From: Heliopora coerulea
Taxonomy: Eukaryota > Cnidaria > Anthozoa > Scleralcyonacea > Helioporidae
Direction of reading: 5' to 3'
NCBI GenBank assembly: GCA_030142905.1
Contig: JASJOG010000158.1
Span: 186,001-250,000 of the forward strand
Length of the DNA: 64,000 nt
Shown here: piece by piece, positions 1 to 64,000 of the stretch
How positions within the stretch are numbered: the first letter of the stretch is position 1
How the letters are laid out: every line of letters begins with the position of its first letter
The notes under the pieces: generated by a model
Seen by the model: only the letters and a program-made list of their open reading frames with translations
What the model was told of the DNA's origin: nothing
The model's database searches: none
Program-made: the position numbers and the translations under genes

Positions 1-356
1 TAATGTTTGAGAAAAATGAGAGCTTGAATATGTTAAGGTAGATGAACAATCTTTAAGCTCAATACTCAGAAAATGATTTCTGAGTCCCAGACGGGGATGT
101 TTCTCAAACATTAAACTGCATCAATCATAACTAATATATTGTGACTTCCGCTTAGGTCGCTCATATATATTGAACTTGCACCTTAGCTCGCCATCTGGGT
201 CTTGGTAGCTCAATGGTTTGAGCGTTTCATCGGTCATCAGAAGGTTGCGAGTGCAGTCCTCGTCTGGGGCTCAGAAATCATTTTCTGAGTATTGAGCTTG
301 AAGATCGTTCATCTACCATAATATATCCAAGCTCTCATGTTTCTCAGACATTAAAC
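1..356. mobile_element. tRNA-containing fold-back element, cut by the window edge
   Basis: This is a copy of the fold-back family also found at 17450-17909, 27917-28160, 54180-54547 and 55659-56016. The shared terminal block is GGTAGATGAACGATCTTCAA followed by a CTCAGAAAATGATTTCTGAG palindrome. It occurs near position 40 and, inverted, near 275-330. Positions 199-271 are tRNA-like on the plus strand: an A-box region (TAGCTCAATGG), an anticodon-arm-like segment, a degraded B box, and acceptor strands GTCTTGG and CTGGGGC that pair with G-U wobbles. The B box reads GAGTGCAGTCC instead of the GGTTCGATCCC of better copies, so this tRNA-like unit is probably inactive. The left end lies outside the window. 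Confidence 0.7.
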
Positions 357-369
357 TGCAAAAGCTAGT

Positions 370-482
370 TCTTAAGATGATAGATGAACGATCGTCAAGC
401 TCTATACTCAGAAAAACGATTTCTGAGCCCCAGGCGATTTCTGAGTATAGAGCTTGACGATCGTTCATCTATCATCTTAAGA
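370..482. repeat. Short hairpin of the same fold-back family
   Basis: An almost perfect inverted repeat. The arms begin and end with TCTTAAGATGATAGATGAAC and its complement and carry the family's terminal block, with only a short centre between them. It has no tRNA-like core. It resembles the inner hairpin of the copy at 55659-56016 and looks like a reduced derivative. Confidence 0.65.
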
Positions 483-826
483 TATTTCTAAGCTCTCATG
501 TATCTAATATAAAGACTAAATCGTAAATAAAAGCTTTGTCAGCTAAAAACGTTTGGATACTATTTGAGTTCAATAAAAACAAAATACATCGACGTCTACA
601 TCACTGCCAAAGCATTGCTAAAAAGATCTAACTTTTGACCTTGCTTGCACGAAGTTTACTTTATAACACTGCCGCTTATCCATAGGTGCATGTTAGCAAA
701 CAATGAAATTTTAATTCCGATGCATATTATGAAACAAATTTATGAAGAGGTTTGTGATAGAAGTCCTTTGAATAACTCGTAGAAACTGAATTATCGGATC
801 TAAAACACTCGCCTATCGCTTAGTGT
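483..826. other. No gene seen
   Basis: AT-rich sequence between the fold-back elements and the 3' end of the ROCO gene. I see no open frame or recognisable repeat. Confidence 0.5.
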
Positions 827-832
827 TTTATT
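827..832 (-). promoter_or_regulatory. Putative poly(A) signal of the ROCO gene
   Basis: AATAAA on the minus strand, about 83 bases past the proposed stop codon at 915-917. The spacing suits a 3' UTR end. The motif is short and AT-rich DNA contains many, so this rests on position. Confidence 0.4.
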
Positions 833-914
833 CCCGAAATAGAATGATTGGCTTTAGCCACAGTAAAGTTAAGAAGTCGGGTACGGAACGGGAACAGTTA
901 AAAAAATTTAATTA

Positions 915-3900
915 TTAAATGAGTTTGGTTCGTTCCTTCATAGTTTTCCGCTCCTTTTCTTTCTTCCACTTCAGGCTTTCCGTTGATTGCTTGTCTTTTC
1001 GAATTGCTTTATGAATGTATAAATGCTTGCCTAGTATTCGGTAATTCATTTCTTTTATTACAACAGTCATTATGTGCAAATTAATATTACTGTTTTACAT
1101 TAATTTGTTATTAGAGATCTTTTAAACTGGAAAAAAAATTACCCGTAGTTTTTATTCATTTGCTTCAAGACCATCTTTGCAATTTTCCACCCAAAACTTG
1201 TCTCTGTACCCAAAAACTGCACTGACACGTAGGAAGCCAATGTTCTAATATAATTCGTCTTTTTACAGGTACATGTTCTACAGTTACAAAGTTTATTAAA
1301 ATCTAACATGTGTAATAAAAAACTACGTTTACCTGAACTTTTAGTCATACTCATTTCTTCCTTAAATGCTTCCACTACCTCTGTATAAAATAAAAAAGGA
1401 GAATGTATGAACGAATTTTCGGAAATTTTTAATTTGCCTTAATAAATATCTTTTACTTTGTGGGTAAAGATTACGAATGTGATCCTCAAGTATGGTAAAT
1501 AACGAAATCTCCTTGAAACTTTACAAATTGAATATGGTCAACTACTATCGTTTTACTTTGGAACCTGCAGGTGTTCTGAATAAAGGTTATAACAGAAAAA
1601 GTCACATGGAACATACAAAATACAAAAATCTTGGACCGGGCGAATAAGTCCGTTGAAACGCTAAAAGGGCCAATCGAGAGAGTTGCATTATGCAAAACTG
1701 CAAATATACAAAATCATAACGAAACAACACATTAGACTGATATATCAGAGACAGCTTGAAGGAAACTTTCGCTATGAGAAATACTTACAATATAAGCCCA
1801 ACGTTTCAATACTTGAGTCTAGTGTTATCATCAGGGGTAAATGTGTTCGTCGACAGTAGCTTTATTAATATCAGCGTTGAGATGTTAACGTCAGTCAGGG
1901 TTGATTGTTGTCTGCCGTCCGCGTGTACGAATGAGTAGATCTCATTCACCTCTGTTAGTTGCGTTCTTAGTTCTATTTGTGTGCCTCGACTTTTGCCAAG
2001 CTCTCCTCAAACCCTTTGGGTCGGATGTAAGAACACGAGGCACGTTTTTTCCTTTTATATTCTCTGCTCAGAACACTTGACAATCCCGAAGTAAAACCGG
2101 GCTTGCAACAACTTTCATTATGTCATCTACAATACGTCCGCTTACCACTAAGATTTAGTTGATAGAACTATGTCTTTAAGGCTTAATTTCTCGGAAGCAA
2201 AATTTTAAAAAAAATTATCAAAGGATTACAGAAAGCTTACAAAAGATATACCTGTAGGAGGATATACCGATCTCACTTTAACTGGGACATCTTGAGCTTT
2301 GCAGACCACTGTTTTGTTGTAGCTGTTTGGTGCCTCCAAAACCATCTCGAAGTCCATTTCGTGATGACACTCGTTGCATTCGTGACATTTATTGTAAATT
2401 GAATATCGAAGTTCAGGCCACAATTCCCTCACCATCTTTGCAAAGATCTCGTGAAGACGTATGACAGCTTTCCACAGGCTCTTTATTTGGCCACTCTTTC
2501 CAATCCTGGCTGTAAATTCAATCGTGTCCGTTGGGAAATTATGCTTCGTTACACAGAATTTCACCTCATCTGCTTCATCCATATCATAAACTCCAAAGAA
2601 TCCTTCCTTCCAGTGAAACATGTAGTCCGAACCTTGATGGGAACGGACCATTTGCCGTTCAAATAGGCCAACAGGAACGCTGCTGTAAAATTTATACTCA
2701 CTTTTCGCTTCAAACTCGTCCTTGGATGCAGTTCTTGGCCATTTAGCGTCAATGGAAGTTGGACGAGCGTTTGGCATAAGTGCTGGAATTAACGTGTAGT
2801 TCTTGCCAATTTCTTTTCCTTCAATCTTTGCTTCTTTCACCGTCATACGATAACCGACGTCAAAATGATAAAGAAGAGGAGCAAGCTTCTTATAGTCTGT
2901 TTCTTCAGGAACTGCATCATACCAAATGCATCGTAGGAGGGACTCCGAAAGTAATCCACTTCCAATCAGTTCCTTCTTTTCTCTTTCAAACTTTCCGGCG
3001 TCCATGTTGCAAACTTTGAAATCGTTTTTGTACTGAAGGTGAGAATATAAATCGTGGTGAACGACATTCTTGATCAACATGATCAACCATTCAGGATCTG
3101 GAAACACAAAATCTCGAAGCTGTTCCACGCGTTCAAATCGTAAAACCTTTCCAAGAGTAACCAGATAATCAAGGACAGCGCGCAATGTCTCTCTTCTGCC
3201 AACATCTTTTTCAAATTCTTGATGGTGTTCACAAAACCACCTTTCCATCTCGTTAAATGTCAGGAACCGAGGGCGTTTCTTTTTTTCAATTTCTTCTTTC
3301 AAGGCTGGAAGTAATTTTTCAATTTCGACCCATAACGATGGAAGAGTGGTTTTCAGATGGGGAAACAAATCCTTGTCACTTCCAATTCGGAGCAGTTCCT
3401 CTCTCAACAAAATTACGTCACTTTCACCAAATACTTTCTAAAAAATGGCATGATAGAAAACACACAAAGGTGTGCCATTTTAACAAAACTTTTGCGGGGT
3501 GTTTTATTAGCACATCCAAGAGCGTCAAAAAACATGCCTTAGAGTTTAAAATAACTCAGAGCACAGAGGGGGGGGGGGATAGGTTGGGTCAAATTGACCC
3601 CACGCCTAGAAGAAATCAAAAAAGAAAGTACTATATTGAATTCAGATTTTCCATCACTGAAATAAAGGACTATTGCTCATGTGCTGATGCGCCATCAGTG
3701 GCTCTAAGTAAAATAAGATATGAAAATATGATCAAGTTTGCATTCTAATCTGGCAGCTTCCTTGTTCTAGACACAAAAAGATAACGTGCCATTAATGAGC
3801 GTGGTTTAACCTCAAAATGGTATCTCAGAGTACATATGGTATAAACTCATCATTCATGGAATAATGAATTAACTAGGTATGAAGGCATGTTTATAAACCT

Positions 3901-6900
3901 GCTATAAAATTTTGAGCTTGGTATTACCAGTATTTATTAATTTAAATTTTGTGTTGTTTTACTGTTTTGTTCATTTCATAAGTCCATACGGTGAGGTATT
4001 AGTGCATTACCATGAACTAGTTGGGCAAATAAAATGTCTCATAAAAAATCCTGTAAATTAAGGAATACAAAGCTTCATTCTGCCAGATAGTTAGTGAGGT
4101 TAGCCAAATCAATTTTCAACGGGAGGGTTTACCAACTCCTTTACCTCACCCACCAGGGCCAGAATTATCCCTACACAGCATTGTGAAAAACACACCTTGG
4201 CAGGTTACAAAACACAACATGAAAAGTTAAGAAACACACCTTGGTATATTTCAAAACACACTTTTAAATAGCACACCTTGAGGGCATACCTTTTATCTGA
4301 AACAAGGATTGTTAATTTAACACACCTTTGAAGTAAAAGGCACCTTTGCATAGGACACACCTGTTACATCAACGCTACCTTCAAACAACAACACACCTTT
4401 ACTAGTTGGTTTGCCAAGCTACAGGCCTCACTGAATTGGAATTATGAGTCAAAGGCAAAGCATCCATGTTCTGTTTCATGTTTCAATTTTTTCCATATTC
4501 ATACTCATTCTAATGGTTGTAAGGTTAAAAATAATCCTGCCATAACTATGCAAGTAAATGTGATTCATGACTTGTAGAAATGTGAAGAGCAAGTTGACTC
4601 CTGGCCCAAGACAAAATTAACAAGGTGACCATGTCCACCTTCTTAATTTAGACATGGCCACCTTCAACCACCCAAAAATTTAAGTTGATATTTTGTTTTA
4701 CTTTGGTTTTAGACAGATAATGTTGAGTTCAATGATCAACATCATTTGAAAGTGCTTCTTTGAAATTTTTTCACCGGCCTTTGTCATCAATTCCTGGTAA
4801 TGCCAAATGTTGCAACCCTCTCAGAGTTACATGTTCCAGTTGTAAACCATATTAACCAAGCTATCACTAATGAGCTTCATGTGGTCTGTGAAACCAATAT
4901 AGCTGCTGCTATCAAATCAAAACAAAACCTAAAATTAACACATCAACTAACACATCCATCACCACACATATTCCATTAAGTAGATAACTATTTGTTAAAC
5001 AAAACATCTTACAGTAAGCTGTGCTATATAACACACCTTAAGTCGCAGTGAACATCTCATCTTATGATTTATTTATTTACATGTAGCTTAAGGTGTGTAG
5101 AATAGCAATATTGAATGCATATTAAATTTCACACCTTAAGGTGCTTCAAATTAAACACCTTAGTTGGTTTGAAAAAGGGTTGCCAATGGATGTAGAAAAC
5201 CACATCAAGGCATGTTAAAAACTCACCTTGGTGAGTGGGAAAACACACCTTAATATCTGTGTCATAACACAATTTTGTATGGTGTGCTTAATTTTAGACA
5301 ATAACCTTCGCTAAAATGTGCACATGAGGAGACAAGACCATGTCACTTACTCTTGTAATTAGACTCAACATTTCGTCATATTTTTCTCCCGCAGATGCAA
5401 CAACAATTGCTGTTTCCGAGTTAGAGGGACTCGTTTTCTGATCTGATTTAGACACAAGGCTGTTTGGGAGTACTGGCCTCTTTCTTGTCGCTAACTCAAG
5501 CTTCTTAATTCGATTGATGTTGTAAGGATCCCTGTTATCAATCTGCTCTTTATCCCTTTTTATTGCCGCTAAATCAGCAGTTTCTTGTTTGGTAATTTCT
5601 TTCAACATATGCTCACATATACCTTTTACAATGCTCTTATCAACTCGGTCAGATTTTGTAGCAGCCACCATTATTACTGGCCGCAGTACAATGCTCTTTA
5701 ACTCATCAATCCACTTGCCAGCATTTTCATGATATGATTTATCAGTCATTTCATACGCTGACAAATCCACAACCAAAAGAAACAAAGAATGTTCTTCAAC
5801 GAAGTAATGGCTTACACTTTGGTACTCCATGTGACCACCGAAGTCCCAGATTTCTAGTTCAAGATCTTCATTCGTTGGATCGGGAAACCACTTTCTAACC
5901 TCAACACCTTCAGTCCTCTCCTCTGGTTCTGTCAACTTTGTCTGTCCCATCAATAAACTGTTGATCAAACTCGTCTTTCCAGCGCCAGAATTTCCAATCA
6001 CCTGCACTCTAAGCCGTTTAGAGTGAACTGTACCAAACTTGGCAATGTCTTTGAAATATTTCAGTATCGCACTAGGGTTGAGGCAGATAACTTGTGGTGG
6101 CTTACCTAGCAAATTGTCTTCAACGCCAAAATGCACATTGTTAGCGATTAAGGTGGCAAAACGTTCAGGCAATTCTTTTAGCTTGTTTGACCACATATTA
6201 CAGAAGGAAAGTCTAGGAAGTTCAAATATACCATTTGGTACATGATCGATTCCACAGTCGCTTAACCATATTGTTCTCAGTTGCGATGTAGTTTGGATGG
6301 AAAATTCTTTGCCACCAAAATTATTGCAGGAAAGGTCCAGATATTTTAAACTAATGCAATTTTCCAGTCCATCCGGGAACTTTTCAAGACCACACCCCTT
6401 CATATTCAGCTCCTTCAAATTCTTCAGACCAGTAATAGAAAATGGCTGCTTGCCAAGATCGTTGTTCCCCCAAAGGTCCAGATCTTCTAAACTAATGCAA
6501 TTTTCCAGTCCATCCGGGAACTTTTCAAGACCACACTCACTCATATTCAGCATCTTCAAATTCTTCAATCCACTAATAGAAAATGGCTGCTTGCCAAGGT
6601 CCTTGTTCTCATAAAGGTTCAGATCTTCTAAACTAATGCAATTTTCCAGTCCATCCGGGAACTTTTCAAGACCACACTTAATCATATTCAGCATCTTCAA
6701 ATTCTTCAGTCCAGTAATAGAAAATGGCTGCTTGCCAAGGTCGTTGTTCTCCGAAAGGTCCAGATCTTCTAAACTAATGCAATTTTCTAATCCATCCGGT
6801 AACTTTTCAAGACCACACTCACTCATATTCAGCTTCTTCAAATTCTTCAGCCCAGTAATAGAAAATGGCTGCTTGCCAAGGTCATTGTTCCCCGAAAAGT

Positions 6901-9763
6901 TCAGATCTTCTAAACTAATGCAATTTTCTAGTCCATCCGGGAACTTTTCAAGACCACACTCACTCATATCCAGCTTCTTCAAATTCTTCAGTCCAGCAAT
7001 AGAAAATGGCTGCTTGCCAAGGTCATTGTTCTCCCGAAGGTCCAGATCTTCTAAACTAATGCAATTTTCCAGTCCATCCGGGAACTTTTCAAGACCACAC
7101 TCACTCATATCCAGCTTCTTCAAATTCTTCAGTCCAGTAATAGAAAATGGCTGCTTGCCAAGGTCATTGTTCTCCCGAAGGTCCAGATCTTCTAAACTAA
7201 TGCAATTTTCCAGTCCATCCGGGAACTTTTCAAGACCACACTCACTCATATCCAGCTTCTTCAAATTCTTCAGTCCAGTAATAGAAAATGGCTGCTTGCC
7301 AAGGTCGTAGTTCTGACGAAGGTCCAGATCTTCTAAACTAATGCAATTTTCCAGTCCATCCGGGAACTTTTTAAAACGGCACTGACTCATATTTAGCTTC
7401 TTGAAATTCTTCAGTCCAGTAATAGAAAATGGCTGCTTGCCAAGGTCCTTGCTAAACCGAAGGTTCAGATCTTCTAAACTAATGCAATTTTCCAGTCCAT
7501 CCGGGACCTTTTCAAGACCACACCTACTCATAACCAGCTTCTTCAAATTCTTCAGTCCAGTAATAGAAAATGGCTGCTTGCCAAGGTCATTGTTCAGATC
7601 AAGGTCCAGATCTTCTAAACTAATGCAATTTTCCAGTCCATCCGGGAACTTTTCAAGACCACACCACCTCATAACCAGCTTCTTCAAATTCTTCAGTCCA
7701 GTAATAGAAAATGGCTGCTTGCCAAGGTCATTGTTCCTATAAAGGTTCAGATCTTCTAAACTAATGCAATTTTCCAGTCCATCCGGGAACTTTTTAAGAC
7801 CACACTCACTCATATTCAGCTTCTTCAAATTCTTCAGTCCAGTAATAGAAAATGGCTGCTTGCCAAGGTCGTTGTTCCCCCAAAGGTCCAGATCTTCTAA
7901 ACTAATGCAATTTTCCAGTCCATCCGGGAACTTTTCAAGACCACACTTACTCATATTCAGCATCTTCAAATTCTTCAATCCACTAATAGAAAATGGCTGC
8001 TTGCCAAGGTCCTTGTTCTCATAAAGGTTCAGATCTTCTAAACTAATGCAATTTTCCAGTCCATCCGGGAACTTTTCAAGACCACACTCACTCATATTCA
8101 GCTTCTTCAAATTCTTCAGTCCAGTAATAGAAAATGGCTGCTTCCCAAGGTCCTTGTTCTCATAAAGGTTCAGATCTTCTAAACTAATGCAATTTTCCAG
8201 TCCATCCGGGAACGTTTTAAGACCACAGTCCCTCATATTCAGCTTCTTCAAATTCTTCAGTCCAGAAATAGAAAGTGGCTGCTTGCCAAGGAAGAAATTG
8301 TTAAACGAAAGGTGCAGATCTCCTAAACTAATGCAATTTTCCAGTCCATCCGGGAACTTTTTAAGACCACACTCACTCATATTCAGCTTCTTCAAATTCT
8401 TCAATCCAGTAATAGAAAATGGATGCTTGCCAAGGTCGCAGTTCTCACAAAGGTTCAGATCTTCTAAACTAACGCAATTATCCAGGCCATCCGGGAACTT
8501 TTTAAGACCACATTCACTCATATTCAGCTTCTTCAAATTCTTCAATCCAGTAATAGAAAATGGCTGCTTGCCAAGGAAGAAATTGTTAAACGAAAGGTGC
8601 AGATCTTCTAAACTAATGCAATTTTCCAGTCCATCCGGGAACTTTTTAAGACCACACCTACTCATATTCAGCTTCTTCAAATTCTTCAATCCAGTAATAG
8701 AAAATGGATGCTTGCCAAGGTCGTTGTTCCCCCAAAGGTCCAGATCTTCTAAACTGACCAGATCTTCAAGTCCTTCCGGAGAAGCATTTAAGTTACAACT
8801 GAAAATCGTAAGTCGCTTCAGTTTCACAAGCTCACGAACTGAAACTGATTGGTCCTGGAAATCATTGAAATACAACCCAAGTATCTCCAGCTCCTTCATC
8901 GTGGTTATGGCTGAAGGAAAGGTCGTCAATCCGCAGTTGTACAAGACAAGTTTTCGTAGATTTAAAACATTGCATGATAACTGGAAATGATCACCTATCG
9001 GATCATCAAAGATGTATAAATCTTGAAGGTTGTGTGCTTGATCCATTTGTGTTGGTAAAATCTTCTTTCCATTGGCACATAACAAGAACTTTTCAAGCTT
9101 TGACATATCCTTAAGCGAAATTTCGCAGCATTCTGATGAAACGTCAAGCTGAATTACTTCACTGTCTGACGTTTCTAAAGCAATATCCTGCAAGGAAATT
9201 TCAGGGAAACTTTCAATGCATATTTCCCATCTTCTCATACCAACATTTACAGTTAACGTGTCTCCTGGTTCCCCACTCGCAATAATCAGTTCTTCTAAAT
9301 TATTGACAGTGTCCCTGTCAAGACCATTAATTACACCAGTTTCATAATGTCTCAGTGTCAGTCGCCGCAATTTCTTTTTGCTTGAAGGGAAAAGTGGATC
9401 TTGCTTCAATACTTTGCATCGTATGTCCAGACGAATGAGACCATGTTGATCCGTCTCGAGCTGACAGGTCTTCCACAAGTATTTATTGTATTCAGATCTT
9501 TCATAAGCCGAGTTGTCGTCTTTGCACTCGTCAAATCCGCAAATTGAAATATGGCGACCCAAATTACCGACGTTACTTTCCAGAAATCGCGGCAAACTTT
9601 GATGAAGAAGTAGAATTTTCTTGACTTGTGGATGATTTAAAACTTCGGAAGGAATAGACTTTTCCGAATCATCGGCAGCTGTAAGGTCAATCACGTCTCC
9701 ATACTGATCATCGGTTGAACGGTTGACAACGTTTGTGGCAAAAAAACTTTCGCTCATTTTCAA
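915..9763 (-). CDS. LRR-Roc-COR (ROCO/MFHAS1-like) protein, four exons
   Basis: Proposed exons, transcribed right to left: 9763-5351, 3437-2252, 1380-1333 and 1030-915. Every junction has GT-AG, and the phases match (0, then 1, then 1), giving about 1920 aa. Residues 1-280 are a divergent N-terminus containing VIDLTAADDSE. Next come leucine-rich repeats with 17 near-identical 47-48-residue units. The Roc GTPase follows: P-loop GNSGAGKTS near residue 1257, switch-II DFGGH near 1304, and TKSD near 1369. The second exon is a COR domain (LPSLWVEIEKLL, FVFPDPEWLI, YTLIPALMP). A 16-codon exon and a lysine/arginine-rich 38-residue tail end the protein. No kinase domain follows COR, as in MFHAS1-type ROCO proteins. 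Roc-COR proteins are GTP-regulated dimers and the LRRs probably bind a ligand. The start is the first Met of the long open exon; extra 5' exons cannot be excluded. The tail exon is supported by its paralogue at 42117-42223. Confidence 0.85.
1381..2251 (-). other. ROCO intron 2, shared with the second locus
   Basis: The intron between the COR exon and the 48-bp exon. It aligns over most of its length with 54109-55330, including noncoding stretches such as GGAACCTGCAGGT and GTGTTCGTCGACAG, so the two loci come from one duplicated segment. No gene inside. Confidence 0.8.
3438..5350 (-). other. ROCO intron 1, rich in an ACACACCTT motif
   Basis: A phase-0 intron of about 1.9 kb with donor GTAAGT (minus strand, 5350-5345) and acceptor TTTTTTAG ending at 3438. 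It has no coding potential of its own. The plus strand carries more than ten irregularly spaced copies of ACACACCTT or close variants (for example near 4190, 4230, 4325, 4390, 5030, 5240), and a run of G near 3572. Similar motifs recur at 56530-56620, beside the other COR copy. Confidence 0.75.
6368..8770 (-). repeat. 17-unit LRR-coding tandem array (141/144 bp)
   Basis: Fifteen units of 141 bp and two of 144 bp account exactly for these 2403 bp, all in frame in the ROCO first exon. Each unit encodes two leucine-rich repeats around LENCISLEDL, DLGKQPFSITGLKNLKKL and CGLEKFPDG. The framework is nearly invariant. Changes cluster at the residues before N or C in the two strand motifs (YEN, WGN, YRN, DLN, RFS, RQN, SGN; SEC, SKC, RWC, SRC, SQC, IKC, KGC). 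A silent marker, CAATCCACTAATAG, occurs only near 6566 and 7976, exactly ten units apart. A divergent eighteenth unit follows and closes the array. Confidence 0.95.
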
Positions 9764-12260
9764 CCCCTCTTCTTATTAAGACGTAATAGTCATTATCACA
9801 GGCTGAATTTTAACGTTATCACCGATCTTTGCAAAACTCTATGGGCACCGTGAAGGAAAAATGCTGATTTTGGATTTAATCCTGTAAATGCAAAAGAGGT
9901 GTAGTCTGATATTTCAAATGAAAAAAAAAGTCGACTAACATAAAATCAACAGACAAACGTTAAATCTATTTAAGATTAAAACAGACAAACGAGAAACGTC
10001 GCCAGAAATTAAACTTTTTACATTGTACGGAATGTCTAGATTTAAAGAAAGAAGTGTTACGCTGTATTAGGAAGTATTAGGAAATATCAGGATCTGTGTG
10101 GAACGTACATTATGTACTTGTACACGAATGGACCAACACGGTTCTAAAACAATTGTTGATCGTCCACAATAAATAAACACTGGGATTTTGGTGCATGACC
10201 ATTTATCATCTCCCTTCGTTCTCCAAAAATTGGTTTTTTATACCAAGGAGTCTTTCAATGTCTGCCTCTGGAGAATCAAGCATTGCTTGGTTTTTGTCAT
10301 TTAACACGTAAACATGCACTGCTGCTCACATAAAAGTAGTCTGTGAACATGCAGGTTCCTTGGTTGTGTGGTGGTAGAACAATAGTCAATATGGTTTCTT
10401 AGTGATTTGAAAATCTTTTGGTTGTTCACGAAGTTATCTACGAAGTCGAGGTTGTAAATTACCGGCATTTAAAGCTGGTCGAGTATTCAATGCTGGGCTT
10501 GAGTAAATTGCTTCATTTTCGGTACAATAGCCTACCGTTTCCAATACCATATAGTAATTTCAAATATCAGTATTAATGGCTTAAAGTTCGTACTTTTTGA
10601 TACCAGCAACAAGAGTAACTTACCGTTCTATAGGAGAACTTAAGCAAAATCTGTCGTATATCAAGACTGTAAACTAGACACACTCCTACAAGTATAAAAA
10701 TAAATAATATAGGTAAAACTTCTTTGCATGATTACCTGAAAATTCAATAAAAATGCCCAGTTCACTGGAGTTTTCCCTGGTCTGTTGTCAGTTCGTTTCT
10801 TTTAATCTGAAATAAACAGGTAATGATACCGTCTAATCTTAACGGTTAATATTTTTCAACCTCTTTTTTGAGTGACATTAAAATTCAATCCATGCATTTG
10901 GAAGTGATATAATTCAACTTCCCGCTTTTTCACGCCTGTACATTTTAGAAGTTTTTCAGACCCACACTTCGCCTTAATCCTCGGTAAAACTTTTGTCGGT
11001 CTTTCTTGCATTAAGCACTTATATAATTCCAGTTTTGCCTTGTAACTAGTCTTTATCGTTTTTATGAAAGTAGATATTCGTTCGGTAAAAACTACAACGC
11101 ACGTTTCCATTTAAATTGTGCTATGTTGACAATTTAAGAACAAATATAAAGGTTGTAAATATTCTCGACGAGAGACCTAAAAGACATCATACCTCTACAT
11201 TTCTACTTTTTTTTTGTTTGATTTTGAAGCTAAATTGTTTTACAAAATAAACCCAAAGCCACATGGTTTGAAACTTCTTTAAAACCAACAATACAACTAT
11301 TACTCTGCAGTTGTCGTTTGATATGCTATTAAGTCAACTCAAAGAAATTCTTTGCAAGCATTTTTATTTCCCGGTATAAGATTGAAAAGAATGCTCAAGA
11401 GGGTTCCTCTTAGTTTCAAACCTATTTCATCTCATTTATAACTTTATTTTCCATCAGTAAACAAAATATGTTCCATATATGGTATATAAATCTATTTCTT
11501 CTGAAACTTCTCAGTAGCTAAGGGCAACGTCTGCTTTCATCCCTTTGCGCTCATGGTTTATTATGGTCAAAGTTTGCTTTAAACAGATAGAATATGACAT
11601 ATGGCTATAATAGACTTTTGAAAGTTAATATTTAGGTAACGTTAGTGAGATTGACGTTAAGAATAAAGTTTTACAGAAACGACAAACGTACAACTAAGTT
11701 TTCATGACATTAAAACTAGTATTATATGAAAGAATTTTGCTAGGTAGATTTATTTCAGTAACGGTTTCATCCCTACCTAGTGTAATCAAAATACATCCAT
11801 TCGAAGAAGCTCTACGTCGAAAGCCAAGAAGTTTTCATTTGTTTACCTTTGTACAACTAACCGGCTTACCTTAGATAAAAAAGACAAGCATTAAGCAATG
11901 ACAAAGGTGAAACAAAATGCACTGTCGAGGTAATCTTATCAAGGCTTGATCCAAGTCATTACCTGAAACAAAAAAAGCAGTTTAAGCTTTTGGCATGGAA
12001 AACAATTGACGATCAAAAATTAATCAAATACACAGCAGTTGTCATTGCATGCCATCACGTCAATTAGTTTCCTTGTCACTTTCAATAAATATTGAAAAAC
12101 TGGAACGAGATATTAAGTGGTAACTGAGATACTCAAACGGTACTTAGAACTGGGACTTATTAATAGGCAGAACGCTAACTTTCCCCCAAGTTTTACAGAG
12201 TATAATATTAAAACATGAGATAGGTCGTTTCGAATGTATCCCCTTATTCACGGAAAAACG
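9764..12260. other. Gene-poor region upstream of the ROCO gene
   Basis: No coding region can be supported. The longest frame, 10856-11110 on the minus strand, has no recognisable domain. The ROCO promoter and any 5' UTR exons should lie here, but no core promoter element stands out. Confidence 0.5.
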
Positions 12261-12666
12261 CAGGGATGTTCTTAATGTGAGGTGTGGGGGCGTCACGCTC
12301 CCCCCAATAATTTGATTAGCCAAAGAAGTCGGTCAGTGCTTCCAAACCTGAAAAAGTTTGTTGGAGAGAAATAGTTTAAAATAGAATAGGTTTAAAATTT
12401 TAAAATTTCCAAAAGTTATTTTTGATAGAAGACAAGGAAAATTAAAATTTTTCCGGAATTAATTTTAAACATCATCATTGTGATGGCGAATGAGAAGTTG
12501 GGTTGAGTAAAAAAATGTACCTCGTCCCCAACATAACTAGAGTCTAGAGGTTGACCATGGCAATCTTTGTATTGGAGGACTATCGAACAAACCCTATGAA
12601 AAGGCAGTCATAACTCTTTGGCGTACCCCCCCCTCAATCCGGCAGTTTGGTCTGAGCACATCCCTG
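12261..12666. mobile_element. Small nonautonomous hAT-like element
   Basis: Begins CAGGGATGT and ends with its complement ACATCCCTG. The flanking 8-mers GAAAAACG (12253-12260) and GGAAAACG (12667-12674) differ at one base, as expected of an aged 8-bp hAT target duplication. No transposase frame inside. The terminal repeat is only 9 bp, so some doubt remains. Confidence 0.55.
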
Positions 12667-13487
12667 GGAAAACGCTTATAAACAAAATATTTCGAAAATT
12701 ATTCGATCTGCCGAACGTCGTGACTGTGAAGTTGTCCTCCATCTGGGTTACACCTGTTAAGATTTTTTAAGTCTTTGCATGGTCAGAAAGATGATTACAG
12801 TGGCGAAGCTAGCGGTCATGCTGGTCATGCTGAGCATGACCAAAAACATTCCAGAGTTAAGAATTTTTTTACATGCTTGAAAATGGAAGTTTGCTTCGAA
12901 TTTTTTTTAAAAAATCGAATGCGGCGTTAGTGAATTATGCGGTGAGTTACGTGCAATAGTGACGTGTGGCAAGTTATGCTCATCTCAGATAGCAGGACCT
13001 GGCCGAAATTTGTGCGTCATTGGATTGGCCAAAGTATCCCTTGCGCATGCGTACCTTGCCAGTTTTGGGCTTCAGGTCATGCTGATTTCCAACAGCCCGA
13101 CTCTTGTTATTTAAAATTCAGTAGCAATGCTAACAGCGATCAAATAGCGAATATGGATCAGAGTCAACCATGCTGATCTTCAGAACGACTGGGGCGTCAT
13201 ATCTCAGCTTCTGAGGGAGTCTTTTTCTGCAAGAAATGTGAGCGAGCAGAAAGTTATCGTTGGTTGAAGACCTATGCCGACCCTCACGATCAAGACGAGG
13301 AACATGATGTTCCAAGAGGTTTGGTATACGAAGAAGGATTGGCTTTGTGCTAGTGAAGACAAGAAGCGTCTCTTTTGCTGGTCTTAGTTGCTCTTTCGAC
13401 CTGGAGTTTCACAACATCTTGCTGTATAAAGTGTCAGTTTCCCCATGGCATTTCAAGTTTGTGAAGGACTTTCTGTATCATCTGGAA

Positions 13488-14693
13488 TATTATAATAATA
13501 ATAATAATAATAATAATAAATTCTTTATTTATACTGTTAAAAAAAAAAATCCTATCAGCATAAAAGCTGGTATTAACGGGAGAACAGTGGTAATAAAACA
13601 TAAATTAACTATGTAACAATATTGAAAAATATTGATAAAAATAATCTAAATTAATCTATAAACTACAAATATGGGAATCTTTATCACTATCTAAAAGATA
13701 CGTGTAAATAGAACGTTTAAAAGTAGTAATAGAAGTCATTTTTCTGATATATCTAGGCAGAGAATTCCAGTCCTTTGCACCGGAGTACGCAAACATCGTT
13801 TGCCCCAACTTAGTTTTAACTTTTGGTAAATCTAATAACGTTTCATCCCTGAGTTCTCAGTTTTTCACACTACTACGGAATTTAAAAACATCTAATAATT
13901 GTTCAGGACAATTTAAATTATTTAAAATTTTAAAAATTAGTACATATCTAAAAAATCTTCTCCTATTAAACAAAGTTAAGAGATTTAAAACATTGCGCAT
14001 TTCCTGAGTACACTTTTTCTTTCCTTCTTTCAAAATAATTCTCATCGCTCGATTTTGAACCAGTTCAACTTGTCTTGTTAAGGTCGAGCCACAGTCATGC
14101 CATACGATTGAACAATAATCTAAGATTGGTAAAATGGTTTGCTTGTAGATCCTACATAAAACAGGCTTGGGAAGAAATGCAGAGATCCTATTTAATAAAC
14201 TAAGTCTTGAATGTGTCCTTCGACATATTATCGTAATATGTGATTCCCACGACAAACAGTTACTAACACGAAGACCTAGGTAATCGAATGAATCAACTTG
14301 TTCTACAGTCTCATCACTAAGTCGAACTTCAAGCTTTCCAGCTTTCTTTATGGCGGATTTTGACCCAATTAGAAGCGACTTGGTTTTCTTGACATTGGCT
14401 ATCATTCTGTTTTGTAGTAACCATTGGTCGACATTCATCAAATCTAAATTAATCTTCTCCTGTGCCAATGCCAAGTCCTTATTCGAATGGTGCCCTTCAG
14501 TATCATCCGCATATAAAAAAGGGTCACACTCCGTGAAGCTGTGAACAATCATGTTATAATATAAGCAGAATAGCGTCGGGCCCAATACCGATCCTTGAGG
14601 AACACCATTAGTTACATATTCAAGGTCAGATTGAGCGTTTTGATAAACGACATATTGCTGTCTATCTGTGAGGTAGGAAACAAACCATTACGC
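13488..14693 (-). mobile_element. 5'-truncated non-LTR retrotransposon, RT C-terminal part
   Basis: The minus strand encodes reverse-transcriptase palm motifs (NGVPQGSVLGP, then FLYADDT) and the region beyond, down to a stop near 13857. The 3' end carries AATAAAG and finishes in a TTA-type microsatellite (13488-13520 on the plus strand), typical of CR1/L2-like elements. The endonuclease and N-terminal RT are missing. It sits inside one unit of the 154-bp tandem repeat. The frame is open for about 240 codons, so it is fairly young but not autonomous. Confidence 0.8.
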
Positions 14694-14699
14694 ACTCAG

Positions 14700-15290
14700 G
14701 CATATCATTAATTTTTGATGTAGTTTATTATTGTATGATGATGTTTGCTGAATAAATAGACAAGTTGCTGTATGAAGTGTCAGTTTTACCATGGCATTTT
14801 CAAGTATGTGAAGAACATCCTGTATCATCTGCAATGTTATGACATTTATGCATTCAATCAGATCATTTTTAATGTTAATACATTACTATGATAAATATTT
14901 TGCTGATTAAATAGACAAGCTGCTGTATGAATTGTCAGTTTCACCATGACATTATCAAGTTTGTGAAGGACTTTCTGTATCATCTGGGATATTATGACAT
15001 TTATACAGTCAGATTATTATTGGTGTGGTTCATTATTATATGATAACCTTTTTGCTGATTATATGCACAAGTTGCTGTATGAAGAGTCAGTTTCACCATG
15101 ACATTATCAAGTTTGTAAAGGACTTTCTGTACCATCTGGAATATTATGATATTTATACATTCAGACAGATTATTATTGATAAGGCTCATTATTATATGAT
15201 GACTTTTTGCAGATTAAATAGACAAGTTGCTGTATGAAGTGTCAGAAGTATTCATTCAACGATTGTGTTTTTCCATGGCATTTTCAAGCT
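14700..15290. repeat. Tandem repeat, period 152-155 bp
   Basis: The anchor TGCTGTATGA recurs at 14766, 14921, 15073 and 15228. A fifth, split unit near 13420 shows that the retrotransposon inserted into the array. Units share CATGGCATTTTCAAG and CTTTCTGTATCATCTGGAAT. They are not conserved in a reading frame. Confidence 0.8.
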
Positions 15291-15863
15291 GTTCATTACT
15301 GTGATGACTTATTTGTACATCTGCATGCATAATGTAATGAATTCAGTGAAAAATCTTTACAAAGGAAAGAAAAGCTATTCACAGTGAAACTGAATGCAAT
15401 GAACAAATCCATGAAAGAAGACTTGAGGTGAACTCCGTGTAAAAAACCATTGAGGACTAATTCATTTAAGTATTTTTCAAGCATAATCATAGTAAATATT
15501 TTACACTTACAGTAAGTCTCCGCTTCTATGTTTAGTTGAACAGTAATGTTGGGCTAGATTTGCTCATCAGTCATGGCTATCAATGTTGGATTCACTCACA
15601 ACTTTGTCAGTGCTCCGTAAGTGTGGCAATAGTCTCTGACATAAGATAAAACAGCCCAAAGTATGTTGTACTTTGCTTACTTTCAGAATTCTTAAAAACT
15701 ATTCTCAAAATGCAGGAAGTGGCATTTCCGAGACTCCAGATTTCAGAATTTTCCGGGGGAGCATGCCCCCGGACCCCCTAGAAGAGGCTCGCGCCTTCGG
15801 CGTTCGCATTGCCTCTGAAGACACGATAGCATGACCAGTCATTTATGGTCAGCTTCGCCACTG

Positions 15864-16567
15864 GTCGGGGTAGGTCGTTATTTGTATTCGATGTGCTGGA
15901 TGGATTTTCATGTTTCCTAAGTATCATCTTGTTGTGTTTTGAAATGACTGATTTCATGTTTTCTGTAAAGCTGTAACTTACTCGTACCGTGTGTCTGTTG
16001 AATAGAGTGTCGAGTCTATTAGCTGGTGGGAAATGTTTGTCCATGAGTTTTAAGAAGTCGTGTGCGATGTTTGTTCTGACGTTTTTATTAAAAGGTGAGT
16101 TGTACCAAATGGTGTTGCGTTCGTCTTGGGTTGTTTGGTTTAGGGTTGTACGTTAGTTGCGTGTCGAAGTTGCTGTGTTTTAAAGCATCGTTATAAAGTG
16201 GGACAGTGGAGTCAAAAGCCTGTTTATCACATGATAGCGTGTTAATACGGTGGTTGATGGATAGTGGTAGTTGACGGATGATTGATGGTGGGTGGTTGGA
16301 TGAACAGTAAATGTAAAGTGGTTTGTCGTTTGGTATGGGGTAGGGTTTATAAGAGCCGTCAGTTAAGTTCAGTGTTAAGTCGAGGAAGTTAGTGAGTTGT
16401 TGGTCAACTTGAGCGGTAATTTTTAGGCCGAAGTCGTTGAATGTCTGTATGAGGTCCTTTCTAGCTTTGTCCCTTAGGTGACCAGACTTCGTCTGTATTA
16501 AGGCCAGTCCGTCGTCGCGGTAGAGTCCGATATTTTTCCCGAAACGTCCTTGTAAAGAATGTAGCAT
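15864..16567 (-). mobile_element. Penelope-like retroelement fragment (RT and linker)
   Basis: The minus strand encodes the RT active-site region (IGLYRDDGLAL), the thumb (FLDLTLNLTDGSYKPY, SSNHPPSIIRQLPLSI) and part of the linker (LMDKHFPPANRL-type). It stops abruptly at the hAT-like end at 15863. A short frameshift lies near 16120. Positions 15864-16482 are the inverted counterpart of 16574-17195. Confidence 0.8.
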
Positions 16568-18085
16568 GAAGACGCCTAAGCGACAAAGCTAGAAAGGACC
16601 TCATACAGACATTCAACGACTTCGGCCTAAAAATTACCGCACAAGTTAACCAACAACTCACTAACTTCCTCGACTTAACACTGAACTTAACTGACGGCAC
16701 TTATAAACCCTACCGCAAACCAAACGACAAACCACTTTACATTTACCGTTCATCCAACCACCCGCCATCAATCATCCGTCAACTACCACTATCCATCAAC
16801 CGCCTTATTAACACGCTATCATATGATAAACAGGCTTTTGACTGCATAGTCCCACTTTATAACGATGCCCTAAAACAAAGCAACTTCAACACGCAACTAA
16901 CGTACAACCCTATACCAAACAACCCAAGACGAAACAGACAACGCAACACCATTTGGTACAACTCACCTTTTAATAAAAACGTCAGAACGAACATCGCACA
17001 CGACTTCTTACAACTCATGGACAAACATTTCCCACCAGCTAATAGACTCGGCACTCTATTCAACCGACACACGATACAAGTAAGTTACAGCTGTACAGAA
17101 AACATGAAATCAGTCATTTCAAAACACAACAAGACAATACTTAGAAAACACGACAATCCATCCAGCACATCGAATACAAATAACGACCTAACCCGACCCT
17201 GCAACTGCCGTCAAGCCACCGAATGCGCCGTCAACGGAAAATGCCTAGAAAAAAGCGTTGTATACCAGGCCGTAGTGACGAGCGCCGATAGTCAAGAGAA
17301 ACACATTTACTTCGGTGTCACTGCCAACACCTTTAAGGAAAGATTCCGGAACCATAAAAAGTCATTTACCAACGTGAAGTATGCAAACGAGACGGAACTT
17401 TCTATGCTCGTGCGGAAACATAAAAGTGGCAAACGAGATTACAACATAAGGTAGATGAACGATCTTCAAGCTCGATACTCAGAAAATGATTTCTGAGCCC
17501 CAGACGGGGATCGAACCCGCAACCTTCTGATGACCGGTTAGACGCTCTAACCATTGAGCTACCGAGACTCAGATGGTGAGCTAAGGGGCAAATTCGATAT
17601 ATATGTGCGACCTAAGCGGAAGCCACTATATATTAATAATGATTGAAGCAGTTTGATGTTTGAGAAACGTGAGAGCTTGGATATATTAAAGTAGATGAAC
17701 GATCTTCAAGCTCGATACTGAATCTCGATACTGACTCTTCAAGCTCGATACTGAGTCTTGGTAGGTCAATGGTTAGAGCGTCTAACCGGTCATCAGAAGG
17801 TTGCGGGTTCGATCCCCGTCAGGGGCTCAGAAATCATTTTCTGAGTATCGAGCTTGAAGATCGTTCATCTACCTCAATATATCCAAGCTCTCACGTTTCT
17901 CAAACATCAATTACAACATAAAATGGTCACTCTTAAAACACGCTCCGGCTGTTAAAGGAAACTCCAGAAGATACAATCTCTGCCTAGAAGAAAAACTTTC
18001 TATAATGAAACGACGGGAGAAAGACTTGATAAACAGACGTTCAGAACTTTTCACCAAATGTGTTCACCTAACAAAACCTATAGCA
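16568..18085 (+). mobile_element. Penelope-like retroelement, 3' half with GIY-YIG endonuclease
   Basis: The plus strand encodes the RT thumb, a linker with a cysteine cluster (CNCRQATECAVNGKC) and a GIY-YIG nuclease-like domain (IYFGVTANTFKERFRNH). After DYNIR the reading frame is split by the fold-back element at 17450-17909. It resumes at 17910 (NIKWSLLKHAPAVKG) and ends at a stop near 18085. The N-terminal RT is missing. PLEs use an RT coupled to a GIY-YIG nuclease, and partial head-to-head copies such as this pair are common for them. Confidence 0.85.
17450..17909. mobile_element. tRNA-containing fold-back element with 12-bp duplication
   Basis: Flanked by identical ATTACAACATAA at 17438-17449 and 17910-17921, so the borders are exact. 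It starts GGTAGATGAACGATCTTCAA. Its arms hold a tRNA-like unit twice in opposite orientation: minus strand about 17487-17575 and plus strand about 17752-17828. The plus unit has an A box (TAGGTCAATGG), a B box (GGTTCGATCCC) and pairable acceptor strands. A 36-base tail after the right arm is the inverse of a segment in the middle (about 17649-17690). No ORF. The insertion interrupts a PLE coding frame. Confidence 0.85.
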
Positions 18086-18136
18086 TAGATCATATTTCAG
18101 TAGTGTTTATTGCGTGAATAATTAAACAATCTGTCA

Positions 18137-18180
18137 GTTGCCTGATGATCGCCAGAGCGCGTGAAACTCGGAGTAGCGAC
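18137..18180 (+). ncRNA. Hammerhead-ribozyme-like motif at the PLE 3' end
   Basis: The core elements are in order: CTGATGA (18142-18148), a short stem-loop, GAAA, the tiny ACTCGGAGT stem III, then TA and GCGAC, which pairs with GTTGC before the core (five pairs, one G-U). PLEs are known to carry hammerhead ribozymes with very short stem III. Stem II is weak here (CGC/GCG with a U-U mismatch), so activity is uncertain. The related copy at 25986-26029 has CTAATGA, which would break the core. Confidence 0.5.
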
Positions 18181-18385
18181 AGCTAAACATTTGTCTCTAT
18201 TTGTGTCATTTTCGCTCTACTGTAATGGTATCGAACGTTCTATAAATTCAAGTCACTTGTGCAGCTTTTCGGTTAAATTTTGTTGGATATATGTTGTGGT
18301 AACGACGGAGACTATCAATAAATTAACCACTCATTTCGCACAAACGTTTTCGCTTTTATTGAATCTCTTCAGGTGCTAACAAAAA

Positions 18386-21300
18386 TAATATATATATATA
18401 TATTTTCCTTAAACGAAAATTGGATGAAGCTACAGTCAAAATGGGAGAAGGATATTATTATTAATTAATTTTTAGTTGTTACTAGCAGTTCCTCGATTGC
18501 TTTGTCACTGACTGCGGATGAATGCCAAGTTGGGGAACGATTACACGATAGCTCCTTTGTGAGTGGTTAAGTTGAATTTTCAATTAAATTACTGAAAAGG
18601 TAAGTGGGTTTGGTTAAGAAATGAATGATGAGATATTCAGGTTTATGCCTGTCAAAATATCTAGATGCTGGGCTTAGTTCATGCGAAAAAACTAATGATT
18701 ACTTAATTGGATCCCACTTGATCAGAGGAAGTGGTGCGATCGAGAGATCAATGAAATAGCGTAAACAAATTGGCCCGCACTTTCCTACGGATGTCTGGTC
18801 AGCGTTCGTATACAGGAAAACTGACTTCAACGGCTATCCTGGATTATGCTACATTTTTAAAAAATAATTTTTGTAAATATTAGTATTTCTTTGAGCAATA
18901 CCAATAAATTTACGGAATTTTAATCCCCCTCAAGTTTACACGACACGTTGTCGCTGGCCAGACCCACATATAGACTCCGACATCCCAGGAATGTCCATCG
19001 AATTATTCAACCAAATACTGATATTCTGACATGGGGGTCATAGGAAGATTTAACTTTGGCTTGGCTGGCTATAAAACATTTTGTTCTTAAATGGTTTGCT
19101 GAGGATTTGTAATATGTTCTTTTATTACCAATTAGTCCATAAATCATGTTGCTTGTTGGTGTACAGGACTTCATTATTGATCACGTGATTCGTACTTGAT
19201 TCTCAAATCATTTCGTTTTACTTTATAATTGCAGAGTTCAGTTCGACCTCCCGGTACTGCGATTTATATTTCATATCCACCGCTTGATGTAAACATTAAA
19301 AGGTCAAGCAACACAGAGTTTGTTCATTTTGCTTAAAGCTGACACCGGAATTGGCGTTAGGATTGAAAGATAAGCACCATCCCAGCCAGTCGCTCTAATG
19401 ACTCGATTATGTTTCCTGTTTTTGTCAACAGCTTGGCCAAGGATGCACTGGAAGGTTGTACCCACTAAATTTCACAGAACTGGTCCAGTCATTTAGAGAA
19501 ATACTGCACAAAACGTAATAGAATATTTCGGGATCAGTCTCAGAGGGACTAAAATGCAGAATGTTTTTTAGTTGTCTTACCTCTAGGGCAATTTTTAGGG
19601 TAAAATTTTTAGGGCATTGACAATCCATAATCTCTGATCCGCACAAATGAAAACAAAACAATTACATTGGTAGGTGATATTGGATTGTGAACTCTGATTG
19701 CCTCATAGGAATCAGACCACTGTGTGCTTCGTTCATCAAGTCATCACTACAATCTGTTCTACAACAAATCTGATCAATTTGCCCATAGAATTCCATTCAT
19801 TTCAGAATATTCTTGGCACAGTCTTCTTTGAGTTACGATTTAAACCTGGGATAACTCTGACTCTAACATGAATCCACCAACTGATGGTTCTAAAAGATCA
19901 CTACGGATAAAGCCGCAGTCGCGCATTGATTCCAACTCTAAATTCGAATCCCTCACGTCACAGCACATTGGCCAACCTGGGCTTTGCAAACACGACTGAG
20001 GTGGTCATCGCACGCTACTTTAGTACACTTGTACAAGCAAACGTTTGCCGAACGCTCGCGTTTAATTTAAACAATTCATAAAATGAGAAGATTTTGTTCC
20101 GCTGGTGTCAATTAGATATAAGGAAACGGAGTTAGAAGTGTATATCTCACACTACCCAGAGACACACTGGTTTGTGTGCGACCTTACCAAATACTTTCCA
20201 ATCACAAACGTAAATTGAACTTTCAAAACATCACGCAGGAAAGTGATTTGCGAGCATAGCCGATAAAATTACTAGGGATTCAAATTTCATTAACTTTTTT
20301 AAACTTTGTCTTATGGACACCTATCATCCCACCCTAATATCTTTTCAGGAGTAAATAAACCAATTTTAAGTTGGAGCACCAAAGTACAGGGGCACTTTTG
20401 AACACGATAAGAGCATCCCAGAATATATACGATTTGATCAAGTTTTTTCACTGAGAAGAACGTGTTTCGTTAAAAGGAAATGACACTTTCCACGTTAGAA
20501 AAGCAAAGCCTCTAATGTTGTAAAGTTTCGATGTTCTTGTGCCTTTTCCTTCTTTGTTGTGTAAGTTTCCATCAGTATTCATGTTGATATCTGGAGGTTA
20601 TGCTTAGAAAAGGGTCAGCCGAAATAGCTAAACCTGAGCCAAATAAAACTGCAAATTATTACAAACCAATGTCCGTGTATGGAATTCGTTGACGCGAGCC
20701 CAACCAGAAAAGTTTACATAGAAGGTGAATGTCTCTGCGAGGGATGTAGTTTCTAAAGCAATTAACTTGAACCGCTAGCATTGGCGACCAAAAGCAAGCG
20801 AAACAATCCACAAAGATTTGAATCCCACACGAACTTGCTTCAAGCCAGTGCAACCAGATGCACGTCAGAACTTGCAGCGATTTCCATGCTGGCTTAATCT
20901 ACGACTTACCTTGATCAAGCTTCGACCATTTTGTATTCAGTAGCCCATTAGGTAGCTCAAATGTTATCCAGTCATCCAGGCCGCTATAACGAATTCTTTA
21001 GCAAAGTTCAAACGAAAGCGGAAGATATGGCCTAAGACAACCTTGAACCGCAAACATACGACAGCTTGCGAAACGTGCTGTCATAGTGAGCGAAGATTTT
21101 CAAATTAATGATTTGCCAAAATACTCAAGGTATTGAAAAGCGAGTAGTAGATTCATATTTTAGCAAAGTTTCACCTTAAATCCTCAAATTAAAGCCGCCA
21201 TAAACGTCTCAACGATTCTCCTGTCATAAGTATGCTTGTTAACTTACCTCTGTCACATGTTCTCTCTATAATCTGCTTCGATAAATGGATGAATGTTCCC

Positions 21301-22280
21301 AACTTGTAGGCTAATTAAAAGCTCATCCGCTTCGCTTCTAAAACAAAACTTCACTTCGAAAACTTACTTAACTTCGGCCTTCAAGTCTAACTTCTGCCTA
21401 TGGTCAAATGAACGGCGATAAAAACATGGGCTTAAGTTAAATGTTTACAGCTGGTAACTCAATACCTTACTACAATTATTTATCCTGTCGAGCCAAAATC
21501 TAATTAATTCACATTTCTTTACCTGTCAGTATAAACGGCGAGTGTCGTTTGACTAATCTATAACAAACAAACAAACTACGTTACGCCTATTGACCTTTGT
21601 TTTAACAATACGAACTTTTCTTTATCACAAAATAGCGTGCATCCGAAATAATTTTATCTGCTAACTTTTATCAAACTGTTTTGTGTTCGATGTTTTGACA
21701 GTTAAATCGCGACAGCCTCCCAGAGCTTGGGTCAAAAGTTCAAGAGGAAACGATAAAGCTTCTGTTATCAAGATGTAATTAAATGCGGTACGAATTTTTC
21801 AGAGTTTCATTTTCTATTTCTGCTGACGGGAGATGCAGCACCCCTTCACCACATTTTCTGAAGATTATGCAGACCTTGTTTATATGGCAGGTTGTCGACA
21901 GTATCACGGACACCCTCTGTTGAGAGTCAACTTTATCAACCTCCGCGAGTGAATACTTTGTATACTCTGTGCGTGCTGGTTTGTGTCTGGTACGAAGGGA
22001 GCCAAATACTTCATAATGTGATCTATATTTTACTAGATATTGACCAGTTGTAACTGGAATTCTGCAACCTGGGTGTTGGAACATTTTCCTGTAAACACAA
22101 AACCTCTTAGCAACGTTTTTTAACTTGCAGTTCTAAACTGATTTGTGCAGTTATAAGAAAACTGACTAGTTCTAAACTACGTAATTTTCTGCTTGTTTGT
22201 GCAAAAGATCATCGAATGGAAGCAGTAAAAGGATATTCGTAAAGCCTCATATAGCCTAAACCATACAAGTTAAACCAGTT
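18386..22280. other. Gene-poor region
   Basis: Starts after a short (TA)n run. No supported coding region apart from one weak exon candidate at 21775-22086. The minus-strand frames at 19425-19661 and 20659-20853 show no domain or conserved pattern. Confidence 0.5.
21775..22086 (-). CDS. Candidate exon, function unknown
   Basis: A minus-strand frame of about 100 codons preceded by a plausible acceptor (TGTTTACAG, then GAAAATGTTCC). It begins MFQHPGCRIPVTTG, contains several cysteines (TCHINKVCIIFRKCGEG) and ends at a TAA. The cysteine pattern suggests a secreted or extracellular segment, but I do not recognise a family. It could be a terminal exon or a chance frame. Confidence 0.25.
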
Positions 22281-22281
22281 A

Positions 22282-22284
22282 GTC

Positions 22285-22324
<40 letters not shown>
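22282..22324. repeat. (TA)n microsatellite
   Basis: About 20 TA dinucleotides. Similar runs occur at 18390-18402 and 26141-26180. Confidence 0.9.
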
Positions 22325-22327
<3 letters not shown>

Positions 22328-22361
22328 TTGACAAATACTTGAAGGAATTATCGAGTGCCTC

Positions 22362-22553
22362 TAAACCTCGACTTCTTAAGACCTAACTGGGATCTGCTGC
22401 GAAAATGCAACTTTTGGTCTTCCGGCTGGGAATCGAACCCGCGACCCCGCGAATCTAGTGCGATGCTCTGCCAACTGAGTTACGGAGGCCGTTGCCAAGA
22501 GCATGGCCACGAGTTCATTATTTATGAGGAAGGCACACCGATTCAGTGAAGAG
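22362..22553 (-). repeat. tRNA-derived SINE-like sequence
   Basis: The minus strand reads GCCTCCGTAACTCAGTTGGC, then GGGTTCGATTCCC, which are A- and B-box-like promoter elements spaced as in a tRNA. The acceptor and T stems do not pair properly, so this is a tRNA-derived head rather than a working gene. The hAT element at 22554-25744 inserted into its flank, splitting GTGAAGAGAATATTC. Confidence 0.6.
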
Positions 22554-25500
22554 CAGGGCCGTTCAGAGGGGGGGCAAAGGGGGCAATTTGCCCCGGGCCC
22601 CAGGCTCAAGGGGGCCCCAAAATGAAGAAGGAAGAAATAAATTAAAGATGTAATAAAATATATATTAGGAAACTTAAGCATGCAACGATTTTTACAACGG
22701 AAACGGGTGAGTAACGTCAGAAGAATGGATCGAAAATTCTGATTGGTCAAAAATTTATCTCCGGTCGCCTTTCCTGTTGTCAAAAACGTTGCGTTCGCTA
22801 TTGTTAAATGGCTACAGACACTGCAATTAATTACATAGTTGATAGTTCAAAAACATATGTAGATCAGCGCCAGTGTTTAGTTGCGCAATCAATATGTATG
22901 TAACGAGTTTTGTATGAAGTTAAATATAGTGAGTAATTAAATATAATGCGCGTAGGCATGACATAGCAAACGCTCCCTTCCGTAACGCCCCCCTTTTGCG
23001 TAATATGTATACAGTCTTGAATCTCGGTACGCTACATGTAAATCAAAATGGCGTCTTCTCGTTCTTATTTATCTGGTGCAGCCAAGCGTAAACAAAGGCA
23101 AATTCGTGATGAAAATGAAGCAAAATCTCTTAGAAGGCTAGAAGATCTAAGCTGGTACACCAAAATCCAGAGAGGTAATGAATCTCAGTCCCAAGAAGTT
23201 GAAATTAGCTGCGACGAAGTAGAAGGAGATGATACTACATCTACGAATGCAAATACCATTACTAATACTGACGCTGGTGAGACAATAGCCACACAAATAA
23301 CGTCGTCCGGTGCTGAAAGAACATTTGCACCTTTACTATCAAACGATCCTTCAAGTTGGATACGTTTAACTAAACAAGATACGGAGTATATTGCTAAAAT
23401 TGGCCGTAACGTCTTTCCCCAGAGATAGTTCTGGCCGTAACTTTCCTCAAAATATTTTTTGTCAAGAAATGCCAAATGGCGAAAAGGTAAAAAGAGATTG
23501 TTTGGTATGGAGTGCATCAAAACAAGGCCTCTTTTGCTTTCCATGCTGTCTGTTTCAAGAAATATCACAAAAAGAGAAGACCTCTGAAACATCCCTGCTG
23601 ACAAGGCCGGATGCAGGACATAAAGATAACTGGAGAAAATTGTACGAAAAAATTGATGCCCACCAACGAAGTTCGTCGCATTTCTTAAGTTACATTACGT
23701 GGAAAGAACTTGAAAAAAACCTACATAAAACAACTGGAATTGATCAGCAACTTCAATGGCAGTTACAAAACGAAATATCAAGATGGCGTGAAATATTTCG
23801 ATGTATATTGGACGTGGTATTATTTTTATCAGAGCGAAACCTTCCCTTTCGCGGTTCAACCACTGAATTAGGTAATCCAAATAATGGTCTATTTCTTGGA
23901 AACTTGGAATTGCTTAGCGGTCACAATCATATTTTAAAGTCACATCTGGATGAAGTAAAAAAACATCAAGAAAACAACAGCCGAATGCAAGCGCATTATC
24001 TATCGCCACGTTCACAAAACGAGTTTATTGAAGAATGTTCTAAAGTTGTTCTCAATGCTATTGTGGAAGAAGTTAAACAAGCAATGTACTACAGCATCAT
24101 TGTTGATGGTACTCCGGACGTTTCCCACACAGAACAAATAACATTCATCTTAAGATATGTAAATTTAAATGATGAAGTTTGGGAGATATGTGAAAGATTT
24201 TTGAGAATGGAAGATTGCGATAAAAAGAAAGGAAGGGATATTGCCGAGTTAATATGCAAAGTACTCAAAGAACATGATATTGAGTTTAAAAACTGTAGAG
24301 GTCAAGGATATGACAATGGTGCAAATATGGCTGGAGTTTACAATGGAGCTCAAGCAGCAATTCTGGAGAAAAATCCTCAAGCGTTATTTTCTCCTTGCAG
24401 TGCGCATAGTCTTAATCTATGTGGAGTGCATGCAGCAGAGTCGTCAGCTACTGTAAAAAGCTTCTTTGGAAACATTCAGAGGTTATACAATTTGTTCAGC
24501 TCTAGTCCTTCACGTTGGAAGATTTTGCAAGAGACTACTGGTATATCCCTACATAAATTATCTACTACTCGGAGTGCTAGGATAGAGGCAGTCAAGCCCT
24601 TAGTAAAGAGGCCAAGAGAAATTTTGGATGCATTAAAAAGATTGAAAGATCATGATTTGCCTGGTGAAGTGTCTGATGATGTCGATAACCTAATCCAATG
24701 GTTGCAATCACTTGAGTTTGTCTTACTTATAACCTTTTCGTTTAAGGTATTACAGACTATAAATGATGTTAGTGTTTTGCTTCAAGCTTTTAAGATCACC
24801 ATTGATGAAGAATTGCATTTGATTGAGTCACTGCAAGACGATTTAAAACGCATGAGGGAATCTTGGAGCGTGATCTGTAAGGAATCAAAGGTTGTTGCTT
24901 CTTCTCTTGGTTTAAGTGAGTATTTTAAAGAAACAAGGCGGACAGTTCCCAGACGATTTCCCGATGAGCCCAGAGATAGTGAACATGAACAGCACAACGA
25001 TGAAAGGGAATTCGAAATCAATGTGTTTAATGTTGCTTTGGATAGAGTAATTTGCGAGATAGCATGCAGATTTGAAAAAACTAAACAAGTAAACGACTTG
25101 TTTTCCTTTTTATGGAATTGCTCTGAAGTCCCCAAAACAGGCGGCGAAGCAGCAGGAAAAACAATGGAAATTCGTTGCAAAGATCTTTCAAATTTTTTAT
25201 CCATGTGATTTAAATGAAAAAGAACTTCTGGAAGAGATGCGCCATGTGAATAGGTTGAAGCAAAGCAATATTTTAGGTGGAAAACCATCGTCTATTGCGT
25301 TATTGAATAAGATATATGAGAAAGGTCTTCAGACAATTCTTCCCCAAATTTGTGTTGCTCTACGGTTATTTATAAGCATACCTGTATCTGTTTCATCAGG
25401 AGAAAGATCTTTTAGTAAACTTGGTATAGTTAAGAACTGTCGAAGATCCACAATGGGGCAAGAACGCATGTCAAGTCTAATCATGCTGTCATGTGAGCGT

Positions 25501-25744
25501 GACATAGCAAGAAAAATTAACTATGATGACGTTATTGACTCGTTTGCATTCAAATGCGCACGTAAAGTACACTTTTAACTTGTTTAAATTTAATTCACTT
25601 GTAAAAACGTTTAAATAATTTTTACACCTTTGTACGGTAGATACTGTACAATAGATAAAGACGGGAGTAAAACTGTGCCCATGGAGGGTGGGGCCCCCAA
25701 GTGGATTTTTGCCCCGGGCCCCCAAATTTCTCTGAACGGCCCTG
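22554..25744 (+). mobile_element. Complete hAT transposon with perfect 8-bp TSD
   Basis: Starts CAGGGCCGTTCAGAG and ends CTCTGAACGGCCCTG, a perfect 15-bp terminal inverted repeat, with GC-rich CCCCGGGCCCC just inside both ends. Flanks are identical GTGAAGAG at 22546-22553 and 25745-25752, the 8-bp duplication that defines hAT. The perfect repeats indicate recent insertion. It carries one transposase gene in the same direction. Confidence 0.95.
23048..25578 (+). pseudogene. hAT transposase (TTF zinc finger, DUF4371, dimerisation), frameshifted
   Basis: Three frames together cover a full-length ZMYM/TTF-type hAT transposase. The first starts MASSRSYLSG at 23048 with AAAATGG context. The middle frame has the TTF-type zinc finger (FCFPCCLF), an Asp motif (IIVDGTPDVSH), a second Asp (GYDNGANMAG) and the CSAHSLNLCG motif. 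The last has the C-terminal dimerisation motif (SSGERSFSKL). The first break is at the CCCC run near 23418-23421, the second at a T run near 25192. Each is explained by one extra or missing base in a homopolymer, so they may be real decay or assembly error. Confidence 0.9.
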
Positions 25745-25794
25745 GTGAAGAGAATATTCAAAAACATATTAGCACTTTTCCTTATTAGATGATT

Positions 25795-25884
25795 TCCTTA
25801 TGAGATTATTCTTACGTCCCTTCGTTATCAATTTTTCCTCCAATTTTTCCATAATAACGAAGGGACGTAAGAATCATCTCCTAA
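25795..25884. repeat. Short hairpin
   Basis: TTCTTACGTCCCTTCGTTAT is followed after about 26 bases by its inverse, ATAACGAAGGGACGTAAGAA. A small fold-back sequence directly before a Penelope-like 3' end. Confidence 0.8.
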
Positions 25885-26137
25885 ACAGTAGATCAGAACT
25901 TCTAACCAGGTGCCGACACTTAACTAAACACCACCTAACATAACACTGTGATGTTTAAGAGTATGAATAAATAAATGATCTGTCAGTTGCCTAATGATCG
26001 CCTAAGCGCGTGAAACTCAGAGTAGCGACAGCAAACGAAAATTTGTCTTTGAGTTGCGTTTTCGCTCTGCCTATTATGATATTGAGCGCTATAGATATCC
26101 ATGCCATATCTGTGACACTTCTGTCACATTTACTCGG

Positions 26138-26140
<3 letters not shown>
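25884..26140 (+). mobile_element. Penelope-like element, 3' end only
   Basis: The first 60 bases encode a C-terminus like that of the PLE at 18033-18085 (SRSELLTRCRHLTKHHLT then stop). The 3' UTR then matches 18120-18230 closely, including the hammerhead-like stretch with GAAACTCAGAGTAGCGAC. The core here reads CTAATGA. It is truncated on the left and ends near a (TA)n run. Confidence 0.75.
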
Positions 26141-26183
<43 letters not shown>

Positions 26184-26240
26184 AATAGGTTGTGAACCTC
26201 ATCAAACGGCAAGAGTGCTCAATGGGTGTACCAGAGCTAT

Positions 26241-26420
26241 ACACAAATCGGATCACAGAGTTAGATAACTTGTTTAAAACATTTAATCACTACTCAGAGT
26301 TTCATGCTTCTTCCGCAGCAATCATCAGTCGACTGATGATTGCTGCGGGAGAAGTATGAAACTCTGAGTAGCGATTAAATGTTTTAAACAAGTTATCTAA
26401 TTCTGTGATCCGATTTGTGT
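26241..26420. repeat. 180-bp palindrome without spacer
   Basis: Two 90-base arms meet at CAGTCGACTG (centre 26330/26331), with only a few mismatches. Each arm contains GAAACTCTGAGTAG, the conserved stem-III segment of the PLE 3' ends nearby. It looks like two truncated PLE termini joined head to head. Confidence 0.9.
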
Positions 26421-27916
26421 ATATATATATATACATATTACCGGTCTCAATTCAGTCTCTTATTCCCTGCCTTTCGTACAAAATACCACCGTTCATCAGT
26501 TTGGGCAAAAGACTCAGTGCAGTTCTAAACTTTTTTTAAAAAAAACCTCTTAGTATCCGTTTTCAAAATTCTATAACTGCTTGTTTGCTGTCAAACGAAA
26601 TGCGTTGAAGTTTCAACTTCGGTCAATTAGATATCAGAAGGTTCGCTTTGGAGGAGATTCGTAGAAAGCAAGCTCGTTCGACCACACTTGAGCTCCTAAT
26701 TGTAAACGTCAATTACGATGTACACAAAAGTTTCAGTAAGAAACGCTTTCATCAAATAATTATATCCATAAATTCATTGAAAAAGTTCAAAGATATTGCC
26801 ACGCTTTAATTCTATTATTTCAGCATTTACCAAATCTAACGTTTATTGATGACTGCGATAAAAATAAATAACATCATATTTTCGGCTCCAATTATTACAT
26901 TATGCGTCACATTAAAAACTTCAATTACTGTTACTACAGTTCTTGCTCTTCGTTGGCTTTTGATAGCCGATAACTGGCATTGCATTATTGACTATTTGTT
27001 GGGTCAAGAACTCAAGATAGTTTGATTGCTGCAACGAAACCTCCTGGCCTTTGGTAAGTCTGGATTAACTGCTGTCATTGTGTTATCTGCAACTGTTCAC
27101 TTTCGATGGTTCCCTTCCTGTCATAGGCTTTTTGGGTATTTTTCCGATCTTGACGATTTGATTGGTATTCATTCCTTTCTCTGGCACTAATCGGGTCTTG
27201 ATGGTTCTATTACTTTCATTGCTTTCTCTGGCATTGTTCGGGTGTGCATGTCTTGATTTCTGTCACTCTTACAAGTTTCACTGAAGTAGTTGGTTGTTCA
27301 TGAGATGATTCATTTCGAAGAAACAGTTATGGCGCCAGACATCCTAGTCTGTGAGCGGGGCAACAAAATTTGTAAGAGAGGCAAAACCTCCAGAAGAACA
27401 TGCTAAATTTTGCATGAAATATGAAAACCATTTAGATAATGAAATATTCAGTTTCACTACTTCAGGATTTTCAGTCCTCTCTGAGGCACGTTACATGTTA
27501 TAAACCAAAGGTCATAAAAAGAGCTTGAGCGAGCTGTTTCCCCTTTATTTTTCTTTTTTCACCTGGACTAACCAGCTTTGTCTTTTTTCTTGCTGCTTGG
27601 CTTTCCTTCCGTACGTGATTGATCGCTTTCGTGGCTTCGTTTTATTCCAGTTAACACTAAAATTTGCAAAAGATGCAAACCACTGTAGAGATTTTATGGT
27701 AAGGACAATGAGGTGGAGTGAACCGAAAACGCTCAAGATGATTTTGATATTTTATGACGATAAAATTTTTCCGGTTATACCTCTGAAATTTCACCTTTTT
27801 AATAAAATACCATTAGTTTACTTAGAGGCAAAAAGGAAATATAATACATGGGCACTTGGAGATATGGAATTTATCTTGTCGCATTCAATCTGATATGTCA
27901 CTTTTAACCATTACGA
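26421..27916. other. No gene seen
   Basis: AT-rich sequence. The plus-strand frame at 27525-27893 has no recognisable domain or coding signature. Confidence 0.5.
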
Positions 27917-28160
27917 AGTCCGATGAGACGCTCTAACCATTGAGCTACCAAGACTCAGATGGTGAGCTAAGGTGCAAGTTCGACATATGTGCGACCTAAG
28001 CAGAAGCCACCATATGTTAATAATGATATAACATATGGGTTATATCATATTTATGATGGGTTATATCATGGGTTATTCAGAAGGTTGCAGGTTTGATCCC
28101 CGTCTGGGGCTCACAAATCGTTTTTCTGAGGACAGAGCTTGACGATCGTTCATCTATCTT
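27917..28160. mobile_element. tRNA-containing fold-back element, rearranged
   Basis: Carries the minus-strand tRNA-like half (GCTCTAACCATTGAGCTACC), the shared spacer (GCAAGTTCGACATATGTGCG) and, after a short duplicated ATGGGTTATATCAT block, the plus-strand B-box half (GGTTTGATCCCCGTCTGGGG) and the terminal block ending in CGATCGTTCATCTATCTT. One terminal arm is missing, and no flanking duplication was found. Confidence 0.65.
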
Positions 28161-28443
28161 CTCAAAGTATTATTTTCCTTGTTTTAATGAACATTCTGAG
28201 TGACGATGACTTTGAAATAGAGTCGAAATATCACTGTTAGAAACTTTTCCACTAAATTTATGGCTCAAATCTTGAGTTTTCAGGATGACTCTCTTTACCG
28301 AAAAATATAAAGCATACCCAGCCTTTTGAAAAGTTTTGAAAACCGAATTACAAAATTACAATGAAAATGACAATGACATTGATGATGATAATGATTATGG
28401 TGATGATAACAATGATGATAATAACAATGTGGATGAATCATAC

Positions 28444-30048
28444 CTCTTCAAGTTACCAAGGTACTGAAAGCAGAGGCCGCTCCATTTACAGAATAGTTTA
28501 TTCCAAAGCCAAAACCTTCACCATACCTGTTTTAATAAAATATATATGATAGGTCAGAATATAAATGGTACACACTGTGCCACCAACACCACAGTAACAG
28601 TGGTGACAGACACATGTACTACTCCTTTACCACCAATATCCCAGTCTAAGAAGTGATGGACACGTGCACTACCACTGTGCTACAAACGCTCCAGTGAAAG
28701 AGGTTAGAGTCACGTACACCACGACTGTGGCATCGACACCACAGTTAGAGGTGAGGGGCACATGCACTACCACTGCACCACAAACAACCCACTTGCAGAG
28801 GTGAGAGACACATGCACCACCACTTTACAGCCAACTCCCCAATTACAGAGGTGAGAGGCACATACACAACCCCTATACAACCAACACCCCAGTTGCACAG
28901 GTGAGAGACACATGCACTACCACAGTCCCACCAACACCCTAGCTGCAGAGGTGAGACACATACACTACTACTGTACCACCAACACCCCAATTACAGAGGT
29001 TAGAGGTACATGTACGACCACAGCGCCACCAACACCACAGTTGCAGGGGTGAGAAGCACATGCACTACCACTGTACCACCAACGCCCCAGTTGCAGACGT
29101 GAGAGACACATGCAATTCCACAGTGCCACCAACACCCTAGCTGCAGAGGTGAGAGACACATGCACTACCACAGTGCCACCAAAACCCCAGTTACAGAAGT
29201 GAGAGACACATGTACTATCACTGTGCCACCAACACCTCAGTTGCAAAATTGAGGAACACATGCACTATCACTGGACCACCAACACCCCAGTTGCAGTAGT
29301 GAGACACATGCACTACCACTGCACCACCAACAAGCCAGTTACAGAGGTGAGAGACATATGCACTACCACTGTGCCACCAAGACCCCAGTTACAGAAGTGA
29401 GAGACACATGCACTACCACTGTACCACTATTACTCCAGTCACAGAGGTGGGTATATAGTTCTTTTTAGTAAAATTTTTCAGTTTTCTTTTTAGAGATGTA
29501 ACTAATAACTGGGAACAGTTACAGACGAGGATAAAAGTTACAACACTGAATTGATCAGCATTCACTGAAAGCTTACCTCTTTAAAATGGTCGGCCACATT
29601 TCCTTTAGAAAGTTCCATGCAAAGTGACGCCCTATTAGATTATAAGTAACCACATAGGAGACCACGGTGGCTGTGTCTTGGGTTTAGATCTTGCTTACGT
29701 TGATAGCGTATTGCAAGTACCTGGGGACGAGTAACAAAATTTCATTAATCCTACGTAATGTTGTTAGTACATCGTGTGATATGTACTTTTGGTTGTTAAG
29801 TTTATAGCGCTGGAACTTCGATTAAGGACTGGTTATAAAACTTTTGAAATATTAACTGTTTAGAATTTACTGTAGACCTGCTAATAAGCCACGGTTCAGG
29901 AGTTCCTGCTAAGCCGTACATAATCTTAGTACTTTCGGAGGCCACATTGGGTTTTTGAAGTCTTTTGAAAGCTATATCCCATTCTTTTTCACCACTTTGA
30001 GACATTTCAAAGAAATAAATAGCTGATGTGAGATCTGCTGGGACAGGT
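28444..30048 (-). pseudogene. M1 aminopeptidase C-terminal (ERAP1_C) exons with stops
   Basis: Three proposed exons, transcribed right to left: 30048-29878, 29720-29577 and 28526-28444. GT-AG borders and phases agree (2, 2, 2, then 1). They encode SQSGEKEWDIAFKRL and AGTPEPWLISR, then QDTATVVSYV and NLIGRHFAWNFLKEMW, then YGEGFGFG and SAFSTLV. This is the order found in the ERAP1_C domain of zinc aminopeptidases such as aminopeptidase N. Exon two has an in-frame TAA just before TQDTATV, and the third has a TGA after STLVT. The zinc-binding HEXXH exons are not in view. The ISL2EU element begins about 75 bp upstream of the first acceptor. The third exon is the least certain. Confidence 0.6.
28570..29450. 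repeat. 50-bp minisatellite, about 17 units
   Basis: GTGAGAG recurs every 50 bases (for example 28801, 28851, 28901). Each unit contains ACACATGCACTACCACTGTG and CCACCAACACCCCAG. It lies in an intron of the aminopeptidase relic. Fifty is not a multiple of three, so the cysteine-rich frames over it are not protein repeats. Confidence 0.9.
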
Positions 30049-30152
30049 CTGATGATGCAAAACAAAATAAAAGCAAATTCTTAGTGAATGCAATACATCG
30101 TACTCATTCACTAAAGTGTCTATTTACAGTACTGCTTAGAAATAACCTAACA

Positions 30153-30300
30153 GTGCGTCTGCGTCTGTCCTGCGTGCGGTTTGCGTCCGTCCTGCGTCCG
30201 TCCTGCGTCCGTCCTGCGTCCATTTTGCGTCCGTCCTGCGTGCGGTTTGCGTCCATACTGCGTCCAGTGTGCGTCTCTCCTGCGTCTGCGGGCGGGTGGA
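30153..30300. repeat. Left subterminal array, 11-bp period
   Basis: About a dozen TGCGTCC motifs, the core spaced by exactly 11 bases (GCGTCCGTCCT repeated), plus two TGCGGTT variants. It directly follows the left terminal repeat. Arrays like this usually bind transposase; here the THAP domain is the obvious candidate. Confidence 0.85.
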
Positions 30301-30775
30301 ACGCACAGCCATCGCTGAATCTCGTAATGAGTCGCCATACGACGTTTAGCGATTCATAAACTATTCTACAGCTTGACAATGATTCCCTTGGCGGAATCTC
30401 AAAATAGTTTTAAAGGCATGACTGACTCGTTTGCAGTACAGAAATACTCTATGTAACGTTTAAAAGAAAGAATTTTAGTCCAGATAATCGTAAAATCTCA
30501 GGGTAGTCAGGTATTAACGGTGAAACTCAATTTGTCATACGTGTTACCAAGACGAGATTCCAAACCATCGTCAACAGCACGTAGCAAACTACTTAGCAAA
30601 GTACGCTTAAAGACAGAATCAGCTATATCTTTCGACGTTTAAATAGGAAAAAGATTAAAAAATAACCAGAAGTAAGCTTTTGGTCCGCAGCCGCTTCTCA
30701 GCGAGCAATAGGCGCGGGCGGACATACGGGAACTTGGTCGCATTCGGCTCTTTTGTAGCCTAGCGACCCCAAGCG

Positions 30776-30788
30776 CCGGTGAAAACAA
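30776..30788 (+). promoter_or_regulatory. Promoter motif upstream of the transposase
   Basis: CCGGTGAAAACAA, about 46 bases before the transposase ATG. The same 13-mer, inverted, lies about 97 bases upstream of the YqaJ ATG at 36322-36334. A shared motif in the two promoters of one element suggests common control. Confidence 0.45.
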
Positions 30789-30833
30789 GCCGAACTTCCA
30801 CTTGCGTTTACATATTTATAACTTACCGTAAAT

Positions 30834-33578
30834 ATGCCAAAGAATTGTGTTGTAGTACGATGTCACAACCATAATTACTGTACAGACAAGAAGAGGTCGT
30901 TTTTTGAGTTTCCAAAAAGGCACAAAAGCCCAGAGAGACGGAATAAATGGCTTGCGGCGATCAAACGAGTCAATGCAGATGGTACCCACTGGAGTCCATC
31001 GAAATTCTCTACAATTTGTTCAGATCATTTTGTGACAGGTAAGTAAAATATTAATCATGATATCTTAACAGGAATAAATTCAGTAGTTGCTTTAGAAATG
31101 AAGACAAAAGGTTATGTGTGTGTAGATCTAAACAAAGAATATATCGGGAAGCTAATTACCAAATACCATGTCCACGAGAGTTAATTGAGGAGTAACATCA
31201 ATTACATTAATTGCCCTCCAGTCCCATGCATTCTGAGCGATTTTAACACACAGGCATACGGGAAAATCTGGGAACTTTGATGTTACAAAATTTGTATCTG
31301 TATTTGTATTTGAAGCCAACCGAGATAATGTGGATGTGCAAAGATCAAAGTTCTGACAGATGTAGGTTGTCTTTGAAGTTGGTAGTGTCTGTTTAACAAT
31401 AGTTTCTGGCATATTGTTCCATTCATTCAATCATTGATGTAACTCCGAATGATTGGTTGTAGTAGTTAGTTCTGCCGGACAGTCTACAGCAAATACATGT
31501 CACATTATTTTCGTTGTTTTCAAATGCAACATCATACAACTTTTCCAAAATCACATGGATTGAACCATGGTTCCTGGTGCATTTTAGTACTTAAGCATGA
31601 TTTTAATAAAAAAAAAAATAAGGAATATTTTCCTGTAAAACCATTTAATTTTCAGTTGATTCACAAAATTTTCAAAATTTCATGCTTGGAACTATTTTTT
31701 CAAGTCTTGGTTTTGCTTGTTTTGTGAAAAATTTAATGTCGCAAAAATCCCAATTCTTTCCAAACCGTCTGTTTATAAAAATTAAACCCGCAAACATTTC
31801 TGGTTTTACAGTATTAAATTTGCTTTTCTATAGCCAGTGGCACCCTGAGAGGAGGGATTTCCTGCTCCTCCAGGAAGGGGAGGAAAGAAATATTAAAAGG
31901 TTAAGAGAGAAAGGGAAAGAACATTTATAGCCTTTCAATAATGCTAATTTTATGCGTGTTGACATTTTGCTGACCTGAAAAGTGATAGTTTCAAGGGGCT
32001 TCGCCCGTGACCCCCCCAAGGAGCTCTGCCTGGCTGTAGACCCCGTGTTAGGGATCCGCCCACTGGATCCCCAATGTCATTCTCCCCTCTCCCATTGGTG
32101 GGAGAATAATATTTGAAATATAGGGCCTAATAAATTATGGGTGATTTTTTTCAGTACATCTTTGACAACATTCAGTCATTCTGAACTTCTTTTTTATCCT
32201 TCCAGGACGACCTTCAAAAGATCCAGTTCATCCTGACTATGTTCCATCAATTTTTCCGCATGTACCATCAAGCAAAGACACAGCAGACAAACGCTTGAAG
32301 CGCTACAAACGCACCACGACTTCATCTTCAAAGCGACTTGGCCCAAAACGGTTGGCATTTGACAGTAAGGCCCCCGGTGTGACCGATAGTGGTGATCTTG
32401 AACATAACAGTGTATGTATTGCTAGTGATAATGACAATGATGAGGTAAATCAAACAACTAGTCCTACAAATGAACAGGATCCACAATCTCTCCCAAGTAC
32501 ACCCTGAAATGACACTGATGCCAACTTGCAGCGGCTACTTAATGAGCAAAAAACCCTAAATGAACAGTTTAATGATTACATAAGGATGCTCCAAGAAGAG
32601 CGTGATATGACCAGGGAAGAAGTTACCAATTTGAAAAAAGAGATGGATAAAGTTCGGTTATCAGTATCAAGCATAAGAGGAGACAACATGCGCTGTAAAT
32701 TTTACACTGGGATAACATGGACTGTTTTTGAAAAAACTTACAATTTCCTGGCTCCTCATGTGAAGGCAAAAACAAAAAACAGTCTTCCATTTATGGACCA
32801 ATTTTTTCTAACTTTAGTTAGACTGCGTCTTGATCTGTCTTTTGAATTGCTAGCCAATCTGACTGGGTGTGGCGAGTCCACAGTGAGAGATTACTTTTGG
32901 AAGTGGATTGACATCATGTACGCAAAGATGAACTTTCTAGTGCGATGGCCCGACCCGGAGACCATCATAATCAACTTGCCCCCAGAATTTAAGGAGAAGT
33001 TTCCTCGTTTGACATCAATTATAGATTGCTTCGAGTTGTTCATTGATTTGCCAGGAAATCTCCTCGCACGGCAGCAAACTTAATCAAACTATAAGAAACA
33101 CACTACTGTCAAGGTTCTCATCTCATGCAGCCCTCTAGGTGCCATCAGTTACCTGTCACTGGGATGGGGTGGCCGGGTTTCAGATATAGACCTGGTGCGA
33201 CAGTCCGGTTTCATTTCACCTACCAGACACAGACCAGGTGGTCAGATCTTAGCCGATCGAGGTTTCCCACTTAAAGACGACTTTGCTGCTTTGTGCGGTG
33301 CCGAGTTAGTAATCCCCTCTTTCACCAAAGGCAAAACACAATTGTCTGCAAAGGAAGTGGAAACTTCAAGGGAGAAATCTGCAATCAGGATCCACATTGA
33401 GCGAGTTATTGGACTTCTCAAGAACAGGTACACCATTCTCCAAGGAACCCTTCCCATTCAGATGATAAAGTCACTGAAGGATGAGGCAGACAAAGCCGAT
33501 CTTGCCAGTATTGATAGGTTACTAACTGTCTGTGCTGTACTTGTTAATTTGGGACCAAGCATAGTCTTTAAGGGGTAA
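30834..33578 (+). pseudogene. THAP-DDE (DDE_Tnp_4) transposase, two nonsense codons
   Basis: Exon one, 30834-31038, encodes a THAP zinc finger (MPKNCVVVRCHNH, FFEFPK, WSPSKFSTICSDHFVTG). Donor GTAAGT and acceptor TTCCAG (exon from 32206) join in phase 1 to GRPSKDPVHPDYVPSIFP, the usual THAP continuation. A coiled-coil segment (QEERDMTREEVTNLKKEM) and an HTH_Tnp_4-like region (LPFMDQFFLTLVRLRL, GCGESTVRDYFWKW) follow. The DDE domain shows IIDCFELF (first Asp), ILADRGFPL (second Asp) and IHIERVIGLLKNRY (Glu). In-frame TGA at 32505-32507 and TAA at 33081-33083 interrupt an otherwise continuous frame, so the element cannot make full-length transposase as read. Confidence 0.9.
31039..32205 (+). 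other. Transposase intron 1
   Basis: A phase-1 intron of about 1.17 kb with GT-AG ends. AT-rich, no gene inside. A GC-rich block at 31840-32110 may be an old insertion. Confidence 0.75.
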
Positions 33579-33827
33579 TGTACAAATAAAAGACTTAAGA
33601 CTTGGAATTCTTGAATAGGCAAATTTTTAAAGATTGTTTTCTCATCCTTGTGCATTGGATAGTATAATTTCTCAACACGTAATTAATACAGTTATTAACC
33701 TATAATCAACATTGGTATTAAACACATGTACAGTCTATAATAAATCTTATGAACACTTCAGTACGAATCTTATTAACCGTAGAAAATTTCCATTCTTAGA
33801 GGAAGGAAACTTTATTGGATCAAAGCT

Positions 33828-36225
33828 TTACTTTTGCTTCTTGCAGTCCTTACAATACCAGTTATTCTTAGGTACAGTCTTCCTCTTTGGTCGTACACAC
33901 GCCAAATGTATCCATCCATTGTGCTGACACTGAAGGCCATCACAACCAATCATAACCTCACTACCGTCCCATGGCCTCTTACAATAACAGTATATGTCCT
34001 CATCTGTTGCTGGATGTGTGGGTTTTTTAAAGCTTTCAACAGCCCTAGTCAGGAGTTCTCTTACAACATGTTTCTTCCAAAATGCTTCTAGCTTTGGAAG
34101 TAGCTCATCTAGAAAGTCTTGATCTTTGGGGATGTTACATGCAATAAACCCATCGTTAAGTTTCACTAGAAACAGGCACTGGCCAATATCATATACTTCC
34201 ATTTGAAGCTGGACCTGCGTGTAATATGCATGATCATTCCTCAATGTCCCTCCATAAACGCAACTAGATTGATCATTCCAAAACTCAGTGCAAGTCATGT
34301 GGCGGGCTGAATAGGGACACTTTATTTCCACAACAAACTTCCCATGGCACTCGCATGTCACAATACCATCAGCTGTTGCTGACAGCCATGGCCTATTAGT
34401 GGCAATCTTCATTCCAGTTTTGTGTAGTCTGCCATTGACGTGTTCCTTCAGTACTTCCCTTTGAAAGAGTTCAAACACAACCTCTTCATTGTCTCTGCCA
34501 TATTTTAATGATGCAGCGTTGATCGGCTTTGCACTCATCGTGGTGATATCTTTGATAACTGACGGTGCCGGATTGTCCTGGTTCGTCTTTGAAACAGTTT
34601 GTGCAAAGGAGGCTGTAATGTGGCCTGGGCGCTGTTCGTACCATACAGTGCTTTGGGACTGAGTACGTGTTTGTTCTTCAAGGAAGTCAACTTCGTCCAC
34701 AGAAACTCTCAAGTCACTACACACTTGATCCACCTTCGATGACAACTCTTCTTCAGAAAGTCTTGCATTTTCCTCACTGTATAGTGCTCGAAGTGGCATT
34801 GGCAGCTTGACCACTGGCTTGACAACACGCCGACACCTAAATACCTCTGCTGTTTCACCAAAAAGTGATAACACAACTGGTGCCGGTTCTTCTCCTACCA
34901 AACTTTGTAGAAACGAATGCTGATCCTCTTTTGACGATCCATTGATGTTGCTGGTGCAGCGCGGTTTTCTTGCATTGGCGACGACACGCGCCACTGCTTT
35001 ATTGTCATAAAAGCAAATATCCTTGATTCTTGCAGGCTGCACTTTGGACGTGAAGAAATTATTCCACTCGCATGGCTTGCTGGTGCACGTCATAGTGGTC
35101 ACCCCTAACCGAACAGCCGCTTCAATCTTAAACAGTACTGCTGCAACGTGAGAACAGGATTCGCCTAACCTGTGAAAAGAACAATACATAAATTTACAAA
35201 ATAAAATTAGTATTGATACTAAAGTAAGTCAGGTGTAATGGTTTATTTTATATTTTGTAGAGAATGAGCTGCTGCCACAATATTCTATTAAAAATTAAAT
35301 TTTTTAAATTTTGAAAATGTTTTCTATAAAAAAAGTATATTGTTGGCCTTTCATCAATAGGAGGGGGGCAATTTATTTTATGGGGCATGGCCTGATTGGC
35401 CTCAAGTACAAAATATGCATTTATCTCTGGAACAAACTTTCTGAAATTCTTGCCAAGAATCTTTACTAGGTTTTTGCTATAAGTCAAAATCAATAAGTGT
35501 GCCAGATCTTTGAAAAATGTAAAATAGATCATAAACAACCCAAAATATGAATAAAACTGTGATCACTTACCCTGCCATGCAAGTACAATGTCCAGCGAGA
35601 ACTTCTCCATCCTTGTTAGTGGCAATCCATGGCTGGTGGCTTGGGTCATTGGCTCTCTGAGATGGTCGCACATCTGCTCTAAAAACAATAGACTCATGTT
35701 CTGTGATGTGATGACGTACTGCACCGACGAAACCTGCAGTGAAGTAGCGATGTGCTTCAAGTGACCGGTAGTTTTTCATTGCCTCATGAGTATAGACTCC
35801 TGAAATGAACAAAATAATTGCCATGTAAACGTATGTAAAATATAACCCGATCAATAGCCTTGTCCCCCACTTCACACCGCCAAACGTGATATCTTGATTA
35901 GAAGAAACCCCATATTTTTTCTTATAATCCCAGCGAAATTTCTGTGTTTAATCACAGCTATAGTTTGTACACCAGAATAATTACTGATACATAAACAAAA
36001 TAAAATTTACTTTCACTTTGAAAAAAACATGAAAAACTTACCTGCAGATGAGATCAAATACATAACAAGATCGGGAAATTGTACGTCTGGCCACTGCGTA
36101 GGTTCGTCTACCCAAGCATCAGCTGGTAGACGAAAGGGACATTCTCTCAGCCCTATTGCCGCTAGTTTCGCGTCATATCTCTTCCTAGCCTCGATAGAGA
36201 GACTGTCTATATAATTATAAGACAT
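33828..36225 (-). CDS. YqaJ-type nuclease with SWIM and PHD zinc fingers, intact
   Basis: Exons 36225-36042, 35799-35571 and 35169-33828, all GT-AG and phase-consistent (1, then 2), give a 584-aa protein without interruption. An N-terminal region begins MSYNYIDSLSIEARKRYDAK. A SWIM zinc finger spans the second junction (HCTCMAG joined to LGESCSH). The YqaJ exonuclease core shows GHITAS, GRDNEEVVFELF, SATADGIV, VVEIKCPYS and YYTQVQLQMEVY, so the acidic and lysine catalytic positions are present. A C-terminal PHD finger follows (YCYCKRPW, IGCDG, WIHLACV, WYCKDC). YqaJ proteins are phage lambda exonuclease-like nucleases; in ISL2EU elements the protein is presumed to help transposition or repair. 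It faces the transposase tail to tail, about 250 bp apart. Confidence 0.92.
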
Positions 36226-36321
36226 TTCAGAAGAATAACGAAAAAAATCGGTATAAACACCTAAAAATAGGTTATAAACTTTCGCTGTCGAACACAATAT
36301 GGATGCCGGTGAAGGACGCGG

Positions 36322-36334
36322 TTGTTTTCACCGG
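36322..36334 (-). promoter_or_regulatory. Promoter motif upstream of the YqaJ gene
   Basis: TTGTTTTCACCGG on the plus strand, the exact inverse of the 13-mer at 30776-30788, placed upstream of the YqaJ start. Confidence 0.45.
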
Positions 36335-36535
36335 AAAGCCGATTGCCGTCACGTGACTAATGACCTGTGACGAGGTTCCGCCCCAGGCTTATATGTTAAT
36401 TAACCTCAGTGGGATTTCAAAATAGTCGATATGACATGACTCATTCGTTTTTTAGCCAAGCAAGCGATAAATCAGTCTTTGTTCTATACCGCATGGATGG
36501 TCAACCATCGTAAAATACGACTTAAAACAAGGAAA

Positions 36536-36961
36536 TCAACAAAAGGACAACCGTTTTATCTTGTTGGGTTCCCGAATGAGCTGGCAATATGTTGCCTTCT
36601 CACGCCTCCACCCTAAGTTTTGTCTAACACGTCGAACGGTGGAACTTGAGACATTTACACCTATCTTGTTGCTCAAAAGGTGTTTTATTTCGGACGATGT
36701 CAACTCGTCGTTATTTTTCATTTTATCATCGATAAAATCTCTTTCACGGCCACTTAAGATCGGCTTTCTTCCGCTACGTTTGACATCAGCTAAACTGCCA
36801 CTTCGTTCATACCGTGAAAGGAACAGACTTATAGCTGGTCGTGATGTTTTTATTCCTTCTTCTTCGAGAATATTCCTAATCTTAGTGATCGATGTACCAG
36901 AAGACTTCAGAGAAACAATTCGATTCCTAGCGAATTCCGAAAGTTTTCCCATTTGCAACAC
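36536..36961 (-). CDS. Solo Tc1/mariner-like helix-turn-helix protein
   Basis: A 141-codon frame with a paired-like double HTH as at the N-terminus of Tc1 transposases: KLSEFARNRIVSLKSSGTSI, ISLFLSRYERSGS, the GRP-like hinge KRSGRKPILS, and SSTVRRVRQNLGWRREKA. It stops at KRLSFC, where a Tc1 protein would run on into the DDE domain. No DDE sequence follows. It lies inside the ISL2EU right end, so it may be an accessory DNA-binding protein or the rest of a nested Tc1 element. No Tc1 terminal repeats were seen. Confidence 0.65.
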   Translation of the reverse strand: MLQMGKLSEFARNRIVSLKSSGTSITKIRNILEEEGIKTSRPAISLFLSRYERSGSLADVKRSGRKPILSGRERDFIDDKMKNNDELTSSEIKHLLSNKIGVNVSSSTVRRVRQNLGWRREKATYCQLIREPNKIKRLSFC

Positions 36962-37029
36962 AGAACACAGTTACCATAGTCACCACGTCTGAAGTTACCG
37001 TAGATGACTCATGACTTCGGAAAATACCG

Positions 37030-37161
37030 TATGTCACCGATCGAGTCCCGACTTCTGCGTCTCGTGAGACGCGGTTTTGATTGACCGCAAAGGCAACCGC
37101 AGGTGAACCGCAAGGTGACCGCAGCCGAGCCGCAAAATGACCGCGTCTTGCACGCGGTTAT
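37030..37161. repeat. Right subterminal array, 11-bp period
   Basis: CCGCA repeated about six times at 11-12-base spacing, next to the right terminal repeat. On the minus strand the motif reads TGCGGTT or TGCGGTC, which also occurs in the left array, so both ends carry a related site in mirrored orientation. Confidence 0.8.
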
Positions 37162-37187
37162 TGTTAGGTTATTTCTGAGCAGTACTG

Positions 37188-38830
37188 TATGGCAGATGGT
37201 GCAGATGAAGGTCTTTGAGACATTCACAACAGGTTTAGTAATGTAACATTGAAACCAGCCTTAACATCTGTATATTCCTTTAATTTATGTAATTCACTGA
37301 CAATAAAACATGCATTATTACGCATAAAGTGTGTTTACTTGGTTATACTGTGGTATTTATATCACTAATATCTTAGAACTTAAACTTTAAGCATAGTACA
37401 TCCCATTTAGATAAATATAAACCTAACCAACCGGTTAACTCCAGGTTTATGGCTTAAAAATTGTCCATTGCTGAAATGTTTCTCACCTTTATTTCAAGGG
37501 TATCAAATCAAACGGCAAAACCAGGTACAAAATCATCATCTCAGCTAATGAGTTGTCAAAATTGAACTTCATCGATATTACATTCCACACCAAACCTCGC
37601 CACATTCCTGTACTCCACTAACTACCTGGAAGTGAAAAATGGTTATTTCGACTAATTTGGGGCACGATTCGATGGTTGTATTAGCCAAACTCTCGTTTCA
37701 TTAGTAGCCATTCGACTTCTTGCTAACAATAACATTCTTTTAGGTTTGTCTAGCTCTGTAATACATGTAGTAGCAACAAATAGAATGTCTCTGTTTAACT
37801 TCATTGGAGCTTGTTATCTTTGGATAAATTCCAAAATTACCAACTCCAAAATGAAATTCCACAGATGAAGCTCTTTTGTTTGATAGTAAATACGATTTCG
37901 AAATTTAACTAGGTCCATCACTTCAGTTGCTTATAACTCCTGTGCAACCAACTATAGCAATGGACAGCAATCACGTTCAATGACCCTTCTTAAAGTTAAA
38001 CATACACTCACAACTCTCACAAACTCGGTACATTCGGGCAATCGTTCCCGTTAGCTTTAACTTGAAGGCAAACACCATTAAATATCTTACCTAAGTGCTG
38101 ATAATTGTCAACAACTGAACGGTATTTCCTTGTGACTGTGTTTGCTTCCTCCTTCGCCTTCGGCCAATTCATGGGTGAATTATTGCTTGACATTGAAACT
38201 TGAGTAGTTTGCATATTTATGATCAAGGCTGACATGCTAGTAGGCGGGACAAAAAAATTGCACTTCATCGTCTCTTGTCAAAGGGGGATTCCCCTCCATC
38301 TCTAAGACGTGCCCACTTCATTTCCTTGATTTGGGAAACAGGACACGTCTTCCCCCTCTTACGATATATTTGCGCAGTAACCAAAACTATGGAAAAGTGC
38401 AATTACCAGATTTTGTTCATTGCTGTCAGTTGACTTGAAGTTGGTTGACACTAACAAATTGGGGTCAGTTGTACAAAGCCCACATACCATATCCGTAAGA
38501 TAAAACCATAAGCCAATTTTCGTAACAATCGTAAGATTCGGGAATTTTTCCCGTCCCCGATCGTCGGCGATTGTTACAATTGTGAACATAGACGTAAAAT
38601 AAAGATGGGAGCCCAGCTCAAAATTTGGAGATGTAATGTCATCATACTCAGGAATTAGGCAGAAACACGCGAATAAAGTTTAATTGAAATTCACTGACAT
38701 TTCGTTGCCGACGCGCAACATTTTAAAAGTAATTAACAGATCGAAATATTAAGCTAATTATATTTACGAAATGTATCACATTAAGACTAAAGCCAATTAC
38801 ATCAAGGAAGGTGAAAGATGAGACGACACA
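37188..38830. other. No gene seen
   Basis: Sequence to the right of the ISL2EU element. The minus-strand frames at 38017-38268 and 38359-38589 lack recognisable domains. Upstream exons of the aminopeptidase relic would be expected in this direction but were not recognised. Confidence 0.45.
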
Positions 38831-38839
38831 AGTAGAAGA

Positions 38840-41190
38840 AGGAGAGAATTAAAATAAGGGAAGCGAAACGGAAGTGATGTTTTCATTAAGAGAAGGTTTA
38901 TGTTGATTGATGAGGAGACTTTCTCTGATAAGTAATTCAAGAGGTGAATTGCAAGAAGAAAGAATAGAGAAGTCATGAAAGGAGACGAAGTGCCTAGTTT
39001 GGGTTGAATGTGTAAGAATGTTGGAACGTGAAGAAAGTGAAACTTTCCTGCCAGTCAAAGACGAAATTCCCATGTATTCTGAAATACGCGCGTGTAAGAG
39101 ACGACGTGCTTGCCCGATATACAACGCTGCGCAGCATTGACCTTAAATTGATAAACTACATGCGGTTTCAGAAACTTGGGAATAGGGTGTTTGAACTGGA
39201 AGAACATTGAAAGACGTTTACCAGGTTTTAATACGACACGGAGGTCTATTTGAGGGAAACAGGAAGAAACAAGTTTGATGAGCTTGGTTCGGATTTGTAA
39301 AGAATGAGCACCAGTAAAAGGGAGGCAGAAATAGACAACACGTTTAGGGACAGTGATATTGTTAATAGGAGTAGAAAAGATCTTGTCGAGAAAATTACTT
39401 AGGCAGCGGTCAAAAAGAGCGACGGGGTAACCATTGTTAACAAAAAAATTCTTTAAGTTTAAGGACCTCAGGATGAAATATATGATAGGATGAACATATT
39501 CTAAAATATCGGTTGAGGAATGAGTAAATCAGACCACGTTTGAACGATAATGGGATAAGACTATCAAAGCTGGTAAAAAGTCAAGTAAACGTGGGTTTTC
39601 GATAAACAGAAGTAGAGAAGCCATCATATCGATTAACGGAAACATCCAGGAAAGGTAAACACCCGTTAACCTCGGACTCACTAGTCAATTTAATGTTACG
39701 GTGTTTTGGATTTAAGTAATTAAGAAAAGGTTGAACGTGGTCTTGGGATTTGAAGATAATAAAACAATCATCAACATATCGTCGGAAATGAAGAGGTTTA
39801 AATTCAGGTGGGTAATTGTCTAACCAGGTGCGTTTGTGAAAAGATAAAAAAATATTAGTAAACAGTGGACCAAGGGGGAACCCATGGCAACACCGTCAAC
39901 CTGTTCGTAAAGGTGGCCATTAAAAATAAAATGTCAATTTTTGATGGCTAACGACATTAATTCCTTAAACTGTGCACGAGTAAAACCAAGGTGGTGGGTT
40001 GAGTTGAGAAAAAGCTTAGAAATAATGATCTTAATCGTTTCGTCGAGAGGGACGTTAGTAAAAAGTGAAGATATGTCGAAACTGGTCATGAAGATGTGAT
40101 CAGTGTCCAGATTTAGATTACCTAACTCATCAATAAACGAAAAAGTATCTGAAATCATGAAGGGACTAACAGAGAGATCATGAAGAAGTGAAACGAGATA
40201 TTTAGAAAGGTTGTATGAGTGCGTACCTACGGTGGATAGAATGGGACGAAAAGGGATATTGGCTTTATGTATTTTTGGTAGTCCATAAAGAATGCCAGGT
40301 GTGGAGCCTGTCGGAATCATTTTTTCGTATAATCAGTTTTTCGTATGCTCTCGTTCCTTAAACGACGTATGAAGCCACAGATCTTGGTTTGTCGGTTGGT
40401 GGTCGTTTTCAGAGGGTCTGACCTAAGGCGCTTGAATTTAGATTTGTCTTGTTCAGAGTAGGCAGCTTCGGATTGTGATGATAACACTCGTATATGGGAC
40501 TGTTTTTGAATATTATAGGAATATTATATACAATAGAATATACGAATATTGTCATCACAATCCGAAGCTGCCTACTCTGAACTGTCTAGCTTGGCCTCCT
40601 CTCTAGACATAATCCACCCGAAAAGGATCTCCGACCGAGATAACTGCTGCACACTCAACCGACACCAGAAGATTTGTTGAACAATGGGGTCCATCTAGAA
40701 ACAATAGTTAACTTTGTCTAGGATAACAATGCCGTTACTCTTGTCCGGTTTCACCAAAACAATTCCAGTGTCATCCTTCAGTCCCTTAAAGATTTTAAAA
40801 TCATCTCTAGTCAATAAAAAGTTAGGTGGTGAAAAGTTCTTGTATCCAGAAAGAGCAATATCTTTCAATCTGGTGTTGAAAAACTTTTCGTTGGTACAGT
40901 GGTTGGTCTACATGGTTTCACATTTCAGTTTGCGTTGGAGCATCTCGAAAGGAACCAAGAAATTGCAGTAATCGAGTTTCGTTGGTTTGATAGCAAAGTT
41001 TAAACCTCTAGCTAAAATGTTCTTTTCTTCAGTGGTTAGGTCACGAATTGAAAATTTGAAAATAACGTCATCGGGGTCAAGAGTGTCAGCAGGAATGTCT
41101 GCCCATAACCGAAGTAACGGTAACCAGGAACCACGGTATGTTTATTCAGAAGAAGACTTTAAGTAGAACACCAATGATTAATATAGCAAA
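38840..41190 (-). mobile_element. Second Penelope-like element, RT with degraded GIY-YIG
   Basis: Read on the minus strand: an N-terminal part near 41.0-40.7 kb (LARGLNFAI, KPDKSNGIVILD), the RT core (GILYGLPKIHK, DISSLFTNVPLDETI), palm motifs (VAMGSPL, RRYVDDCF) and a C-terminal GIY-YIG remnant (LYIGQARRLLHARISEY, ELLIRESLLINQHKPSLNE). It differs clearly from the PLE at 15.9-18.1 kb. Defects include a TGA after LAIKN, a lost base near 39875 and an inverted duplication at 40451-40582, so it is dead. Confidence 0.85.
40451..40582. repeat. Inverted duplication inside the PLE
   Basis: A 45-50-base segment containing GGCAGCTTCGGATTGTGATG is followed, after about 36 AT-rich bases, by its inverse. 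It breaks the PLE coding frame. Confidence 0.8.
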
Positions 41191-41504
41191 TCCCACTAGA
41201 ACAGCCCATAAGAAATATCTGTTCTTTTCTAAGAAAAAGGAATGAGAGAAAAAGTTACGCAAAAATTTAAATAATCTCGTGTAAATGCAGCAAACCAGTT
41301 TATCACTATAACTATGTACTAACCGCAAAGCAACGAACAACTAAAAATGCCTATAAAAATTTCAATATAATGATTAATATAGCAGGAATATCAATAGTGT
41401 AAAACCGTAATGACTTCGCCGTAGCTTCAAATAATACAAAGATTTTGTTGTTGTTATTTCTTCCTGTTCAAGCTGTGTCCAGCTTTTCACTCTCAGAAAA
41501 ACCC

Positions 41505-41785
41505 TGAGCTCTATTCATTCATGTACTCCAACCCGCAACCTTCTGAATTGTAGTCAAACCATTCTGCCCACTGAACTATATAGTATATTGTATACAGGTC
41601 AGTGATTGTGCCAATTAAAGTCAAATGGCAGAACAACCTGGGACGAGTCGACTGGGATTTAATGGTTCGATGTTGAGAGCGGTTGACTAGCATTAAGGTG
41701 GTTGCGGGCTCAATTTCAGTCTGGAATTCAGAACTTTTTTGAGTGACCATGGCTCAACGCATGCAGATTGAGCTCTAGCAATATC
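41505..41785. repeat. Possible old fold-back copy with tRNA-like arms
   Basis: The left part contains AACCCGCAACCTTCTGAATT and the right part GGTTGCGGGCTCAATTTCAG, resembling inverted B-box regions of the tRNA fold-back family, between GAGCTCTATTC-like and GAGCTCTAGC-like ends. Too diverged for firm borders. Confidence 0.35.
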
Positions 41786-42116
41786 AAGCTGCAATTTCTA
41801 ACAAAACAAAAAAGTATATAAAGATCGACTAACATCCACGTCAACAAGCACCATTTTATCTTTCCTGAAGTGCCTCTTAACCCTTTCTTTTCCACAATCA
41901 GTTACGCATACCAACTACTGACGGACAGTAATACCCCGTAGATAAATGAATGTAAAAAATGTTTCATATAACGAAAAAACCTGAACTGGTTTAACCCTTT
42001 CCTGTCTGAAACATCTCCCCTTGAAGATTGAAATCGCCTGGCATTAGCCAGAGGAATATTAAAAAGTCGGGTAAGTAACGGGAAGGGTTAAAAAAATTTG
42101 TAATCATTAAATGGGT

Positions 42117-42223
42117 TTAGTTCGTTCCTTCATAGTTTTTCCCACCATTTTCTTTCTTCCATTTCAAGCTTGTCGTTGATTGCTTATCTTTTCGAATTGC
42201 TTCACGATAGTTTAAATGCTTGC
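42117..42223 (-). CDS. ROCO-family C-terminal tail exon (second locus)
   Basis: The acceptor AATGCTAG precedes a 35-codon frame (KHLNYREAIRKDKQSTTSLK and on) that stops with TAA. It matches the tail exon of the first locus at 915-1030 in position, phase 1 and sequence (KHL, AIRKDKQST, SLKWKKE). The donor of the last phosphorylase exon at 52027 ends in phase 1 and fits it. The implied intron is about 9.8 kb and full of transposons, so linkage to that gene is inferred. Confidence 0.6.
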
Positions 42224-43756
42224 CTAGCATTTTTATTTTGTAAATGTTTATTTTTTGCACAAAACACGTTCTTTGCATAATAGGCGCGACAGTGGACGAA
42301 CTAATTTCCAGCGGAACCACATAGAGCATCAGATGTAATTTGACGTTACTCTGGGCTAAGCAGTTCCGAACGCTGCTTAGAAAGTTACTACTCATGACTC
42401 AGGGCAAAGTTTGCGTGAAACTATGCCTGGTGTCACTGTGTGTTAAATTCCTGAGCAGAAAGCTGTCAACAAAAAAACTGAGTATGTTTATTCTCAGCTT
42501 CAAAGAAAAGGTCAATACTTGTCAACATTTGTGTCAATTTTTACAATACACAGTTCACATCACCAACACCGCTAGCTCTGTCCTCTGAAATTTTACTAAT
42601 TCGGGACGGAATTAAAAAATTACGTCCCCCAGTTTAACAATTGTTGACGTATTTCTGAACAATATAATTGTCGTTTGACAATCTAACACTATATTAAGGG
42701 AGAGAGAGGGTAATTTTTAACTGGTGAATATTTTTGTTCATATTACATCATCTCATTTTGTATCTCACAAAAGGAGATTTCTTTAAAAAGTCGATAATAA
42801 TCCCAAGCGAACGCTCCTTTTTCACCACGGTATTACTGTAACCATGTAGCTACTACACAAAGTGATAAAAAGCTAGTTGTGGCACATACACTTAGATATG
42901 GAAGTTAAAGCAATTAGTATATAAATGGTAGCGAAAAGAAAGTTACAAACAAAGATTATACAAGTGTCCAAAATTACTTCAAACCAAAGGCAGTAATAAA
43001 ACTGTTTTCAATTGACGTTGGTATCAAGTACTTAGGGAGTTCACCCCATCTCCCTGCTTCCTATGGTCATGATATATACAAAAAACTATTTGTATAAACT
43101 AAATATCGAAATACTAAATAGTTGATAATTAGTTTCTAATGTAGACTTTCAATACAACAAAACTAGTCGCTCACTTGACAAATTGCTTTTTCCATCATTT
43201 GAGGTAGACGCTTTTTCAACATCCGCGATATCCCGCCCTCTCTGGCTTCTGAGGTTCTTTTCCAAAATGGAAAAGGTACTGGTCATTTATCAATATATAC
43301 AATATATTGATAAATGACCAGTTCACGATCTCTAAGATGAGAGCAAAGACGTACTTCTCTTATTTTTTTCTTGTCTTACGTCTCAGCAAGGAATGAGTTA
43401 GATGTCAAAAACGTCTCCCTTCCACAGTGCTTATGATTTATGTTCCGTGAGTTAAACAGTTTAAAATTAAGATAGCTTAATTTTATATTTCGACTTTAAA
43501 TATATTTTCTCACCAAATGCATTGCTTTCTTCTTCAGTCGACGGAACAGTATGGTCAACTCCAATTAGATCTTGTTCACCCTGGCTTCCGCTCAGTGTTG
43601 TAAAGCAAAAGAACTATGTCATTGATGTATGGTCAACTCTCTTTCTTTCCGACTCAACAGCCATTATATGATTAGCCAGATGGATAATGGTAAATTAAAT
43701 CTTGCGAGGTGAGGTGAGATTACCACCACACACAACCAAACAGAGAATCAGATATG
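42224..43756. other. No gene; one short hairpin
   Basis: Noncoding as far as I can see. A hairpin of about 20-base arms (CTGGTCATTTATCAATATAT) lies at 43279-43322. Sequence near 42340 resembles the flank at 43745-43768 and 44200-44230, suggesting old duplication. Confidence 0.5.
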
Positions 43757-43768
43757 ATTTGACGCTAA

Positions 43769-44199
43769 AAACCATGACCAGCCGACAACTTCAAAAAGTA
43801 TAAAATAAAACATATTCCGAAGAATAAAGTCGTCTTGAGAACTCAAGATATGAGTCAATGCAAGATAAAACTATTGTTGAAACTGTGATATTTCGACTTT
43901 ATTCCAAAGTCATCTTCAGACAGAATGATAATTACAAAAACATGCCAGAGTCTATATACAGGAGGTGTGATGACATCATCGAGACAGAATTAGGAAACAC
44001 TACTAATTCTGTCTCGATGATGTCATCACACCTCCTGTATATAGACTCTGGCATGTTTTTGTAATTATCATTCTGTCTGAAGATGACTTTGGAATAAAGT
44101 CGAAATATCACAGTTTCAACAACAGTTTTATCTTGCATTGACTCATATCTTGAGTTCTCAAGATGACTTTATTCTTCGGAATATGTTTTATTTTATACT
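43769..44199. mobile_element. Large palindromic element with 12-bp duplication
   Basis: Positions 43797-44199 form a near-perfect palindrome (centre 43998, arms about 197 bases, 9-base spacer). ATTTGACGCTAA is repeated exactly at 43757-43768 and 44200-44211, giving the borders, with a 28-base unpaired extension at the left. Each arm has GATGACTTTGGAATAAAGTC, also seen at 28203-28240. The equal frames on opposite strands are a by-product of the palindrome. Confidence 0.8.
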
Positions 44200-44211
44200 A
44201 TTTGACGCTAA

Positions 44212-47020
44212 TTTAGGCTAAATAGTTCGCGGCAACAGCTATCGTTTACTATTCACTATACGCCTATGAATTTTGTATTAAGAATATTTCAATTGCGTTT
44301 ACAAAACCAGAAGTGTTTACGTAACACGAGTTGGAGTACTAAGTAAAACAATACTTTACCAAAAATAAAGCGTCATTAGAAATAAAACTCAGCCATCACG
44401 TCAGCAACCAGAACGACTATGCCGTTCCAGTCAATTGATCAGTTGCGATTCAGCTGTTGGCAAACATCTTTTGTCCAACAAGTCTTTCGCCGAAACCTAC
44501 TCAGACGATAATCTTAGAATTCTTTACAAATGCCGTTCCGCCTTTCAATTCAAGGTGATGGAAGCCATTTACATAAAACTTAATGATCCTGATCTGTGCC
44601 TGTAAAAGGAATTTGTTTTCCAACTATCCCTAGTTTGACCCTCCCAAATATACCGTTGGGTTAATGTCACCAGTTATCTTTAGACTATATAAGCAGGTGA
44701 TATGTTTCTTTAGTTAGCTGACGTTAGCACTTGATAAGTGGTCTGCCGACATGCATCGTGCTTTTTTCTAATTCTTTAGGCTTATTCTTTACGCAGAATT
44801 TTACCTCTTTAAGTTTCATACAGTTCTTTTAAGAACTAAACTCTCCAACAGTCTTTGGTAACTGTGTATACCTCTTTAATACGTATCTTACTCTTCGTCT
44901 TCTCCTACTTTATCTTAAATTACTAATCACCATGATATCTAGGTATTTAAAAACTGTGTTTAAATATTACGATACTTCGTACGTGTAAACAGAGAGCTGA
45001 AAAGGTCCACTAAAATAGTCTGGTAAACGATAAAACTCAACTCAGATAAAAACAGTCCAAACTTACTTATAGAAGTATTCAACTGTACCTAAGGGATTGA
45101 CTGCTGAAAGTCAATAAAATCTTGAGGTATATCTTCGGAGGTAATTCAAAAAAAATTGAAAGGAGTTCTGATCTCCTTCCCACTTTAAATATTGCTCCAC
45201 CGTCGCATGCATTAAAAGGCTTCAGATTTTCACAACAAATAATAACCCGTGAGTTGATCTACGAGCATGCTTCACCTGTTTTGAGTGTCTCAGGTATGTT
45301 TGTATCCATGGGTCTTTCACCTAGAGATCGAAAAAAGCTAATAACTTTAGAAAATTTAAACGTTTCCTGTTGGCCAACTTCCTGCGAATCCAAAAAAAAC
45401 AAAAGTAACACTATTGCTGATTTCATATTAGTGGTACAGTTTGCTTTAAGGAAGCACCGAAAGAATTTCGAAAAGAAAAACAAGGTGCTGCACAGCGTCG
45501 TTTGACTGAAGAAAACATTCCGAGAAGAAAATGAGCTCATGATTTTCTGATCGGCGGAGTAAAACAACAGAGAAATTGAGGCACTTCACTGCAGGGATCG
45601 CCTGTCGGGACTGTCGGGTGCAGCGACTGTCCTTAGTATGCCCAGATCGTAACGAAACAATACATATCGATAGAATTCAGGTTACGGTGGCTAGTAGAGT
45701 ATGTCGTTAAAAAGTGTGATCTGCCGTCACTACCAGCCTAAATCATGGCGATTTGGAATGTGTACGTCGATAAAAGAAATCCTCACCCTGACTGATAAAT
45801 CAGTAAAAAAGAATGTATAGATAACGACAACAAACAACAGTTGTTCAACGTCAAAGTACTCAAACAGACTTAAAGGGCCCGGACTAAACCAATTTTCCAA
45901 CATTTTGCTCAAAATGGTTGCGTTGATTTAATTACCAATTTCAGACCACCATGCCGCCCCCTGCTCTACTTCTACATGATCTCTATAGAAGCAAACCTGC
46001 AAGCTACGAGACTTGGTTGTCCCAAGCAGTAGTTATCCATCTGTCGTCTACTTGACAAACGGTGGCTAATGAAGGGGGGGGAAGTGCGGAAAACACATTT
46101 TTTAACTAGACGCCTGCAAACAAAGACAGCCCTCCGAATAATTATCATTTGGTTCATGAATAACCAGCATATCGCAAATAGATCTCTGAAGATGTTACGC
46201 ATTAAGCAACGAAGGGCTTTTATCAAAGTTTTCGACTTTTAGACTTGTTTTCGACTTACCTCTACCTTTTTATGGCTTTGTTACAGCGGCGCAACTGCAA
46301 GCTGGGAAGAGTGGGTAAAACCCATGGGCCCCAAGCAATCGAAATTAAGCGACGTCACGTCATGACGGCATGAATTTGTTTAGATAAAGTTTCAAACTAT
46401 CTTCAATTCTCAGCATGATCGAATTGTCGCTTAAAGGTAAAAGTTTGACCCGCTGCCTCTAATAATCGATCTATTTAAGTGTGACAGATTTACCAAAGAA
46501 TGAAAATGAACGGGCGTGATAATTTTCACTTAAGTCCTCTGAACATTACAGATAAAATCCTGTACTGTGATTCAATTCCTGGTGTATTAAAGCTACACTG
46601 TCATTTGCTTTCATACTCTAATTAGCAGTTGTAAAAAGAAAGTTTACGAAAGCTGTGGCGCCGACGCCAGTAAACAAAGTAGTTCCAATCCTACAGCCGT
46701 GAAGCAAACCTCATATTCCAAACTTTTGTCTTCTTTCTAAAATGCTTCTAAGCAATTCTAGTCGCTCCACGAACGTTTTTCGTTGAACACACTTCAAAGT
46801 TCCCGGTGTTTTAAGAGCTGCCGTTACCGGGAAAAGGTGAAAATGTTCTTCTTCATGTCTTTACTGGAGCCAGGGTGGCGTCAAGAATACTCTAGGGATT
46901 ATTCATTCCTTTTGTTGCATAAGGGAAATCAAATTGCAAGGTCAGGTCGTGCATTCGCAAGCTCCCATTTCTATACACAGGGAAGCAATTACCGAAGTGG
47001 TAATTTCCCGAATGAAGTTT
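44212..47020. other. No recognised gene; one unidentified ORF
   Basis: 44230-44360 is a dispersed repeat that recurs at 63050-63195. A plus-strand frame at 45122-45505 (begins MRYIFGGNSKKIERS; a GTATGT donor-like site follows VLSVSG) has some protein-like composition but no family I recognise. The rest looks noncoding. Confidence 0.4.
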
Positions 47021-47085
47021 AGGATTAGAGTTAGGTTTAGGAGTGGGATCAGGATTAGCGTTAGGGTCAGATAACCCTAACTCCA
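47017..47085. repeat. Degenerate telomere-like repeat
   Basis: Several TTAGG-type words in a row (TTAGGATTAGAG, TTAGGTTTAGG, GATTAGCGTTAGGG), then an inverse CCCTAAC. Possibly an old interstitial telomeric tract. Confidence 0.45.
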
Positions 47086-47359
47086 GTTGAGCAACGAGGT
47101 AAATTGACGCCCGGGGCGGGAGTAGAAAATACCGACCCCCCTACCCCCCATAAAAAAAGAAAAGAAAGAAAAGACTGAAAAAGCAGGCGTACACAGGGGC
47201 AGACTGAGCGATGCAGCAATCGGACGTGGACCGAGGGTGGAATCCTCTTGGGACCCTAAGAACACCCGGACGGGAAAAAAATCGATTATTTCTCGAATGG
47301 TAGAAAAGTCGCTGACAATCACAAGTAGCTGCCAATTCACGGATGCAGAACGCATAAAA

Positions 47360-48208
47360 GCACAAAAAATGCCGGATTGGACGTTCTGCAAGCATGGAGA
47401 ATGATAAACGATTCAACCGACAGACTCAGCTCGATTACTAGAGATGTTGCCGACGTCCACCAACATGCAGCCACATTTATCAATTTAATGAATGATAAGT
47501 TACCGGGTGAAAATATCTATCTTTCACCAAACCTCCCAGAAATTCGTTTAAATCGACAATCCAAGTCACCCACCGCAGTAGAAAGTTCAACGAGACGTTT
47601 CGAGATTTCCTGTCATAACTTCATTCTAGACACAGTGATACAAAGTATCAAAAGACGATTCAGTGATCACAACGATCTGTACGAAGAAATTAGCTTACCA
47701 AAGCTTAGCGCAATACCTGAAGTCTTGCCCGAAATTAACACTTTGTCATTACGAGAGGATCTAGTTTCCCTTCCATCAAATTACGCTGCACTCAAACAAG
47801 GCCTACTGCCGCAGGATCCCGACGATGATTCAGATGAAGCTGAAGATGAAAACTTAGGTGGTGAAGTCAATAAGCATCCACCCTCAAAGTCAAAGGAATT
47901 GGTAAGGAAGATCGCTCGCCAAAACTGTGGCTTTTCTCAACAGCGTACGAAAACTTGTACTTACACTGTAGTTTACAAGCATTTGATTACACTAAGCATT
48001 ACACAATGCTTGCGCGAAACGATCCTTTTCAAAACTCAAAATACTGAAGACGAGACTAAGATCCTTCTTAACGCAGGACAATCTTGAGGCACTTATGTTG
48101 ATTGCTGTGGAAAAGGATATAGCGCTGCAGCTTAAGAACGACGAAGAACGTATCATCGACAAGTTTGCTCTAACGTCGAAGGAACTTAGCTCTATATTTT
48201 TACTGTAG
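47360..48208 (+). pseudogene. hAT transposase C-terminal fragment
   Basis: A 236-codon frame (TRDVADVHQHAATFINLMND, RRFEISCHNFILDTVIQSIK) resembles the middle of DUF4371-type hAT transposases. In another frame from about 48010 the dimerisation domain follows (SFSKLKILKTRL, LTQDNLEALMLIAVEKDIAL, ending SSIFLL). N-terminal and catalytic parts are missing and there is a frameshift, so this is a dead fragment of a family different from the element at 22554. Confidence 0.65.
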
Positions 48209-48319
48209 ACCACTAAATACTACAACAAGTCACAAAGACCGGAAAAAGTTATTCAAATAAATACGTCTGATTATTGGTTAATTTAGCGTGTCGTGCATTC
48301 GTGTTTATTTTAACATTTA

Positions 48320-50139
48320 AACGAAATGGTTATAAGGGATCGGTATCAAGGGAAGCAATGGGATCTCCATCCCCACGGTATTTTGTCATTCGTGAAACGC
48401 TAGTCATTTCTCGAGCTGCTTCAGGCAGTGTCTCTTCAGGCATGCCTTGATTGTGCCGGATTGCCTGGGAGTCTACTGAAGTTCGATGCACCACGCCCGA
48501 AGCTTTGATGGTTAATTAAGTTGGTTGTTTTGAACCTTTCTCTGCCTTAAATCTCTGGAGTGCATTCACAGTTGATTCTTCCTGGTCGCACGGGGACGTG
48601 TATTGTTTTTCTTGACATTTCTTGCACCCCCTTGATCGGTACTCTGACGCCAAATGCCCGACTCTCGAATAATTGAAGCGCATTCTGTTGCGTCGTAATA
48701 TGGATTTCCTGATTGCCACATCCAACAATTTCGTACAGTGGTAGCTAAAATGATCTGTTAAGTTGCAATACGCACATGTTTTTCGTTTGGTGTTTTTCTT
48801 CATCAGTTTTTCCGAAAAGTAAGTTGTCTCTTTTCCGTGGCCAGTATCACGGGAACTCATCCTTGTTTCTAGCATTCTTTTCATCCTCAATTCGCAACGG
48901 GTTCTTCTCCACGTACATATTTTCGTAAGTTCTCAACTAACTCTTCTAACCTACATTCCTCCTAATAGTTATCTTTCTGAACAAGGATTTCGCGAACCGG
49001 GCCAAGCTTGTCCATCAAAGTGTAAACGGTGCTTTGGGCAGTGACCAGCTTCTTCATAGCAATCGGGGTTCGGACTACCCTGGCAAGCTTATTATAGAAT
49101 TCGTGAACAATATTCAGCTTATGAATGCTTGTGATTGTAGGTAGTTCCTTTAGTTCTTTGATTAACGCCTTATGTAACAAGGTATCTTTGCCGTGCGTTT
49201 GTTCTAGGATTCGTTTTGCCTCTCTATATCCATCCACCATCATCATCATCATCATCATTATCTTCCATTTTATGTCTGTGGTTCTCTTAAACTAAGTTCA
49301 AGAGGTTAGACATTTGATGACAGTTCTCCAACTAATTCTGTTCATGGCTTCTTCTTCGTCAACTCCAATGCATTTAAGGTCTTCTTGGACATATTTCTTC
49401 CAACTTTTCTTTGGTCTTCCTCGTCCTCTATCGTACATATTTCTATATCCATCCATCGTGTGCGGCAATCCCATGAAATCTTCTCTTGGTTTCCCTTTGG
49501 CCAGTCCTTGTAAATAATTAAATTTACTTATCTCCGCGATCCTCGGTCCATCCAGTTGTGTAGAGAACTGATTCCAAAAGCGCAACCAGGAAGTTATGGT
49601 ATACTTCTGGAGTTTGACTGTTTGCGGTGAAGATGAACTTGATTTCTCCTTGTTTCGTTCTGCTCGGCTTTCCTTCAATTGTTTTCCGAGGTCAAATTTT
49701 CTTTCATACCACTCTTCTTCTCTTTGCTGTTGTCTAACAGACGCCTCCTCTATTTTCTTCTGCTGTAGTAATTTGTATTTCATCTGCCCTTATTCATTCT
49801 TTGTTGAATGTATAGCTCTTGTTCCAATTCTTCTTGAGCTTCCCTTGCATTGATTTTTTCTATCTGTTTTTTTAACTGAGCACGCGCCTCTCTGAATGGC
49901 TAGATTGATCCCCTACATTTTGCTGTCCACTGTTTGATACACTCAAAATCCTTTTCTAACTCCATTAGATGATCTACTGTTGCATCCTTTGCCTTCTCAA
50001 ATCGCCGAACCAATTCTCCAAGCTGTTCTTATGCAAATGTTGTAACACCGGTGTCTCCGTCGACGGTATTTTCCATAATCTCTTTGAGACGAAGTTTCGC
50101 AACAGCGAGGTGTTCGTCAAACTTTTCCTCTGAAGCCAT
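48320..50139 (-). pseudogene. BEL/Pao retrotransposon gag, broken
   Basis: Starts near 50139 (MASEEKFDEHLAV), continues through the DUF1759-type region (SWLRFWNQFSTQL, KFNYLQGLAKGK) and ends with zinc knuckles (CAYCNLTDHFSYHCTK, then GHLASEYRSRGCKKC). The second knuckle has RFNYSRVGH instead of the usual CF-C spacing. Stops and frameshifts occur, including a TAA soon after TGVTTFA, and a 205-bp retrotransposon is inserted at 49237-49441. No protease, RT or integrase follows. Confidence 0.75.
49237..49441 (-). mobile_element. 5'-truncated non-LTR retrotransposon with 14-bp TSD
   Basis: Flanked by TCTATATCCATCCA at 49223-49236 and 49442-49455. The minus strand encodes only the last 45 or so residues of an ORF2 (RGRGRPKKSWKKYVQEDLK), then a stop, 3' UTR and a (GATGAT)n-type tail. 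It sits inside the BEL gag, so the gag was already there. Confidence 0.8.
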
Positions 50140-50464
50140 TGTTTACTGGCAAACGTCACACGCATTCGCACAGCTTCAACAAATAGTATTTCTCTGTTCC
50201 GTGTCAAACAATACGCTCCACCTTGTCAAATAAGCCCCAGTCGTAAACAATTTACACCAACTTCTTAATTTAGTCCCGATCTGCACTCGATGATAATGTT
50301 CCAGTTTGTCGTTCATAAGATAGGTTGAATTTTGATATTCGGTCGATGTAATTCGAGATCCTGCCGAAGTCGCCACTTCTAGCATGAGGAACTTTATTTG
50401 ATCGTATAATCCCAGAAATGAACTTTCGTTCGACCTCATCTTATCCGCCACATTCCCAGAACAC
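50140..50464 (-). repeat. Putative BEL/Pao LTR and leader
   Basis: On the minus strand the stretch just upstream of gag begins TGTTCTGGGAATGTGGCGGA, a usual form for a BEL LTR start (TG...), near 50464. There is no second LTR in the window to confirm its length. Confidence 0.4.
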
Positions 50465-50703
50465 TAGATAAACTCACACCGGTTTCCAACAATTTGATTT
50501 ATTTACACTATTTACAAATGAAAACGACGGTAATGATCGATTGTCAACATGTCCAGCTTGCGCCAAAGTCTAACACAAAAACAAAACCGATGCTAGAAGT
50601 CTAAGAATGGCCATTTCCGGTTCTCTGAATCTGATCACCTAATATTATCATGCTGATAAAATGTGAATGAAGTTTCCCTATAGTTATATCAACCGTTCTC
50701 TGC

Positions 50704-51110
50704 AGGCTAGGGCATTTAAAGAGGATACCAAACACAAGGATACCCAAACAGATTCTGTACTCTGAACTTACAGAAGGTCACCGTCCAAGAGGTGCTCCAA
50801 AGAAACGCTTTCGCGACTCCATCAAGAAGGCTAGGCCCCTGTTTAACATCCAGTGAAACAACTGGGAAAAGTAGCTGAAGATCGTAAAAACTGGTAGCAA
50901 GCATGCAGCGAAGGAGCCGTCGCTGCAGATCATATTCGACATTGAAAAGCTGAAGAAAAAAGAACCAGAAAAAGGGAAAGAGCTCAACAACGACTTCTGG
51001 GACAAGGAGCATCTCTTCAGCTTCAATGTCGATACTGCGACCAACGATTTATCACAAAAATTGGAAGGCACAGCCATGAAAAATGGAAACATCAACAACA
51101 TTGATGTGGA
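50704..51110 (+). mobile_element. Non-LTR retrotransposon 3' fragment
   Basis: The plus strand encodes an ORF2 C-terminus (RIPKQILYSELTEGHRPRGA, PKKRFRDSIKKA), frameshifted, followed by a degraded zinc-finger-like end. Only the tail of the element is left. Confidence 0.65.
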
Positions 51111-51179
51111 ACCTAGGAATTATCCTCGACTCGAGGAAACGCCGACGACGACCCATTAAGAGAGTAAAGGTTATAAAAG

Positions 51180-51930
51180 CTTTGGACGTTTTGACTGATC
51201 GATCTTTACTATGAGAGGACCACATGGAGAAATTGTCTAAGACAATATCCATGGGTATTGGGGCAATTAGACGATTAAAATGGTGTGTCGATAGTACCAC
51301 TTTATTTTCAGCCTATAATGCATTAGTACAACCACCCTTCAATTTATGTTGTGAAGTGTGGGATTGTATTATCAAGTCGTTTAGAAAAATTACACAAGAG
51401 AACTGGTAGGATCATCGCTGGCTGTCCAAATGTACATGGCCAGTCGGAGATAGCTCAAAATAAGCTTGGATAGGGGACTTAGACGGAGCGTCGCGCCACT
51501 TAAAACAAGATTAATGTTTAAAATTGTAAATGATTTAACTCCAAGAGTGGTTATTGAGATGTTTCGGCCGACTGACGCTTCCCAGCATTCCAATCTGAAG
51601 GTATCATCGACTGGTCTATATATTCCTATGCCTAAAACCGAATTCCTAGAAAATAATCTTCGCTATAGTGGGGCTGAATTATGGAATAGCCTACCAAATG
51701 AAACCAAAGGTATTAAATCGTTGAGCTCATTCACGAAAAGTATTTCCTTTATCAGTCTTGGGTAATATTTTACTGAAGTTAATCTTCAAATTTAGCTAAA
51801 CATCGTATGTATAATCTGTTATTTGTCTTTGGATATTTAATGTAATTATTTGTTTATATTGGACATCCCTCTTGGAAACCAGTTTAATCTTAATCGGGCT
51901 AGCGTGCTTAAATAAACTTTTACTGGCTTA
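51180..51930 (+). mobile_element. Non-LTR retrotransposon RT C-terminal fragment
   Basis: Encodes HMEKLSKTISMGIGAIRRLK, LFSAYNALVQPPFN and, after breaks, FKIVNDLTPRVVIEMF and GAELWNSLPNETKGI. This is the region beyond the palm in CR1/Jockey/L2-like ORF2 proteins. It ends with AATAAAC near 51915. Several stops and frameshifts. Confidence 0.7.
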
Positions 51931-52026
51931 CTCAAAAGATCGTCTAATATTTACGTCAATAAGCGTCGTTTAATCTTTCCTAGAGTGGCTCTTAAAGAAA
52001 TTAATGATCGTTGACAATAATTTTAC

Positions 52027-54108
52027 CTGTTTCTAGATGCTGCAAGTTTATCCCTTGATAGTTGGGCCAATCCTTCAAAATATCCGGCTCTTTCAAGATA
52101 TGCTTAACAACTGACGCTGCCATAACACTTGCAAAACGTTTCCGATCTTCAGTTTCTGGTTCACTACCATCAACATAATGAGAGATTCCTTTAACGACAA
52201 CCCATTCTACTTCACATTCAAAAGCTGCAGCAAATACCCCTGAAAACAAAAGCCTTGTATAAAAACCTTCACAGTAGCTGAGCACGTGGTTGTTGAGACA
52301 TAACTAAGGTATCAAGATCAAGACTATTTTTGCTGGGTTAACCCACCAATGGAGGAAAAACAGTATACCACTGGCTATGCCTGTGCACACTTTTCCGTCT
52401 TCGAAACAGCCTTTCCTTTTATTTGCGTTCTTTCACCCATTTGCTTACTCAGTTTGGGCTAAATTGTGATGTCTGAGGGTATATAAGTGGTACCAGTACT
52501 AACAAAAAGGAACAACTGATACAGTTTCTTTGTCGCTGTATATCGGCTACAAATTGTTCTACTTCATCCCATTTGGTTCCTACCAACCAAAAAAATCACT
52601 ACTGGAACTAAGTTCGCGTTCACATTCCGTTACTTTAGTTACTGAATACAGTTAAACAAACGATAAAATAAACGAACTAAATGGTCAAAAACACATCCGG
52701 AAAGCTGACATTATTATTCAATTTTGATGTCACCTTAGCTTGGTTCGCTACAGGCAGAAACCTACAACCACATAGCGTGAATTCCTTGCGTCATATCCAC
52801 ATTCACTGGTTTTTATTCATTTAGGAACTACGTAATTTCTTCAGATTGGATTGCCGAGAGAGTGTGGTTGGCGGGTCAATATTTTAGTGTCCTGGAACGT
52901 TCAAGGGACTTGGATCGTAGGCGGTTTAGAACCGACCCATAAAAGAGCCCCGATTCCCTTTGTAGAGAGGAAAATAGGAACGAGGCATGTGTTGAGTAAG
53001 GGTGGACCCACAACACTTTTTATGCCCTTGGCTCACTAGCGGCTCACGTCGGCATCGTGATAAATGACTTCAGTTTTCTTTTGCCTAACCAATAACTGAC
53101 TTCAGTTTTCCTATGACAGCGAGAAATACCAAAGCATTGGTTTGTGTGATCCACCTCTGCCTTCAACTTTGGCAGATTACACAAACCTCGGTGTTGGTAA
53201 TTCTCCCTGTCATATTCAACCTCACGCACGCACTGTTAAAATGTTTAACTTGCTCATATGTCCTCACCTCGCCCTTCAAGTTCGATTGCAATGGCTTCAG
53301 GAAACTGTTTAAGAAGTTCTTCACATTCTTTAGGGCAATTCTTCAGTTCTGGGCCAGTTAAAATTACTGCATCGCGATGGACCTTCACTTCACGGGATTC
53401 TGGATCTTTCAGTGGTGGTTTCCAACCGTCGGCAGCGCATCTCATAAGACGTCGAATACTCTTACTTACATTCAATATGTTGCCACGCCATTGTGGTCGA
53501 TCGTTGATGGTTTTCTTTTCGGCATATGTGGTACGTTTTGCAGATATGACCACATCTCCGACCTTCGTCTTCTCTTTATTCAGCCCACCACAACACCCTA
53601 CACCAAACACAACTTTCGGTTTCAAAATTTCAATAGCAGTTCTCGCAACATTCTGCGAGGCACTGGCTTGAGTGGAGCCACGACCACATCTAACCAAACA
53701 TGTTTTCACTTTCCTCACGCCATCACCAATTTGTCCAAAGTATACCATCCCGAGACCTATGATGGGGTTCCTGAAGCCATTATTGAGATACGAATGACAA
53801 CTCAGGAATTCATTGTCGTCCACAGTCAACAACAGGACATCTGCAGGGAGCTGAATATATTCCCGGAATTTGTAGGGTACCTGTAAGTCTTTCAGCTTCG
53901 GAACTGCAACGCTTAGTTTTGGAAGATTTTCAGAACGCTTTGTCGGTCGCACGGTTGCTACAACGTTACAAAAAAGTATTAACGAACAATTCCTTCAAAT
54001 CTTTGACCGACAGTTACAGAGTTTGTTAAAATGTAACTAGTGTAATAATAAACTGTTTACCTGAACTTTTAGTTGTACTCGTTTCTTTTTCAAATGCTTC
54101 CGCTACCT
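52027..54108 (-). CDS. PNP_UDP nucleoside-phosphorylase domain exons of the second ROCO locus
   Basis: Exons 54108-54061 (48 bp), 53957-53268 and 52239-52027. All have GT-AG ends, and all three introns and both outer borders are phase 1. The first exon (VAEAFEKETSTTKSS) matches 1333-1380 of the first locus. The other two encode a nucleoside phosphorylase/nucleosidase fold: IIGLGMVYFGQIGDG, CLVRCGRGSTQASAS, VVFGVGCCGGLNKEKTKVGD, then across the junction ELEGRGVFAAAFECEV and VVVKGISHYVDG. The ribose-binding Glu of the MEG-type motif is kept. The Asp usual in GISD-Y is His here. The family cleaves or phosphorolyses nucleosides. The frame is open throughout. Whether a promoter still serves it is unknown, since the upstream COR exon is wrecked. 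Confidence 0.8.
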
Positions 54109-54179
54109 CTGTATAAGATGAAAAAGAAGAATGTAAGTACGACTTTTCGGAAATTTCAAATTTGTCTTAATGTTTTTTA

Positions 54180-54547
54180 ATGATGTTATTGTGGTAGCTT
54201 AGTAATTATGTTCTTAATACGCGCGCTTCCAAGCTGTTCTCTCAGAAAAACTTTCTGAGTCCCTGACGGTAATCGAACCCGTAACCTTCTGGTACAAAGA
54301 CTCAGATGGTGAGCAATGGTTAAATATCTATATCAGATAGACGACATATCGAGACTTGCAGACTGGCAGTACATATGTCTACCATTTATACGAACCAGTA
54401 CACAAATTTAACCTTCGCTCACCATCTGAGTCTTTGTAGCTCAATGGTTAGAGCGTCTCACCAGCGATCAGAAGGTTACGGGTTCGATTCCTGTCAGGGA
54501 CTCAGAAAGTTTTTCTGAGAGAACAGCTTGAGAGCGTGCGTATTAAG
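54180..54547. mobile_element. tRNA-containing fold-back element
   Basis: Arms CGCGCTTCCAAGCTGTTCTC and its inverse-like GAGAACAGCTTGAGAGCGTG flank two opposed tRNA-like units: minus strand near 54262-54310, and plus strand near 54428-54502 with A box TAGCTCAATGG and B box GGTTCGATTCC. Near-identical AATGTTTTTTAA (about 54166) and AACGTTTTTTAC (about 54549) could be an aged 12-bp duplication. It lies in an intron of the second ROCO copy and is absent from the first. Confidence 0.75.
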
Positions 54548-55319
54548 AAACGTTTTTTACCTTGTGAGCAAAGATTTCGAATTTGATCCTCAAGTACGGC
54601 AAATAACAAAATCTCCTTGAAACTTTACAATTTTGAATATGTTCAACTACTCCCGTTTTACTATGGAACCTGCAGGTATTTTGAATAAATGTTATAACAG
54701 ATAAATTCATATCAAACATACAGAAAGCAAAAAATCTTGGACCGGACGAATAAGTCCGCTGAAACCCTAAGAGGAGCCAATCGAGAGAGCTGCATTATAC
54801 AAAACTGCAAGTATACAAAATGTAAACGAAAGAAGACATTAGACTGATATCTCGGAGACAGCTTGAAAGAAACTTTCACTATGAGAAATACCTAAAATAT
54901 AAACCCAACGTTTCAAGTGTGTTCGTCGACGGGAGCTTTATTTATGTCAGCGTTGAGATGTTAACGTCAGTCGGGGTTGATTGTTGTCTGCCGTCCGTGA
55001 GTAACAAGGAATAGATCTCATTCATCTCTGTTAGTTTCGTTCTTAGTTTTATTTGTGCGCCTCGACTTTTGCCAAGCTCTCCTCAAACCGATGGGGTTGG
55101 ACGTAAAAACACGTGGCACTTTTTTCCTTTTATATTCTCAACTCAGAACACTTGAAAATCCCGAGGTAAAACCGGGATTGCAAGAATTTTCTTTATGTCA
55201 TCTACAATACGTCCGCTTACCACTCAGATTTAGTTGATAGAACTGTCTTTAAGGCTTAATTTCCTATAGGCGAAATCTTAAAAAAAAAATTACTGAAGGA
55301 TTACAAAAAGATTACAGAA

Positions 55320-56480
55320 GATGTACGTGCTGGAGGATAGACCGATTTCTCTTTATTTAGGCCAGCTTGAGCAGTTTTGTTGCAGACAACTGTTTCGCGG
55401 TAGCTGTTTGGTGCCTTCAAAAGCCTCTCTAAGTCCATTTCGTGATGGAACTCGTTGTATTGGTGACATTTATTGTAAATTGAGTATCGAAATTCAGGCC
55501 AAAATTCCCTCACCATGTTTGCAAAGATGTACTGAAGACGATGATAAATGATAAAGCATGTAAGCAAGCTTTTCAAAATGAGGTTTTTTAGGGACTGCAT
55601 TATACCAAATGCATTGCAAGAGGGTCTCTGAGAGCAATCTACAATCAATCAGTTCTTTTAAGATAGATGAATGATCTTCAAGCTCTGTACTCAGAAAATG
55701 ATTTCTGAGACCCAGACAGGGATCGAACCCGCAACCTTCTGATGACCGGTGAGACGCTCTAACCATTGAGCTACCGAGACTCAGATGGAGAGCCAAGGTG
55801 CAAGTTCGACATATATGTGCTACCTAAGCGGAAGCCACTATACATTAATAATGATGAAGACAGTTTATGATTTTAGAAATTTGAGAGCTTGGATATATCT
55901 TAAGATAGATGAATGATCTTCAAGCTCTGTACTCAGAAATCATTTTCTGAGTACAGAGCTTGAAGATCATTCATCTATCTTAAGATATATCCAAGTTCTC
56001 AAATTTCTAAAATTATAATCAGTTCTTTCTTCTCATTTTTAAAGTGTATAGTGTCCACGTTGTAAACTTTGAAAACGTCTTTGTACATAAGTTGAGAACG
56101 TAAGTCGTGGCGAATGACATCTTTGATCAACATGATGAGCCACTGGGGATCTGGAAACACGAAATCTTGCATCTGTTCTATGCGTTGAAATTGTAAAAGC
56201 TTTCCAACCTTACGAGATAAAGGATTACAGAGTTCAGAGTATCCTTCCTGTCGGCAGCGCTCTTGAAAGTTGGAATATGTTCACAAACCCATTTTTACAT
56301 CTCGTTAAATGTCAGGCACTGAGGGCCTTTCCTTTCCTTCATTTCTTTTATCAAGGCCGGCGATAATTCTTCAATTTCGACCCATGATGATGGAAGGGTG
56401 GTATTCAGATGAGGAAACAAAACTGTGTGACTTCCAATTCGGAGCAGTTCCTGTCTCGAGAAAATTACACCATTTCCACC
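55320..56480 (-). pseudogene. Wrecked COR exon of the second ROCO copy
   Basis: Aligns with 2252-3437. The right part keeps QELLRIGSHTVLFPHLNTTL and LTFNEM, then hits a TAA where the first copy has Glu. Later pieces (RLLSETLLQCIWYNAV; MVREFWPEFRYSIYNKC; VYPPA) are interrupted by a fold-back element at 55659-56016 and by loss of several hundred bases. The donor after VYPP is degraded. The LRR-Roc exon that should precede it is absent; Gypsy sequence begins at about 56.7 kb. Confidence 0.85.
55659..56016. mobile_element. tRNA-containing fold-back element inside COR, 12-bp duplication
   Basis: Flanked by identical AATCAGTTCTTT at 55647-55658 and 56017-56028. The intact first locus has the matching uninterrupted site at about 2965-2980 (AATCAGTTCCTT), which proves insertion. 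The left half carries one minus-strand tRNA-like unit (about 55700-55785, B box GGGATCGAACCC inverted). The right half is a long hairpin of the terminal block. Confidence 0.9.
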
Positions 56481-56685
56481 AGCCTCACCTGTAGATTGAG
56501 CAGGTCCATGCACTCTCTAAGAAAATACATGTTCGAAAACACACCAAGGTGTTCCATTTTCACACAACTTTTCGGGGACGCTTTAGTTAACAAACCTTAG
56601 AGTGTTAAATAACACACTTTAGTGTGCCAAAAACCCAGTACAAAGAAAACGTCACAGATTACATGCCATGGTATGCCTTGCCAGA

Positions 56686-56689
<4 letters not shown>

Positions 56690-56735
<46 letters not shown>
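56690..56735. repeat. (AC)n(AG)n microsatellite
   Basis: About ten AC then about fifteen AG dinucleotides. Confidence 0.95.
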
Positions 56736-56737
<2 letters not shown>

Positions 56738-56739
56738 CT

Positions 56740-58165
56740 TGAAAGCAATTACCCAAACAAATCACGCTATTGTGCTGAATAGAATCACGGCAGAAACCGA
56801 GTACGACGCAAAGCTGCGGCACCTGAAACAAGTCATGCAAACGGGCGTTTAGAACAAAGCCAACCTCGTTCTAAAGCCGTACATTGACGCACAAGCAGAG
56901 TTGTATGAATTGGAAAACATTATCTTCCGACTGGACAAGATCATCCATCCTGAGAACCTTAGAACCAAGATCATACAAATCGCGCACAAGCAAGGGCATC
57001 TCGGACTGTCAAAAACCAAAGAAATGATTCGACACAAACACTGGTGGCCAAGCATGAACTTACAAATCAAAGAATCAGTTAAGAGATGCTTTGAATGCCA
57101 AATCTCAACAAATGCGAGGCACACACAACCTGCAAAGATGACTGAACTACCAGCCAGACCCTGGACAGCTGTGGAAATCGACTTATGTGGAGCATTTCCA
57201 AACGGAAAATACGCCCGCGTGGTTACAGACCAGTACTCCAGGTACCCAGAAATAGAATTTACCACCACTACATCCTTCGAAGGCACCAGAAAGAAGCTAA
57301 AGAAAATCTTCTCGACACACGGCATCCCCCAAACACTCCAAACCGACAATGGACCACCATTTAACTCGCTAACCTTTGAGAAATTCGCGAAAGAATCTGG
57401 CTTCAAGCACCAACGCATAACACCTTGTCATCCGAAAGCACAAGGCCAAGTGAAGGGATTTAATAAGCTCATAAACAAGACCATGGCTATATCAAAGCAT
57501 GACCGCATCGATCCTGAAGAAGCTACCTACAATATGCTATAAGCATATAGAAGCACCCCACACCCAGCAACGAAATTCCCACCGTATCAGCTACTAATGC
57601 ATCGGCAGGTGAGGACGAAGTTGGACCACTTCCCAACAGAAACACAAGATAATGACAAGGAGGTGAGAGAACACGACTCACAGTACAAGAGAAAACGTAA
57701 AGAATACCATGACAAGCGACCCAAGACAACGAACATACTATGACGCCAGGCGATGTCGTCATCGTAAAATGTGAGAACAAACGCAAAGGACAAACACTAT
57801 ATGAACCATACATATACGTTGTCACCGAGACCCAAGACTCGCAGATCACAGCAAAGAAGATTAAAGACGGACGAACAATCTTGCGGAACGCAACTAAACT
57901 CAAACCTCTACGAGCAGCAACAGACCAAGAAATGGAGTCAGAGACAGCACAACATGGTGAAGACTAATTCACCGCCCTACCTGACACTACAACCTCACTA
58001 GATACTTACACCACACCAAGTACCAGTACCTCAAAGCAGACAGAACAGAGCAGCATCGGAGAACAACCCACAGACGACATGGCGCATCAACAAGAAGCAG
58101 AACCAACAGTGCCACAGCCCAGACAATCTGAACGCTTGAAAAATAAACACACATGAGACTGTTAG
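56740..58165 (+). pseudogene. Ty3/Gypsy integrase region, decayed
   Basis: Begins in the RNase H-integrase linker (AKLRHLKQVMQTG). The zinc-binding H2C2 module follows (HKQGHLGLSKTKEMIRHKHW, CFECQI), then the integrase core with both Asp motifs (AVEIDLCG, LQTDNGPPFN). The third catalytic residue is lost: the usual GQVE motif reads GQVKGFNKL. A TAA follows YNML near 57540 and a frameshift lies near 57725. The C-terminal GPY-like part (MTPGDVVIVKCENKRKGQ) and a basic end (RQSERLKNKHT) are recognisable. No LTRs were identified. Confidence 0.85.
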
Positions 58166-58339
58166 ACTTTGAAAAACGTAGCTAGCAATAGACTAATAGA
58201 CACTATAGAACAATAGACTCGAAAGAGCTAAGTATAGACTTAAACCGTTACTGTTTTATTGAACTGTTGAAGATTTGAATCAATCATGATGACCAATAAT
58301 TATACATTTCCATCTTTGATAAAGTTGCTTGAGATCTTC

Positions 58340-59190
58340 GTCACGTTGCAGAGTGGTGTTGCCAAATCATCTCTTGGTTAATCTTGATAAGACCAAACTC
58401 GTGGTGTTAGGTGCGATGCAGCTTCTGTCTAAAGTGCCTCTCATCAGTGCCTTTCCTTAGTCAAGATCTTGATCCTGTGTCATCTGTCAAGGACTTGGGC
58501 ATCATATTCGACTCGAACTTGATTTCTAATGACCATGTTATTTCACTGACGTCGTCCCTTTTATTTATACTTTATGTCTTGTAATTATGGTACGGCATCT
58601 GTTCTCTAAAGATTTATTATACATTATTTTCAATTCTCTAATGTTCAACCGTCTGGGATTGTACTTTGAAGCAAAATTATTATAAGTTACAGTTTGTGTC
58701 GAATTTTGCTGCCCGTGCGTTAACCGACACTAAGAAATTTGATCGTATCTCACCTGTTTTACAGGACGTGGGTTGGCTCTCTGTTAAAGATTTGTTATGT
58801 CTACGTTATGGCATCTTGGTTTGTAAATGTGTAAATGGCCTTGCCCCTCACTACTTAAGTTCTAAACTCGTAAATCGATTAGAGTCTCATTCATATAACA
58901 TCACACAAAAAGATAATGTTAATGTTCTACTTTGCAGAACTGCTACCACCCAACGTTCATTCCACTACCGTGCTTTAAATGCACGGAACTGTCTCAGCTC
59001 CCATACACAAAACAGCTCGTCTGCCTAGGAGCCTTGTTAGATGGCATAGCCTTTATCACCTCCCGGACGTCAGCGTGAGACACTGGTTTGAATTCAAACA
59101 AATCGTCTTCAAATTAAAGTGCACTGATAATGGGAAAGGAGTAGCTATCAATTTTCCCATCTGCCTTAGCAAGATCCGTAAAACTCTCTA
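58340..59190 (+). mobile_element. Non-LTR retrotransposon RT C-terminal fragment, decayed
   Basis: Pieces such as SSVKDLGIIFDSNL, KLQFVSNFAARALTDTKKFD, SPVLQDVGWLSV and NGLAPHYLSS in more than one frame are the post-palm region of Jockey/CR1-like ORF2 proteins. Truncated on the left, with several frameshifts. Confidence 0.7.
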
Positions 59191-59699
59191 CCTCCCTTTT
59201 TAAAAACAAATATGAAAAAACAATAGAATTCATTGGACAAAATTCCAGTGTCGTTGGTGTAATGGGTGCGCTGACTGGATTTGTCAGGCAGCGCACGCCG
59301 TATCGTTTTTCATATAGATCGACTGCTGCATTTATTAGCAAACACTTCATGATTAAATAATCCCGTTCGGCCTTCCATATGACTTGTTTTATAGCCATTC
59401 TCAAGTCTGTAAACAACTTTCAATCTTCCTGGGATCCACCTTTCCAAGTTTTCTTATATTACTGGTTCCTTGTTGCTAGTGATGAATGGGTTTGATTTGT
59501 TACAGATGAATGGATTTGGTTGGTTTCTTGGTTTTTAATGGAGCATGATTATTCAAACAGGTTAGAATCAAATCATTAGATGAATCCAGCTCATCATCGA
59601 CTGATTCCATTAGATCCACAGTCTCCTAAGGGATACATGCCATATCTTTGGCAAACTGATCAGCTCTGTATTTCAGAAAACTTCGTGTAATTATATAAT

Positions 59700-60310
59700 T
59701 CGGAGTTTGCTTAGTAACTTTTAGGTTCAGAACAGCGTAAACTAAAATGATCGCTTATAGTCAGGTCACGAATCCTGCTTGATTGAACTAGATCTGTATT
59801 GTACACCAGTATTACGTCTACGAGCTTGTGGGATGTCTTTGTTACTCTTGTAAGCTCATTTATCAATGGAGTTAGGTTAAGAGGTACAAAATGAACGTAA
59901 AGCGCCACCTGTAGGATTTTTGGTTAAGAAATCGCAGTTTATATCACTGGTGAACACTATATCCTTATTAAGTGGCAAAGCCTAAATATATTTTGACATG
60001 AGCTCAATCTCCAGAAAATGACCAATCTTAGGAGGTCTGACAACAATACAAACCTGTCTAACACTAACCGAAGTTTTTTTGTTTTGCACTTCAAGACATA
60101 GCTGGTGTAGGCCGGATTCCAATTGCAATTCTTTCTGTAGATTTTGAAACCCTCTATTTCAACACTAGCAATTAAAACAATTGAATCAAACCGAGTTTTC
60201 GAGATGAACAAGATGTCAAAATCATTCTGTAATGCTATTTCTTTTACTTCGAGAAAATGGTGTTTACATTTGAGAGACTCGGCATTGCGATGAGCTATTT
60301 TAACTGTTTG
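59700..60310 (-). pseudogene. Non-LTR retrotransposon endonuclease remnant
   Basis: The minus strand keeps the order of an APE-type endonuclease: FISKTRFDS and GFKIYRKN, then VTKTSHKLVDVILVYNTD and LTISDHFSLRC (the SDH motif). Frameshifted and stop-ridden. Confidence 0.6.
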
Positions 60311-60899
60311 TTTTGGTTTCCATTTATCGATACCTGTAAGCTTTTCAATTGCACCTCAGCACAATTAGATTTCAGGTGATCGTGAGTTACAGGTCTATAA
60401 CTGTTTTGGCGGTTTCCAATACAAACGTAGCATTAGAGTTCGAATAGTACAAGACGCAGTATTTGAACCATTAAACTCAGTACTTTGGTGAATTTGTAAG
60501 TGCCTCCATGTCTAGCACTGAAATAGAGGACAATAGTTCCAAGCATACTGTTTTGTCCTATTGCTACAACATCCATGAGCGAAGAACGGCGAATGAAGGA
60601 GTCTCCAGAGACGGAATTATTCACGGCTATTTTATCAATGCTAATTTCATCGTAAAGCGCGTTTGGTAGTAACCTCTCGAAGAGAAATATGCTTCTTTCA
60701 CTTCTGAAATAAACCACAAAACCAGAAATACAGCATTTTCAGTGTCCCCAGGCTTTCCCATATACAGTAGGGCCATAATGTTTGACCGGCAACTTTGAAG
60801 GAGGAAGAGGAAGAAAAATGCAGACAGCAGAAACTCGTCTGCACAATAGTCAAAGTATGGTTGAATAAATCCTTCGTAAATTAGAATTGCTATACTCAA

Positions 60900-62250
60900 A
60901 AACATAAACTGTCTTATGCGTTAAGGGCGCCTGTAGCCGAGGAGATCTTCTTAGATTTTGAATCTATATGACTTGACGAAGACAGATGTTTGTCAATTAA
61001 CTGTTCCAACAATTTGGCTTCGTCAAGTCTACTGATCTTTTCCCCATCAATCTCAGCTCTAATTTGGTCATTAACTTGTGTACGAATTCAGTGGCATGAC
61101 CCAGTCACCATAAATTTTCTCTTAGTTATGTTAAGATTGAGTTTATTATCTTTTAGCCAACAACTTAGCTCTTCTAACTGAATTCATTACATTTTCTATG
61201 TAAAATCAGCGTGTTGTCTGCATATTTTATACCTTTTCCTTCAGTAAACATTTTCAGAGAAGGTAAACTAACATAATTAGGCAGGTCATCAATATACACT
61301 AAAAATAATACAGACCCTAAATGACTTCCTCATGGGACATCACACGTTAATGAAACTGCATTTGATATGTGACCATTTACCTTACATATTTGGGACCGAT
61401 CGCAAAGGGGTGATTAAAACCATTTAGGACTACTGTGGTTAACACCATAGTTTCGAAGCTTGCGTATAAAAATATTGTGGTATATGTCGAACGCCTTTTT
61501 AAGATCGATGAAGACGACTGCATTGAGATAACCATAGATTATCGATGTTAACCAACCAATCATTTATGGCTTCAATCAAAGCTCTTAACATGCTATGCAA
61601 TGATCAGAATCCTGATTGGCAATAAAACTAATCAAACATTTTTTCAAAGGTTTAACAACTGCCGGAATAACAGATATTGGTCGGTAGCTGCTTGGGTAAT
61701 TTTTATTGCATTTCTTGAGTATGGGCGACACTCCGGCCAATTTCTATTCCAGTCCATACTCATTGAGTTGCTAAATATTTATGCAATTGACGGAGCAACC
61801 ACATCAGCTGTTAATTTTAAGAGATTGCACGGAATCTTATCTAGGCTCGCTGCATCCCTTCCACTAATTTCGTTCAACAGCTTACGAACAACGTCCACTG
61901 AGGGAAATTTCGGTTTGGTCTCCTAGCTTGAGATAACATACGGGGTCAACATTAGACGATGATATTTTAGCGGCCAGGTTTTCACCAGTATTCGAGAAAT
62001 ATGTGTTGAATAACTCGGCTATATCTGCAAACATATTTATACTTAAACATATATCCCTCAGCCTGTCATAATGTCGACAGCTTAATTCGTTAATCAGATT
62101 CCATGTTTTTTTAGGATTCCATTTCTTCGACTCTAGATATTTAGCAGAATATTGTAGTTTGATTTTCTTAATTTCACTATTTGTGTGGTTTTAAGCATGT
62201 TTGTAATGCTATATCAATAGATCACAACTTAGCGCTCCCTTTCTTTCTAA
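60900..62250 (-). pseudogene. Non-LTR reverse transcriptase remnant
   Basis: On the minus strand: KIPCNLLKLTADVVAPSIA near 61.85-61.77 kb, then AVVFIDLKKAFDIYHNI and RKLRNYGVN near 61.5 kb, a degraded palm, and a linker toward 60.95 kb. These are RT fingers and palm motifs of a CR1/L2-like element with many stops. It lies on the wrong side of the endonuclease at 59.7-60.3 kb to be one intact element, so at least two copies are mixed. Confidence 0.65.
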
Positions 62251-62559
62251 GAAATCTCTTTTGTACTTTTCACGTACTTGCTTACTAGCAATCCATTGAA
62301 ACTTTTTAATAGGTTCATGTTCATCAATGGACTCCATTAATAAACCTTTCCACTTAGCCTACTTGAAATTAGCATCATTTCTTAAATTCAGAAGACTAAG
62401 ATCAAATGACCATGATAAGGGTACAGAATGTTCTAATATAAAATTAAAAGCATGTTAAAAATGACTCTTGTCACCATGAAACATGTTGCGACGATAAGGT
62501 GGTTTAGAAAAGTTAATTGGCGAAAGAAACGGAACGGAAGTTGCATTCGCCACAGTTAC

Positions 62560-64000
62560 CTATGAGTCATATTATTGCAGATCCGCAACTTGTTGACCAA
62601 CAAGAAGATAAGTTCATAAATCTTTTGCAGCAAGATAGAACTTGTATTATTTGACTCTTAGTTACGCTACACGACTTTACTCGTCAAGGAGTGAGCTCCC
62701 GCAAGGAAAGAATTAATGGACATTTAGATATCTTGTGGGCAGATATTTTCATAATAGACTCTTGTTTTAATGCGCTAACTTGATCAAACGGTAAGGCTCT
62801 ATACTAAGGACCAAATTATGTATAGAAACATCTTCCCATTAAAGGTACATAGTTTATAAATTAACTAGAAAACCGTTAAATCCTCTTAAAATGAAACCAA
62901 GTTATAGTAACTTTGGCTAAACTGTTTTCAATATTCCCCTAGAAAAGATTGTGTTTGGAAACATAGAGTGATCTAAGATTTGGGAAATGGCTGGCCCATG
63001 GAAAGAATTCTGTCCGACAAAATCAACTTATTGACCTGATGTTTATAATTTAGCGACAACATCTATCGTTTACTATTCACAATGGGCCGATCAATTTTAT
63101 ATTAAGAATAGTTCGATTGCTTTTATAAAACCAGACGTGTTTACGTAATATGAGTTGGAGTACTAAGTAAAACAATATTTACCAAAAATAAATAACAATG
63201 GCATGAGAAACAGGTATTAGCTAAAAGATGCGTAGATACTGCAGGAAAAGTTAATCGAATGAGTCATAATTCTTTCATGGTATGATGTCTCCCCATGACG
63301 TATAAAAGCTTATCATCAGGAGTTAGCCTGAATAAAATAATAAAAAAACTTACCATGCCGGGTTTCGACAACTTATGAGTAATGTTACTCGCGACCATGT
63401 TTAACGCAACAAATGCTGACTGCTGCAAGGCTAATGCGCTTAACATTCCATTTGTGAATAATTTTCAGGCCTAGTTTACAAGCTGTACAGTCACGAGCCG
63501 TATAGAGCTGAAACAATCTTGTACAACTTATAAAGCAAGTTACATTAGCCGTACCGATCTAAGCCGTGCTGCATGGTTCAGAACACTTAAGGTTGAGCTT
63601 ATAAACCGAGTTGAGGTGAACTTTGCCGTGTTGACACACGCGCTACTCTGTTTCTTGAGGAACACAAATTTGGCGTCCTTCCTTTTACTTTTAATAGGAA
63701 TTACAAGCAGCAAGTAGCACAGCCCGGCACAGCTTACAAACAAGGTCTGAGCGAACTTTTGAGGAAGCGACATGTTGTATGAAATACCATCCTTAAAAAA
63801 TAAGTACATGCAGGCGAAAAAGAATCACTGAGGATTTTTTATTTATTCGCTTTAAGCACAACCTATTTCCGTCTTGTGGTATTCCGCAAACAACGTCTCG
63901 ACTTTCGAAAAGTGTTTTCGACTCTCGTGTTTTTGTACGCTTTTCTCAAGTCTCACAACATCCTGTGTGTTTGGACCAAACACGGGAATCCCTTCGGTAT
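62560..64000. other. No gene seen; one dispersed repeat
   Basis: 63050-63195 matches 44230-44360 (shared GAGTTGGAGTACTAAGTAAA). The minus-strand frames at 63264-63446 and 63540-63809 have no recognised domain. Confidence 0.5.

Follow-up and report, generated by a model that had tools for sequence, protein, structure and literature searches.

The TIR domain belongs to a nucleotide-cleaving family, and ATP nucleosidases with eukaryotic homologues were reportedly described by Rousset et al. in Cell in 2023. PNP_UDP modules are known to hydrolyse ATP and to act in immune cell death (PMC12881547), and PNP_UDP has been described as an effector on immune-type proteins (PMC12881547; meeting report PMC9966839). 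The bacterial LRR-Roc-COR conflict proteins (AP-GTPases) carry at least 24 variable C-terminal domains, and PNPase is an effector on other architectures, with bDLD3 and TRADD-N; PNPase on Roc-COR is not among the bacterial domains named in that part of the text, and the full set may include it (PMC8195603). In sea anemones, NG1 is described as an LRR-Roc-COR-TIR_2 protein (COR being detected at a low threshold) with transcripts in all actiniarians examined, and its authors propose domain shuffling (PMC5094078).

We analysed a stretch of 64,000 nucleotides from Heliopora coerulea (“the window”) that contains two ROCO loci, all of whose exons lie on the minus strand. The original prediction for this DNA was that a PNP_UDP cassette had been swapped into the second of these loci, yielding an LRR-Roc-COR protein with a C-terminal nucleoside-cleaving domain, and that this combination was without an established description. 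For Roc-COR-PNP itself, no description was found in literature searched by title and start of abstract (most subscription journals lie outside this coverage); LRR-Roc-COR proteins with variable C-terminal domains have been published (PMC8195603, PMC5094078).

The proposed plan of the locus is that of the bacterial AP-GTPases (LRR, Roc, COR and then an exchangeable C-terminal domain; PMC8195603), but here it lies in animal DNA, arranged in exons and in a relic copy. Like NG1, it would join an anthozoan LRR-Roc-COR to a domain of a nucleotide-cleaving family; NG1, however, has TIR and is transcribed, whereas the window has PNP on a broken copy (PMC5094078). The immune ATP nucleosidases share with the window a PNP_UDP effector domain, which is also matched by a PN-superfamily effector model in PADLOC; the window domain differs from them by a His at the catalytic Asp position, and ATP cleavage by it is putative.

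A ROCO Gene and Its Decayed Duplicate

Locus 1 carries the successive parts of a ROCO gene. Its LRR-Roc exon (5351..9772, with a putative phase 0 donor after 5351) lies in an open frame from 9772 to 5294 and matches LRR families and Roc (E = 3.3e-17) in Pfam. The COR exon (2252..3437) is open as well, matches COR-A (E = 2.7e-9) and COR-B (E = 2.5e-6) and shares 62% identity with P0027, a predicted LRR-Roc-COR protein; Roc is thus followed by an intact COR, on two exons of one strand. Further downstream are a 48-bp exon (1333..1380, phase 1-1) and a basic tail exon that includes the stop codon (915..1030), with an intron of 302 bp (1332-1031) between them. The original prediction had placed these two exons (1380-1333 and 1030-915), the intron and the corresponding exons of locus 2 (54108-54061 and 42223-42117) correctly. 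The junction between Roc and COR (exon end 5351, exon start 3437) reads as phase 0, and the one that leads from COR to the 48-bp exon as phase 1. Skipping of the COR exon would therefore lose the frame, and not all borders of the whole gene are phase 1.

Inside the LRR exon of locus 1, a tandem array with a unit of 141 bp (47 residues) extends from 6331 to 8755 (17.2 copies, 91% match). We take this array to be a repeat sensor that was expanded or homogenised recently.

Three blocks are duplicated between the loci: 1439-2464 and 54543-55544 (83.6% DNA identity), 1280-1443 and 54010-54171 (85%), and 849-1083 and 42039-42282 (78%). Judged by these blocks, locus 1 and locus 2 are true duplicates. 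The COR exon of locus 2 (55327..56520, with an approximate start) is disabled and was recognised by homology to locus 1 alone; Pfam scans of its pieces 56298-56516 and 55304-55648 gave no match. The relic has an in-frame TAA nonsense codon (56297-56295) and has lost a single base (1 bp) in its 5′ part; the alignment puts a second such deletion close to the junction of a large one, at 55545, where about 400 bp were lost (bases 2465-2862 of locus 1 are missing). It is also interrupted by a palindromic repeat (55659..56016, no strand assigned) with a tRNA-Thr called by ARAGORN at 55707-55780; this insertion is bracketed by direct repeats of 12 bp, at 56028-56017 and 55658-55647. A retroelement-type integrase fragment with Integrase_H2C2 and rve matches (56853..57542, plus strand) lies just 5′ of the relic.

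Differences between the relic and the COR exon of locus 1 are nearly flat over the three codon positions (0.221, 0.187, and 0.238) and pairwise dN/dS is 0.58, values that fit relaxed constraint on the locus 2 copy, as would be expected. A tblastn search with the LRR-Roc exon of locus 1 against 10001-64000 (E ≤ 10, with a positive control run) found neither LRR nor Roc for locus 2. As assembled, then, the locus 2 COR exon is a pseudogene that no Roc was found to precede in that range, and locus 2 now cannot encode an LRR-Roc-COR-PNP protein, contrary to the working protein that had been proposed.

For the intron that separates COR from the 48-bp exon (1381-2225 and 54550-55300), the two loci show 88% identity (d = 0.128), and dS between the COR exons is 0.385. 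That the COR exons are more diverged than the adjoining intron perhaps reflects gene conversion or a mosaic duplicate.

PNP_UDP Exons, Their Borders and Residues

The PNP_UDP exons lie between the 48-bp exon of locus 2 (54061..54108), which is open, phase 1-1 and homologous to its counterpart in locus 1, and a copy of the tail exon (42117..42223) located 9.8 kb 3′ of them and homologous to the locus 1 tail. This position, with duplicate blocks on both sides, bears out the original prediction. Homology to locus 1 ends at 54010, 52 bp 5′ of PNP exon 1 (53268..53957, open, phase 1-1). PNP exon 2 (52027..52239) ends at a putative GTAAAA donor (GTAAAATT); if this donor is not used, the frame continues for seven residues past the split codon to a stop at 52003-52001.

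Every border of the cassette, including its internal intron, had been predicted to be phase 1. This holds on the 5′ side and for the internal intron, where relatives align in frame across the join of the two exons, so that its phase is well supported. It is uncertain on the 3′ side, where the donor is a guess, an in-frame stop lies just beyond it, and the tail copy has one extra base relative to locus 1 and ends in a different frame. The 3′ border is therefore unproven, and with it the proposed phase 1-1 symmetry of the cassette. The three gene models with PNP after COR (P0037, P0040, and P0005, see below) stop soon after the position that matches the end of PNP exon 2. Just after the stop that follows this exon there is a 61-bp block (51935..51995, no strand assigned) that shares 80% identity with a stretch 3′ of the tail copy (41820-41880).

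No disablement was found across the 903 bp of the PNP exons. With four or five disablements distributed evenly along the 2115 bp of the COR exon plus PNP, the probability that PNP would escape every one of them is 0.108 or 0.062, respectively; the open frame is thus weak evidence of selection and argues weakly against decay of the PNP exons as well.

Joined, the two exons match PNP_UDP_1 in Pfam (E = 2.2e-14; 53.9 bits against a cut-off of 25.1), which places the domain in this superfamily. The main solved relatives in the PDB are chains of MTA/SAH nucleosidase (best E = 3.9e-8 with a single sequence and 9.8e-12 with an eight-row profile), and in PADLOC the domain matches the PN-superfamily effector (E = 2.9e-10) as well as PDC-M60C (E = 8.3e-12), a profile that comes without a description. 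A scan of genome contigs with a profile of the PNP alignment yielded one weak bacterial locus (23% identity) among 49 matched stretches, and when viral contigs were scanned with the COR exon, none of the 35 matched stretches proved to be a relative.

In MTA/SAH nucleosidase, we take the Glu pair (ExE) to be the ribose site and an Asp to be catalytic. We compared these positions in 124 rows, namely the window and 123 domains from 118 proteins with a long PNP match (out of 132 collected proteins). Both Glu residues are kept in the window, in columns that are Glu in 114 and 115 of the 124 rows, and the catalytic Asp is replaced by His, so that the domain falls short of the full residue set of an MTA/SAH nucleosidase-like enzyme. 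The Asp column holds Asp in 52 rows, Ser in 30, Arg in 20, His in 13 (including the window), Gly in 5, Cys in 2, and Asn and Tyr in one each. As far as this alignment indicates, loss of the Asp is common among coral PNP modules, and the window domain should not be assumed to be active as an enzyme. Of 75 conserved columns it deviates at 14, and by this share it ranks fifth among the 124 rows (the median count is 4); the higher shares belong to two P0001 domains (19/78 and 17/76), P0005 (15/75) and one P0031 domain (14/72). In P0031, from Stylophora pistillata, a caspase domain comes after two PNP modules.

Predicted Roc-COR-PNP Proteins in Other Anthozoans

We searched for related proteins (E ≤ 1e-3) among candidates bounded by length. 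The PNP region of a composite query matched 26 proteins and its COR+PNP region 23, while the COR+PNP part of P0037 matched 135, of which the best 120 were listed; about 8000 candidates were scored in the COR+PNP and P0037 searches. Every organism-named protein among the matches listed is anthozoan. Most of these PNP modules sit on NLR-type proteins, NACHT being also present in 107 of the 118 PNP-bearing proteins among the matches listed (precomputed Pfam annotation).

Three of these 118 proteins, all gene models, have PNP after COR. P0037 and P0040 come from Oculina patagonica (LOC144640814 and LOC144655634), lie on contigs of different length and are 85% identical over COR-PNP; both unite Roc, COR and a C-terminal PNP in one predicted protein, as the window copy does not, its COR being broken and its Roc not found. 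P0005, from Paramuricea clavata, has a Roc that is below the cut-off and lacks the N-terminal part; its structure prediction (pLDDT 36.3, pTM 0.26) was too poor for use. The PAH/glutamine-rich part at the start of P0037 could stem from the merging of two gene models, and the recurrence of the Roc-COR-PNP part in P0040 suggests that the join of COR and PNP is real. Other arrangements also occur: PNP precedes TRADD-N and Roc in P0020, and P0043 combines DED with two PNP modules, which BLAST recognised, and with part of a Roc that scores under the cut-off.

At gene-model level, Roc, COR and PNP therefore do occur together in other genomes, the reverse of what the original prediction had named as evidence against itself. 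The architecture that it suggested seeking among cnidarian proteins, LRR-Roc-COR-PNP, was matched in gene models as to Roc, COR and PNP and not, among the matches listed, as to LRR. The Oculina and Paramuricea proteins follow the predicted order of Roc, COR and C-terminal PNP, but their chassis is of the Death type rather than LRR, and the Oculina PNP also belongs to a different subgroup. Among the matches listed in the protein searches, none of the LRR-Roc-COR proteins bears an intact PNP; the frames of the predicted LRR-Roc-COR proteins P0027-P0030 end at or just beyond COR and cannot reveal PNP exons downstream. Gene models in other anthozoans thus support PNP as an exchangeable C-terminal domain on predicted Roc-COR proteins.

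The position after COR was compared in 13 Death-type Roc-COR rows. It holds Death in seven (P0042, P0044, P0045, P0046, P0057, P0066, and P0103), GT4 in one (P0047), PNP in three and no Pfam domain in two (P0041 and P0048). P0041, from Oculina, has a COR 83% identical to that of P0037, lacks PNP and ends near the point where the PNP of P0037 starts. In coral-type Roc-COR proteins, the post-COR position thus looks like a variable slot for Death, GT4 and PNP in the predicted proteins.

In a tree of the 124 PNP rows, P0037 and P0040 group together (100/96) within Oculina PNPs, nearly all of them NLR-borne. Supports for this nesting are 99/91, 97/86, and 100/99, with one inner fork at just 88/30. 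P0005 falls with the octocoral P0001 domains (100/100). Read in the simplest way, these branch supports suggest that PNP met Roc-COR in at least two separate joinings. The window domain has a long branch (1.35) and no firm placement; it is 41% identical to P0037 and 44% to P0005, and its closest relative among the collected proteins is the Pocillopora NLR P0113 (49%; the maximum was 47% in another alignment). In these comparisons it is no nearer to the PNPs of Roc-COR proteins than to those of NLRs.

In a tree of 18 COR rows, locus 1 and P0027-P0030 group together with a support of 100/100, at a wide distance from the Death-type chassis. By this placement, a deep split divides the LRR-type chassis of locus 1 from the Death-type one, which bears PNP elsewhere. 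Nine of the 15 inner branches of this tree are open, and switches of the C-terminal domain are for this reason not countable on it.

Origin of the Locus 2 Arrangement

We consider locus 2 to be a decayed LRR-Roc-COR duplicate in which a two-exon PNP_UDP module lies, in matching phase 1, in the intron after the 48-bp exon, and whose COR has been destroyed (probability roughly 0.6). The module, of a kind mostly NLR-borne among the coral proteins found, would have come into the intron 3′ of the 48-bp exon, and with its matching phase PNP could once have been spliced onto the 3′ end of COR. The order of events may also have been the opposite, with PNP ancestral and lost from locus 1, so that the difference would reflect either a gain in locus 2 or a loss in locus 1. 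Point changes, the repeat insertion and the deletion would then have destroyed the COR exon while the PNP exons stayed open. In the whole protein, binding of a ligand by the repeats might have altered the Roc GTPase and the dimer state of COR, and this change could have activated or clustered the C-terminal nucleosidase-fold domain, which would have cleaved purine nucleotides or nucleosides and halted the infected cell. The immune role put forward in the original prediction remains an inference.

The PNP exons could instead stem from another gene, for instance an NLR-type PNP, as a fragment that landed by the ROCO relic without ever being spliced to it. The prevalence of NACHT among the PNP-bearing proteins listed is in line with such a source, as are the NLR P0113 as nearest relative by identity and the resemblance of its start (MSETVRTEK) to the start of the PNP exon (SATVRPTK). 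Against this, PNP exon 1 lacks an early start codon (the earliest in-frame Met is residue 86 of the spliced 48-bp and PNP1 piece) and its acceptor phase suits the 48-bp exon 103 bp upstream. Moreover, five PNP-NLR proteins (P0032, P0008, P0113, P0013, and P0116), together with P0031 (caspase-PNP) and P0040 (DED), match 10001-64000 over the PNP exons only (E ≤ 0.01). An NLR, caspase or DED gene that might own the PNP exons was thus sought in this range and rejected, no NACHT, caspase or DED part being detected at E ≤ 0.01. We regard a landed fragment as unlikely. A present-day short gene is more doubtful still: it would start in the stub of COR-B (open frame 55648-55301) and run through the 48-bp exon into PNP, encoding a nucleosidase-like protein without Roc. 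The 3′ stub is indeed open up to a donor that retains its GT, it joins the 48-bp and PNP exons in frame, and PNP is free of disablement, but the stub is short and has no Pfam match, and with His in place of the catalytic Asp the enzyme may be inactive. For locus 2 as a working LRR-Roc-COR-PNP gene there are the matching phases and homologous flanks, and we give it very little credence: the broken COR rules it out unless the assembly is wrong here, LRR and Roc were not found in the window, and the COR exon could not be skipped in frame.

The reading of locus 2 as a decayed duplicate that received a PNP module can be set within a broader idea, which we hold tentatively, at somewhat under even odds. 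Coral Roc-COR proteins may be a second modular immune chassis beside NLRs, in which the post-COR slot exchanges Death, the GT4 glycosyltransferase, TIR and an ATP-nucleosidase-type PNP with NLR genes by exon exchange, on both Death-type and LRR-type chassis; the window would then hold a fossil of an LRR-type exchange. If it is true that coral Roc-COR proteins and NLRs swap effectors at a fixed position, a GTPase-switched immune chassis would be common to animals and bacteria, beside the ATPase-switched NLRs. The Oculina trio, with Roc-COR proteins that have and lack PNP and a PNP nested among mostly NLR-borne ones, makes the swap testable. Locus 2 looks like what is left of such a domain swap, and fusions of a similar kind are predicted among the proteins of other corals. 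If this reading is true, locus 2 would illustrate the decay of such a fusion.

Five open frames from the stretch that separates PNP exon 2 from the tail copy were scanned against Pfam and one matched (DUF1759, 49301-49789, E = 4.5e-7), so that the notion of a stretch rich in mobile elements here was mostly unsupported. Elsewhere in the window, open frames match DUF4371 (23370-25208), HTH_Tnp_4 (32508-33083) and YqaJ with PHD (33828-35228, PHD being just under the cut-off); together with the DUF1759 frame and the integrase fragment (56853-57542), these are probably mobile-element genes. The palindromic repeat that broke the COR relic belongs to a family with copies at 1-510, 17440-17910, 27900-28200, 54211-54549, and 55659-56016, and ARAGORN calls tRNAs in three of these repeats (17495-17568, 54430-54503, and 55707-55780).
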